NCBI RefSeq assembly: GCF_026151205.1
Contig: NC_087076.1
Location: 8,966,902 to 9,030,901, forward strand
From: Bolinopsis microptera
Taxonomy: Eukaryota; Ctenophora; Tentaculata; Lobata; Bolinopsidae
DNA length: 64,000 nt
Direction of reading: 5' to 3'
The position numbers were made by a program, and so were the translations under genes. Numbering within the stretch: position 1 is the first letter of the stretch; each line of letters begins with the position of its first letter. Below are positions 1-64,000 of the stretch, one piece after another. Under the pieces are notes generated by a model that worked only from the letters and a program-made list of their open reading frames with translations, had not been told where the DNA came from and searched no databases.

Positions 1-3000
1 AATTGCCATATAGTAGCCTTTAGAAGCCTTTGGTTCTTAAAATTTTACACAATATAAAAACTACAGTAAAATATCTACAAAATTTACATTAACAAATCTA
101 AGAGACCTCAAGGCTTGTCTTCTGAGGAATGAAGTTGAAGGATACATCTTGCAGTTCAAGATGCTGTGCTGTTGATCTTCCTCTGATTCAACAGGTTAAA
201 CACAATTCTACTCTTTTCCATAGAGCAAGTCAAACTTTTCCGGAAGATGAGCGCAGTGCCTCCCCCTCTCGCATCAGACCTGAAGTTAAAAACAACTCTG
301 AATTTATAGTAAGCTGTCACCCTATATAAATAGCCCACACTGCTAGTTCTATTCCTTTTAATACATTTACAATCCCAATACTGCCGTATCTAGACCGCAA
401 CCAGTAACCATAAACAAATTTTACTATGTTGCCATTTTGTGTTAACAATAGCGAACAGCATGCACACCCTTTACCTGTCAACATTTCTAAGTTAGTTATA
501 GAGTGACAACCATACTGCATATTGTATTAGGCTTCCTTTAAATACCAAATTGATTTGTTTTTAATTTAGTTTTGTTTCCATGCACCGGTTGCATGGAACT
601 CTCATCCACAGATGTTGAGATGTATAACTGATATCAACTGTTTCAAGCGAATGTTAAAGAACCATTTATATAATCAGTTTTGATGTTTTTTCTTTCCATT
701 TGTCTTCACTTTGCAAGACACCTTGGCTTTTATTTTTTACTGCACTCCATTTTATGTCTTGATCTCTATCTTTCTAGGATCTGTTTCTCTTTTGGTTGAT
801 TATGTCACTGTAATCTGTACTAACCTTTATTATACCTACATGTATATTGTATTGTATGCAGTGGTTATACTTTTACACATTTGCTCACATCACTCACAGT
901 CAGCCGCTCTGACTGGTTAACCTTCCTTGTGTTGTTGGTTAATCATATGAGCGGGATATAAATACCTCATTTCATTCCATTTAATAAATGGCATAACATT
1001 TGAATTTTAACTGAAAAAATTGTTTTTAAACTGAAAATAATGTCAATGTAATTTTGCATGACTATGTAAAGCTTGACTCTCATATATAATAATTAACTTA
1101 AACCTCCAACTTATCTCAACTCAACACTTTGGCGCATAACTGATGCATCCATCACTCCTAGTTTGTGAATGATATTTCATGGACTTTCTCAAACTTTCTC
1201 ATGATTGATTATATTCTTTTCATTTGGAGCTAGTTTTAACTTTAGGGCATGATTTTTCCTACCTTCAGCAACACTCTGTTATAAACCCTGTCTGTAAATA
1301 CAATGATCTATCAGGCACTTCCTTGTTGGATGTGACAAGGTGCATTATCTTCACAATTATTTGTGATCCTGCTATTATGTTTTGATAATACCTCTGTCAT
1401 ATTTGTGTCTGATTAAAACTGTGCACTTTCCAATTGAAAGAACTATCAAGTGAGAGTATGCCATAAAAATGGTAAACTAATAAACATACTAGTTACTACT
1501 CCAACTGGTTTTTAATGCCAACTGAGACATTGGTATCATTGCAAGAAAAGATGATCTGAGTCACGTGGTTTGTTGCAGAAAAAAGAAGATAAATGTGTGA
1601 ACAAATCAACATTTTGGTCCCATAATTTAGTGCACAGATAGAATGGTTACTGCAGAACGAAGTCAAACAATTGTTTCGCTGAAAGGGTGATATTTCACTG
1701 TAATGTGGCCCCCTCTGATGGCATAAATATTCATGCCTCGAGTCTGTGAACACTAAATGAAGCAATACAGTAGCCATTATTTTTCCACATATTGTCACTG
1801 GAAACTTCTCACCTGTTGTCGTAGTGACATAATGTACACACTTCTCCGTGTGTTTTCAACAAAACAACTTCACTGTTACCGTGACAACCAGTTGTGTCTG
1901 TGGCTTGTTAGGCTTACAGTTTGTGTTTGCTGTCACTCTCTCAGTTACAAAATACAATTAACAGAGTGTGCTGCTCGCAATTAAAATCAGCTTTATATGC
2001 CTATTTAAAGTGCCAAATAGCTGTAAATTCAAAATTTAGATTTACTTTTATTATCTTTTATATATAACATTTTAGGTGCTTAACATCTTTGGTGGAACCT
2101 GAATAGTATATAATATGGTGTTTTTTAAAGTCCTCCTCAAGCTACATAAAAATTGAATCTTTAATAATTCTAAATTAAACTCATTAGAATATGAAAATAA
2201 GATAAAGTTGTATTAATGTTAACCAGCTCATTCAACAGGTATGAATGATTTATATGCTACCTGTCGACAAGAACCCTGCTTGAAAGTCGTGAGTTTTATT
2301 GTAATAAGTTAGTGTAAACTTACACATATAAGCTATGCAGATATTATAAGCATTCCATTAAGACATGCAAATTTTATTGACCCATGTAGAAGTGAGTACA
2401 TCGTCACACACACATATACATATATATATTATATATATATGTGTGAGGGTTAGAGCATTTGAAATAGGGTTACTCACGGTACAACTATAGGTTCTACTAA
2501 TAGTAGCTCTTATATATTAACTACTCAACTGGTTCCTTCTGAACGCTATGTAATGTAGTAGTAAGTAGTTTTGAAAAATTCTTTTCCACATTCTCTTATC
2601 TTATCACAAGTTTGAATCATATAAATCAAACAATAGTTTGTTGTAACAGACGCTTTAAAAAACATGTATTAATTTCTGCTGCCTCAATTTTCACAGCTTA
2701 TAGGTTTTGAAGATTTTGACCTTTCGAGCGAAAGCAGAGAAGCATTCATAGAACGCAACTAAACAGAAGAGAAATAGTTTTGGATGTATAAGAGTGATGT
2801 AAAAATGGTTACTGATAATAATAGAAAAATAGAAACCGTTTCTATCTGGTTAGTGAGCAGCAGGAGGGGAGTAACAGTCAGTTGTCATGGTGACAGCAGT
2901 TCAATTGTTATACAGTAACAGGTATTACAGATGGTAACTGGTCACGTGCCCTAATATCCACACTTTTCTTTCTATGTTGTTCAAATATCTTCTAGTGTAT

Positions 3001-3041
3001 CCTTTAATTGTCACTGTAATCCCTCACTGAAAGATTGTCAG
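1..3041. other. AT-rich unique sequence without convincing genes
   Basis: Short frames of 60-100 codons on both strands show no recognisable motif. An AT palindrome lies at 2408-2445 and a TAAATA-rich stretch near 950-990. I see no RNA gene. Confidence 0.5.
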
Positions 3042-3266
3042 GTGATCTCAATAAAGATCACCTTGACAACAACTGGGATCTGTACACGGTTCCCAGTTAA
3101 TTCCAACATGACGCACGTGCACCTTGTCCCCTCTAATAAAACCAGTGTGAGCTTCAGTGTGGACCAATTAGAGCTGATCCCAGAGCTTGGTGTGGTTATT
3201 GTATCCACGAAGAGTGTCGCTATATCTTCAATATGTCCTCCTAGCACCCCCTACTGCCTGGTATAA
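3042..3266 (+). CDS. Possible terminal coding exon, unknown product
   Basis: A 74-codon frame preceded by AAGATTGTCAG|G and ending with TAA. It starts VISIKITLTTTG, contains SNMTHVHLVPSNKTSVSFSV with two N-glycosylation motifs, and ends CPPSTPYCLV. The alternating hydrophobic pattern and higher GC than the flanks look coding. Against this, the opposite strand is also open over nearly the same span, I found no upstream exons, and I see no nearby AATAAA. Family not recognised. Confidence 0.3.
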   Translation: MISIKITLTTTGICTRFPVNSNMTHVHLVPSNKTSVSFSVDQLELIPELGVVIVSTKSVAISSICPPSTPYCLV

Positions 3267-3371
3267 ATATACCCCATACCCCCGAATATACCAGCCTATA
3301 ATATAAGGCCAGTCGCTTTGACATCGTCAATCTTTATTTTAATTTTAATTGTGTACATAAGCGGGATAAAA

Positions 3372-3570
3372 AGTTAGCATGTTATCAAGTTAGCAGGTTG
3401 GCAGGTTAAAATGTTAGCATGGTAGCGAGTTAGCAAGTTAGCAAGTTAGTATGTTAGCATGTTAGCAGGTTGGCAGGTTAAAATGTTAGCATGGTAGCGA
3501 GTTAGCAAGTTAGCAAGTTAGCAAGTTAGTATGTTAGCATGTTAGCAGGTTAGCAGATTAGCATGTTAGT
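3372..3570. repeat. Short tandem repeat of GTTAGCA(N) units
   Basis: Degenerate 8-10-base units such as GTTAGCAT, GTTAGCAA and GTTGGCAG. A block of about 75-80 bases is itself duplicated. Confidence 0.85.
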
Positions 3571-3792
3571 ATATCCAGGGAGTTGATTGTTCACACAGAA
3601 TGTGGTGAGGAATTAGTCTTCCAGTTAAGCCCTTGTTACTTTGTTAGGACCCTTTTATCATTGTCATTCCTTCCCACTCTATTTGCTCTCTGAAACACAG
3701 TAGTGTTACATAGCTGTGTCACGGTAACCTGCACAGTGTATCAATACAATGTAGACAAGTTAACTAGTAGTTGATTGTAAGTACTATAAATG

Positions 3793-4140
<348 letters not shown>

Positions 4141-4270
4141 CACAATGATGGGCGTGGTACAATCGTTAGTCTCTCATATTTACATTAGACTAACGTCGTC
4201 ATGACAACTTAGTGTATTCTTATGAGTCTAGCCCGCTTAGAATCACTGTCAAATTTCAGAAATGTAATGT

Positions 4271-4485
4271 ACTGGAACCATGACTACTATTACTGGAACC
4301 ATGACTACTATTACTGGAACCATGACTACTATTACTGGAACCATGACTACTATCACTGTTACCATGACTACTATTATATTATGTCTACTTACGTGCAGCA
4401 ACAACGTGTGGTATCGTTAGAACCACGTGTGCTATCGTTAGAACCACGTGTGGTACCGTTACAACCACGTGTGGTATCGTTACAA
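4271..4485. repeat. Two adjacent minisatellites (21-bp and 20-bp units)
   Basis: 4271-4375 holds five copies of ACTGGAACCATGACTACTAT-like units. 4401-4485 holds four copies of AACCACGTGTGGTATCGTTA, each with a CACGTG E-box. Confidence 0.9.
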
Positions 4486-5075
4486 TAACATCGCATAATC
4501 AATTCTGCTGTATGAAGTAAGAACAATTATTGTTGAGATGATTTAGCTAATGTTTTTTGCAAGCAGCGTTTAGTCAAATTACCACTCTCGAGCCAGCCAA
4601 ATATTTTCCTAATTGCGATTTAATTTACTTTATTTTAGCTTAGGTTCTGAAGTGTTTACTTTATACTTAATAGAAGGTAATTTAGGTAGTTTAGGTGGGT
4701 AATAACACTAGTTTATTTGTGGCTTTGAGAAAGTGATTTAGTACCTTAGTCAGTACCAGGTAGATACACTACATGTAACCATGCAGTTACATTACCCACC
4801 AAGTAGTTGCCATAACAACCTTTACACCTTTCCAGAGAAAAGTGTGTAGAAATCTAATTCAAATTGCAGTTAACAATCATGTAAAATCCTCCAAATTTTA
4901 ATAGCAATTTAAATTGAACAGTTTTATTATCTTCTTTAAAAGAATGTGATAGTCTTCCAGTAGAGTTTCTTCACAAGCATGCATTTAGCAGTGATGAGGA
5001 GTGAGCCAGATTATCAGAACATTCAGTCTTTTGCTTGTTACCTATACTAGCTGTGTAATGTGTATCAGCTGTGAG

Positions 5076-5222
5076 TTCTGTTTTGTTCTGTTTTGCTCTG
5101 TTTTGCTCTGTTTTGCTCTGTTTAGCTCTGTTTTGCTCTGTTTTGCTCTGTTTTGCTCTGTTTTGCTCTGTTTTGCTCTGTTTTGCTCTGTTTTGTTCTG
5201 TTTTGTTCCGTTTTGCTCTGCT
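5076..5222. repeat. 10-bp tandem repeat TCTGTTTTGC
   Basis: About fifteen units with C/T exchange at one position. The repeat gives an artefactual Cys/Phe/Leu-rich frame. Confidence 0.9.
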
Positions 5223-5690
5223 TTGAGGTTGGAGAATGGAGATGAACAGTTGAACAGTTTAGAGTTGGAGACTCATTTAAAAGTCTATTTACGTTGTCTG
5301 TCTAGACAGTATGTAAAGCTATTTTCTACACGTGTGAAATGAATTGTTGCCCGTATAAATGTATCATAGAATAACGGCTTATACATTTTATTTTCCGTGT
5401 GTTGGACTCCGCCCAAAGTGGGGTTTATATTTATATCTGTGGATGAATATGCAATTATAATACTGCCTCCATATAAGGAAACCATTTAACATAATCATGA
5501 TAATGTTTAAAAACGTTACACACAGTCAATTCATTCGCAAAAACTTATTATATAGATGCATCAAAAAAGTCATTATACAGAACACGCATCTTGTTTTGAT
5601 CACTGTTTATCCTTGCGGTCTGAATAGCCGAACAGTGTTGATCTGCTAAACTGTTTACTTGGTTCTCATAAATCTAATCAATGATAGGTA

Positions 5691-5691
<1 letters not shown>

Positions 5692-5784
<93 letters not shown>
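5692..5784. repeat. (TC)n microsatellite
   Basis: About 46 uninterrupted TC dinucleotides. Confidence 0.98.
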
Positions 5785-5787
<3 letters not shown>

Positions 5788-7603
5788 ATTAGATTTGTGA
5801 GAAATGAGACGCATTCCGTCTCTTCTCAGTAGAGCCAATTCTGAACCTGTTCTTAGCTCTGTTAACTTTGTTCGTGATTTATAACGTTCAGAAGAATTCC
5901 AGACTTGGTTTCATGAAACTCTCCTCGCAGTACTGGTAAAGTTGAAAATCTAGCTTTCCTTGATTACGCTAATTCGATAATATGCGCAACGTAATGTTGA
6001 CGTATTATACTTGTAGAGCTCACCAGTGCCTTGGAGTGAACTCAGGTACTAACACTGGCAGCGGGTAACGTTTGTGATGTGGAGTGACGTACATATAACA
6101 TTCCTTCTTCTAGAGATCTTCTAGAGATCCTGCATATTATATTAGTGTTTAGAAACACCGCATACCGTTATTATATGAGGAGGTTAACTTTACGATTCAT
6201 AAGAAATTAAGCGATCTTATTAAGTTGAGTTATAAGATTAATTAATTAATAAATTTACAACTATCCTTCAGTCACTTGAATTTATACTAATACGTTTATA
6301 ATATGTACTAATACATACTATAATATAAACTAAACTCCTAGATATCAGGTTTAGCTGAGATAAATAAAATGCAATTATTAAAGTTGACATTACATTTTAG
6401 TTTGTGTGCCGGTGCAACAATCCCATAACATATGATAAGCGCTGTATATCTGTGTACACTAACTATGATCGTAACCATGACAACAAGCAATGGGTTACTA
6501 TTGTTTATTATCAGCTCTTTTGTTCCTGCCTGGTTGTAAACTGGTTTTCTGTTCAGTTTTAAAGTTTGCAGTTGTTGCCACGGCTACAAACATGAGTGAC
6601 AGTTGTTTTATCCCGGTGATTGTTGGTTCTTGTCGCACTAGAGTACGTGTCGCACTAGAGTACGTGTCGCACTAGAGTACGTGTCGCACTAGAGTACGTG
6701 TCGCACTACAGTACGATTACCGTGATTGTTTTTTTTTTTCAGCAGTGTTTTGAGCTTATTCCTTCTTCAGAAGGGAACCACTTTTGAAAACTGCTGTTTT
6801 TGCTTACAAGTCTGGAGACTGTCCTGATACCAGTTCGATAGTTTATTCTTTTTAACATATTATTGTAATTTTACTATTACAATACACTATATAAGCGTCG
6901 CTCCTCTGTCAAAATTAACGAACTGCTTTCTAGAAAACAATTTCTGTTGCCTGGGAAAGAACGCTAAGGTTTTGTTAACTATTTTCTTTGTGCTCCTTTG
7001 TCAATATGCCCAAAACTCAATCAGTTTTAAAAGGTGGTAATACGATTTCGAATACGATTTCCGGAAATTTCATGGGAAAATTTTGAAAACTGATTGAGTT
7101 GTTACAATTTTAATGAGATCAATTCCGCGAATATCGCGAACCAAGATAGGGCAATTAAGTTCATTTTTTGTGGTTTTTCGCCTTAGTATCCATATTTAAA
7201 TAGATATAAAGCTATAACTTACAGAGAATATGTAGTTTATGCTTACCTTTCATATAAAGTGAGTTTCATTCATAAATATTAATATTTGACCAATTTATGG
7301 GACGAAATCTACCAAATTTGGTGCGTATGCCCAAATATGGGCATATGATTTTTGGCTCATAACTCAGTCATTTTTTATCCAATCTTGATGAAATTTCATA
7401 TACGAGTTCAGGAGACTTTGGTTTTGGGCAAGTTCAGGGTATTTGGCTAAATTGGGCCTAATTTGGACCAAATATGAGCGTGGCTGCCCCGCGGGCACCG
7501 TTTGGCGGTTGGGGTCCTCACAAACTAGGATCAGTTCGGTCACTGATCCTAGTTTGTTGGTCAACTGCTATCTCGAAATCAAGTTTCACAAAAAAATATC
7601 CAT
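5785..7603. other. AT-rich sequence with small arrays and inverted repeats, no gene seen
   Basis: Holds a 17-bp array CGCACTAGAGTACGTGT (five copies, 6631-6714), a 15-bp inverted repeat (AACTCAATCAGTTTT at 7014-7028, complement at 7086-7100) and a tight hairpin at 7520-7557. The 7290-7600 segment reads like a dispersed repeat but I cannot assign it. Confidence 0.5.
7520..7557. other. Perfect hairpin, 15-bp stem
   Basis: ACAAACTAGGATCAG and its exact complement are separated by an eight-base loop. No gene context explains it. Confidence 0.8.

Positions 7604-7605
<2 letters not shown>

Positions 7606-7633
<28 letters not shown>
7606..7633. repeat. Poly(C) tract
   Basis: Twenty-eight consecutive C. 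Confidence 0.98.
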
Positions 7634-7634
<1 letters not shown>

Positions 7635-7852
7635 TAAAGATCACTTTTGATTTCATAATGACATTAAGATATTTGCTGTGTGGCGTGTGCCTGGTCTATG
7701 TTGGAACTAAGAGTTCCACGGAACTAAGAGTTCCATGCTAATGATACCTTGATTACTGCGGTCTGAAGTGTGGAATGTGGATTTTCCTTTTTACCCCGCT
7801 ATATCTTCTTTCCTGCATGTATGTATACAGTTCCTTTGCTATCGTGGGACTT

Positions 7853-8085
7853 TAAGGTAGTCTCCATCTAGTTTCTAGTCTCCATAGTAATAAAGGGCCT
7901 CTAGTTTCCATAGTAATATTTAATAAGGGCTTTTAGTCTCCATAGTAACATTTAATAAAGGGCCTCTAGTCTCCATAGTAATAAAGGGCCTCTAGTTTCC
8001 ATAATAATATTTATTAAAGGGCCTCTAGTCTCCATAGTAATATTTAATAAGGGCCTCTAGTCTCCACAGTAATAAATAGGCTTTA
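7853..8085. repeat. Irregular tandem repeat around TCTAGTCTCCATAGTAAT
   Basis: Six or seven units of about 33 or 22 bases, alternating forms with and without ATTTAATAAGGGC. Confidence 0.85.
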
Positions 8086-8675
8086 GTTATAACGGGGTCA
8101 GAGTGTGTAAATATCACACATTCTCGTGTAATCTAGTTCCTGTCCACATTCCTGTATGCATGGTGAAGTATTCGCATACTTCTTGTGTGTTCATACTCTC
8201 GGCAGCTTTGTAAGGGACTCTCTGGTTTGCTTACTGGTCCAGCTTGTTTGCAAATTACTCTGACTTTGCTTTTTTCTCGCTTCTTTGGTCTATGGTTGTT
8301 ATTCTCGAAATATCTCATCGTTGAGCTTTAGATTGAATGTTATAAATCAAGAGGCTTGCATATAATGAACATATTGACATGGGTGCAGAGTTGAGTCTGT
8401 ACGGAACCTAGTAGTTTCAGTTCCTTGTTTATCTTGCCGTACAGCAAGGACATCCACTACTTTAGCCCGGCGAGGCACATAGCTCACTCTACAACTCCGT
8501 GTTATATATATTATGTTAGGTTTTGAATAAAAATTGGGTTAGGTTTTAGAGCAAGGATTATGATTTGGGTTAAAGAAGGGGCCTCAATCATTCTGGTTGG
8601 GTTCTAAGGCTGCAATAACTTTAAGAGTTAGGGTTCGCAAGAAAGATTGACAATAAAGTTGGTTTATAAACCATT

Positions 8676-11600
8676 AGTAAGGGGAAAAGTGGTCGATTTA
8701 AGGGTTCCGTTGGATTTGAATGTTCACAAGGATTTCTCAACGGAATATGGTAGTTAAGACCCCTACGAACATAATTAGACTTGTTGCCAATTTTGTATCT
8801 CAACAGAAACACCACTTTTACCACTTTTTACCACCTTTGTACCACTTGTCTGGTTTGCCAAATATCTTTAGTTGTGAACGTCGTAAAAGGCTGCAAATTA
8901 ACCTAGAATGTTTATCTTATCAAGGAGTAAAACTTTTGTGTGAAAAATTTTTACATTGGACAATCAGCTAATTGTATAATTACCAATTAGTTAATCACCA
9001 AAAAATTTGAAAATTTTTTATTGGCTCAAAATGATTGAAATCGTTTGAAACACGGAGAAATGTAGTTTTTAGAAAAACTTCAAAAATTTTTCACTTAAAA
9101 ATTTTTTTCGAGACTTTGAAAAAAGTTTGAAAATTTAAAAATATTTTTATTCCGCCAAAAGTGATCGAATTGCATGAAACGTGGATAAAAATGCTTTGCA
9201 GAAAAACTTCGAAGATTTTGAGATTGGGGAATACTAAAATCATCAATATTTGAAGTTGGAGTTCAGTAAATCTCGACATATTTTAGTAATTAGGAATAGC
9301 TTAGCGGAAAGGGCCGAACCTGAAAAAGGTTAACCACACAATATTAGAGTTTCATAACTAATTACAATACAGCTTTTATTCCACAAATTCCACATAAAGA
9401 AACAGCACAAAAGGACCATTTAAGATCGAACCGATTTTACCTGCTGTACTATCATTTTATTGATTTCAATGATCAAAACCTCTGTACCGTCAATCTTGCC
9501 AATCTATACCGGGTATCTGAATGTACCGAAACTCTTATTTACCTCTATAATTAGACCCAGTTGTGCAAGAAATGCGATTTCTCACAGGGGTTTCTTTTAA
9601 CTGTGCACTTTTTGTCACTCTCGTAACTCGCAAGAGGCCCGGTATTATAGGGGGTATAGGAAGCGAGTGTAAATATACCTTCCATCATCCACTGTGCCCC
9701 CACTGTGGCTTTTTTGTATTGTGAATGCGCATGCCGCTTCGTTTGCTATGCCAGATACCTCGAATAACCCCCATATGTCATTGCCAGGGTCGGGATAGAG
9801 CTGGAGATAGCATTGAAAAGTTGCTAGAAATAGCTAGATTTAGAGTAAACTGGTGGTAGCTGGGTGGTGCTAGCATGGATGTAGCAGAACGTAGCTACAC
9901 GGGGTTTCATTGGAGTTGGTTATTTTAATGGCCAAAGAGTGCCGGAACTAAAGTTACTTAAGATTGCAGTTGAGGGGCAGTGTAAACCACGGTGTAGTCA
10001 GGGACACAGAGCTACAGTGCAGGAGTACTGCAAGTGCAATAGAACAGTGCAAGTGATACAGTCTGCAACAGCAAAACGCCGACGAAGCTAGAGTGAACTG
10101 ATGGAAGCTGGGTGGTGCTAAAATGGAGGTAGCAGAACGTACTACATGATGAAAACAGGAAAACTAAGGCTGGTTGAGACCTAAAAAGATGTGAATCTGT
10201 CCTGATAGATCCAGTGAAGAGCGAGTAGCGAAGAGTTTGATCACTAACCTAAAGCTCTAAAGAAGAAGAGGGCTAAAGAGACTCACTTTGATCAATCAAT
10301 CTAAAAAGGGTGGGTCAGTCTCTCTGTTTTCATCAGATTCTGATGAAAGGCTGTTAAGCTCAGGACGGTGATCTTAATAGGTCGGATAGCTGTACCTGGT
10401 TGCTTCCAGCCCACCCTTGTCGCTTGAAAATAAGTTCTCACCCCACCTCTTCCAAAAATGCAGTTACCAGAGCAGGAAACTCTTCTTCCTACTCTTCTTT
10501 CAGCCCAAACAAAATCAGGTTCCAGCTCCTCTCCTCCTCTGCAGCCACAATCTTATCTCCTTCTTCGGCGTTTTACTGTTGCATACTGTATCACTTGCAC
10601 TGTTCTTTTGCACTTGCAGTACTCCTGCACTATAGCTCTGTGTCCCTGACTACACCGTGGTTTACACTGCCCCTCAACTGCAATCTTAAGTAACTTTAGT
10701 TCCGGCACTCTTTGGCCATTAAAATAACCAACTCCAATGAAACCCCGTGTAGCTACGTTCTGCTACATCCATGCTAGCACCACCCAGCTACCACCAGTTT
10801 ACTCTAAATCTAGCTATTTCTAGCAACTTTGGCATAGCAAACGAAGCGGCATGCGCATTCACAATACAAAAAAGCCACAGTGGGGGCACAGTGGATGATG
10901 GAAGGTATATTTACACTCGCTTCCTATACCCCCTATAATACCGGGCCTCTTGCGAGTTGCGAGAGTGACAAAAAGTGCACAGTTAAAAGAAACCCCTGTG
11001 AGAAATCGCATTTCTTGCACAACTGGGTCTAATTATAGAGGTAAATAAGAGGTCCGGTACATTCAGATACCCGGTATAGATTGGCAAGATTGACGGTACA
11101 GAGGTTTTGATCATTGAAATCAATAAAATGATAGTACAGCAGGTAAAATCGGTTCGATCTTAAATGGTCCTTTTGTGCTGTTTCTTTATGTGGAATTTGA
11201 TAAAGCTGTATTGTAATTAGTTATGAAACTCTAATATTGTGTGGTTAACCTTTTTCAGGTTCAGCCCTTTCCGCTAAGCTATTCCTAATTACTAAAATAT
11301 GTCGAGATTTACTGAACTCCAACTTCAAATATTGATGATTTTAGTATTCCCCAATCTCAAAATCTTCGAAGTTTTTCTGCAAAGCATTTTTATCCACGTT
11401 TCATGCAATTCGATCACTTTTGGCGGAATAAAAATATTTTTAAATTTTCAAACTTTTTTTCAAGTCTCGAAAAAAATTTTTAATTGAAAAATTTTTGAAG
11501 TTTTTCTAAAAACTACATTTCTCCGTGTTTCAAACGATTTCAATCATTTTGAGCCAATAAAAAATTTTCACTTTTTTTGGTGATTAACTAATTGGTAATT

Positions 11601-11892
11601 ATCCAATTAGCTGATTGTCCAATGTAAAAATTTTTCACACAAAAGTTTTACTCCTTGATAAGATAAACATTCTAGGTTAATTTGCAGCCTTTTACGACGT
11701 TCACAACTAAAGATATTTGGCAAACCAGACAGGTGGTACAAAGGTGGTAAAAAGTGGTAAAAGTGGTGTTTCTGTTGAGATACAAAATTGGCAACAAGTC
11801 TAATTATGTTCGTAGGGGTCTTAACTACCATATTCCGTTGAGAAATCCTTGTGAACATTCAAATCCAACGGAATGCCACTTTTCCCCTTACT
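8676..11892. mobile_element. Foldback-type element with inverted arms of about 1.3-1.4 kb
   Basis: 8676-10087 and 10561-11892 are inverted copies that look nearly identical by eye; the spacer is 10088-10560. The same 83-codon frame occurs on plus at 8720-8971 and on minus at 11607-11858. The left arm has about 78 extra bases near 9752-9830 that the right arm lacks, so the arms are not an exact assembly mirror. The arms contain two diverged tandem blocks of about 145 bases (9010-9240). The spacer repeats part of the arm (10090-10145 resembles 9842-9900). No transposase is evident, so it would be non-autonomous. Target duplication was not resolved. Confidence 0.8.
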
Positions 11893-13222
11893 ACATCCTT
11901 ATTTACCACTGAGAAACCACATGGATGTGGCTATGAACAAATTATCTTACTATATATAAAGCGAGACGATATATATATATAGGTATATGATATATACATT
12001 ATATATATATATCCACGCAGCCTAGCGGGCGAAAATTTATATCGCCCGCGCCAGCGCGGCGATATATACTAATATATCCGTACCATTTTATTGGCACCAC
12101 GGCATCAACTTTAACACGATGTTCCGCAAAAACCGTATAAGATATAAGACTGAACCTTAAATAGGTAATAATTATTTTAGTCTCTTGAGTCTTGACACCA
12201 CTTTAGGGTTAGACGGGTTCCTGCTAGTTAATATAATAATTGACCGATAGTCTCTTTATTCGTTAACGTTTGCTCGTGTGAGTCGTGTATGATTTAATCA
12301 CTTCAGGCAGTGTTCAAGTAATAATGTAGAGTCGTATAATGCTTTTGTATCAGTGATCCTGGTTTGTATAATGTATATAAGCAATAAACATGTAGGATAC
12401 AAACTTGCGGTTTCTCATGACATACATCCTCTGACCACTTGTTCACGTGTGCCTGACTTATGTAGAAGATCATGTTTATTTATATTGGGGATATCACTTG
12501 ATGTTATTGCTTCCAACATACTTCCTGCACGATATCTTCCGAGCATATTGTCTTTTGGTGATGTGTCATTTTCTACTGTGACTTGTGAAAAAGTTTTAGA
12601 AAACTTTTTTTTTTAATTTTGACTTGTTTGTTTATAGAACCCGTCCCTAATCTCGTATTGGAAAATGACTAAACTCAATTCTGAGTGTGAATACGGGTGG
12701 TACCTACAAGTGTGTTCATTAAGTATTTAGAGTTCTGTAAAACTGTAGTTTCAATTATTGTGCTGATTGTGCTAGAGTATTTTTAGTATTTACGATCGAT
12801 ATCAGATCTCGATCCTTACATGCTTCCAAAATTTAAATCTCAAACTTTCTGCACAATGTACTGGAATGTTTGAAAGAAAAAGGGATATAGAAATAAAGTC
12901 AACGATTTAATTTTATGAAAGTAAAATAAATACCCTGGTTTTTTACGTCAGCTTTAAAGTCGGAAAATCAAATTATGTAACGTCGATACCAAACCGATTA
13001 TTGAGCGATGATAATTAAGTAGTCGATTCCTGTGTTGCAGAGTCTTTGAATGTGGTTTTTGTTCTTGTTCAGGTCTGTCCATATTTCATCGTGTTATGTT
13101 CAAAGTTTTGAAGTGTCAAATTATATGAGATGTGACTTCTGGTTTCATGTCAACTTTTCCAATACTCCTCATCATATTATGATATCAAACATCATTTACG
13201 GACGGTTATGGCATCTACATTC
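11893..13222. other. No gene seen; AT tract and a GC hairpin
   Basis: (AT)n patches at 11951-12012 are followed by a hairpin (GCGGGCG ... CGCCCGC) near 12026-12050. The remainder is AT-rich with only short unremarkable frames. Confidence 0.5.
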
Positions 13223-13224
13223 TA

Positions 13225-13600
13225 CAGGGTGTACCACATAAAGTGTGACTTTTTTCTACTTCAATAGTTTTTGAAAAAAAAAAAAAACTTCACGGTTATT
13301 TTTAACTAAATTTTGTCAGAAATATAGTTGAATTGAAAAAAATAAATAAAATTGATAAAAATAATAAAAAATAAGCATCTTCTCAAAAAAAGCCACCCTT
13401 CCCAAAAATTAAACATTGTAGTCTGAACACCATAACAGAATAACAATTTGTGAGAAATCAAAAATTTATAGGGACTTGAAACTTGGTATGCATAAATGCG
13501 ACACATATTGATGAATGTGATGAAGAGGTTTTAGCAACTGCTCCTTCATAATAATTTGTATCATTTCTCAAAAAAGTCAAACTTTTTGTGGTACACCCTG
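13225..13600. mobile_element. Tc1/mariner-type MITE, 376 bases
   Basis: Terminal inverted repeats begin CAGGGTGTACCACA and agree over about 31 bases with two mismatches. TA dinucleotides at 13223-13224 and 13601-13602 form the target duplication. No coding capacity. Confidence 0.85.
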
Positions 13601-14040
13601 TATAAACAATACAATAGTACTGATATCAAAAGTATGACATTTGTGATTGGACTGCTTTTATTATTATAGACAGGTTGCTTTGCAAGTCCTTAAATGATTT
13701 ATAATAATGATTCATGAACTTCCCTGCCAAGATCAGTGTCCGCACTTTACTTCCTACTACATTAGTACCACTTAGACTAGTTATTTTTCTACATTCTATA
13801 GAAACCATTATCATTCGGGAACTCACGCTAGTTAACTCCACTCGATACTCGGGATTTTTTTTACATTAATCGTAGAAATCTGTGAATAGAAGGACAGTTG
13901 GAGATTTTGGTGAAGGGCATATTCATGGAAATTTTATTACTCTGCATATGCCAGCAATATCCGGGAAATTGATCTGCCGAAATTGGAGGTCTGAACAATT
14001 TACTGAATTAAAAGTTGCTTTTTAAGTATGCAACTAAGTA

Positions 14041-15206
14041 CCTTATCGGACCTTATTTGGACGGACATTAATTGAACGCTGGAGGCCCTAACGTTCATCT
14101 TAATGTCCGTCCAAATAAAGTCCGTTCATTTAAGGTCCGTCTAAGTTAGAGTCCGTTGAATTTTTTTCAAACATTTTTCCACTTCGAACTTTTTGTCCAG
14201 ATTATGACAACTATGAGAACTTTATTGTGCCGTAAGTTAACGAAGGAAAGGTTCTCCTTGGTCTGCCAGAGGCACAGAAAACTCTATTAAGCTATTAGTA
14301 TATGATGTTTTCAAGGGTCACTTGGCGGAAAAAGTCAACGAAATTATGGCACTCAACAACATAGTTCATGAGCTAGTCCCCGCCAACATGACAAACTTGT
14401 TCCAGCCTCTAGATATTACGGTAAATCGTGTTGCCAAGGACATTGTCCGACGTTGTTATATAGATAAGGTATGTGAATACTATATTTTAATTACCTTTCA
14501 AAAGTGGGTACGCTCGGTTCACGCGGGTAATTTTCGCTAGGAGTACCGGGAAGAAACATTATTATATAGGACTCACACAATTTAGTACACTGGTATTTGC
14601 AGAAAAGAAAAACTTGTTCATGCTTAATAGTACAACTTTATTGAAGAGTAATAAAATGTTTTTCTAAGATCAAAATGTCAATAAGTTCCACGCCGTCTAT
14701 TGTCCTTTGAACCCGCTAGTATATAGTAGCAACAAATGATAAAACTAAGCAAGTAAATTTGATAATAAATTTTTGAACTTAAAAAAGTTCTATACTGCGG
14801 TCGGCTGCTGTAATGTAATATATTGAGTGTTGAGTATTGAGATTTAGTTACCGTTGTAAAAGGTTTTAGTAACAATAAATAGTTGGTTTTAGTAACAATA
14901 AATAGTAGGTTTTCGTAACAATAAAATGTAAAAATAAAAATTGTACGTTGAACTTAAAACTGTTCTGTATTGCGGTCGGCTACTGCAATGTAATATATTG
15001 AGTGTTGAGTATTGAGATGCTTATATTATATGCTATTGTATAAAAAAATGGATTTAAAGATCATTTGCTGGTATTAAAAAAACGTCAAAATAAATGAATA
15101 AAATTCGGATTTTTGATGGTTTTGAATGCCTTCTAGCGTTCATATTAATGTCCGTTCATAATTATGTCCGTTCATTTAATGTCCGTCCAAATAAGGTCCG
15201 ATAAGG
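14041..15206 (+). mobile_element. Pogo/Tigger-like DNA transposon, deleted copy
   Basis: A perfect 31-base terminal inverted repeat starts CCTTATCGGACCTTATTTGG and is flanked by TA on both sides (14039-14040, 15207-15208). The interior holds a fragment of a DDE transposase. The left end is followed by an inverted copy of itself (14092-14160), making a terminal hairpin. A 68-base direct repeat containing CTGCGGTCGGCTGCTG lies at 14774-14840 and 14951-15018. Confidence 0.85.
14270..14540 (+). pseudogene. DDE endonuclease fragment (pogo/CENP-B family)
   Basis: The frame includes KLLVYDVFKGHLAEKVNE, NNIVHELVPANMTNLFQPLD and NRVAKDIVRR. The DVFKGH aspartate and the N-M-T-x-L-F-Q-P-L-D-x-T-V-N signature are typical of pogo/Tigger transposase catalytic cores. 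The N-terminal DNA-binding part and the rest of the core are missing, so the copy is dead. Confidence 0.8.
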
Positions 15207-15208
15207 TA

Positions 15209-16762
15209 GGTATAAAATTGGTAAAGACTGTTATAAAACATTTTTCACCACAAAATTCAAGGAATTTTGAAAGGTTGTTCCAAATCAATATAAACTAGGA
15301 ACGCCTTGCTTCCTAGACGGCTGACCACTTCTCCTCTTCTAGATAAACATATACCGGCAGTTTCCAGGCCAGGCTGGAGGGTAGAGACTTAAGATGCTAA
15401 CCCGGTTATCTAAACAATATCACTATCAGCTGATTCGGGCCGACCGCGGCCGCACTCAATCCTTTTTAAAAATTTATTATTTTTATTTCCCGTACCTCAA
15501 ATTATGACATGCTGCTTAGTTTTGAGTTCTAAAGTTCCGCGAATTCTTAAATTCCTCGAACAGATCAATTAAAGGCAAGATGACCGATCTGTTGTTTACG
15601 TTTGGTATCTGTTTTAGCTGGCAGGTAGCAATCATGAATTTAAGGAACGACCGGGAACGCTTTTTTTGGCCGGGCCCGGGACTGGAAAAAAGTGCGGGAC
15701 CAGGATTAAGCCGGGACCGGGAATAAGACCAGGACCGGGAATAAGACCAGGACCGGGAATTAAGCCAGGATTGGGACCTGGATCGTAGCTAACAAACATT
15801 TTACTTTCAATATTATTTGATCTTATAATGTATTATCAATAATGGCGTTAGGTGCAGTATTTAAACAATGTTTGATCTTACTATAGACGGTTACCGGACA
15901 ACTACCGGTTACTAAAACAACAGTTGGTTATTTGGGGCATTGGTTGGGCGGGTTAAACGTGTTATCATAGCAGAGGGGTGAGTATGATATGTTATATAAG
16001 CGATCTTGTTGTTGTTTTTTATTGTTACAAGCCTGTGATGAGGTTAGCATGTTTGCTTGTGGGGGTAGTGAGAGTTGCGGTATTTCATGCTACGCCCCTC
16101 ACTTTTCGACGGCCCCAACGTTAATGTGGCTCTTGCTATGTGTTGGTTCAGCCGAATAATTATTATGTAATCAAGTTTATTTTTCTCTTTTAGTTATATT
16201 AGTTGTCATCCGGACAAACATTAAGCAACTTATATTGCAGTACCTTTTATCAATTAGTTTATCAAAATATGTCATTGTAATTTTCCATGGCTGAAATGTA
16301 ACGCTTGATTTATATATATATAATAATTAATTGAATTTTCAAATAAAATTTTAAAAAATCAAGTAGTTCTACTCTAATAAATAAGACATTTATTAAATAA
16401 GACATTTATTAGCTCTGTTAAGACATTTAATAGCTCTGTTCCTCTGCCTAGCTTGCTTACTTAACTGTGTGTTCACTGTTCTGGTGACTGGTACTCTGGT
16501 AGGATCTGAACTGTTAACTGTGTTCTGGTAGGATGTTTTGTGTCTACAGCAATTTTATTCTGTCGTGCTTGGCGTTTTTGTTTTACTACTACAAATATTG
16601 GCAGGCTGACATTTGTTGCCGTGAGAATTCTCCTTGCATCCCGTATTATGGGTTGGATAACTTACCTGTATTATCATTGGACATAATGATACTGCGGTCG
16701 TTCTTTTAATTTGCGCTACTTTTTCCGCTAACGTATAATTGTGATGCAATAACCTTCTCTGT
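15209..16762. other. No gene seen; GC-rich GGGACCGGGAATAAG repeats
   Basis: 15650-15785 has about six imperfect 16-18-base units around GGGACCGGGAATAAGACCA, far richer in GC than the flanks; perhaps an element end. A GC-rich patch near 15330-15470 looks foreign but is unidentified. Confidence 0.45.
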
Positions 16763-16766
16763 TCTT

Positions 16767-16797
16767 GTTACCACCCCCGCCCCCCCCCCCACCTTCT

Positions 16798-16828
<31 letters not shown>

Positions 16829-16839
16829 GGGGTGGTAAC
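16767..16839. repeat. Poly(C)/poly(G) inverted repeat
   Basis: GTTACCACCCCCG followed by a C run, then CACCTTCTCA, then 26 G, then CGGGGGTGGTAAC. The outer 13 bases and the homopolymers are complementary, so one strand can form a hairpin and the G run can form a quadruplex. Confidence 0.9.
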
Positions 16840-17235
16840 ATGTAAGAGCTTTTATTAGCTAACAGTTAATATCGTATATGTTACAGTTAATAGCGTATAT
16901 ATTACAGTTAATAGCGGCTATGTAACACCTGTAATGAGAACTCAGAACACCGAACCGCTAACGGTTGGCCCACTCAATGCAGCCACCAAGACTCCAGAGG
17001 CTCTTAGTCGATAGTTTTAGTTAGATTGTGGGGGTAATACAAGATAAAATAACTTGATATTTGTCTTAAATATACAATACATAGTATATAATATATATAT
17101 TATATTATATATAGTTCATCATAAGTTGTATAATGTTATAACAAGTCACCCACGCTTTTCGTAAGTTTGTTCAACAACATTGAATTGTATTTCTGTGCGG
17201 TTGAGGGTTACTGAATTGATAGTAGTCACGAGACG

Positions 17236-17360
17236 TAAACAATAATACTGGGAGGGGGGTTTAATAATACTGGGGGGCCGGGGGGATGGGTTCATTATAC
17301 TGAGGGGGTTCAATAATATTAGGGGGAGTCAATAATACTGGGGACGGGGGTTTAACTATA
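17236..17360. repeat. G-rich degenerate repeat AATAATACTGGGGGG
   Basis: Five units of about 22-28 bases. Confidence 0.75.
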
Positions 17361-18002
17361 TTTGAAGTTCAGTTTCGCTTCTCCGCGTTTATTTCTGTCT
17401 TCAGATAGTTGTTGTACACAAAAGTACGGACTGATCTTGAGTCTATGACGTGTCTTTCTCGTGTGAAGACCGATTTAATACCGATCTCGGAAAGCGGTAG
17501 ACGGTTTTCGCTTAAATTTCACAGCAGAGTATCTCTTGGCAATGTACTTAGGTATTCTAAGTTTGACGTACATATCTTAATTCGTTCAGGAAAAAAATCC
17601 TCAAAAATGACTCTCGATTATTAGTACGATAGATCAATGATCAACTTTGAAAGGGACTCTATTGAACGAGTCCACTTCAGCTAATGCCTTGTTTAGTTGT
17701 TTATACACAAATGCATATCGGGCGGTGACGAAAGGTTTTCTTAATTCCTAAAATACCCTAGATTCCGCCGCCCCTAAGTCATGTTGTGTCTAGTTTTTTG
17801 AGTACGGGGATTTCATAACCCTAAACTGCGAGCATTCCCAAGCTTCCTGCGTATTGTTAAATATTTTTCTAAATATATCTAATTATACGCGTGAGAATAA
17901 TCCCAAAATTAGGTTGTAGATCTTTGAAGCAATATCATTATTTTTGGTTTACCTACGAGGTCTGCTCCCCTGCTTTCTTCTTTTTTCACTAAAACCTTTA
18001 AA

Positions 18003-18200
18003 ACCTCCCTCCCTCCCTCCCTCCCTCCCTCCCTCCCTCCCTCCCCTCCCTCCCTCCCTCCCTCCCTCCCTCCCTCCCTCCCTCCCTCCCTCCCTCCCTC
18101 CCTCCCTCCCTCCCTCCCTCCCTCCCTCCCTCCCTCCCTCCCTCCCTCCCTCCCTCCCTCCCTCCCCTCCCTCCCTCCCTCCCTCCCTCCCTCTCTCCCC
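18003..18200. repeat. (CCCT)n microsatellite
   Basis: About 48 tetranucleotide units with three one-base slips. It produces false Gly-Arg-Glu and Pro-Ser-Leu frames. Confidence 0.97.
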
Positions 18201-20985
18201 CTTAGTTTGTACATGGAATCTAATCCAGTCTGCAGGCTGAACAAGGAGTTGAGTGTGCACTGTAACTGATCCCTGTTCCCACATAATGATATGTAGAATT
18301 GAGCTTGGAATGTGGCCCCTCTTTGAATCAGAGAGCTGTGGAGCATTATCATGATGTAGGGACCCTAATCTTTCACGTAGAGAGGGGAACTAGTGATAAT
18401 TACATCTACAGTTCTATACCTGCTGATCTCACCGCAGCTCATGGTCTGTAGACTGGGTGATGTAATTCAGTTCTCATCAGTTCTTTGGTCGTTTATTGCT
18501 TTGGTTTAGAGTGGTTGTGGTGATATCGTCGCTTTGTGGTTAACAGTGGTTGTGGTACACAGCTTTGTGGTTAATTGTGTGTGCAAATGTATTGTTAACT
18601 CGTCCTATTAATCGTTGCTGCAGCTGATATCACGTGTACAAGACCCAGATTGTGATCATATACAGCTTGTGAAATTAAAAGGCAATATTTCACCACAGTC
18701 GGTAAACTGCTCCTCCTTCGTTTCAAAGCTTCCGACCTCAAACTACCTGCTTACAAACTACCTTAAACTACATGCTTTCTAGAATGCGGCTGATAAATTA
18801 GGATCAGTTGCCAGAGGTAGTGACACAGGTCTGTTGCAAACACCTGTTTGTATTTAAATATAACACCTGGAGAAAATACAGCTTATTACACATGGGACAC
18901 TAGAAAACACTAATATAGTTAACCTCTTAGTTATTGTTATATGGTTATTGATAAAAGTGTTAACTTTATAGTTAACCATAATATACTGATTTAAATGTTA
19001 ACTATATTATATATATGTAAACTTATAATTATTAATATAGTTATCAATTAATCAGTTATTAGGTATCATTATATTCATTTGCACCGCGGATTTTGATTTT
19101 TAGTTTTCGCCACCACTTTCGAATTAACGTCCGTGTTCCTCGTAAGCAACGTAACTTGCTCCACAAAGTTAAGTAACTTACTATGTAAACAACTTACCAA
19201 CTGCTCTATTAATTACTTACTCGTCCTTTTTCTGTGTGGGAATCGTCAAAACGGTTTACGTAAAGTTTATTATTACAGACTACAGTAAATGTCTCTGAGG
19301 ATCTGTATTGATGTTTGTAGTTCATTCTGCAACGTTGATGTCTTGTTATAGCAGGTAAATGCGATATAAACTAGAATATAAACTAGCATATAAACTAGAA
19401 TATAAACTATAATATAAACTATAATATAAATTAGAATATAAACTAGAATATAAACTAGAATATAAACTAGGAATATAAATTAGGAATATAAACTAATATA
19501 TAAACTAAAATATAAACTAGGATATTTATAAAAGTATAAACAAGGATATAATAGTACACTTCTTGCTATAATGGTACCCAATCGGAAGATTCCAGCTCCA
19601 GCTGGGACTATAAGCTTGTAAGTTTAAACTGTATTTTGTGATCTGTTGTAAGTCTATTAAAATAATACGGCTCAGTTATAAGATATCTGCCATATTAATC
19701 ACCCTTAATCCTACAGTGTCCATACTGCATGAGGGTGGGTTGCCTAGCAACCACGTACCAACTAACTAGCAATGAGGGTGTTCCTGATGTAACACTGATT
19801 CTATGAGACTCTGATCTTCTGTCTGCAATCTACATGTCGTACATTCTACACTCTACATTTCCTACACTCTACATGTCCTACACTCTACATTTCCTACACT
19901 CTTGTACATTTCCCATTTTAGCGTGGCGACAACTTTCACGTATTGTTTGTTATCTGAAAATTACGAAAGCCCACCATTTTCGGCATTCTAGAGATGTGAC
20001 ATGTGACGTGAGAGTTACATCTTTACATGGGATGTCGATTACAGAGTGCTCAATTTAGTAGTGCTTGTAATGTCATTCTAGCAGGATTATCTCGCTGGAT
20101 CCTACTTCAGCGTCCAGGCAGTGTCGTTTATAGGATTGTTACTTTTGGTTTTGTGTATTTTGTGTATTGAGAAATACCTCATCTCGACTTAAAGTTATCT
20201 TTATTTTATGACTTTGAAGGAAGTTGGTGTAGCCGTGTTCCCCGGCTACTCTTCAATCCTAGAACCTTGAGTACTTACTACTAAGTGTATTACGTCAGGT
20301 AAAAGTACTAAACCACTAGTTTGCTACTGCTTTTACCAGGTGCAAACTTGTTCTAGCTGTGCATCTTCTTCTGTAGTCTTTCTACGTAAAACACTATATC
20401 AAGTATATTCTTAATGCTACTTAAAATCCTATATAATTTACTTAAAAGATGTATGTTTATCAGAAAAGAGGGGAGACTTGTTTCCTTGATTCTAATTTTG
20501 AGAAATAAGACAATATTTAATGGAACGCCTTATTTATCTGTTTCTTCCGTGGAACCCAATAATACTAGAATAAAATAGATTGATATTTTAGTACATGAAT
20601 CTGTCGTTACGTAGACCATAATCCGTTAAGATAACAGTTCTCTAAAATAGCAATATTTATACCTTCCTTCATAAAGCTATAAATAGTTAAATATATCACT
20701 TTATTGCTTATATCCCTTATATAACTTTAACACTTAAACCCTTACATAATTTATTCCTTACTTAGACTTGAGATTTAGGTTCACCTGCTATTTTAGCACG
20801 TAATGTTCTCTAAAAACTCGGCTCTGAGAGTTCTACTTAAATAAATGTTCCGTCGAAGGGATACAATTTGCCTTCAACTTGACCGCAAACAAATCCACAG
20901 CAGGAAATTTGTCATTGGAACAGTGTTGCGGTCTAAGAAACTAAAGACTGAACTGCAGTGGGATAGAGGATAAAGGAATCCGGTT
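18201..20985. other. No gene seen; two small arrays
   Basis: 19361-19545 is an 11-12-base array (TATAAACTAGAA); 19834-19905 is a CTACACTCTACATTTC array. The remainder is AT-rich with no supported coding region. Confidence 0.5.
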
Positions 20986-22604
20986 GCCAGGATACAGGCT
21001 GGTTGCCAGGATACTGGCTGGTTGCCAGGATACAGGCTGGTTGCAAGGATACTGACTGGTTGCCAGGATACTGGCTGGTTGCCAGGATACTGGCTGGTGG
21101 CCAGGATACTGGCTGGTTGCCAGGATACTGGCTGGTTGCCAGGATACTGACTGGTAGTGGTTGCCAGGATACTGGCTGGTTGCCAGGATACTGACTGGTT
21201 GCCAGGATACTGGCTGGTGGCCAGGATACTGGCTGGTTGCCAGGATACTGGCTGGTTGCCAGGATACTGGCTGGTTGCCAGGATACTGGCTGGTTGCCAG
21301 GATACTGGCTGGTTGCCAGGATACTGACTGGTTGCCAGGATACTGGCTGGTGGCCAGGATACTGGATGGCTGCCAGGATACTGGATGGTTGCCAGGATAC
21401 TGGATAGTTGCCAGGATACTGGATGGTTGCCAGGATACTGGCTGGTTGCCAGGATACATAATGGTTGCCAGGATACAGTCTGGTTGCCAGGATACAGTCT
21501 GGTTTGCCAGGATACAGTCTGGTTGCCAGGATACAGTCTGGTTTGCCAGGATACAGTCTGGTTTGCCAGGATATAGTCTGGTTGCCAGGATACAGTCTGG
21601 TTTGCCAGGATACAGTCTGGTTTGCCAGGATACAGTCTGGTTTGCCAGGATACAGTCTGGTTTGCTAGGATAGAGCCTGGTTTGCCAGGATACAGTCTGG
21701 TTTGCCAGGATACAGTCTGGTTTGCCAGGATACAGTCTGGTTTGCTAGGATAGAGCCTGGTTTGCCAGGATAGAGTCTGGTTGCCAGGATACTGACTGGT
21801 TGCCAGGATACTGGCTGGTTCCCAGGATACTGACTGGTTGCCAGGATACTGGCTGGTGGCCAGGATACTGGCTGGTTGCCAGGATACTGGCTGGTTGCCA
21901 GGATACTGGATGGTTGCCAGGATACTGGATGGTTGCCAGGATACTGGCTGGTTGCCAGGATACATAATGGTTGCCAGGATACAGTCTGGTTGCCAGGATA
22001 CAGTCTGGTTTGCCAGGATACAGTCTGGTTTGCCAGGATACAGTCTGGTTTGCCAGGATACAGTCTGGTTTGCCAGGATAGAGCCTGGTTTGCCAGGATA
22101 CAGTCTGGTTTGCCAGGATAGAGCCTGGTTTGCCAGAATACAGTCTGGTTTGCCAGGATAGAGCCTGGTTTGCCAGGATAGAGTCTGGTTTTCCAGGATA
22201 GAGTCTGGTTTGCCAGGATACAGTCTGGTTTGCCAGGATACAGTCTGGTTTGCTAGGATAGAGCCTGGTTTGCCAGGATACAGTCTGGTTTGCCAGGATA
22301 GAGCCTGGTTTGCCAGGATACAGTCTGGTTTGCCAGGATAGAGCCTGGTTTGCCAGGATACAGTCTGGTTTGCCAGGATAGAGCCTGGTTTGCCAGGATA
22401 GAGTCTGGTTTGCCAGGATACAGTCTGGTTTGCCAGGATACAGTCTGGTTTGCTAGGATAGAGCCTGGTTTGCCAGGATACAGTCTGGTTTGCCAGGATA
22501 GAGCCTGGTTTGCCAGGATACAGTCTGGTTTGCCAGGATAGAGCCTGGTTTGCCAGGATAGAGTCTGGTTTGCCAGGATAGAGTCTGGTTTGCCAGGATA
22601 TAAC
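20986..22604. repeat. 1.6-kb minisatellite, 19- and 20-bp units
   Basis: About 80 units of two main types: GGTTGCCAGGATACTGGCT (left half and 21780-21960) and GGTTTGCCAGGATACAGTCT (centre and right). A block with ACATAATGG occurs at about 21373-21500 and again at 21893-22020, and a GAGCCTGG/ACAGTCTGG alternation repeats in the right third, so the array grew by block duplication as well as single-unit slippage. It stays open in several frames on both strands without being a gene. Confidence 0.97.
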
Positions 22605-24155
22605 ATACAGAGCTGAGAGACATATCGATCATTGTGTATCAATAGAAGAATAGAGGGTGTTCTAAGTACTTTGTTCGCTCTTGCAGTTTCAAATGCTGGT
22701 CGTAAAACACTACAGGACATCAGGAATTTAACGCTTTTAATTTTGATGTAGTTATAAAGCTATGAAGCCAATTACAAGCCAACCTCATATTGGCTTCATG
22801 CCAACTTCATGTTGAAATCTGTCATTTACTTCCTGTAAGCTTTCCGTATTTTACAATATGATTTTAACTGAACAATGAACATGAATGGGTAACATCAGGC
22901 TTACTTTTAATCAAATGATATTTGATCTCATACCGTGATGCAGTGAGTTATCGTTTCTTGTCTGAAGTAAAGGGTGAAAATGTCGCGCGACTTTATGAAT
23001 CCAAATTTTACCCTTCATTTTATTTACCTATAGTAGTGAATCTTATCTAATCTTTATATAGGTGATGATGAATGAACACATTACACCTCTGATGTCATAA
23101 AGATTTATAAGCAGATTTCAACACTCACCTGTTCTGATACGACTGGTTAGGTTAGTCTTCATGACACTAAACTGACCCACGATTTTAGGAATTTCTGAAT
23201 AATTACAGATATATTTACAAGCTCCTAGCTCCTCCTAGCTCCTGCCCTCTTACCTAATATGAAACAAGTCCAGTCGGATCACCGCATTATCTTTTTATAT
23301 AAATAGACTTTATACAGTGTAAATTACGTCAAAATAATGGAACGTCCCCGCTCTTGTAAGCTTATATAAACAACATCTCATCTCAGAATAATCAGATACT
23401 CCTCCGGAGTCAGACAACTACAAGCACGTACCATATCACATTCCTTACTCGTTCCATTTCACATTCCTTACTCCTTACACGTAGTGACGTAGCAATCTAG
23501 TTGCACGTTTTGTTTAGCTTGTTTAGTGAAATGCCGCTGTGGGTCGTCAAGTGACAACATCTTGTTTTTGTGTTGCAGTGATATGTATCATGTTCTACTT
23601 TCGCATGTGTTCAATGGTGGTGAATCATGAATGGTGATGATATCAAATTCCGAAAAAATCTTTACGAATCTTTATCATAATTTTTATCCAGATATTTTCC
23701 AAAGAATGCATACCAATCAGAGGATGTGCTTGATTGTCTAATACACCCCTACTAGCTGTACAAACTACAATGCTGATAACCGTACCTCTATAGGCCCCTA
23801 CTTTGGGAATCTCCATTCTCCAGGGCAGGGGTGTAGGAAGAGGGGGGCAGGGGGGGGGGGGGCCATAAAATCTGGGCAAAAAGGGGCCAACTTTTTGGCC
23901 CCATTTGGCCTATCCGCCATTATCTAAATCGCCTTAAGTGTAGTCCAAATTTACATTCCTCATTGCTAAAATTCATTCCTTAAAGAAAATTTTCCAAAAA
24001 TTATTTCAGATTCTCCCTCTTTGAGACCTATTACTGTAAGCATATTTTCTAAATTTGCAGAATTTTATCCTTTCACTCCTAAATTCTTAAATTGGCACAG
24101 CAGAATTTTACTGGATTTATCACTTAACATTGCTAGATTTCAATGATTTTTTAAC
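22605..24155. other. No gene seen; G-rich patch near 23840
   Basis: A CAGGGGTGTAGGAAGAGGG stretch and a 14-base G run at 23850-23863 precede GGCCATAAAATCTGGGC, reminiscent of a degenerate mobile element end. Otherwise ordinary AT-rich DNA. Confidence 0.45.
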
Positions 24156-24456
24156 GGCCAGGTAGAACGCCATCTTTACAAATCGTGAAGTTGCGAGTTC
24201 GAATCCCACTGTCTGCCTGGTCGTGGGGTGAGCGTCGTTGACGTTCAGCTAAGGATCCTGAGTGGTCTATGCAGCCCCCCGGTCTACTCAGCCGAATACT
24301 TGAGAAATCGGGTGTGAGGGTTAAATGAGGAGCTGCACATTGCAGCAAAGTCTCGGGCGAAGAAAGTATGGTACACGCTACCTTTAACCGTCACTGGCCA
24401 AATAAATCCTTCGGCTTCCTGTAATTGGCTGGTTGCACTTGTGTAACAATGTGGCT
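24156..24456 (+). mobile_element. tRNA-derived SINE, copy 1
   Basis: Shares nearly all of its length with the copy at 46541. The tRNA-like head lacks about 12 bases around the A box but keeps the B box GAGTTCGAATCCC. The body includes TCTACTCAGCCGAATACTTG and the 3' part TTGGCTGGTTGCACTTGTGT. Confidence 0.9.
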
Positions 24457-24705
24457 ATAATCTATATTTAAGTTAAATTTTTCAGTGTGCTCACTAAAAA
24501 CATTTGTCTAACTCTGTACCACTATCTCTTTACACACTAAAACAAAGGAAGAGTTCTACCACAATGTAGTATCTTTATGCTAGCCTCTACTACATGGTAT
24601 AGTAATTAACACACCTTTTAAAGCTATTTACACAATACACACCCTGCTAACCATTGTTTATAGCGGCCTTGTGGTGTCGTCAGTTAGAAAGGTGCTCTCT
24701 GGGAG

Positions 24706-24820
24706 GTCTGTTGGATTTCTTTTAGAGGTCTGTTAGAGGCCTTTTAGAGGTCTGTTAGTGGCCTTTTAGAGGTCTGTTAGAGGCCTATTAGAGGCCTGTT
24801 AGAGGTCTGTTAGTGTGCGC
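24706..24820. repeat. Tandem repeat AGAGGTCTGTTAGAGGCC
   Basis: Six or seven units of 11-22 bases with T/C changes. Confidence 0.8.
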
Positions 24821-27800
24821 TTGTTGGGATCTTGTTAGGAAGCTCTAATCATACCTGATATCTTTGTTTTATGATCTCTAGTCCATCTTCTGTTTATTTT
24901 TGTTCATTTTTGTGTACAGAACCACGTTATGCTGGTTGTAATGCGGGTTGTTTGTCGCGTTGCTTAGCAGTGCGCTGTTCTGTTAACCAACCTAGTTTAG
25001 TACAGGCTATTGTACTAGTCAATAGCTACAGCGGCCTGGTTACTACTAGCGGCTACAAGGAAACAAATTATTGCTCTCTTTGGAAGAATCTTGACAATAG
25101 CAAGTGTTAGGTTTGAGACTACTAATTGAGATCCATTAATACCATAATATGCTACCAATGGTAAAATCAAGAGAACTGTTTTGTTTTCTTATAATATAAC
25201 AGTGTTTAGAGTTTTATCATTTCTCAGTCTGTCTTGTACGCAGCTCATTACGTTCTAGACAACTGTACTGTCTAGTCACTTGCGTCATCGGTTACCTTGG
25301 TTACAATATATTACAATAGGTTACCATGGTTAAATCTCTGACCTGGTTAAATGGCACGAATAAAATGTGCATACTAACCGAGCTTTTATTACTCCCCACA
25401 CGTATAGTGTGTAGTTCCGAGCTTTTATTGTTATGTTCATGTAGTTTTTCACAGAAAAATGGGTTACTTCAAAGTTGAATTTTTTGTCAAAGATATGCTA
25501 CGCCCAATACCCAGAAAGTTTGAAATTTCCTCGCAGATTAATGTTCCCCCCTAAAAATGTTCTCCAAAACCCAAAATTTCCTCGCAGATTATCTGCCAAT
25601 CTGCCGACTTTCTGGATTTGGGATTTACTCCTTAGGCTGAAGCTTTTGCAAACTGTGAAAGATGTATTATGAGCACACTTTTGAGCACAATGTCATCATT
25701 AAAAGTAGCTACGTAGCCCCCTAATAGCCCAATCAATACTCATGTGAATCTACAGGAGCTCTACATAAGCTGAAAATCACTGAAAATCACGCCTTCTTTG
25801 TGTTTAGTTTGCTTTGCGTGGTGGACAGGGTTATCTTATTGCTATCTTTTCGCATCTTCTTGCACTGTAGCTCCAGGGGAGATGTTGACCGAACCAATGA
25901 TTGATAGTACATATAATTCGCTGGCACCAATGATTAATAATATTGGTTTGTGATCTAGACGTATCTGGAGCTGCACTCGGAAGCATATCGAGATGGTAAT
26001 TTCAGTAGCTCAGATATTTCAATCGCGGACTAGTCTGTTATATGATACGATCTATTGTCTATCAACTGAGACTGGCGAGTAATGTTAGCTTGCGAACACT
26101 TTTATACTGTCATTACAAAAGCAATTAAAACAATAACTATACTTGTAAACTCCAAACTTTTGACAAATTTCTACACGGCTCCGCGGCGGAAGAGCGGTCA
26201 CGTGGACTGGTCATGTGACAGTGGTGGACAAGCAGGCTTCTCGTAAAGCATTAGTGGTTATCGTGTGGGCTGATTTGACTGTGTAGTGGCTTACTTTTTA
26301 TTGGTCTTCATCCAAGAAACTGCTTTTTAAGTATCGGATAGGCTTGGAAACTCCTCTTTTTTATTTTTTATTTTAAGGTTTTACTTTTTTTTAGGTCGTG
26401 AGATAATGGATAGCTGGAAAGAAATGTAACATGTGATACGAGTGGGTTCCATCGATGACCATTTTATCTATTTTCTTCCTAATGTATCCTTGAATCTTGC
26501 TTATAATGGTGTGGACTGTGGTCATTAATTAACTACAAGTTTATTTAGTTAACTGTTATAAGATATAATATTTGAGGGCGTGGTCCCTCCCGAGCTCTGT
26601 AGTTAATTCTTCTTCCTGGTTTGTCAGTAACTGTACTGTTATATATATTAAAGAGAACTGTCCTGCTTGCTGTACCATCACATAATGAGTTATGATTATT
26701 GAGTAATGGCTCCTTTATGCAGCGCTGATAAAGTGATGCCAGTAATTTGTTAACTTATCGCAGTGAGCGACTGTTACTGAATTAACGATATGAATTGTGT
26801 GTTTTAACTGGATGATCTAACATATTTTTAGCTGTTCTAGTTAATGGTGTTGTCATCATGAGATGATGTTGCCAGTAATGATTTAATGCGCGCTAATTAT
26901 AGCAAGTGGGGATTGGCCCATTAATGGGCGCTAATTAATGCACGTGCAGATTAATTGATTATTGTGTTGTATGTGCTGTTGCTAGAGAGATTAAAGCTCA
27001 AATGGAGATGATAGTTTCCAGCGCAAAAACTGTTTAGAAGCCGAGCAAATAGACTTGTGATACATTGTATTTGCTTTGTTACCAAGGCGACTATCCATTT
27101 GTTGGTTAGTGGTACTATATGATGGCTCGGAACTTCTGAGTATCGCGTAATCTAAACGATACGTTGTCATGGTAACGTACTGTAAATAAGATGTAATCAG
27201 TTAGCCGGGAGGAAGAGATTATTGACCATTATATCAGGTCTCTCCTTGCTGCATTCTACCATTCAGTCAGTCGTGTTACACTTAGTCGTGTTACGCTTAG
27301 TTTTCTTAAGCGCACTTTCATTAAGTTTTGTTTTCCTCTTGCAACTTTGCCCCATTCTACGGGGCTTGCTATTAGGACAACTTCTCGTGGTAAACGGGGG
27401 GTTCTATTTCACGCTAAACACGTGCAAGTCAATCTCACGAAGGAAAGCTAATTGGTAAGCTTGTTTATTCAACACGTACGTACAGTGTACACTGTACGTG
27501 TTTAGTGAGAGTAAGATAGGTAGTTGTAATGTTACACTTACCAGTGTTAATGTTATTGTATAGTTGTATTGAGGTATTGATACCGTTTACTTTCTCCTAC
27601 GTATTTTACAGTTTTATTCACATTGACTACTCTTTCACAGTTTATTATTTAGCTTTCAAGCAGTATACTATTTTGTTTTCTATATTCTTTCAGACTTTTA
27701 CTTAAGTCTAGTTATACATTACTTTATCATATTTTATTGAACTAAGGTGTAGTATTGCCAGATCCCAGTTCAATTTGTAACGTAGTTTTATATTAACAGG

Positions 27801-27939
27801 AAACGATGTAACAGAGTCGATATATTTCAATGTTGCCATGGGGTGGCAAGTCCCCATACATCGTGGTCCGGTAGTTTCATTGCGTCCTAATATAGATCGT
27901 GCAGGTATTTAAACGTTTTATTTAATGTAAAATGTAGCG
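24821..27939. other. No gene seen
   Basis: AT-rich DNA with short frames lacking family motifs. Contains a perfect 22-base palindrome at 27478-27499 (ACGTACAGTGT and its complement) and several GTTACCATGG-type motifs (25290-25335, 27165-27180). Confidence 0.5.
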
Positions 27940-28838
27940 TGTTACTTACTTTACTTTGGGCGATCCTCAATCGAAATCCCATTCACTGTCTGCCTCCACA
28001 GTCCACACGTCTTGATCGCACATAACAGTTCGAAGGTCGTCTAACTGGAGCCCAGTGTCACGAGCTACTACGTCCAGGAAGGTGAGTGGTCTCCTTCCAC
28101 GGCCGGATTGGGCAAGTCGCCAGGGGAGGATAGAGGAGATAATTTGGTCAGAAGCTCTCATGCAATGCCCAGCAAATCTTGAACGCCTCGACGCAACCAC
28201 TGAGGCAATAGATGGAAGGTTGCCATAGATCTGCTTGAGGGTTGGATGCTTCTTCCACGAGATGTTCTTGGCCTTCATTAAAAGACGGGTGTAGCATCCG
28301 TTGAGGCGCTTCTCAAGCTGCTCGTTTATGGTCCATGTCTCTGATCCATAGAGCAATACTGGTTCGACTCAGGCTCTAAAGAACTTGACTTTCAGTTGTT
28401 CGGAAATGCCAGAGGACCAGACTTTTTGCAGTTTAATACAGGCTGACCAGGCCATTCCTTTCCTTGTGTTGAAATCCTTTCTACTGTCCGCAATGAAAGA
28501 GCTGACGTATTTAAAGTCATCAACCTGTTTAATCTGGCGGCCTGAGATGTCATGTAAGTCGACAGTGTCAGGGATGTTGATGGTCATGAACTCGGTCTTA
28601 GAAGCATTCATAGCAAGACCAACTTGTGCGGCTGCGTTTTCAAGGTCTGTCAGCAGAAGTTGGACTTGCTCTATGGTGTCTGAAATTAAGGCCAAATCAT
28701 CAGCAAAGTCAAGCTCTGTGATTTTGACCGCAGGCACTCTTCGACTTTTCCTAGGCACGATGGTAAGACCGAATTCTTCACCCATGCAGCTTCTGAGGAC
28801 ATAGTCAAGGACGATGATGAAGAGAAAGGTTGTTAACC
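27940..28838 (-). mobile_element. 3' end of a non-LTR retrotransposon (LINE), truncated
   Basis: On the minus strand the frame starts inside a reverse transcriptase (FLFIIVLDYVLRSC) and includes LDFADDLALI, the catalytic A/DD box. It continues to VLLYGSETWT and RRSRFAGHCMRAS, the conserved tail of RTE/CR1/Jockey-like elements, and ends NSEWDFD-like before TGA at 27967. A short AAAGTAAAGTAAGT tail follows. Everything 5' of the palm is missing, as in a typical incomplete insertion. Confidence 0.85.
27967..28838 (-). pseudogene. Reverse transcriptase C-terminal half with one in-frame stop
   Basis: The two open parts (28785-28369 and 28356-27967) are in the same frame. They are separated by a single TGA at 28371-28369, between KFFRA and VEPVLLYGSE. 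The one stop and the loss of the N-terminal half show an inactive but fairly young copy. The plus-strand frame over 28385-28804 is a shadow. Confidence 0.85.
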
Positions 28839-30107
28839 ATATCAGTATTACATAATAACTAGTACTAGTATATTATTATAATCATAAGCTGCTCATATCC
28901 TGGAGGACAGAGAGGAGACGTACTTCGGGTAATGAATGTTGCTTTGAATCAGGAACAAGTAGTTCTTGTACAACATAATATTATAGCATTGTAGTATTAT
29001 ATAAGGTGCACATATCAGTGCTTTATAGCCTTCATCCTGTAAAACTAAATGTCATTGTGTGGCTAACTTAATTAGTTAAATAACTAATGATATAAGTGAT
29101 TAATGTTACATGTAGTGTAGATAAGGTGCACACTGCACGTGTGTTACCATGGTGCCGGCTTGCCCTAATTCCCATGTGTTCAGTAACATAGGATGAGCTC
29201 TGTAATAACATCGTGTCAAAAGTGTTAACTTTCCTCTTAATCATGTGATGACCTGTATTACAGCATCCTTTTTTAATCGGAAAAGAGTTTAACTTGGAAG
29301 AAGTAGTTTTAGCTGTGGGTTTATAAAATAGTTGAGTGAATTATTCGAAGTTTCTCGTGTTAATGGAGACATTCCGACTCGTTTTTATGAGTTTTCGAAA
29401 GTTAGTCTTTTGGATTTTTCCACTGCAACGAATTTTAGTCATTGGCCGTTTTCAAGCGCTGTGATTCATAGTGTAAATAAACACCGTAATTCTATTAAAG
29501 ACTGCGATCTGATAGCTTTCTAAACTTGATCTTATTTCATCCCTCTGGAATTTATTTCATCGTCGCATCATAACGATAATAATCGTATTAATGATACGTA
29601 GGATCTCAACGTCAGAGATGATTTTTGTTTTATTGTGTTTTAAAGAAACACATCGCCCGTACACCAGGCCGTTCACGTAGATTCTTTTTGGTCTCTGTTT
29701 ATTGGTTTTATCTGTTCGTCTCTGTATCCTCTTGTTGGATATTGCCAGTTTTAACAAATTCTGTGGATTTAATTTATCTTCAATCTAATCTATCTTCAAT
29801 GACCAGATTTTCAGTGCTTCGATTCGGTACAAGTAAATTCTTATCATCAAACAGGTCATGTAATGGGTGATAAAGCTTAGAGCAGGTAGTTCTACTGTTA
29901 CCATGACAACACTACTGAGCAGGTAGTTCTACTTCAGGATGACTTGTGAGTTAATAAATTAATATCTTTATCGTCGGAGATAAAAACTGACATCAACACA
30001 CAACATACACACACACAAGAATCAAGATACACCCACAAACAAGATGCGCCAGACATCACAGGAGATAGATTCAGCGTCAAACTAACAGCATCTCTACCTA
30101 ATACAGT
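28839..30107. other. No gene seen
   Basis: AT-rich DNA. A 62-codon frame at 29332-29523 and an 81-codon frame at 29625-29870 show no motif or splice context. Confidence 0.45.
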
Positions 30108-30192
30108 TGGTTACAGCTAGTGTTACAGCTAGTGTTACAGCTACTGTTACAGCTACTGTTACAGCTACTGTTACAGCTACTGTTACAGCTAC
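30108..30192. repeat. 12-bp tandem repeat GTTACAGCTACT
   Basis: Seven units. Confidence 0.9.
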
Positions 30193-30544
30193 CCTCCCCC
30201 ACGATTATCCGTGCTCAATGTACCGAGAACTCTGATTAACGAGCACTTTTTAACGCCCCCAAAAGTGTCCATTTACAGGCTTTTGGTTTAATTATGGTAC
30301 TATCATGGTAAGCCATCCTCGCTTAAACAATTAACTCCTGTTGCTATAAAGACAGTGCGAGACGCGTGTAAAGCAATCGGAATGCACCAGCAATTCTATG
30401 AGACGCGGCTAAACACACACAGAGATTAATCTTCACTCTCGGACCTTTGCTTCTCGTCTTGTTAAATTTGACCGTGCTTTTGCAAATTTCTCTGTTTCAC
30501 TGTCATGCATGAAGTAGTTTTATTTATCTCTTGTGTCATATCTC

Positions 30545-31158
30545 AACTATAACACGGGGTTCAAAGTCTCAACTGAAACACGGGGTTCAAAGTCTCAACT
30601 AAAACACAGTGTTCAAAGTCTCAAATAAAACACGGGGTTCAAAGTCTCAACTTTAACACGGGGTTCAAAGTCTCAACTTTAACACGGGGTTCAAAGTCTC
30701 AACTAAAACACGGGGTTCAAAGTCTCAACTATAACACGGGGTTCAAAGTCTCAACTAAAACACGGTGTTCAAAGTCTCAACTAAAACACGGGGTTCAAGT
30801 CTTAACGATAACACGGGGTTCAAAGTATCAAGTATAACACGGGGTTCAAAGTCTCAACTAAAACACAATGTTCAAAGTCTCAACTAAAACACGGTGTTCA
30901 AAGTCTCAACTAAAACACGATGTTCAAAATCTCAACAATAACACGGGGTTCAAAGTCTCAACTAAAACACGGGGTTCAAAGTCTCAACTAAAACACGGGG
31001 TTCAAAGTCTCAACTAAAACACGGTGTTCAAAGTCTCAACTAAAACACGGGGTTGAAAGTCTTAACTATAACACGGGGTTCAAAGTCTCAACTATAACAC
31101 GGTGTTCAAAGTCTCAAGTATAACACGGGGTTCAAAGTCTCAACTATAACACGGGGTT
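30545..31158. repeat. 26-bp minisatellite AACACGGGGTTCAAAGTCTC + AACTAA
   Basis: About 23 head-to-tail copies. Variation sits mainly in ACGGGG/ACGGTG/ACAATG and in AACTAAA/AACTATA. No unique spacers separate the units, so it is a satellite and not a CRISPR array. Confidence 0.95.
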
Positions 31159-31282
31159 ATAAGTGGTAGTCCTCTTTTCTATGAATACTTATTTAGTATC
31201 AATATTTTAACAGCGCACTGTTATCCTCCTACCATGATCCAGGTACATTCCTTCTGGTACAGATATTTCATGAGATAGATCT

Positions 31283-31283
<1 letters not shown>

Positions 31284-31322
<39 letters not shown>
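31284..31322. repeat. (GA)n microsatellite
   Basis: About 19 dinucleotides. Confidence 0.95.
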
Positions 31323-34163
31323 AATATAGCTAGCAGAAAAATAGACTAAATTCCAAACATACCCTCCGCAAGGCAAGGAATGTCTCATAGAGTTTGTCTC
31401 TAATGAGCACACCATTGTTAGCCCACTTGCTAAACTCTTTATCGTTTACTCTTCACAGCTGGTTTGAGTGTGATAATTCAAGCTTGTTATGATATTCTCT
31501 ATTACATTGCACCCGATACAATATTTTCACAGTCTTCGCCTAACTCAAACAATCACTCAATATAGTGAGAGTAATCACGAACAATCTAAAGAAACAAGGT
31601 TATGATCTCAGCTCCTCGGTGGTAATTACATGCCAGCTTTACACGTACCACGACTGCATACCAGCACTACACTGACCTTTACAGCTTATTGAGTTAGGTG
31701 GGAGCTTTGTTATTGATACTCGCTCTTTGCTGTTCCTTTTAGACCAGCTCTCCCACTATCAATATTATTTAGTTCCGTTCTTTTGCTGGCAGTTTATGGT
31801 TCCTATCCATATAAATAATTCGTAGGAACGAATTTGTGTAGACATTGCATGGCGGGAACTTGACATTGTTTAAGATTTTGAAATTGGATTCATTCTCGGA
31901 ACAATCAACATTGTCATATTAGTATTTAGGATCACACCCCGCTATAGAATTTGATTTAACTGGTTTGCTCACAACCTTTTTATTCCTCGATATTGTATAT
32001 CACAGATTCTGACGGCTACCCGATTTTAAGCGTTACCTTACACTTTTAACCCTGTCAAATTACCTATCTAGTATCTAAGATCCTAACCCTAAATCTTAAA
32101 CCCCAGCTTTTTAGCTGGGTGATAAAAACCCCATTCCTCTAAAGCCTTAAGACCAGTGAATATGAAATTGAAGTTCAGAAGTTTAACTTGATACTCAAGT
32201 TTCGATTTCTGGATTTGAATAATCACTCCCCCGCTCCATATGTCTAATATTGTACCGCTTGACGTCATACCACGTGACGCCATACCACGTGTCATTTCCC
32301 TTGTTAACTACATAGCTACATAATAAAGTGTGTAGTTTATTCTTGTTAGCGTGTAAGCAGGCTGTCCCTTACTTCAAATATGACGGGCCAGTAATATAAC
32401 CCACATGTCACATTTTATCACCCCGTTCTTTAAATTGAGTATAATAATGTGCTAGCTCCCTTCTTTTAGCGCGTTCAAATTTCAGTATAATTGTTTCGCT
32501 GATTTACCACGCCAGGCTTCTTACACGTTTTATTTCTTCATACACTATGTGTGGTTGATACCTTGTCATTGCGTTGTATTTTCACTTATTATTTCCCTGT
32601 TTAAAATCTGAATTCCCCTCGTCTCGAAGAATCTGACCGTAATTCGATCGTTTTTCTGAGAAGTGAACGAAATGATGTAATTTTAAGATTAAACTCGTTT
32701 GATGTGGTTTATATTACTGAAAATACTGACGAATAATGCAGGCTTAGCCTTAGTTAATTACCAGTATTTAGGCACGTTTAACGGCACGTTTTGGAGATAA
32801 AGTACACGAAGTTAGGAGACTCAGTCACTACATATCCAAACTAATGGCATAGCAATATCTACGATATCCTAACTCAGTCCCAAACAAACTAAGCGCGAGT
32901 CTTGAAAGTTGTTGGAAGCATAGTGTGCTTTATCTTTTGTTTCAATCAATAAATCATCCTTCTCATTTTTTATTTATCAATTGCGTGCAAATAATCTGTT
33001 TAAGATTTGATATATTTATGTTATATTTTATAATTATATAATAAAGTTATTATATTCGTAAACATTGACTGGCTAATAAACCAGTCCCCAAACACATAAT
33101 ATGTACTCCTTTCAGGTATATAACTGAGACTTAATCTGTCAATTTTCGACATTCCGATCGTCTTTGGGATGTATTTACGTTGGTGCAAAAAAGAGGCAAA
33201 TTGTCCTATTCCGACTAATGCATGACATTTAGCTACGAGTTAAACCTTAATAAACTAACCTGAAACTTTTACCATTTCCCGAATCCTAACCTCACTTACT
33301 AAACCCTTATACAACTTAGCTCCGACCTATTAGTAGTAGTATAGTAGAGTAGTATTAGTAGGTACTAAACCCTTATACAACCTGAGAACCCACAAAACCA
33401 CTATATTCCCGTGATCTATGTGACGGACCTCTTTCAGTATAACCCACTACTTAACAGTCTCACAAGTCTCACCCACAACACGTGACATCTCACAGGTAAT
33501 ACCTGTGATATGTAGCGACAAAACATATCACCCAATATACAGTCTTCATTATAAACCAGCCTTCTCTAATCCCCTCCCTCCCCCCTTATACGGGATAAAC
33601 ACTCTCCATCTCGGTGGGGGACGGACAATTTATTCGTATAAAAGCATATAGTTATATACCCTGTCTAACATCTAGATTCTAGATCCTCTCTCTCTATTGC
33701 AATTGATCACATTTGTAGCCTCTATTGCGAGGTTTAATGTTTATGTCACTCGCTAGTTTCTCTGAAGTATTTCTCATTGCATCACTGCTCTAAGAGTCTA
33801 AGGTGAGATCACCTGATTTGGCTCTATCGGATTTTCTCAATTAATGGTAGCAGACACTGTGACTAACGCACTACTAGAGCTACAAATACCTCTAGCAGGT
33901 GGCAAGGTGGCAGTGGCACGTTATATTCTGGGTTATTCAGTTAGTTAAGTGCACTGTGCTCCCCCTGCTAATGGCAGCAACTAGGTGGCTATCGAAATAA
34001 CCAGAAGTATTTTGATAGGATTATCATATTTTCGAGGCGGTAACCTGGTATAAGACCCTCTGTTAATAGTCGTGATAACATTAGGGCCCATGTTACTAGT
34101 CTAGATAACATTAGACCATACCATCATACCATCTGTCATTCTCATGCACAGATCTTTAGTTTC
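31323..34163. other. No gene seen
   Basis: AT-rich DNA with short frames only. Pyrimidine-rich patches occur near 33570-33620. Confidence 0.5.
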
Positions 34164-35060
34164 ACTTTCAGCTGCTAGGTTACACTCGCTACTATTGGCT
34201 ATAGCTTTCAGTTGCTAGGTTTTTTTTTTTTTATTGAAAATCTTTTCAAAATAGTACATACATCAATGTAATTGCATGAAAATAACACGGTCAAAAAGTG
34301 ATTTCTATGTACTATAATGACGGGAAACCAGAACGTAGTTCGTGCAAAAATTACACCTACAAAATATGGTCCCTGATTAGGTTACACTCGTTTCTATTGG
34401 CTATAGCCTTCAGTTGCTAGGTTACACTCTCTTTTATTGGCTATAGCTTTCAGTTGCTAGGTTACACTCGCTACTATTGGCTATAGCTTTCAGTTGCTAG
34501 GTTACACTCTCTATTATTGGCTATAGCTTTCAGTTGCTAGGTTACACTCTCTTTTATTGGCTATAGCTTTCAGTTGCTAGGTTACACTCTCTATTATTGG
34601 CTATAGCTTTCAGTTGCTAGGTTGCACTCTCTATTATTGGCTATAGATTTCAGTCGCTAGGTTACACTCTCTTTTATTGGCTATAGCATTCAGTTGCTAG
34701 GTTACACTCTCTTTTATTGGCTATAGCTTTCAGTTGCTAGGTTACACTCTCTTTTATTGGCTATAGCTTTCAGTTGCTAGGTTACACTCGTAACTATCGG
34801 CTATAGCTTTCAGTTGCTAGGTTACACTCTCTTTTATTGGCTATAGCTTTCAGTTGCTAGGTTACACTCGTTACTATTGGCTATAGCCTTTAGTTGCTAG
34901 GTTACACTCTCTATTACTGGCTATAGCTTTCAGTTGCTAGGTTACACTCGCTACTATTGGCTATAGCTTTCAGTTGCTAGGTTACACTCTCTATTATTGG
35001 CTATAGCTTTCAGTTGCTAGGTTACACTCTCTGTTATTGGATTTAACTTTTAGTCGCTAG
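34164..35060. repeat. 40-bp minisatellite around GCTTTCAGTTGCTAGGTTAC
   Basis: About 18-20 copies of a unit that continues ACTCTCTTTTATTGGCTATA. It is interrupted at 34222-34377 by a retroposed insert and decays at its right edge (35040-35110). Confidence 0.95.
34222..34377 (-). mobile_element. Short A-tailed retroposed insert inside the 40-bp array
   Basis: Read on the minus strand, about 145 bases of unique sequence end in AATAAA merging into a run of A. The insert is flanked by TAGGTT on both sides (34216-34221 and 34378-34383), while the array needs only one copy. These are the marks of LINE-driven retroposition of a short RNA or a truncated transcript. Confidence 0.7.
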
Positions 35061-36486
35061 GTTACACATTTAGTTGCTATGGAACACTTTTAGTTGCTAG
35101 ATGAAACTTTTAGTGTTTTTAGCATGATACTTCTAAGAGTTTGATAATCCAAGACTGATAAAATGTCATGATGATGAAAGAGCAAAATTGAAAGAGCAAA
35201 ATTGTCGTGTCTCTCAAAGATCAATGCCCAAATTTCCGGTTTTAGCACACAAATTTTTGGGACCTGAGATATCTCATTGTCCCTGCTTAGCTAGTCTACA
35301 CAACTTTATTGTAATTTTCCATTAGCGTTGAAACGTTACATTCCAATCAATTCTTTAGCAAGGTCTTACGACAACACTTATTGTTTGAAACTTTTTGTTG
35401 AAGTCTTTTTAAGGAAACTTTAATCTTCTAGTCTGGTCCACTATTTTAGTAATTATATAAGAACTAAGAAGACACAGGGTCACAGGAAGATAATAGTCAG
35501 TTTTTAGCGCACCAAAAAATATCCATCCCAACCGAAGATACTGTTGATTTAAAAGTTGCTCATTAATATCATATTTTGAATGTTGAATCTCATTGCAAAT
35601 GACTGCTAAATTAAACTACATCAGCTAATCCTCTTATTGTATAGTAATATGTATGTAGTTGTAGTAGGTATATGACTGTGTAAGTAGAAGTAAACGGTAA
35701 TACATGTATGTTTAATGTTTAACAACATTGGGTGTCATACATCCTAATTTTTATCCAACTATTCAAATATATTGATTATGTTCTTATATTTGATACAAAG
35801 AAAACTCCATTTACGGACGTGAGGAGAGTCAGGACTCCTCCATAATATTGCTTTTTTACTTTAAAAATATTGATTATTTTCTTATATTTGTATATTTCCA
35901 ACTTGTTTAAGAACATTGGGTGTCGTACATGCTAATTTTTATCCAACTATACAAATATATTGATTATATTCTTATATAATATTGCTTTTTTACTTTTAAA
36001 ATATTGATTATTTTCTTATATTTCCAACTTATTCTCCTTTTGATGAGGTTCATGTATCACAACACTAAGATAGACGTGATAATATCGCATTGTGACCAGT
36101 AGTGTTATACTAACTCAGAGTAAGTACTAAGTCGGAGTTAGTTACTAGTAAATATAACCCAGAGTTAGCTGATCGTACCGGCCGCAGGCTCCATGGTAAC
36201 ACACGACTCTACAAAATATTAATTCTTTGATTTATTTAGTAGTGAAAATCAAGCCCATCCAAATGTATGATAGTACATAATAAAGTTGATACAATTACTG
36301 TCTTATCCCCGGCAATTGATGTTTTCGCAAGCACATCACACATGCACTCTTACTCATGTAATAGTGTGACAATGTAGAATGTAGATTGTACTGAATACCG
36401 TCCCCACGTGTATTATCAATACAATAGAACTGCTCTGTGTATAGTCAGAGGATTTGATAGTATAACTAACTCAGCCCCCAATTCTA
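35061..36486. other. No gene seen; duplicated AT-rich segment
   Basis: A segment with AACATTGGGTGTCATACAT and ATATTGATTATGTTCTTATA around 35725-35790 recurs in altered form at 35908-35975. No coding potential recognised. Confidence 0.45.
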
Positions 36487-37565
36487 CCACCCCCTTCTGT
36501 CACTCTCATCCCCCCTCTTCTACCAACCCCTCCCTCAGCCCCCTCCCTCCTAGTCCCTCCCTCTCATCCCCCCTCTTTTACCAACCGCTCCCTCAGCCCC
36601 CTCCCTCCTAGTCCCTCCCTCTCATTCCCCCTCTTTTACCAACCGCTCCCTCAGCACCCTCCCTCCTAGTCCCTCCCTCTCATCCCCCCTCTTTTACCAA
36701 CCACTCCCTCAGCCCCCTCCCTCCTAGTCCCTCCCTCTCATTTCCCCTCTTTTACCAACCGCTCCCTCAGCACCCTCCCTCCTAGTCCCTCCCTCTCATC
36801 CCCCCTCTTTTACCAACCGCTCCCTCAGCCCCCTCCCTCCTTCTGTCACTCTCATCCCCCCTCTTCTACCAACCCCTCCCTCAGCCCCCTCCCTCCTAGT
36901 CCCTCCCTCTCATCCCCCCTCTTTTACCAACCACTCCCTCAGCCCCCTCCCTCCTAGTCCCTCCCTCTCATTTCCCCTCTTTTACCAACCGCTCCCTCAG
37001 CACCCTCCCTCCTAGTCCCTCCCTCTCATCCCCCCTCTTTTACCAACCGCTCCCTCAGCCCCCTCCCTCCTAGTCCCTCCCTCTCATTCCCCCTCTTTTA
37101 CCAACCGCTCCCTCAGCCCCCTCCCTCCTAGTCCCTCCCTCTCATCCCCCTCTTTTACCAACCCCTCCCTCCTAGTCCCTCTCTCTCATTCCCCCTCTTT
37201 TACAAACCGCTCCCTCAGCCCCCTCCATCCTAGTCCCTCCCTCTCATTCCTCCCCTTATACCAACCGCTCCCTCAGCCCCCTCCCTCCTAGTCCCTCCCT
37301 CTCATTCCCCCTCTTTTACCAACCGCTCCCTCAGCCCCCTCCCTCCTAGTTCCTCCCTCTCATTCCTCCCCTTATACCAACCCCTCCCTCAGCCCCCTCC
37401 CTCCTAGTCCCTCCCTCTCATCTCCCTTATACCTACCCCTCTTTACCAACCGCTCCCTCAGCCCCCTCCCTCCTAGTTCCTCCCTCTCATTCCTCCCCTT
37501 ATACCAACCCCTCCCTCAGCCCCCTCCCTCCTAGTCCCTCCCTCTCATTCCTCCCCTTATACCTA
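36487..37565. repeat. Polypyrimidine minisatellite, units of about 57-60 bp
   Basis: Nearly 1.1 kb of CCCTCCCTCCTAGTCCCTCC, CTCATCCCCCCTCTTTTACC and AACCGCTCCCTCAG segments in about 18 units. Strong strand asymmetry (almost no G) means mirror-repeat triplex DNA is possible. Confidence 0.95.
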
Positions 37566-39175
37566 AACATAACGTTGAGACGCACAGTAAACCTAGTTAC
37601 CGAGTATAAAGCTACATTGTAAGCCTAGTTCGTGTACATGGCAAATTGTTGGGGAGTAGCTAACTAATAGTAGTAGTAGTAGTTAAATGTAAGTAGTTTT
37701 TGTTGCCTTTCTTGCGAATAGTAATGCCGCAATAGTAGGTTTATTATGCATAAGATCATTAGAAATATCCAATATAATCAATGTGTATGTTGAGGTAATT
37801 GTAGGCACATTTTAGGTACGTTCAATCGTGTAATCAACTTCCTGTTGCCTCAAGACATCAAAGCAATGTCAACAACTGTTGCTATGCCAACCTACTGTTA
37901 ACTAACATTACAGTTAACTTTTATAGCGCTTAGAAATTCCCTAGAATAGGATGTTTTTACTACACCTGCAAATTCACGGTGCCTTTATCACACACTTTTT
38001 TATTTTGCCACAGTAACGCTCCTGTCGTATACAATGTAAGGGAGATTGCTTTTACCGTGGTTTTATAGTTAATATTCACATAAGTTAATGGATATTCAGT
38101 ATTAATGTGTTATGCATTTACACACTTACATTATATTATTTGTGTCGCGGTTAACTCTTTAAGAGGACACTGGTCACTGAGTCCTTTACCAGATGGTTAT
38201 TCCTGTTGGATATTAACATGTTTATTGTCTACATAATTGTGTTTACTTTCAACCCTTACACACTGTACCACACATAACAACTCACTACTTTTACTTAGTG
38301 AGTTATTACGTTGGATTTGCTGCAGAAACTTATCTGTTATGTACGATGTAGTTGCTATGGTAACTAACGTAATAATACAGTATAATGACTATATTGTCTA
38401 CATATATCGTGAGGCACCTCTATTACACGCATTAGTATGTACCATTTCTTACTTATAAGTTCACATAATGAATTACCCAATAAAACAGTGCTATTTACAC
38501 CACAGAAATTACCCCTGCTAGTTTTATACATTTTTACATTTTTACATTAATTTACCTTTCTTATTATAGTAAGAGATGTATTGTTCAAGTTCGATAAATG
38601 CTGTATAATTAGTTGCCCTGTGCTCACTACACACTAACATTACAAACATTAAAAGCTCCTAACATTACACGTATAATAAAACTAATGTTCAGCTTCAAAC
38701 CACCTGCTCCTAATTACCACACCTTAAGTGACCATTCCTAACTTTCTTATTTTCTCTCAGTTAATTTTAGTTGATTTGCTAGCAGCTGTGTCTACAAACC
38801 ATCTCCATGTCAACTAATATAGTAACACAATGTTTTATTTAGCTTTATATTTATTATACATAGTTATATTGTAGTTAGAGTACTATGTTTACAGTATGCA
38901 CTGAAGGGGTATCCTAGGAAGTTTCTTGAACTCTTAACAGGTATCCCTCCTCATTTAACCCTCAATTAAGTTTCCTATCATTCGGCTGAGTCGACCGAGG
39001 GAGAGCTTTAGTTGTAGGTTAACAATACAATGTAATATTAACTGATGTACTCTTAACAATAACTTGACATATTGATATTTGGCATATTTTATTAGTGTAC
39101 CTTTGTATATTTCGTATAATGTACCCTCATATAATTCGGTTCTGTGTACTCAGATCTGAACGAGCAGTGATAATG
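37566..39175. other. No gene seen; partial SINE relic
   Basis: 38938-38995 on the minus strand resembles the SINE body (ACTCAGCCGAAT and GAGGGTTAAATGAGGAG). The rest is AT-rich and unremarkable. Confidence 0.45.
38938..38995 (-). mobile_element. Fragment of the same SINE family
   Basis: Shares CGACTCAGCCGAAT and GAGGGTTAAATGAGGAG with the two full copies, in reverse orientation. Both flanks of the element are lost or diverged. Confidence 0.5.
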
Positions 39176-39436
39176 TGTTGCGTAAAACTATAACTAATTA
39201 CTAAATATACTACTAAGCTATCAACTTGTTGCAGTGACAATATGTTGCATAAAACTATAACTAATTACTAAATATACTACTAAGCTATCAACTTGTTGCA
39301 GTGTAATATGTTGCATAAAACTATAACTAATTACTAAATATACTACTAAGCTATCAACTTGTTGCAGTGTAATATGTTGCGTAAAACTATGACTAATTAC
39401 TTAATATACTACTAAGCTATCAACTTGTTGTTTACA
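39176..39436. repeat. 66-67-bp tandem repeat, four copies
   Basis: The unit runs from GTTGCATAAAACTATAACTA to AGCTATCAACTTGTTGCAGT; copies are almost identical. Confidence 0.95.
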
Positions 39437-42400
39437 ATTCTGATTTAGTTGCTTGTTCGTTTTATCACAAGGAAAATGTAATTGTCAGTGAAAACATTTA
39501 TTTACCGTTCGTTATTTATGAAAATAATGTCAAACTTCGTTTGCATTTCGGCTCTTTTTGAGTCATCGATAGTATATTCCTGTATTATTTCTAGATATTT
39601 CGCAACATTCATAAACATTTACCAGCGTGGTAAATTTATTCAACTATTCTTACGAAAGTGCTTGTGTCAGCTTACTTGCATAGCAGGTTGAGCCATCTGA
39701 AATTGCACTTACTTGACCTCCTTTACACAGATTCTATTGGTTGATATTTTTTATGATTTATTTCGCTATTTTTCTCGAGCTTGTACAGGTTTCGCAAAAA
39801 CATATTTTACTCTCAGTTTAAGAAAGGTTTGTGCATGTGCGACGTGCGATGATGTATTTCGTTTTGGAAATCGTAAGTAGGGTTTGTGCATTGTTTATTA
39901 TTGTACACAAAGTTATTGTTGTTCTACGACCTTTCTGTATTGAACAATTTGTTGATTCTGAGGCTTTTTTTACACAGGAAGAGGAGTTTTTGCAAGATTG
40001 TAAGGAAATTATAAAAATGTCCCGCCAAATTGTAAAAATGCCACACATATCATTTCTGCATATCACCGAACAAGATTATTTATCTACGATCATGTCTGCA
40101 CGTTTTTATTCGCTGGATAAAAGGATCTAACTTATGCACATGAAATCATGTTATGTGGTATTCTGTAAATTATTGTCTAAAACATCTATTACACAGAAAT
40201 TTTAGTTCACATATTTGTAACGCGCACATGTGTTCATCAACACAAAGGCCAAAAAACAGTTTCTTGGTGAACATCAATAATGATCGCGCGCGCCTTTAAG
40301 AAGTCTGACGGACGTGACGTCTGAATTAAATGGGCCATTATTGGTCACTACCTGCAGTATTATGGACAATGGCTCTCACTCTATCCAATACACAGTACCT
40401 TAGTACTCTTAACCGGGAACATTTTATATATATACACTTATAGTAATTTGTAATACCGTGTTATACTGGGCATTGCCGTTTTTCCTTGAGACGTGGTCCA
40501 AACTTAGAGGTATCGAAACTTAGAGGTATTGCCTGCTAATTTACTATTTATCCCCCAAGAACCTGATAGTTGTTCAAAATAGATACTTTAGGTATCAAAT
40601 TTACATAATTGTATCGCATAATGTTTTTTAATAGCTATATTATATAATATTTGTTATTTAATCATTCCCTGAAAATCACTTTATCTCAAATCCAGTTGTA
40701 TAAAATTTTGTTAAACAGGATTTAAAGTATACAGAATGGCACTTCAAAGCTCTTTATCCGACCAAATCTCTCTGCTCATCTCAGTTCGCTCACTCGGTGA
40801 TTTCCATAAATTTAGAATTCACAAGCCCCGGCCGTCATAATCCTCTACCCTGAATACATCTCATTGTGGCTATACCTCTCCCACCACAAGGACGGGTCAC
40901 TCTCTCATGTTTTATTAGTCACTCTCTCATGTTTTATTAGTCACTCTCTCATGTTTTATTAGTAATTACTCCAGGGAGAGTACATGTGTAAGTGACTCTC
41001 GGTGTCCCTGCTTGGTTTATTTCTGTTGGAGAGGAGCCAGGAGGGTTGGAGAGGGGGCTAGTATTGCGTTGGAATCAATACACTTAGTTTTTACAATCCC
41101 GAATCCTGAACTGGAAACTTACTTGTTACTTACTTACTGGTAGGGTAGTACAATTATCTACATACACGTGAATATGGGTCCCAGTCGTCATCTTTTGTCC
41201 GATGTATCGTCATTATCTACTAGTATACATATACGTCAACTTTATTGTTTAAATTGTTAAATTTTTAGTTATTTTTAGGGACAAACGAAGAACCCTGAGA
41301 TCAAACGATTTCTCATAAAATATATATCTATTTCAGATAGAACTTAAATTTATAGGTTATTTTTTATTCTTATCCAATATAAAACTAAAACTTCAACAAG
41401 AATGATGGTACTATACTTATCCCACACAAAACCTCTCAGCTACTGGAGCAGAATTCAAACAATGGTTTAATAAGAGAGGTCGATAATCCCTATTATATTC
41501 CGTGTGAGAGCCTTTGGCGAGCACCAGAGTGTGTAAAATTAAAAATCCTGTGCATTTGTAAATTCACAAGTTATTACAGCCATTATTGTAAAGTCATGTC
41601 CCTCGGAAGTCGGAACAGCTTGTTGTCGATTTTAATAACTTAAATAACTCATTCCATTTTAGTTTTACATTTCGGACCATTTATTTAAACAGATATATCC
41701 AGTTCCCAGTTACTTAAAACAGAAATATCTAGTTCCCGGTCATTTGAACCTTTTTCTCCGAACTAGGACGCTAGAATATGGGACACACTCAACTACCGCC
41801 CCTATTCCTAAGAAAACTAGAGACTAGAAAACTAGACAGTCAAACAAATTTCAACAGAGTGAGAACTGACTGACCTGTGGATAGAGTTCAGGCAGATAGT
41901 ATGGCAGACAGTATTTTCTGTGTTGTTGTGATCTTGAATATCCATTGTCCAAGGTACTAGTCACCGACTTTAGGTGTGTGCGGTAGAAGGTGGTAGATGG
42001 ATCACTATAAATGCGTTACGAGGATAATGACAAAATGATTTTCTAAAAACCAGACGGTTTAGTCTAACATCTACTTTGAAGGTGTCCCGGCCACTAACAA
42101 GAGTATATAATATATATATAGACACTAAGACTATCCTCCAGTCCTTAGTGCAACGTCACGAGAAATTAAATTCGTTAGCTGCTAGCAACATTCCTTTTTT
42201 ACACCGCATTCTTTCACAACACGTTAATTCAGAATATCATAACGATATGATATTGATATAGTAAAAATAGTGCAGTTCCCCAGTCCCCCTATTCGTCGCT
42301 TAGCCGGGGAATTTATACCTGATATTTTGGAATAATTCTCTTTTTTGTTTAAAACATGGCCTGTTTGTGTGGAATACCTTGGAGTAATTATAAACTGTGG

Positions 42401-44102
42401 TGGTTTGTGACTGTGACTAATTTATTATTCGACATATTTTAAAGTTTTTGTCATTCTCTCTAATCCAAGAATTACTCTGCAAATCAAAGTTGCTCATTAT
42501 TGGTTTTATCTCTTATATTACTTATCTATATCCGAAAAGTAACCCCAAATGAGTTTTGACCCTCCAACAAACTTTGCAAATAGTGTGATTCCGCACCTGC
42601 TTAAAATTTGCGTAATGTGCGGCAAATATATGGAGAATTTTGCGGCTTGAGTGCGGCGATTTTTTGCATGATACGTGGTAAAAGCGTGACGAATATTTTT
42701 CAAGCAGACAGACTAATTTGTAGACAGACTAATTTGTATTACTATCCTCCATAAACATGACCTCATTAAAATCGCCTCACATGTTGAAAAAACGCCGCAG
42801 TTAAGCCTAAGGCTGAATCTGAACAATTTGCCAAATTAGCCGCCCCACGTCAAGTAATTTTGAGGCATTGTCTGGATTCATTATTCAAAAGATGAGTAAA
42901 GAATGCAATCCTAGACCATCCTGTATACCTCGCACCTGGACTTGTGTGTTGAGTTTGCTCCCTAAACCAAAACCAAAACCAAATAGAATATAAACCTACA
43001 TCGTCTTATTCGTAGGGGGCTGTGGTCAAGATGACCACTCTAAGATAGCGGTAACATTTTTTAATGTGGAATGTAAAAGATATACTTTTAGTTTTTTCCA
43101 CATTTGGTGAAACGTTCTTGAAACACCAAGGTAGCCCGACAGCTGTATTTCACATCATGTATCTCACTAAAAGATTGCTTCTTACACTGGTGATATTAAG
43201 TGATGTCACATTAGCAGACGCTCACAAAGCTTAATCACGGAACCACATGAGATCGACGACACACAAGAAACACTGTGTAGTCCACAATGTAGTCGTGGAA
43301 TTTCATTCTCAAGCTAAGGACTGCCGGACTGGATCTAACTCTTATGATAATGTAGACTAGAGCAATACCAGAATACCTGGGCTCACTTGAGGAAGTGAAT
43401 ACCTTGTTTACACCCCTAGCATCTAATTCATTTACCATTCCTCTTTTATAATACTTAAATATAGCCCCCGCTCCTTTGCTTTCCTGATTTACTGTAGTCT
43501 CATATCATTTGATTACATTGCTCTTCGGGATTGTTTTAAACCAATATTCCTTTGTTTACGCTTCTCTGCCGTTATGTTAATGTAGGGTAATGTTATACTT
43601 ATAATCCTTTGTTTACGCTTCTCTGCCGTTATTTAGATTTTAGTGCTCGTCGTACTTAGTTCGCATTCTGTCGAATAATTTTCAGATTTTGTCAAGTTCC
43701 TTGTCACCAGATAACTGTGAATACATTTACAGCGCTTTTGAGAGATCTGCTTGTTAATGCATTGCTTTTATAAGTTATAAACTGCGTATTCTCCTATTAG
43801 ACGCTTTCATATCGACTTCAGGTTAAGTTATTTTAAATCTCGTGACGCATCAATAATATGTCAATATAGGGCTTTAAAGGTTCGCAAATACATAGAAAAG
43901 AGTAATGAAGTTGATTAGTCGCTGTATTCAAAAATAATTTTAATCGTTTATCATAATTTCATGATTGTTTGCAGATTATGAACATTAACAGATTGATATG
44001 AATTTTTAAGTATGTAAAACTAACCACAATCTACTCAATTAGAAAAAAATGTGTAATTGAAGAGTTTGGAAGGGTGAAATCTCTCAATCTGACATACACC
44101 GG
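39437..44102. other. Intergenic sequence upstream of the receptor gene
   Basis: Contains a 22-bp array GTCACTCTCTCATGTTTTAT (three copies, 40907-40962), a duplicated CTTTGTTTACGCTTCTCTGC near 43551 and 43606, and short frames without motifs. The receptor promoter and 5' UTR should lie at its right end, but I cannot place a TATA box or initiator. Confidence 0.45.
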
Positions 44103-44151
44103 ATGGTCGCCTCCTTTTTACTACTGCTATCCTGTTTAACTGCTCTAACAG
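44103..44151 (+). CDS. Exon 1: signal peptide and start codon
   Basis: The exon encodes MVASFLLLLSCLTALT, a typical secretory signal with a short polar start, a leucine-rich core and small residues near the end. The donor is ACAG|GTTTCA, phase 1, which fits the phase 1 acceptor of the CCP exon at 44391. I chose this ATG because it is the only leader-like start upstream of the first CCP that gives the right phase. The donor is weak (GTTTCA) and the surrounding sequence is repeated several times downstream (44131-44320). Confidence 0.75.
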
Positions 44152-47100
44152 GTTTCACTTTCACTGTCCTGTTTAAGTGTTCTAATAGGTTTCGCTTTCA
44201 ATATCCTTTATAACTGTTCTAATAGGTTTCACTTTCACTATCCTTTATATATTTTCTAATATTTTCTTTTCATTTCCAAAATTCTGTCTAACTGCTTTAA
44301 CAGGTTTCAATTTATTTGCCGTGTCTTGAATGCGACCACAGTAACTGTTGTAACCCTAATAACCACAGTAACCCTTATGACCTTATTCAGTTGCTGCAAA
44401 AGTCCCGTGCAGCGCAATCCCAGAACATGGAGACGTAACGAAAGGTGGAGAAGGAGTCTACAATTTCAGATGTTTGGACACAGATAAACACGAACTGGTT
44501 GGCAGAACATCGGCTTTATGTGACAGTGATGGCTTCTTCGAAATTGCTTCCTTGCCTAAGTGTGTAGGTAAGTACAGTGTAGGATGAAGGCGCACGAGGT
44601 TTTGGGTTTGACACCCAGCATGGATGCTTTATCTCGGGATGTTATATTAGAATTTGATGTTAGAAAATTATTATCTCGTCTGTCTTAAATTCTTGTTTCT
44701 TGTGACAACTGACAAGCCATAGCAAGTATTAGTTATAAAATCCTTCCTTCTCCAGAGAAGCAACCTCTGACCACACACATAAAGACTACACACAGTGGAC
44801 TTGAGTGCACTAAGGAGAAAGTGGCAGAAAGGCACAGTCTTCTCTTGCGGTACCTCTCACAGGCGCTGTGTATGAAGGAGCAAACTTGCGTCTTAAAGGG
44901 CATGTCTTTCACGTGTTCATCTCCTTTCAAGGTTGGTCATCAAATTATACTTTCTAGCTTTTATTTAAGTAATGAAACTGATGACAATAATCTATGGAGG
45001 TAAAATGAAAGATAGCAGATTGTGGGTCCAAATTCATACTACAAGTACACAGTTAACGCACCCGCAGGTTACTATAGAGTCAGTGTTCACAGTATCTGAC
45101 AGTCGAGCAGGAGATGATCTTGTGGACTTGGCCAGTAGATTATCAGAAAGCAAACACTCTAGGCAAAGGAGAGATATCAACTTCGATGATTTCGATACAG
45201 AAGATCCCGTAACTTCTGCTTGCGAAGATGGAGAGGGTGTTTCTAGCAATGGAGATAACTGCGGTCAGTTCAATTGAGATATCCTTTATAGTATCTAACT
45301 TATTATCCAAAGGCTGATTAACTATTAAGCAAAGTTTTGTTGGCCCAACTAAAAGGAGCCAAAAGTAAAACTGTCCATCTATATTATTCTAGTTTTCCCG
45401 GAGGAGCCCGATGTAGAGAGGTTTTACTGTATGATATTTCAGTGGAGTGTCCTGAGGGCATGTACGGAGACGGAGCTACAACTCCCAAGTGCGTAGAGTG
45501 CGCTTTGGGAACATACAATGCAGCGTCTAAACAAACTGAGTGTACAGCTTGTGTCAGCCCTAAGAGCACTTTGTTGACAGGGTCCACGGCTGCAGATGAT
45601 TGTAAAAGTGAGTACTTTTGCAGTTATCATTTTTCACTTCACGCTCCTACTTTCACCCTTATCGTCACTCTTACTTCACTTTCACTCTTACATTCGCTTT
45701 CATCCCCAAAGTAACCACACCCTCCCCAGTTTTGTGCACGCTACCTGCCGCATCAGAAAACAGTCAGTATACGATATCTGGAGTGGCGAAGTCTGACGGA
45801 ACCACAGTGGAGGTGGGGAGCGTGTTCACCTTGCTCTGTGATCAGGGACACACCTTCAAGAACGAAAATAAATTCACCCAGACCTGTACAGACGGCCTGC
45901 AGACAGCAGAAATCAAAAATGAGTGCTTCAGTAAGTTTTATCATCACTTCTTAGCAGTGACTATTGCGTTGGCTTCATACAAGTACAAATTTGATTTTAT
46001 CATTTTACGGGTCTGTGATATAGAAAAGCTGCAGCGTTATAAAATATTTCCTTGTGTTTAAACACTGCTATCTCTCTCAGAGGTGACGACGACACCAGAC
46101 GTAGCAGTGTACAAGTTCCTGGGCGAGACTGCCAGTATCACGTGTGTAGGAGAGAGTACAGTAGATCCCCACCTTATTGAAGTCAGAGATCCTGTTCCTA
46201 CCGGGCTCACCGTCAGTAAGTGGACACTTATCTCACATTTCTCACTCTTTTTAGACTCGTGTCTCGTTTCCTACATCGTTTATTGTAACTCAGTATCGAA
46301 TCCTGCATTGTTTTGATTGTTTGCTTAAATTATGTTTCGAACTGTATATAACCGGTTCCATGTTTCAGGCCCAGTTGCCAATACAGGGACCTGCGACGCT
46401 ACTAATAAAAACGAGAAACCAGAGTTCAGTGTAACAAGTGCCGCTACTTCTGGCCGATTTGAGCTGTCTTGTGACATGCAGGTTTGCACTGGTAGATATT
46501 TCTCTGTAAAACATTAGAGGTCTGATAGATATTATTTTAAGGCCAGGTAGCACAGTTGGTTAGAACGCCAGCTTTGCAATCGTAAGGTTGCGGGTTCGAA
46601 TCCCACTGTCTGCCTGGTCGTGGTGTGAGCGTCGTCGACGTTCAGCTAAGGATCCTGAGTGGTCTATGCAGCCCCCGGTCTACTCAGCCGAATACTCGAG
46701 AAATCGGGTGTGAGGGTTAAATGAGGAGCTGCACATTGCAGCAAAGTCTCGGGCGAAGAAAGTATGGTACACACTACCCTAACCGTAACTGGCAAAAACA
46801 AATCCTTCGGCTTCATGTAATTGGCTGGTTGCACTTGTGTAACAATGTGGCTGTTGGAATACTCCGAAGTAAAATAAGTGTCTTGATAAAACCTTGTATA
46901 TAAGAAGTTTTTCAGAGCATATCTTGGTGTTATTGAATGATGACGTTGACTGAACCCCACTGCAGGTTTACAGTGATATAAGCGAGAAGGAGCTGTCTGC
47001 CGACTCAACTACTGTAGTGTTCATGAAAGCAGTGGAACCTGCAGCCAACATAGATACTGACGTCGGAGCAGCTCTCACTTTGGCAGCTTTGGTCAGTCTG

Positions 47101-50100
47101 GATGATGCTTCTACTTACAGCTTCGCCTGGACAAAGGACGGCAGTACTTACAACACTGCCCAAAACAGGTAATATTCGTAAGTGTTACTGTTACCATGAC
47201 AAACGCGTTCGTTCGATTATTGAACGAATATCACTTACAGTGATATTAGTTACCGAATCGCACTGACCGGATATATTTTCGTATATTACGCTATACTGTT
47301 ACAGTGACGTAACTGTAACAACCGCACTTCCCAGTGACACAACTGTAACGGGACTGGCGTACAAGAGCTCGTCTGTGACAATAGCCAGTGTAACTCTGGA
47401 AGATAAGGGCACTTATGTAGCAACTGTCACCGTGTCAGACCTGACCGGCACCCAAATGTTAACTAAAACCTTTACAACCGTTGTTGCAATAAAAGGTGGG
47501 TATTTTTAGTGCCTATGAAATTATGAATGTAAAAATATTTGTTATTATCATTACTGGTCTTATGACGAAACTTTTGTCCATCTTTTCTATATAATATATG
47601 ATCATATCAGAATTTAATGCCAAGGTATTTAATTCTGCTAATAATATAAACCTGCCCAGGATTCTCCGTGCAGCCCCAAGATGCAGGTGGAGACACCAGT
47701 GTCATTCAGGCAGAAGGATCACAAGCTGTTCTGACCTGTGCTTTTTCGGGAACCATCGACGCTTCAGAGACTTTTACCTGGTAGAAAACCGCTCCTTCGC
47801 AAATATTTTTACTTTATCTTCATCATCACGATACTACGATACTAACTTTCAACCTATTCCTTGGCTTGATCAGTTAGTCATTTTAGTTAATTTAATACGT
47901 ATGACCCGTCCTGTTGAGATCAAATCATATCAGGACAAAAGATGCCGAAACTACCGACGCTAATGACGAAGCTTTCATGGCAGTGACGGCAGAAACCAAG
48001 GATGGAAGTCTCTACAAGTACTTAACCATAAACGCCTTTCCCGCCGGCTGGACAGACACTAAATTTGTGTGTAAGGTGTTTAAAACCAGTGATAAATCAG
48101 AGCTGTATAAGAGCGAGGCCATCTCCCTCTCATCCTCACGTATGTTACTTCTGACTTCTGAGTTAATCAATGTTTACCTTACTTCTGAGTTAATTAATGT
48201 TTACCTTACTTCTGAGTTATTTGATTTTTACCTTACTTCTGAGTTATTTAATGTTTACCTTACTTTTGAGTTAATTATCAGTATAAATAACATATATATT
48301 TAAGTCTTATAATGTACATTCCCCTCCAGCCTACGTAGTGACGATGGACGCTGCTGACAAGTGTACTGAAGATGGAAAAGACATTGAGTTCGAATGTACA
48401 GCCAGTTTCCCAGACAGTATCACTAACGGACCAACAGTAACCTGGCACAAGGTCTCAGAGGCCGGGGACACGCTCGTTGAGGTACAGTTGGCACCCTGCC
48501 AGTTGTTTTTAACCGCCACTCTTATATATGTAGCTGAGATGTGTTTTAAATTTATTTAGATAATTCAGCTACTAATTTTTTACTTGATTAAATACCATTT
48601 AAAGTTGTTTGTAATTAATGTCAAATCAAATGTTTGTTTCCCATATAGCAATTATTCCGCTATTATAAAGCACTGCTAAATTTATTGCTAATAATTAATG
48701 TGTTCATAAGTTAATCTCTATGCTAATATGTTACTAATAATATGTAATGACACCTTGCCACCTCTCAGCAACTTTTGGTGAGTGGACGTTACTCAGGTTG
48801 TGTTACTACGGTAACACGTTGAAGAATATAAGACTCGTATAGTATCTGTGCATGATAGATCTCTGTTGTTTTCTTGACTTGTTACTCTTCACTACCCAAT
48901 AGAAGAGGGGCAAGGATCTCACTTTTCATTTGTAATCCCCTGGATATATAAGGTTCCCTTAATATAAGGTTCCCCTAATATAAGGTTCCCCTAATATAAG
49001 GTTCCCCTAATATAAGGTTCCCCTTTGTATTGGGGTTATGGGGAATGTTGTTAAACATACCTCCACTCAAAACCCCCCACTATCTCTAATCACGTGATAA
49101 AACCAGATTACAATTCTCCTAAAATGAATGCTCGGTCATCCTTGTGCACGTGTTTGGTCACCCTTGTGCAAATTCTATCTGATTAAAGCTTTCTGCTCAA
49201 ACTCATTCTCATACCTCCCCAGCCAACACGCTTCTAAATAAAGCTCATCCAGTATAGGAAACTAGCCAAATTTGAATCTGTGTTTCTCCTTCTTTTTCTC
49301 CTTCTTCTTCTCGAGGTTGATATCGTATTCTAACACTATCTACACCACAACACACAATATGCTACACGTGTGTTTACCTGTACGTTGGAATGTTATTGGA
49401 ATGTATGATTGTGACAGTATGAGTGTTCATGTGTCCAGTTTCGCATTGGACTTGGTCGCATGTATTCGTAAATTAAAAGATTGTTTTATTGATTTTATTG
49501 TTGCACTTTATTGTACCAGTTATTGATTAGATTTGTGTGGTGCTGTAATACTCGCTGAGCTTTGTAATACATAAAACTAACTTCCTGTTATCGGAGCTCC
49601 TTTATCTAAGCAATACTTCTAACTGAGTTCCACTAAGTGATGAGAAGTTAGTTTACCACACGTTATAGCTCCCAATCCTCAATTACCCCTCATTTACCCC
49701 TTACTTACCCCTCATTTACCAGGACGGAGACAATTACGTAGTGCAAGGATCTAAAGATGGAATCATCTTCAAGTCCATCATGACTGTAGATAAGGCATCA
49801 AGCACCCAAGCTGGGAGCTTTTACTGTGTGGCTACTTACACTGAGCCGGACTATCTGCAAATATCCAAGAAGACTGATGCTAGATCCCTTACTGTAGTCG
49901 GTTAGTGAGATGGATTTTTAATCATTTCCTTTCTCTCACAAATCAATGATAATACAAATATTATTGGTTCTTAAATTTTTATGAGATCCCAGTTTATAGA
50001 TTTTTAAAAAACTCTCTGCTCTGAGGAGGAGAGAAAGTTTTTGTGGAGAGCCGCTCAGACATGGGCACCGTATTGTGTAAATTATTTAGGTATATTTTAT

Positions 50101-53100
50101 GCAATATCTTTGTCGCATACGAGCGGGGTAGTAAATATTGTGTTTCGTTTCGTACTTTAGTGCTTGTTCTGTTCAGATAGTTGAAAGTTGTATTATTACT
50201 GACAAACCTTTCTAACCAGATCTGGCTCCTATACCGAAGAAGTACGTTCTTATCGGGGATACGGACATTATATTGACGACCACTTTTACTGGACAGAAGC
50301 CTCTAGCAGCTAAGTGGTCGAACGAAGCGGGCGATGAACTGGTCACTGGTGCAGATTATACTGTAGTGGGTGACGTCAGCGCTGATAACGGACCTTATAC
50401 CCTTAGTTTATTAATTAAAACTGTGTCTGCTAGTACTCCTGTCGGTTTTTATGTCGAGCTCAACCTAGCTCCTGAATGTGATGGATTGGCTGTGATGAAC
50501 CAGTACACAGAAGATGCTGAGCTCGAGATACTAGGTTAGTGATTAACATTTGCAGTAGTGTTGCCATGGTAACAATAGAGGTTAATTGTCTTACATTTGA
50601 TCCTTATCTCTGACAGATGGTTTGTCAGTACTATCATACTGCATTCAAAGATCGATAAATAGTAGTCGCTGAGTTACATAAAACTCAGTTCAGTCTGTGT
50701 GCTTTACTTAATCTGTAAACTTCGTGACTATTAAAGTTACTTGAAACTCAACTTAATCTGTAAACTTCGTGACTATTAAAGTTACTTGAAACTCAACTTA
50801 ATCTGTAAACTTCGTGACTACTTTTAAATATCCATTCCTCAGAAGCCTCAGTACTTGATTGTAAGTTATCGTGCTATTACAACCTTACCACCTTGCCACA
50901 TATCTCATTTAAAAACATTCAACCATTTCAATACGGTGTAGGGATATTATTTCGAACAAATCGCAATTTCACGTAAAAGACTTCGGGTGTTTGCTTTGAT
51001 TCCGAGATTGTTGCAGTGACCCTAGAATTAGGAGATTATCAAACTTGTTCCTCATGACCATCTTTGTCCATAAAAAACAACTATAACCTAAAACTAACAA
51101 CAACTAACAACATTCATGCGCTAACATCTAGCTACTAACAAATTACACTTCCCTTCAAAAACAAGACTAAATGCACTGTGCAGCTACTTTACAGAACTAT
51201 ATACAGTTCTATTAGCTATCGCTATTATACAACTGCAGTTGTGTTAGTAGCAGTGACAATATCGCTCTATAACGCGTTCATTGAGAAGCTTCTTTAGAGT
51301 TTAAAAACTCCTTAAAGTAAAGTTAAAAGACATTAGCAGTTGTGTAGCCCTTACACTCATCATCCCAGCCGCTACAATCAGCACTGACGCTACAGAGTTT
51401 AAAGCTGAGAACGACTACGCGTTTGAAGGTTCTGATGTAAAGTTTACATGTCTCTACTCCAACCCATCAGACCAAGCAGCCCCCGCTGTCACCTGGACTG
51501 CTACTGCTACTAACGGTGGGGCAGCTATCTCTACCGGAACACCTGATAACAGCGCCGCAGCCAGTAGTCCGGTAAGTAGTTTCATGGTGGCAGTTGTTAT
51601 GGTAACAGTAGTGTTGTCATGTTAACATTAGTGTTGTCATGGTAACAGTAGTGTTGTCATGGTAACAGTAGTGTTGTCACGGTAACACTAGTGTTGTCAC
51701 GGTAACAGTAGTGTTGTCATGGCACCAGTAGTGTTGTCATGGCACCAGTAGTGTTGTCATGGTAACAGTAGAGTTGTCATGGTAACAGTAGTGTTGTCAT
51801 GGTAACAGTAGTGTTGTCATGGTAACAGTAGTGTTGTCATGGTAACAGTAGTGTTGTCATGGTAACAGTAGTGTTGTCATGGTAACAGTAGTGTTGTCAT
51901 GGGAACAGTAGTGTTGTCATGGTAACAGTAGTGTTGTCATGTTAACAGTAGTGTTGTCATGGTAACAGTAGTGTTGTCATGGTAATTGGTAATAGTAGGG
52001 TAAGTACTAATCTGAATACCAGATCTAACTATAATAATTGTTATTCAGGAAGGAAAAGTAGTGATAACTTTGTCGAGTGTAACAGTTGACGGACACAGTG
52101 GTACTTACAAGTGTGACGCAGCGTACCCCAACTCTATTGGAACTGCTGCTTCTTCTATTAGAAATCTCCATGTTATAGGTATGTTTCAACTTGGTCCTCC
52201 ATCTAGATTTTAATTTCTACTTTATATTCCTTCTATATAATAAGAGGTTATCTGTGTGGTGTGTGGTGTTGGTAACCAGAATATTGTGCAGGATTCAAGC
52301 CACTAACCACTACATACGTGGGAGAAGGAGGTGACACTAAGGTCACGTGCACCTTTACTGGCAAGACCGGTGTTGTTACCTGGTCACAGACCGGGAACAC
52401 CAAGGATCTCTCCTCCAACGTCAATACTGGGTAAATACTTACTTGCTGTGTTCTACTAACTGTTACGTAACAACTAACTGTTACTTAACAACTAACTGTT
52501 ACTTAACAACTAACTGTTACTTAGCAACTAACTGTTACTTAGCAACTAACTGTTACTTAGCAACTAACTGTTACTTAGCAACTAACTGTTACTTAGCAAC
52601 TAACTGTTACTTAGCAACTAACTGTTACTTAGCAACTAACTGTTACTTAGCAACTAACTGTTACTTAGCAACTAACTGTTACTTAGCAACTAACTGTTAC
52701 TTAGCAACTAACTGTTACTTAGCAACTAACTGTTACTTAGCAACTAACTGTTACTTAGCAACTAACTGTTACTTAGCAACTAACTGTTACTTAGCAACTA
52801 ACTGTTACTTAGCAACTAACTGTTACTTAGCAACTAATATCTCTATCCCAAGTAACTATGAGAATGGTGAGATAACAAGTGAATTGTCCTTAACAAACGC
52901 CCAACACGCAACTGATGAGGGTCAATATAGTTGTACTATGAAATACAGTGAGATTACTGAGGAGAAAGAACTTCAGCCCTGGCTCAAAATTATGAGTAAG
53001 TACTTTATACTCAATAAGTTAGGATTGACAATTAATGTCAAATCAAAGAATTTGTTTATCTCAATTATTATATTCTCAATTATATAAGTCTAAATTTTCA

Positions 53101-56100
53101 AAAAATGAAATAAAACTTGTATCATTGATGTACCAAAATCCATAATCATGGGTAGAGTGGACCGCTGCCAGTGTCTCTCTTTCCCAAGAAAAGCGAGCGA
53201 CCGATTTCATTCTGGGTATAATTTTGCATTTGCAGACGGTCAATCAAATTAATATCATTTCCTTTTGGTTGGGAAAGAGAGACTGGCAGCGGGCCACTCT
53301 ACCCATGATTATGGATTGTGGTAAAATATCATCTCTTTTTGCCTGCTGAGTCTTAATGCCTGAAAAACAATAAAGGGGGTAAATAGTAAAGGGGGTATAA
53401 TAGTGAAGGGGGTAAATAGTATAGTGAATATAAGAGGCGCGGTCATGCTTGCCAGCAGGGTGATGGATGTCGATTAAGTCGGTGATTTGAGAGTGAAAAT
53501 ACTATTGTAAAGTTGTGAATCAGTCACATTAGAAATAGAGCTGACTGGTATGTTCTATAATTAGATCCTGTACAGTTTACACATTATACATACATGCTAC
53601 AATATTTAAAACAAACTATATGTTTACTCTGTCACATCATTAGTAAAATACAGCCCTCTCTTTGTGTTTTGGTCACATGTCAATTTACACGGAAATACAA
53701 CACGACAGTGAGTTACAAGCATTTCCATAGTTTCAAGCATTACCACAGTTACAAGCATTACCACAGTTACAAGCATTACCCACAGTTACAAGCATTTCCA
53801 TAGTTACAAGCATTACCACAGTTACAATCATTACCCACAGTTACAAGCATTACCCACAGTTACTAGGGTTACCATGGTTACATCTGAGGATTAAAAGTAG
53901 TGAAACTGCTTTACTAAAAGCAAATCCTCTTTCATCCTCTCTGGAGCAAGATGATTTGTTAAAAACACGAAAAAAAATAGTCAGTCAATCACGCACTGTT
54001 ATTTTCATAAATATCTTACTTGCTCGTAGAATCATCTCTTCGATTGTAGCCGTAAGTATCTCTCGTGGTGATATTACCTTATATGGTAGCATGTCTAACC
54101 AGTGCATAATTTCAGGGATAACAGAAGTGACCGCTGTGCCAGTGTACAACGTGTTAGCAGCTAAGTTCGACCTCTCTTGCAAGATCTCGTGGGACGTAGC
54201 AGACTTATCGTACACTCCTACCGTAACCTGGCAACTGACCGACACAGCAGGAGCCCCTAAAGCTCTTACAAACGCCAACACTGATAAATACACCTTCACT
54301 GTAGCCAGTTCTGCAGCTACCGACATGGGCTCCTACCAATGTAAGGTAGATTTCAACGGAGTGGAAGTGACGGGTGATGTCACAGTGTACGTGCGAACAC
54401 CTCCAGTGTTTGCTGTCAGCGTAGCGAATCCTACCGCCTCCAACTTCAACTCTCCCAGCACAGTGGTACTGGGAGCACCTGTAACTCTGAGCTGCACCTT
54501 CTCGGGTGATGCTACAGGGGATGTACTGTGGTATGAGGGTACCAACATCCTCACTGACACTAGTCTCTACACTCTAGATGCCGCTGCACATACTACTTAC
54601 GGTGCTACCAGCAGTGCTGTCATTCTGTCAGTTATAGATGCTACACACGAAGGAACCTACAAGTGTAAGTCCACTTACACGTCCGACAGTGTAGATACAG
54701 AGTCCAACGCCCTGACTCTCTCTGTGTTGGGAGCTACTGGAGTCACCAGCTCTAAACGGTTTGCTAACAAAGGGGACGACATCACCTTTACTTGTAACTA
54801 TTTGGAGCTAACAGGAGATGACTCCCCTGCTACATGGTCTGTACAGGGAGACGCCCTAACCAAGGCTGCAACCAACACGGCTACCTCTAGTGAGTTTACT
54901 GTTACCGGGGCAACTGTGGAGAGCAACGGAAAAGCAACGTGTACCGTGACCTACAGTAACTCTCTGACTAACTCTGTGGAAGTGGATCAGTATGTGAGGG
55001 ACACAGTGTTTGGAAATGTTATTGATGGAAAGTTGTATGCTCTGAAGGGTGCACAAGCTGTACTCACATGTGTTATACATGGTGACGGTCTTAAGGAAGA
55101 TATTGAATGGACTCCAGCAGGTAATATTTGTAAACATTATCTTATTATTGATGAAGGCTTAGTCCTGTTATTTTCGTATATGTTGTGTAGGATTTTAATT
55201 ATGAACCTAGTAAACCCAAACCTTTTTTACTGGATAAATACGATTAAGCTATATGATAAGAATGCATTGGATCTTGATTTGGTTTGTGACTAAGATGTCA
55301 AATTACCATAATACACCCCAACAGGAACTGCAAACACAGAAACATATACATCAGAGTCCACCTCCTCTACCTATACAATAACCTCTGTTGCTGAGGCTGA
55401 TGAAGTGGAATACACTTGCTCAGGACGATATTCAGAGGACGATGTTAAATCTACTGCTGCTCAAACTCTCACTGTCCTAAGTTAGTTTTACTTATTACAA
55501 TTTCTTGTTTTCTTAATTTCTTACTGTCCTCAGTTAGTTTTACTTTGTACAACATTTTAGTCTCTTACTGTCCTCAGTTAGTTTTACTAAGTACAACTTT
55601 TTAGTTTCTCGCTTTCCTAAGTTAGTTTTACTTTAGTACTAGGCTAATCCCATTAGTATTTAAAGTATGTCCCACGCCTGTCAAGATGATTTCCAACTTG
55701 GATATCATCCGACACACATTATATATTACCCTTATAACTTGGCATTACCTTTATTACCCTTCTCAGAGGTAACGGTGACTGGAACTTCTCCTGTGAACAA
55801 GGCTGGGGACACTACTCTCACTTGTGACCCTGTTGACGTCGCCTCTACCTACTCCTGGACAAAGGTACAACACTTTCACTTTCACTTTTACTTTCGCTTT
55901 CACTTTCACTTGTTTGGGCTAGAAACAAAGGGACTGCGCTGTTCAGATCTCCCAATTTATCATCTTTATATTGAGTATTATAGAGTAGAAGGTGCGACTT
56001 AAAGAAGGTCAATATGACAATAAACTAATATCTCCTGTTCCCAGGGAGCAAACCCAATAAATGGCGAGACAGGGAACACCCTAATACTGAGTGGAGTGGA

Positions 56101-59100
56101 CTTCACTGCAGCTGCTGATTACAAGTGTACTGTAGTCTACCTTCACAGTCTTGGTACTTTGGAGAGTGAGGCTTTCCCCGTCTTCGTTCAAGGTAACGTC
56201 CACTTTCACTTTCTACTTTCGGTATTTTTGTCTTCGTTCAAAGTCAGGAGGGTTTTTAATGCGTTTTCAAGCAGGTTTATTGTGGATGAAAATTTGAATT
56301 TTTAGAACCTTATAAACAAATAACTTGACCCTTTCCCACAGGTTTTGTTAGTTTGGAACAAGGACCTAAAGTTGGATCATACAATGAGGTAGGAGAGACG
56401 ATCACACTAAAAGCTACGATAACATCTCCAACATCCCCGGACACATTCAAGCTGTACAAGGGAGACGATACCGACGTCACACCTATCACTAACACTCCTG
56501 CTCCCACTCAAAATGCAGTCGACCAAGTAAGTAGTAAAACACTATGGTCCTGATTAGGGCGCCAATAAAATGTTATTTAGCATGTTTTTATATTTCTCAT
56601 CTCGTGTTCATTCTCGATGGAGTTTAAAATTTAAAGATATTCAGTTCTCTCTTTAAATTAACATCGGCTGAATAGGTGCTTCTGAATTCCTCAATAATTC
56701 AAATAAACTCCACCATTCCACAGTCCTGGGATGTGGAAATAGAGTTCCTGGCTACTAAAGTAGCGGGAAAGACAGTGGCTTACAAGCTGGTTGTGGAGAA
56801 CACTGGTAGTATCGAAAGTACTGTCTCTATTGACGTATTCGGTTAGTACTAACGTAACAGCAATTCTTAGAAATATATTTTGGATTCTCTCTGTCCAACA
56901 ATGGTTAAGATATTTAAAACTAAAATAAATCCCCCAGAGAAGTGTCCAGTAGAGGCAGTAGCAGATATCACAGCTCTGGACGGAACACCACTAGACCACA
57001 TGGGCACAATATCTAATTTGGAGTGTACTGGAGGTAAAAGTCTGCTGGGGTCCCCGGCTGCTGCCTGTAATGACGGTGTCCTCACTTGGTCTGCCCCTCT
57101 TTCTGCTCAGCCTGAGTGTATTGGTGAGTTTACTGGTTTATTAGCGCCGGGCATATACATCTCCTATCTGTTGTAATGAGCGATCTTTAGTAGTTTATAT
57201 AAACCTAACACTGATCACAATTAAAGTGGGTAATTCTGGGAATCCTTGTATCTAACTCATTGTATTTTCAGAACTCGGTAAGTCGATAGGGGATACGTAA
57301 GTTATCATTTTATTAAATATTATCGTCATTAGCTTCATTCGATCTTTTAATTATTTTGTAATTTAATCAAAGAAACGATGATATTACGAACATGACACCT
57401 CTTTGCATGACGTCACACACCACGTGACATGACTTCACACACCACGTGACATGACGTCACACGCCACGTTGCATGACGTCACACACCACGTGACATGACT
57501 TCACACACCACGTGACATGACGTCACACGCCACGTTGCATGACGTCACACACCACGTGACATGACGTCACACACCACGTGACATGACGTCACACACTACG
57601 TGACATGCCGTCAAACGCCACGTGACATGACGTCACACGTCACGATGCATGACGTCACACGCCACGTTGTATGACGTCACACGCCACGTGACATGACGTC
57701 ACACGCCACCTCACTGCCTGTTTCTCTCAGCGGTACAAACAGATCCTGTAGACCAGCTTGTGGAGATCGGCAAGGAAACTACAATGTCCTGTTCGTCCAT
57801 CACTACTCCTGTTACTGTAGCCAGTGTGGAGTGGTTCAATGGGGATGGCGTTGTGCATACTGATACTAACCCTGCTGCTGTTCAAGAGAGTGGTTAGTAA
57901 CACTGCTTTATTTACCATTCCTATCTAATTAAGTAATTTTCAAAACTTTATAATTATAGGCATATTATTGTCAGAAGATAACTTGAGATGATTTTATTTC
58001 AAATGTCACCGCCACTTCTAGTTTCAGTCCATTCTTAAGTAAAACGATAAAACCTCGTGTTTCAAATCTTACATAACTGTTACAGGTGGAACCCGTAACG
58101 TCTACACAAGTAACTACAAGATAACAGGAGCGAATGCTCTCAACGAAGTGTCTTACGGGTGTAGAATGATAACTGACGCTGACAAGACTGTCGAGTCTCA
58201 TTTAGCTAAAGTTTACATTGTCGGTAAGTGTTAACAAACATTGAGTTTATGGTTGGTTTTACGTCGACAAAAGTAAAGCTGAGTTTTTGTAACAATTTTT
58301 ATTTTTTGAAGAGAGGTTAGGCCTGGATGGCCCACGAGAGGATAGCATGTGGATGCTCTGCCTGCCTTTGGGGTATGGCAAGTGGCAACCCTGGTGGAGG
58401 TTGCCGGAGAAATCAAAGTGAAAAGTTGAGGATGGTGTTATGAGGGGAGATGAGTCATTAGTTATGCAGAGTTATGCAGAACATTAAGATTTTCCCTTTG
58501 TTGCTAGCCTTATCTGATATTGTTACGATGATAACAGCATTATAAATTTTGGATATAATCCGACTATTCTGTCAGGTATTAAGTCCATCACTTCCACTTA
58601 TCCTGGACAGTACTTTGAGAGCGACAACAGTGGAGTTGCTGACTACTCAGAGACGGGCACTATCAAATTTGAGGTAAGTTTTTAGTTAGTTTCTATAAGT
58701 TATATTCTTAATAGTTACTAGTTAGATTCTAGTTAGTTTCTAGTGGGTGACTAGTTAGTTCCTGGTTACTTTTATTTAGTTTCTAGTTAGTTTCAAGTTA
58801 GTTTATAATTAGTGCGTGAAGAAGCAACATCACGTGATATTGTATATTTATCTTATCTCTAATATACTCTGTACAGGTGTACGTTGGACCAGGTGTGAGT
58901 TCACAGACAAGCAAACTTGAAATAGGAGGCGCTGATGTTGTAGTCACCTTCACTTCAGGGACTGAGACTGACAACTTGGTGAGTCGCTGATTCCTTCCTT
59001 TTATACTTTACCTCTCGCGGGTACTTCATTTTTAAAAGTCTTCCCGGGCTCCTGAACTTAATAAAATATCTTATTATTAAATACCTCACTCCAAACTGTA

Positions 59101-62100
59101 AGTATATAAACTCTGCCCAGATGCCCTACTCTTACACGATAGCAGAGGAAAACAAGAAAACAGGGACTTACACAGTGACTGTAACTTACACCAAACCAAC
59201 TGATGCTAACGGTGACGCTTCTTACTCAACAACTATCTTCCTTCCTGTGTATCGTAAGTTTACAAATTGGTCTGAAACGAAAGTTAATATAAATACCGTC
59301 TTGTGGAACATGTAAAACACAACTATTGTACTACTTACACCAGAAACTTTTTGATTATTTTAGTGTCATGTTTGTTAAAACCTGTTATCTAAAACACGTC
59401 CCCCGTTAGAGTTCTGTAAGGTGACAGAGTTACCAGACGTAGAACGAGGCAGCTGGACTCCTGGGGACAAGGTGGACCACAGAGGCTACGCTACTCTCTC
59501 TTGTGCTGACGACGCAGACGGCAATAAATGGTAACACGCTGTTTTTAGTGGGGGCGGAAGGGGGGGGCCTTAGTTTGTTAACTTGTTTTTATTATGTACC
59601 TGCTTGCACCTAAGGTTTCGGTGTTAAAGTGGAATTTTGCGGCCGCTGTTTTACCGCTCAGAACTTGTTTAGTAATATTCACAACCATACTGGAAACTAC
59701 TTCTAAAACTTTAAATAGTATGTCACATTGCCACTACTTCTAAAACTTTGAATAATCTGTCAGGTACATGAAAGGAGACGGTGTAGCCCAATGCCTAATG
59801 GGATCAGAGAACTTCCAGTGGGAAACCCTAACTCCAGCCCCGACCTGTAACCCACAGTCAGAGCTGGTGGAGAAGTGTGGATTGTTGGAGGAACCGGAGT
59901 TTGGAGACGTGGTTTATAAGGATGAGAACACAGCCTACTTCACGTGTGGTGCCGGGTACACTCTCATCGGGGCAGAGCAGGTACATACTGCACCATTACA
60001 TAGTGAAATAGTGAAATACTGCACCATTGCATAGTGAAATAGTATAATACTGCATCATTGCATAGTTTTACATAATTGTTGCTGTCTGTGATTTTAGTAT
60101 TCACCATCTCGCTCCACCAGGAATACACGTGTGACTCAGACACGGGGGCTTGGTCTATCATTACTAAAGATAACCCTAACGGACATCCTCCTAAATGTCA
60201 AGGTAAGCATCATTTTATAGGACCAAACCAAATATTGCTCTTGTTTTCTTTTTGTGAACCCACAAACTCTGACAACGTATGGAGCTTGATTGACAAAATG
60301 GTGATGCCATAATCATTGTATTGGTTCCTTGACCCTTCTTGAAAATCAAAATTATATATATTATAATAAATTTTAAACAAGTAACTGCATGAGTCTGATT
60401 ACAGCTTTATTTTCAGCAACTGTCGCCGCTGTAACTAGACACGTGATAGTATCCGGTATGGAGATAACTGTAAGCGAGAATGTGTGCTCTGACGAGGCCG
60501 GAAAAGACAGAGTTTCAAATGCTTTGAAGGCGTATTTAGAGGATGAGGATATAGTGAGGTGCACTGTTGAGAGCTATTGTACCTGGGAGGACTTTACTTG
60601 TACTGCCGCTGATTCATTACTCACTGTCGGCTTCAAGCTGAGCCAAATCACCTCTCTCAACGATAAAACTGTTGTAACGGAAGATGAGGCTAGGATCAAA
60701 TCCCAGGCCCCTACAAAGACATTCCAAGTGAACACTGAATCAAATAAGCGAGCTATTGTCTCTGCTACGATCAATAAAGTAACAACAGATGTAGCTACAA
60801 CCTGTTCTGCAGGATATGCTAGAATTGATAACTCTTGTTCTTCCTGTCCGTCCGGGTGGGGTTACGCTGGTGACACGTGTGTTCCTTGCTCTATTGGTTC
60901 CTATAGTACCGGTAACTCTATCTCCGCTTGTACACAGTGTACGGACGCTAAAACTACATACAATATCGGCTCCACATTGGCGGCTGCATGTGTGGAGGGT
61001 GCTGCAGTGTGTACTATAGGGGTTGCTGCGGGAGTCGCTACTTTTGTACCTCCCACTGGATCTCGAGTAGAGTTCGATAAGCTTATCTCTGTTACGTGTG
61101 GTGTAGGTCATGCTCTTGCTGTGGATGCTGATAACACCTTCAAGTGTGGGGCTACTGCTCCTGCTTGTTACGGTTAGTTATTTTATTAACACCTTCTACT
61201 CCATAGTCTTTAGTCTCAACTTCAGCTCTTATGTCTTAACACGATTTGTGTAGATTAATTGATTTCATGTCCATCTTTAATCTTTATTTATCGAACAAGA
61301 GATCCACTGATTTTAGAGAAACACAGCTTCGCTGTGTCAGCCATCGCTAGATAAACATTGGAGTGTAGAGTTACATAATTAGCTTGAGTCCAAGTCACGA
61401 GTTTACTCTGACGACTGACGCCCACATTATGATAATCATCATGCCCATATTAGGATAGTCACATTTCTTCCCCACAGAGGTATGCTTGTTGGCTGATAGA
61501 TCAACTGACGAGTTGAAAGCTCTGTTTATACACGATAATATTGACGCTACTGGCCAGCTAGTCCACAATGAAAAGATTCAAGTAACCTGTATGGCAGGCT
61601 ACGAACTTGCTGAGGACGAACCCGTCAAATCTTACACTTGTAACGACGGTACTCTACCTGTTTTCCAGGCCTGTATAGGTTAGTACAATGTACATTTAGT
61701 ACATTATGTACATTTAGTACATTATGTACATTTAGTACATTATGTACATTAAGTACATTATGTACATTTATTTAATATATATTATCATTGTATCCTCCTA
61801 ATAGAACAATATATAATATTGTATAGGCGAACTGAGGTTACGTGAATTATATAATAAAATAGTTATTTTTTGAATATACAATTGTGATAAACTTGATCAT
61901 TATCAAACTTTCATAAAACAATTGACGTAAAGTTAATTGTGTTAACTAAAGCAAATACAAAGCTTAAAGGTGTAAGCAAAAGAAAGGTAACGGTAATTAA
62001 AAAGAGGAAGCGTTATAATAGACTCACATTTTACTGTTTGTTTTGAAATCCTTTTATCTTCCGAATCTGAACTGATGTTGAATCTCATTGAATGACCCAG

Positions 62101-63126
62101 TGTAGTGTGTAACACAGGGTCATTCAATGAGATTCAACACCAGAAAGGGCCTGTGTTTAAACTTTCTGGTGAAATCTGATCAATTTCCAATTTTTTCCAA
62201 AATGTTGTTCTTGTATTTAATCAGAAACAGACATGTTGAACACAAAACCAATCACATTCGTTAATCTTAGCTTGCGTAAGCCGTCTTATTGTTGAAAAAT
62301 CTAAAGCCAATATAAGGACTCTATATTATGATGTCACAACATGACAATGTCCTTAAAAGGGTATAATGTTGAACATTGTGCCCTTATTAGGACATCAGGT
62401 GATAGAGTCACTGTGATCAGTGTGCATATTCTGGTCATTTCCCATCACTTAACAGTGTTTCCATGAGTTCTATACTGAATACAGCTCGAGCTACTGAAGC
62501 ATTAGTTGACTATAGCTCGCTTTACTGGATCTTGTTACTTTTAGTGTAATGTCCTGCGATTCAGCTGGTTTCTGAGATTTCTCAAGTTTGTCTGACTGAA
62601 GTGGGAGATTTGCTAGTATGAACTTTATTATTGAGGTTTATCGTTTTTTCGAGTTCTTCGCTGCTCTCTTTTTTAATGTTATTGCGCACACGTACTGGGG
62701 TAAGTGAACTTTAGTCTCTAATCACAAGTGTGTTTTAAGTGTGTTTTTAGTGTGTTTTTAGTGTGTTTTTAGTGTGTTTTAATTATGCTTTTTAAGTGTG
62801 TTTTTAGTGTGTTTTTAGTGTGTTTTTAGTGTGTTTTTAGTGTGTTTTTAGTGTGTTTTTAGTGTGTTTTGAGTGTGTTTTTAATGTGTTTTTAGTGTGT
62901 TTTTAGTGTGTTTTTAGTGTGTTTTGATGTGTTTTGAGTGTGTTTTTAGTGTGTTATTAAGTTATTAGTGTGGTCTCATTTATCTTTACAAATATCGTAA
63001 TTTGTCACCATCTTCCGTCAACAAGGCGGTTAAAACAGAAAGAATGGTGACTAAAATCTCAGGCAGCACAATCTGTGCAATTAACACGTGTTGAGGTGCA
63101 GACGTCTCACGAAATAGCGCCCAATT

Positions 63127-63209
<83 letters not shown>

Positions 63210-63210
63210 C

Positions 63211-63262
<52 letters not shown>

Positions 63263-63403
63263 AATATTTCAGAGCAAGCAGGATCTCAAGTGCTTACCAC
63301 AGTAATAGTATGTGTGGTTGTGTTGGGTGTGGCTGTTATATTACTATTCCTCTTTATCATCGTTCAATGGAGGAAAAAGAAAAACGCTGCTAGTTACAAG
63401 TAA
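44103..63403 (+). CDS. Giant type I membrane receptor with CCP, Ig-like, ELR-like and X modules (37 exons, 2409 aa)
   Basis: I built this model by joining open segments bounded by AG acceptors and GT donors with matching phase. Exons: 44103-44151, 44391-44567, 44756-44931, 45068-45263, 45443-45607, 45730-45930, 46081-46215, 46369-46481, 46966-47168, 47305-47495, 47660-47780, 47934-48139, 48330-48481, 49723-49900, 50220-50534, 51369-51571, 52049-52178, 52292-52430, 52853-52995, 54116-55120, 55325-55480, 55767-55864, 56045-56192, 56342-56526, 56724-56841, 56938-57123, 57731-57892, 58086-58223, 58576-58673, 58877-58978, 59121-59253, 59410-59530, 59764-59980, 60121-60202, 60417-61172, 61478-61678, 63273-63403. 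They total 7230 bases. Domain borders carry phase 1 introns; introns inside Ig domains are mostly phase 0 or 2. The product should be surface-anchored, with a roughly 2370-residue ectodomain and a tiny tail. Role in adhesion or self/non-self recognition is inference from architecture. Exact ends of exons 6 and 37 are the least certain. Confidence 0.85.
44131..44320 (+). repeat. Minisatellite that copies the exon 1 end and its splice donor
   Basis: A unit of about 35-45 bases, running from CCTGTTTAACTGCTCTAACA through GGTTTCACTTTCACT, recurs three or four times after the true exon end. Each copy keeps a TCTAATAGGTTTC or TTTAACAGGTTTC core, so the intron holds several look-alikes of the authentic donor. 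Confidence 0.7.
44391..44567 (+). CDS. Exon 2: CCP/Sushi domain 1 (residues 17-75)
   Basis: One complete CCP-like module in a single exon flanked by phase 1 introns. It opens with VPCSAIPEHGDVTKG, has a central FRCLD, a third cysteine in ALCDSDGFFE and closes with LPKCVG. Four cysteines and the conserved glycine and aromatic positions match the complement control protein fold. CCP domains bind proteins or glycans outside the cell; no partner can be inferred here. Confidence 0.85.
44756..45263 (+). CDS. Exons 3-4: cysteine-bearing module X with an RQRR site (residues 76-199)
   Basis: Exons 44756-44931 and 45068-45263, joined by a phase 0 intron (donor TTCAAG|GTTGGT). The first part has LECTKEKVAE, a helix-like LLLRYLSQALC, then TCVLKGMSFTC and a beta-like VTIESVFTVSD. 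The second part is acidic and contains HSRQRRDINF around residue 169, which matches a furin-type R-X-R-R site, and ends with cysteines in TSACEDG and GDNC. A related module with the same cysteine spacing occurs in exon 35. I do not recognise a named family. Cleavage at residue 169 would split the ectodomain or release the N-terminal CCP unless a disulfide or noncovalent contact holds it. Confidence 0.75.
45443..45607 (+). CDS. Exon 5: ELR-like cysteine-rich motif 1 (GCC2/GCC3 type, residues 200-254)
   Basis: The exon starts with VECPEGMYGDGATTPKCVEC and continues with ALGTYNAASKQTECTAC and a closing TGSTAADDC. The pattern C-x(2)-G-x-Y/T ... C-x(2)-C-x(3)-G-x-Y ... C-x(2)-C is that of the ephrin-receptor-like / GCC2-GCC3 motif, also found beside CCP domains in large extracellular proteins. 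Phase 1 introns lie on both sides. Confidence 0.8.
45730..45930 (+). CDS. Exon 6: CCP/Sushi domain 2 (residues 255-321)
   Basis: The exon encodes a CCP-like module with LCTLPAASENSQY, VFTLLCDQGHTF, FTQTCTDGL and a final NECF. Two acceptors fit the same phase 1: CCCCAAAG at 45711 and CTCCCCAG at 45729. I use the second because it has the better pyrimidine-AG consensus; the first would add six residues. Confidence 0.8.
46081..46481 (+). CDS. Exons 7-8: atypical Ig-like domain 1 (residues 322-404 and onward)
   Basis: Exons 46081-46215 and 46369-46481. The segment has a B-strand-like GETASITCVGES, then a second cysteine in NTGTCDATN and a third in RFELSCDMQ. The domain finishes in the start of exon 9. 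The cysteine layout is unlike a standard Ig V or I set, so this could instead be two half-domains fused by exon shuffling. The donor after exon 8 (ATGCAG|GTTTGC) is phase 0 and the next intron carries a SINE. Confidence 0.65.
46541..46852 (+). mobile_element. tRNA-derived SINE, copy 2, in the intron after exon 8
   Basis: Complete tRNA-like head with A box (TAGCACAGTTGG) and B box (GGTTCGAATCC), then the family body and the 3' segment ending AACAATGTGGCT. It sits in the sense orientation of the host gene. Confidence 0.9.
46966..47495 (+). CDS. Exons 9-10: end of Ig 1 and cysteine-less Ig-like domain 2 (residues 405-535)
   Basis: Exons 46966-47168 and 47305-47495 joined by a phase 2 intron. 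Ig-like features are GAALTLAALVSL where a B-strand cysteine would normally sit, YSFAWTKDG for the C-strand tryptophan, and LEDKGTYVATVTV in place of D-x-G-x-Y-x-C. Both canonical cysteines are replaced by alanine. Confidence 0.75.
47660..48139 (+). CDS. Exons 11-12: Ig-like domain 3 (residues 536-644)
   Basis: Exons 47660-47780 and 47934-48139. The intron interrupts the C-strand tryptophan codon (phase 2: TG|G). The B-strand cysteine is in QAVLTCAFSG, the tryptophan in ETFTWTKDA and the F-strand cysteine in TKFVCKVFK. The phase 2 split at the tryptophan recurs in Ig domain 2 nearby and at the sushi split at 59530. Confidence 0.85.
48140..48275. repeat. 27-bp tandem repeat starting at the exon 12 donor
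   Basis: Four to five copies of TTACTTCTGAGTTAATCAAT-type units followed by GTTTACC. The first copy overlaps the splice donor GTATGTTACTTCTGA. Confidence 0.85.
48330..49900 (+). CDS. Exons 13-14: Ig-like domain 4 (residues 645-754)
   Basis: Exons 48330-48481 and 49723-49900, phase 0 intron between. B-strand IEFECTASF, C-strand TVTWHKVSE, F-strand AGSFYCVATY. The 1241-base intron is the longest inside an Ig domain here and contains a 16-bp tandem array near 48945-49025. Confidence 0.85.
48945..49025. repeat. 16-bp tandem repeat ATAAGGTTCCCCTAAT
   Basis: Five units in the intron between exons 13 and 14. Confidence 0.9.
50220..50534 (+). CDS. Exon 15: Ig-like domain 5, single exon, lacking the usual cysteine pair (residues 755-859)
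   Basis: The exon begins DLAPIPKKYVLIGDTD, has TDIILTTTFTG where a B-strand cysteine is expected, AKWSNEAGDE as C-strand and NGPYTLSLLI. The only cysteine is in APECDGL. Unlike its neighbours, the domain has no internal intron. Phase 1 on both sides. Confidence 0.8.
50690..50825. repeat. 46-bp tandem repeat in the intron after exon 15
   Basis: Nearly three copies of a unit with TAATCTGTAAACTTCGTGAC and AAAGTTACTTGAAACTC. Confidence 0.85.
51369..52178 (+). CDS. Exons 16-17: Ig-like domain 6 (residues 860-970)
   Basis: Exons 51369-51571 and 52049-52178, phase 0 intron. B-strand DVKFTCLYSN, C-strand AVTWTATATN, F-strand SGTYKCDAAY. The intron is mostly a 20-bp minisatellite made of X-box-like palindromes. 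Confidence 0.85.
51585..51990. repeat. 20-bp minisatellite with X-box-like palindromes (intron after exon 16)
   Basis: About 19 copies of GGTAACAGTAGTGTTGTCAT. The unit junction creates GTTGTCATGGTAAC, close to the RFX X-box pattern GTNRCC-N-RGYAAC. The array begins a few bases after the GTAAGT donor. Confidence 0.95.
52292..52995 (+). CDS. Exons 18-19: Ig-like domain 7 (residues 971-1064)
   Basis: Exons 52292-52430 and 52853-52995, phase 2 intron (GG|T glycine codon). B-strand DTKVTCTFTG, C-strand GVVTWSQTG, F-strand EGQYSCTMKY. I placed the acceptor at CTATCCCAAG (52852) because the nearer TTACTTAG sites in the minisatellite give an immediate stop. Every copy of the 18-bp repeat offers a decoy TTACTTAG acceptor. 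Confidence 0.8.
52459..52838. repeat. 18-bp minisatellite CTGTTACTTAGCAACTAA (intron after exon 18)
   Basis: About 21 copies; the first few read GTAACAA or TTAACAA in place of TTAGCAA. GTTACTTAGCAAC is an X-box-like half-site pair. The 18-base period keeps an open Asn-Cys-Tyr-Leu-Ala-Thr frame that is not the exon 18 frame. Confidence 0.95.
53133..53321. mobile_element. Small MITE with long inverted ends in the intron before exon 20
   Basis: The 189-base element has ends starting CCAAAATCCATAATCATGGG that match over about 50 bases with small gaps, including AGTGG(A)CCGCTGCCAG and a CTCTCTTTCCCA core. Flanking TA at 53131-53132 and 53322-53323 suggests Tc1/mariner-type insertion. Confidence 0.8.
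53718..53870. repeat. 18-19-bp tandem repeat TTACAAGCATTACCACAG
   Basis: About eight units in the intron before exon 20, with C-insertion variants (TTACCCACAG). Confidence 0.9.
54116..55120 (+). CDS. Exon 20: 1005-base exon with three whole Ig-like domains and part of a fourth (residues 1065-1399)
   Basis: Open throughout, acceptor ATAATTTCAG, donor GCAG|GTAATA, phase 1 at both ends. Three full Ig units follow each other: FDLSCKISW..VTWQLTD..GSYQCKVDF, then VTLSCTFSG..VLWYEG..GTYKCKSTY, then ITFTCNYLE..ATWSVQG..KATCTVTY. A fourth begins with AVLTCVIHG and EDIEWTPAG and finishes in exon 21. Neighbouring Ig domains have internal introns; here at least three have none. Confidence 0.9.
55325..55480 (+). 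CDS. Exon 21: second half of Ig-like domain 11 (residues 1400-1451)
   Basis: Acceptor ACCCCAACAG, phase 1; carries the F-strand VEYTCSGRY that pairs with the cysteine at the end of exon 20. The donor CCTAA|GTTAGT is copied several times downstream (55471-55630). Confidence 0.8.
55471..55630 (+). repeat. Minisatellite that copies the exon 21 end and its splice donor
   Basis: The segment ACTGTCCTAAGTTAGTTTTA recurs about four times with small changes (TACTGTCCTCAGTTAGTTTT, GCTTTCCTAAGTTAGTTTTA). Each copy keeps the GTTAGT donor-like hexamer, so the intron offers a ladder of equivalent 5' splice sites. Confidence 0.75.
55767..56192 (+). CDS. Exons 22-23: Ig-like domain 12 (residues 1452-1533)
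   Basis: Exons 55767-55864 and 56045-56192, phase 0 intron after SWTK. B-strand TTLTCDPVD, C-strand TYSWTK, F-strand AADYKCTVVY. Compact domain of about 80 residues. Confidence 0.85.
56342..56841 (+). CDS. Exons 24-25: cysteine-less Ig-like domain 13 (residues 1534-1634)
   Basis: Exons 56342-56526 and 56724-56841, phase 0 intron. Ig-like spacing is kept (GETITLKATIT, DTFKLYKGDD, KTVAYKLVVENTG) but neither core cysteine is present. No stop or frameshift suggests decay. Confidence 0.75.
56938..57123 (+). CDS. Exon 26: CCP/Sushi domain 3 (residues 1635-1696)
   Basis: Starts EKCPVEAVADITALDG, with ISNLECTGGKS, AAACNDGVLTW and a closing QPECI. Four cysteines in CCP spacing; phase 1 introns both sides. 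It interrupts the Ig series. Confidence 0.85.
57272..57277 (+). other. Possible 6-base microexon (AACTCG)
   Basis: TTGTATTTTCAG | AACTCG | GTAAGT gives a strong acceptor and donor only six bases apart. Inserted between exons 26 and 27 it keeps phase 1 and would add Glu-Leu. Not needed for the model, so it would be optional if real. Confidence 0.35.
57395..57720. repeat. 22-bp minisatellite of CRE and E-box motifs, ending at a 3' splice site
   Basis: About fourteen copies of a unit like CATGACGTCACACACCACGT. Most carry a perfect CRE palindrome (TGACGTCA) and many a CACGTG E-box. The array ends directly before the pyrimidine tract and acceptor of exon 27 (CTGTTTCTCTCAG). Confidence 0.85.
57731..58223 (+). 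CDS. Exons 27-28: Ig-like domain 14 (residues 1697-1796)
   Basis: Exons 57731-57892 and 58086-58223. B-strand TTMSCSSITT, C-strand SVEWFNGDG, F-strand VSYGCRMITD. The internal intron is phase 1, unlike the phase 0 or 2 introns inside most other Ig domains of this gene. Confidence 0.8.
58576..59253 (+). CDS. Exons 29-31: cysteine-less Ig-like domain 15 split over three exons (residues 1797-1907)
   Basis: Exons 58576-58673, 58877-58978 and 59121-59253, phase 0 introns between. No cysteine is present. The end KTGTYTVTVTY is an Ig-like F strand with valine in place of cysteine. Assignment to the Ig fold rests on position and this strand. Confidence 0.65.
58690..58800. repeat. Degenerate repeat TTAGTTTCTAG
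   Basis: Around nine 11-14-base units beginning right after the exon 29 donor GTAAGTTTTTAG. Confidence 0.75.
59410..60202 (+). CDS. Exons 32-34: CCP/Sushi domains 4 and 5 (residues 1908-2047)
   Basis: Exons 59410-59530, 59764-59980 and 60121-60202. CCP 4 runs from FCKVTELPDVERG through ATLSCADD and VAQCLMG to APTCNPQ, split at a tryptophan codon (phase 2). CCP 5 runs from EKCGLLEEPEFGD through AYFTCGAGYTL and EYTCDSDTG to PPKCQ, split by a phase 0 intron. These introns inside CCPs differ from CCPs 1-3, which are single exons. Confidence 0.85.
60417..61172 (+). CDS. Exon 35: module X copy 2, ELR-like motif 2 and CCP 6 in one exon (residues 2048-2299)
   Basis: A 756-base exon, phase 1 at both ends. 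It opens with a module matching exons 3-4: NVCSDEAGKD, NALKAYLEDEDIVRC, ESYCTWEDFTC and LLTVGFKLSQ. It then reaches an acidic/basic stretch with SNKRAIV where copy 1 has RQRR. Next come CSSCPSGWGYAG, CVPCSIGSYSTG and CTQCTDAKTTY of an ELR-like motif, then a CCP with AVCTIGV, LISVTCGVG, TFKCG and PACYG. In the N-terminal copy the same series is spread over exons 3-6, so introns were lost here or gained there. Confidence 0.85.
61478..61678 (+). CDS. Exon 36: CCP/Sushi domain 7 (residues 2300-2366)
   Basis: Single-exon CCP with EVCLLADRST, IQVTCMAGYEL, SYTCNDGTLP and FQACI, flanked by phase 1 introns. It is the membrane-proximal ectodomain module. Confidence 0.85.
61679..61770. repeat. 18-bp tandem repeat TGTACATTTAGTACATTA
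   Basis: Five units starting at the exon 36 donor (GTTAGTACAATG); the unit is rich in TGTACA palindromes. Confidence 0.9.
61771..62617. other. Intron before exon 37, with two hairpins
   Basis: 62077-62098 pairs perfectly with 62117-62138 (22-bp stem, 18-base loop). A second stem CACCAGAAAG / CTTTCTGGTG (62138-62147, 62162-62171) abuts it. An imperfect AATGTCC...GGACAT fold lies near 62350-62395. They could be MITE remains or an intronic small-RNA source; nothing shows which. Confidence 0.6.
62618..62699 (+). CDS. Possible alternative first exon with hydrophobic leader
   Basis: ATG at 62618 (A at -3) opens 27 codons beginning MNFIIEVYRFFEFFAALFFN and ending HTYW, then a strong phase 1 donor G|GTAAGT. 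An in-frame TGA lies just upstream and no acceptor of the right phase is present, so it is not an internal exon of the long gene. Spliced to exon 37 it would give a small membrane protein of about 70 residues. It may also be chance. Confidence 0.3.
62728..62960. repeat. 12-bp tandem repeat GTGTGTTTTTAG
   Basis: About 19 units, directly following the donor of the possible alternative first exon at 62618-62699. Confidence 0.95.
63127..63261. repeat. (AACT)n microsatellite
   Basis: About 33 tetranucleotides with one CTAC change, ending ten bases before the acceptor of the transmembrane exon. Confidence 0.97.
63273..63403 (+). CDS. Exon 37: transmembrane helix and short cytoplasmic tail (residues 2367-2409)
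   Basis: Acceptor AAAATATTTCAG, phase 1, follows an (AACT)n tract. The exon encodes EQAGSQ, then a 25-residue hydrophobic helix from VLTTVIVCVVVLG to LFIIV, then QWRKKKNAASYK and TAA. The RKKK run is a normal stop-transfer signal on the inner side. No ITAM, ITIM or kinase domain is present. The stop lies inside a donor-like CAAGTAAGA, so splicing at 63399|63400 to a downstream exon would replace the last residue and extend the tail. Confidence 0.8.
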
Positions 63404-63564
63404 GAAACTTTTATTATTCCCTTCTAAAGACTAACTTTTAAACCAGGATTATAAGTAAAGAGTGTTATTAAGTTTCCTTCCTAGATTTCAAAAACAAAAG
63501 TAATTCAAGATAGTTATTGATAGTAGTAGGAAGTATACAACATTTTACCTGTGAATTACACGAT

Positions 63565-63570
63565 AATAAA
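63565..63570 (+). promoter_or_regulatory. Candidate poly(A) signal AATAAA
   Basis: AATAAA about 160 bases after the TAA of exon 37. It fits a transcript ending near 63590, but the window closes too soon to rule out further exons. Confidence 0.4.
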
Positions 63571-63611
63571 ACCCAAGCCAGGTTATCGTGAAGCAAGACC
63601 TCTTAATAGCG

Positions 63612-63780
63612 TGAATCACAAAAATTACCATAGCAACAGTTACTATAACAAAAGTTACCATAGCAACAGTTACTATAACAAAAGTTACCATAGCAACAGT
63701 TACTATAACAACAGTTACTATGGTAACAGTTACTATGGTAACAGTTACTATGATAACAGTTACTATGGTAACAGTCAGTA
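63612..63780. repeat. 15/30-bp repeat with X-box-like motifs downstream of the stop
   Basis: Alternating AGTTACCATAGCAAC and AGTTACTATAACAAA-type units, then AGTTACTATGGTAAC units. GTTACCATAGCAAC and GTTACTATGGTAAC fit the RFX X-box pattern. The multiple-of-three period keeps a Tyr/Asn/Ser-rich frame open (63551-63781). Confidence 0.9.
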
Positions 63781-64000
63781 AAGCAACTATAAGCTGAACA
63801 TGTTAATACTAGTGCTGCAATTTCAATTTCGCTGAAATTATCAGGAACTGATCAAGTTTATATAAATTTGCATCAACCATTAGATAATTAGTTAATGGAT
63901 TAAAAATAGTATAAATACAGTTATATGAATTAGTTCATTTTTCATTCTCATACCAATAATCTAACAAACTCTTGTTTCTCAGCTAACTCTACCATGCTGG

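Follow-up and report, generated by a model that had tools for sequence, protein, structure and literature searches.

Within the 64,000-nucleotide stretch of Bolinopsis microptera DNA analysed here (the window), the forward strand between 44103 and 63403 encodes one gene, and its predicted product of 2,409 residues contains no N-glycosylation sequon (N-X-S/T, where X is not proline). The product has a calculated mass of 255 kDa and a pI of 4.4, is acidic and Thr-rich, and comprises approximately 26 extracellular modules, most of them of the immunoglobulin (Ig), CCP/Sushi and Ephrin_rec_like (ELR) types. Our preferred explanation, to which we give a probability of about 0.5, is that the locus holds one gene for a long, acidic, Thr-rich type I membrane rod that acts in adhesion or recognition and in which N-glycans have been selected against. 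The rod shape, passage through the ER and selection are interpretations drawn from the data below, and the module types alone suggest a function in adhesion.

The sequence-only reading had spliced 37 exons by hand into 7,230 coding bases without a stop, giving 2,409 residues, and we could reproduce this model: all 36 introns are GT-AG, there is one terminal stop, and no internal stop or frameshift is needed across the coding bases. A gene finder that we wrote and first trained with 12 ORF pieces gave 30 of the 37 exons. It broke the locus into two parts at exons 25/26, the acceptor of exon 26 having scored under its cut-off; the other seven exons were corrected by phase and stop codons, with the totals of the earlier reading known beforehand. 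With splice models retrained on the curated introns, one gene was returned in all four settings (scores 733.6–813.5, vs 18.9–62.6 for five controls); 32 or 33 exons matched the curated model exactly. With generic amino-acid frequencies on repeat-masked DNA, one gene was again obtained in 4/4 settings (303–488, vs 16–53 for three controls), and 26 or 27 exons were identical. The two sets of reruns are not fully independent of the curated model, since splice sites were taken from its introns and two of the four generic-frequency runs also reuse its synonymous codons. The single gene in 8/8 later runs bears out the earlier one-gene claim. In codon cross-validation, 34 of 37 held-out exons scored positive, the negatives being exons 1, 19 and 37. 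Exons 1 and 37 as drawn were chosen in no gene-finder run; the grounds for drawing them are phase and a hydrophobic stretch in each, signal-like in exon 1 and membrane-spanning in exon 37. A possible 6-base microexon was chosen in the first run and in all eight later ones; it keeps the frame and adds two residues, and the resulting product of 2,411 residues is still sequon-free.

Features of the gene, with the evidence for each
Feature	Coordinates	Strand	Evidence
Exon 1, signal-like peptide MVASFLLLLSCLTALT	44103..44151	+	hydropathy 2.24 over 19 residues; weak donor; negative codon score
Exon 2, CCP1, 4 Cys	44391..44567	+	no Pfam match alone; beats 499/500 shuffles vs CCP5; in joint CCP profile
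Exons 3-4, N-terminal X domain, RQRR furin-like site at aa 166-169	44756..45263	+	motif scan
Exon 5, N-terminal ELR (Ephrin_rec_like)	45443..45607	+	Pfam PF07699 E 3.1e-8
Exon 6, CCP2	45730..45930	+	Sushi E 0.0027, under cut-off
Exons 7-25, Ig1 to Ig13	46081..56841	+	Ig_3 E 1.2e-48, 9 stretches in aa 536-1533
Exon 20, Ig8-10 and half of Ig11	54116-55120	+	single exon
Exon 26, CCP3, 4 Cys	56938..57123	+	no Sushi match alone; in joint CCP profile
Candidate 6-base microexon	57272..57277	+	gene-finder runs
Exons 27-31, Ig14 and Ig15	57731..59253	+	Ig14 canonical, leave-one-out 3.2e-8; Ig15 without Cys
Exons 32-34, CCP4 and CCP5	59410..60202	+	Sushi E 0.00064 for CCP5, narrowly missing the cut-off; no match for CCP4
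Exon 35, single exon holding C-terminal X, ELR and CCP6	60417..61172	+	Ephrin_rec_like E 2.6e-5; collinear with exons 3-6
Exon 36, CCP7	61478..61678	+	Sushi E 0.014, under cut-off
Exon 37, membrane-spanning helix plus short basic tail QWRKKKNAASYK	63273..63403	+	hydropathy 3.57 over 19 residues
Possible poly(A) signal AATAAA, 162 bases past stop	63565..63570	+	sequence motif

Both ends of the gene are less firmly placed than its body. Six candidates, 44103 among them, pass the first-exon filter. The last 25 bases of exon 1 fall in a 37-bp tandem repeat (44127-44261) whose first unit forms the exon 1/intron 1 border, so that the exon 1 donor occurs repeatedly. At the other end, a transmembrane helix followed by a very short tail had been proposed. 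The single-pass membrane protein stands and the tail is softer: the TAA stop of exon 37 sits within a donor-like GTAAGA, and six downstream acceptors exceed the score cut-off, five of which give at most eight residues after SY, and the sixth of which, at 63640, leads into a Tyr-rich frame of 47 residues that lies in a minisatellite. The search for a longer tail extended to the window end at 64000, with any exons beyond it outside its view. The AATAAA past the stop fits a gene end here.

Upstream of the gene, positions 1-44 kb hold many tandem repeats, including a 20-bp minisatellite of 82.6 copies (20984-22600) and a C-rich 58/116-bp array (36503-37563), and gene-finder runs and further scans found no other convincing gene there. 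Remnants of a reverse transcriptase (28372-28872, minus strand; RVT_1 1.5e-8) and of a DDE_1 transposase (14241-14537, plus strand; 1.2e-6) are present; pattern searches for the reverse-transcriptase remnant matched 191 and 2 stretches, with none confirmed. Within the gene, intron 8 contains what we read as a tRNA-headed SINE-like element (46540-46900; Rfam gave 0 matches and ARAGORN 0 tRNAs). A second copy of its core lies around 24281 with 1 mismatch in 24 bases, and the core was absent from the genome contigs and viral contigs searched. Intron 19 carries a MITE-like element (53131-53323) with 48-bp terminal inverted repeats that are 94% complementary. An 18-bp minisatellite of 21 copies (52455-52837) is open in frame, adjoins exon 19 and misled the gene finder. 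Two further minisatellites (51593-51985 and 63618-63787) are rich in GTTACCATGGTAAC-like palindromes, which we take to resemble the RFX X-box.

A Pfam search of the product upheld the proposed order of modules. Ephrin_rec_like (PF07699) matched in both expected places with 33.7 and 24.4 bits, above the curated cut-off of 23.1; Ig_3 matched at 1.2e-48, placing the array in the immunoglobulin superfamily with its Cys-Trp-Cys fold signature; and Sushi passed its cut-off at 7e-7 in the C-terminal piece. The individual counts of 15 Ig and seven CCP modules fared less evenly. A leave-one-out Ig profile recovered all ten canonical domains, including 9/9 within Ig1-13. Among the remainder, Ig1, Ig2 and Ig5 beat 200/200 shuffles and Ig13 and Ig15 beat 198/200 each; on these profile scores Ig1 and Ig2 are clear and Ig5 marginal, and Ig13 and Ig15 are doubtful, because the non-Ig X domain scores almost as high on the same profile. 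Searched singly, neither Ig1 nor Ig13 gave a Pfam Ig match. Of the CCPs taken singly, three of seven have a Sushi match and none passes the Pfam cut-off, while the joint profile of all seven matches complement receptor CR2 (8.4e-15), factor H (8.1e-7) and factor XIIIB (4.7e-6), identifying them as CCP/Sushi modules. The X domain matched no Pfam family; for exon 35, phmmer against the PDB listed only thyroglobulin at 0.012 and weaker, and a search of viral contigs gave no match. X may be comparable with the spacers of SCUBE or SVEP1. AlphaFold2 models of exon 35 and Ig5 had pLDDT values of 36 and 47, and Foldseek with the Ig5 model returned nothing at E 0.001 or better, the top hits not being Ig; owing to the low pLDDT of both and the lack of a Foldseek match for Ig5, we took no structural reading from them.

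The intron pattern follows the modules. We placed 27 module boundaries by hand. Introns fall at 20 of them, every one in phase 1, compared to phase 1 in 3 of the 16 introns within modules (Fisher 2.4e-7). Phase-1 introns at module borders are a classic sign of shuffled extracellular modules. Exon 20, with three and a half Ig domains, and exon 35, with X, ELR and CCP6, are fused where other copies are split, which suggests that both arose through intron loss.

An X-ELR-CCP cassette at both ends of the Ig array had also been claimed, and a repeat is indeed present. The N- and C-terminal cassettes align collinearly by blastp from CCP1/CCP5 to CCP2/CCP6 (63.5 bits, 78/316 identities), with an E of 1e-15 that refers to a one-sequence search without composition correction. 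The ELR-ELR score was reached by 0/500 shuffles, that of CCP1-CCP5 by 1/500 and that of CCP2-CCP6 by 2/500, compared to 252/500 for CCP1-CCP4 and 199/500 for CCP4-CCP5. The cassette is therefore repeated and its two copies are homologous overall, their likeness being carried by the ELR and the flanking CCPs. The X-X score, reached by 94/500 shuffles, is not significant, and X resembles X only through collinearity and cysteine spacing.

The stronger feature of the product, compared with its module order, is what is missing from it. With 92 Asn, 214 Ser and 322 Thr, 19.7 sequons are expected and none is present (binomial chance approximately 2e-10), an absence that came to light in a scan for three classes of motif (sequon, furin and integrin-type). 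None of 5,000 residue shuffles reached zero (minimum 7); shuffling within 60-residue windows gave a mean of 19.8 and a minimum of 6 (n = 2,000), and Markov sequences preserving neighbour pairs gave 18.5 expected, with zero reached in 0/3,000 and a minimum of 5. The only two N-x-[ST] matches are both N-P-[ST]. The deficit is specific to motif and frame. The reversed motif [ST]xN occurs 25 times (19.7 expected), N..[ST] is somewhat high (30 vs 20.5), and no deficit is seen for N at other spacings or for D, Q, E, K or G before x-[ST]. Evidence against the preferred explanation is that N-X-C, at which glycosylation is rare, shows no avoidance (3 vs 2.9 expected). In its remaining five frames the coding sequence contains 7, 13, 15, 10 and 4 sequons, vs 8.1, 13.2, 14.3, 11.4 and 4.3 expected, and non-coding ORFs of 1-44 kb contain 431, vs about 391 expected. 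Divided by parts, the deficit is significant only in Ig1-13 (0/2,000 shuffles) and in the C-terminal cassette (0.026); Ig14-15 (0.068), the N-terminal cassette (0.139) and CCP3 (0.73) have too little length for a verdict on their own.

For human membrane proteins, PMC5562741 describes extracellular and luminal regions that exceed the sequon expectation and cytosolic regions that match it. An average of 0.63 sites per 100 residues is given for secretory proteins of vertebrates in PMC3901687, which by our own arithmetic scales to approximately 15 sites for a product of this length. A protein that never meets oligosaccharyltransferase, or one from a species without the enzyme, should sit at chance; we therefore infer ER routing of the ectodomain and selection against N-glycans there.

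Several other explanations have to be weighed. Sequon loss could be species-wide, with secretory proteins generally avoiding N-glycans and the gene encoding an ordinary lineage-specific Ig/CCP adhesion protein. We regard this as possible but unlikely: among the titles and abstract starts from a literature search on sequons and lack of N-glycosylation we recognised no animal with proteome-wide sequon avoidance, and we know of none. That two neighbouring genes, or a pseudogene, were read as one appears very improbable; the split in the first gene-finder run speaks for it, but the single gene in every later run, the uninterrupted coding sequence and the frame-specific absence of sequons on either side of the split point to one translated product, or at least to translated genes. 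Alternatively, the product could be an extracellular scaffold, as a matrix protein or after shedding, with cleavage at RQRR in the N-terminal X or release close to the membrane; that site and the acidic, Thr-rich composition would suit this. We consider it distinctly improbable, as RQRR is missing from the C-terminal X and a convincing membrane helix follows. SVEP1, SCUBE and other CCP/ELR matrix proteins also have CCP adjoining ELR but are largely secreted and are not known to have an Ig array. As the array is mostly Ig, the product does not belong with RCA-like complement regulators, which are CCP-only arrays binding fragments of C3 or C4.

An allorecognition or immune receptor, with a role like that of Botryllus fester/FcoR or Hydractinia Alr, is improbable too. 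Ig and Sushi modules co-occur in fester and FcoR proteins, which also share the signal peptide and a transmembrane region with the present protein (PMC12065747, in the part used here). The same part gives them 350 to 610 residues, with three transmembrane helices in fester and a long tail with ITIM or hemITAM in FcoR, and its descriptions report no ELR; the present protein has 15 Ig, seven CCP and two ELR modules. With a single helix and a short tail, in which no signalling motif was seen, the model falls outside the fester/FcoR family; it is also ten times larger than fester, and tblastn against 1-44 kb revealed no tandem paralogue (best E 3.5). Beyond the module types, our analysis neither supports nor contradicts such a role. 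Hydractinia Alr proteins resemble the product in being membrane proteins with Ig-type extracellular recognition, and to our knowledge have no CCP or ELR. ITIM/hemITAM motifs are described for them in PMC12065747. Among the sequences of solved structures, exon 20 is closest to titin (6.5e-10) and Robo1 (1.4e-8), with weaker matches to SYG-2 (2.1e-4), DCC (2e-4), Dscam (0.018), JAM and NCAM2. Robo, DCC, SYG-2, NCAM2 and Dscam have tandem Ig domains in common with the present protein; they carry N-glycans and are not known to have CCP or ELR. As far as our knowledge and literature search extend, the modules are well known and the order in which they are arranged is new.

Under the preferred reading of a membrane rod with N-glycans selected against, a single helix followed by a short, basic tail would hold the rod in the membrane, the outer CCP-X-ELR-CCP cassette would be presented far from the membrane and the second copy would adjoin the membrane. 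Signalling, if any, would proceed via partners rather than the protein's own tail. Loss of sequons is as expected if packing or protein-protein contact requires bare module surfaces. A more specific and rather doubtful version is that some twenty sequons were purged one by one because bare Ig/CCP sides form extended contacts such as zippers, lateral or homophilic, that even one N-glycan would harm; the ends of such a contact would be marked by the paired cassettes.

The absence of sequons provides frame-specific and homology-independent evidence for translation of the whole model and for entry of its product into the ER. Extracellular regions normally carry at least the expected number of sites, going by the human data in PMC5562741, which makes a 2,409-residue ectodomain with none an outlier and points to a definite constraint. 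If this constraint is specific to the gene, a glycan-free surface contact would be directly testable; if it is species-wide, Bolinopsis microptera would be an animal whose secretory proteins avoid N-glycans.
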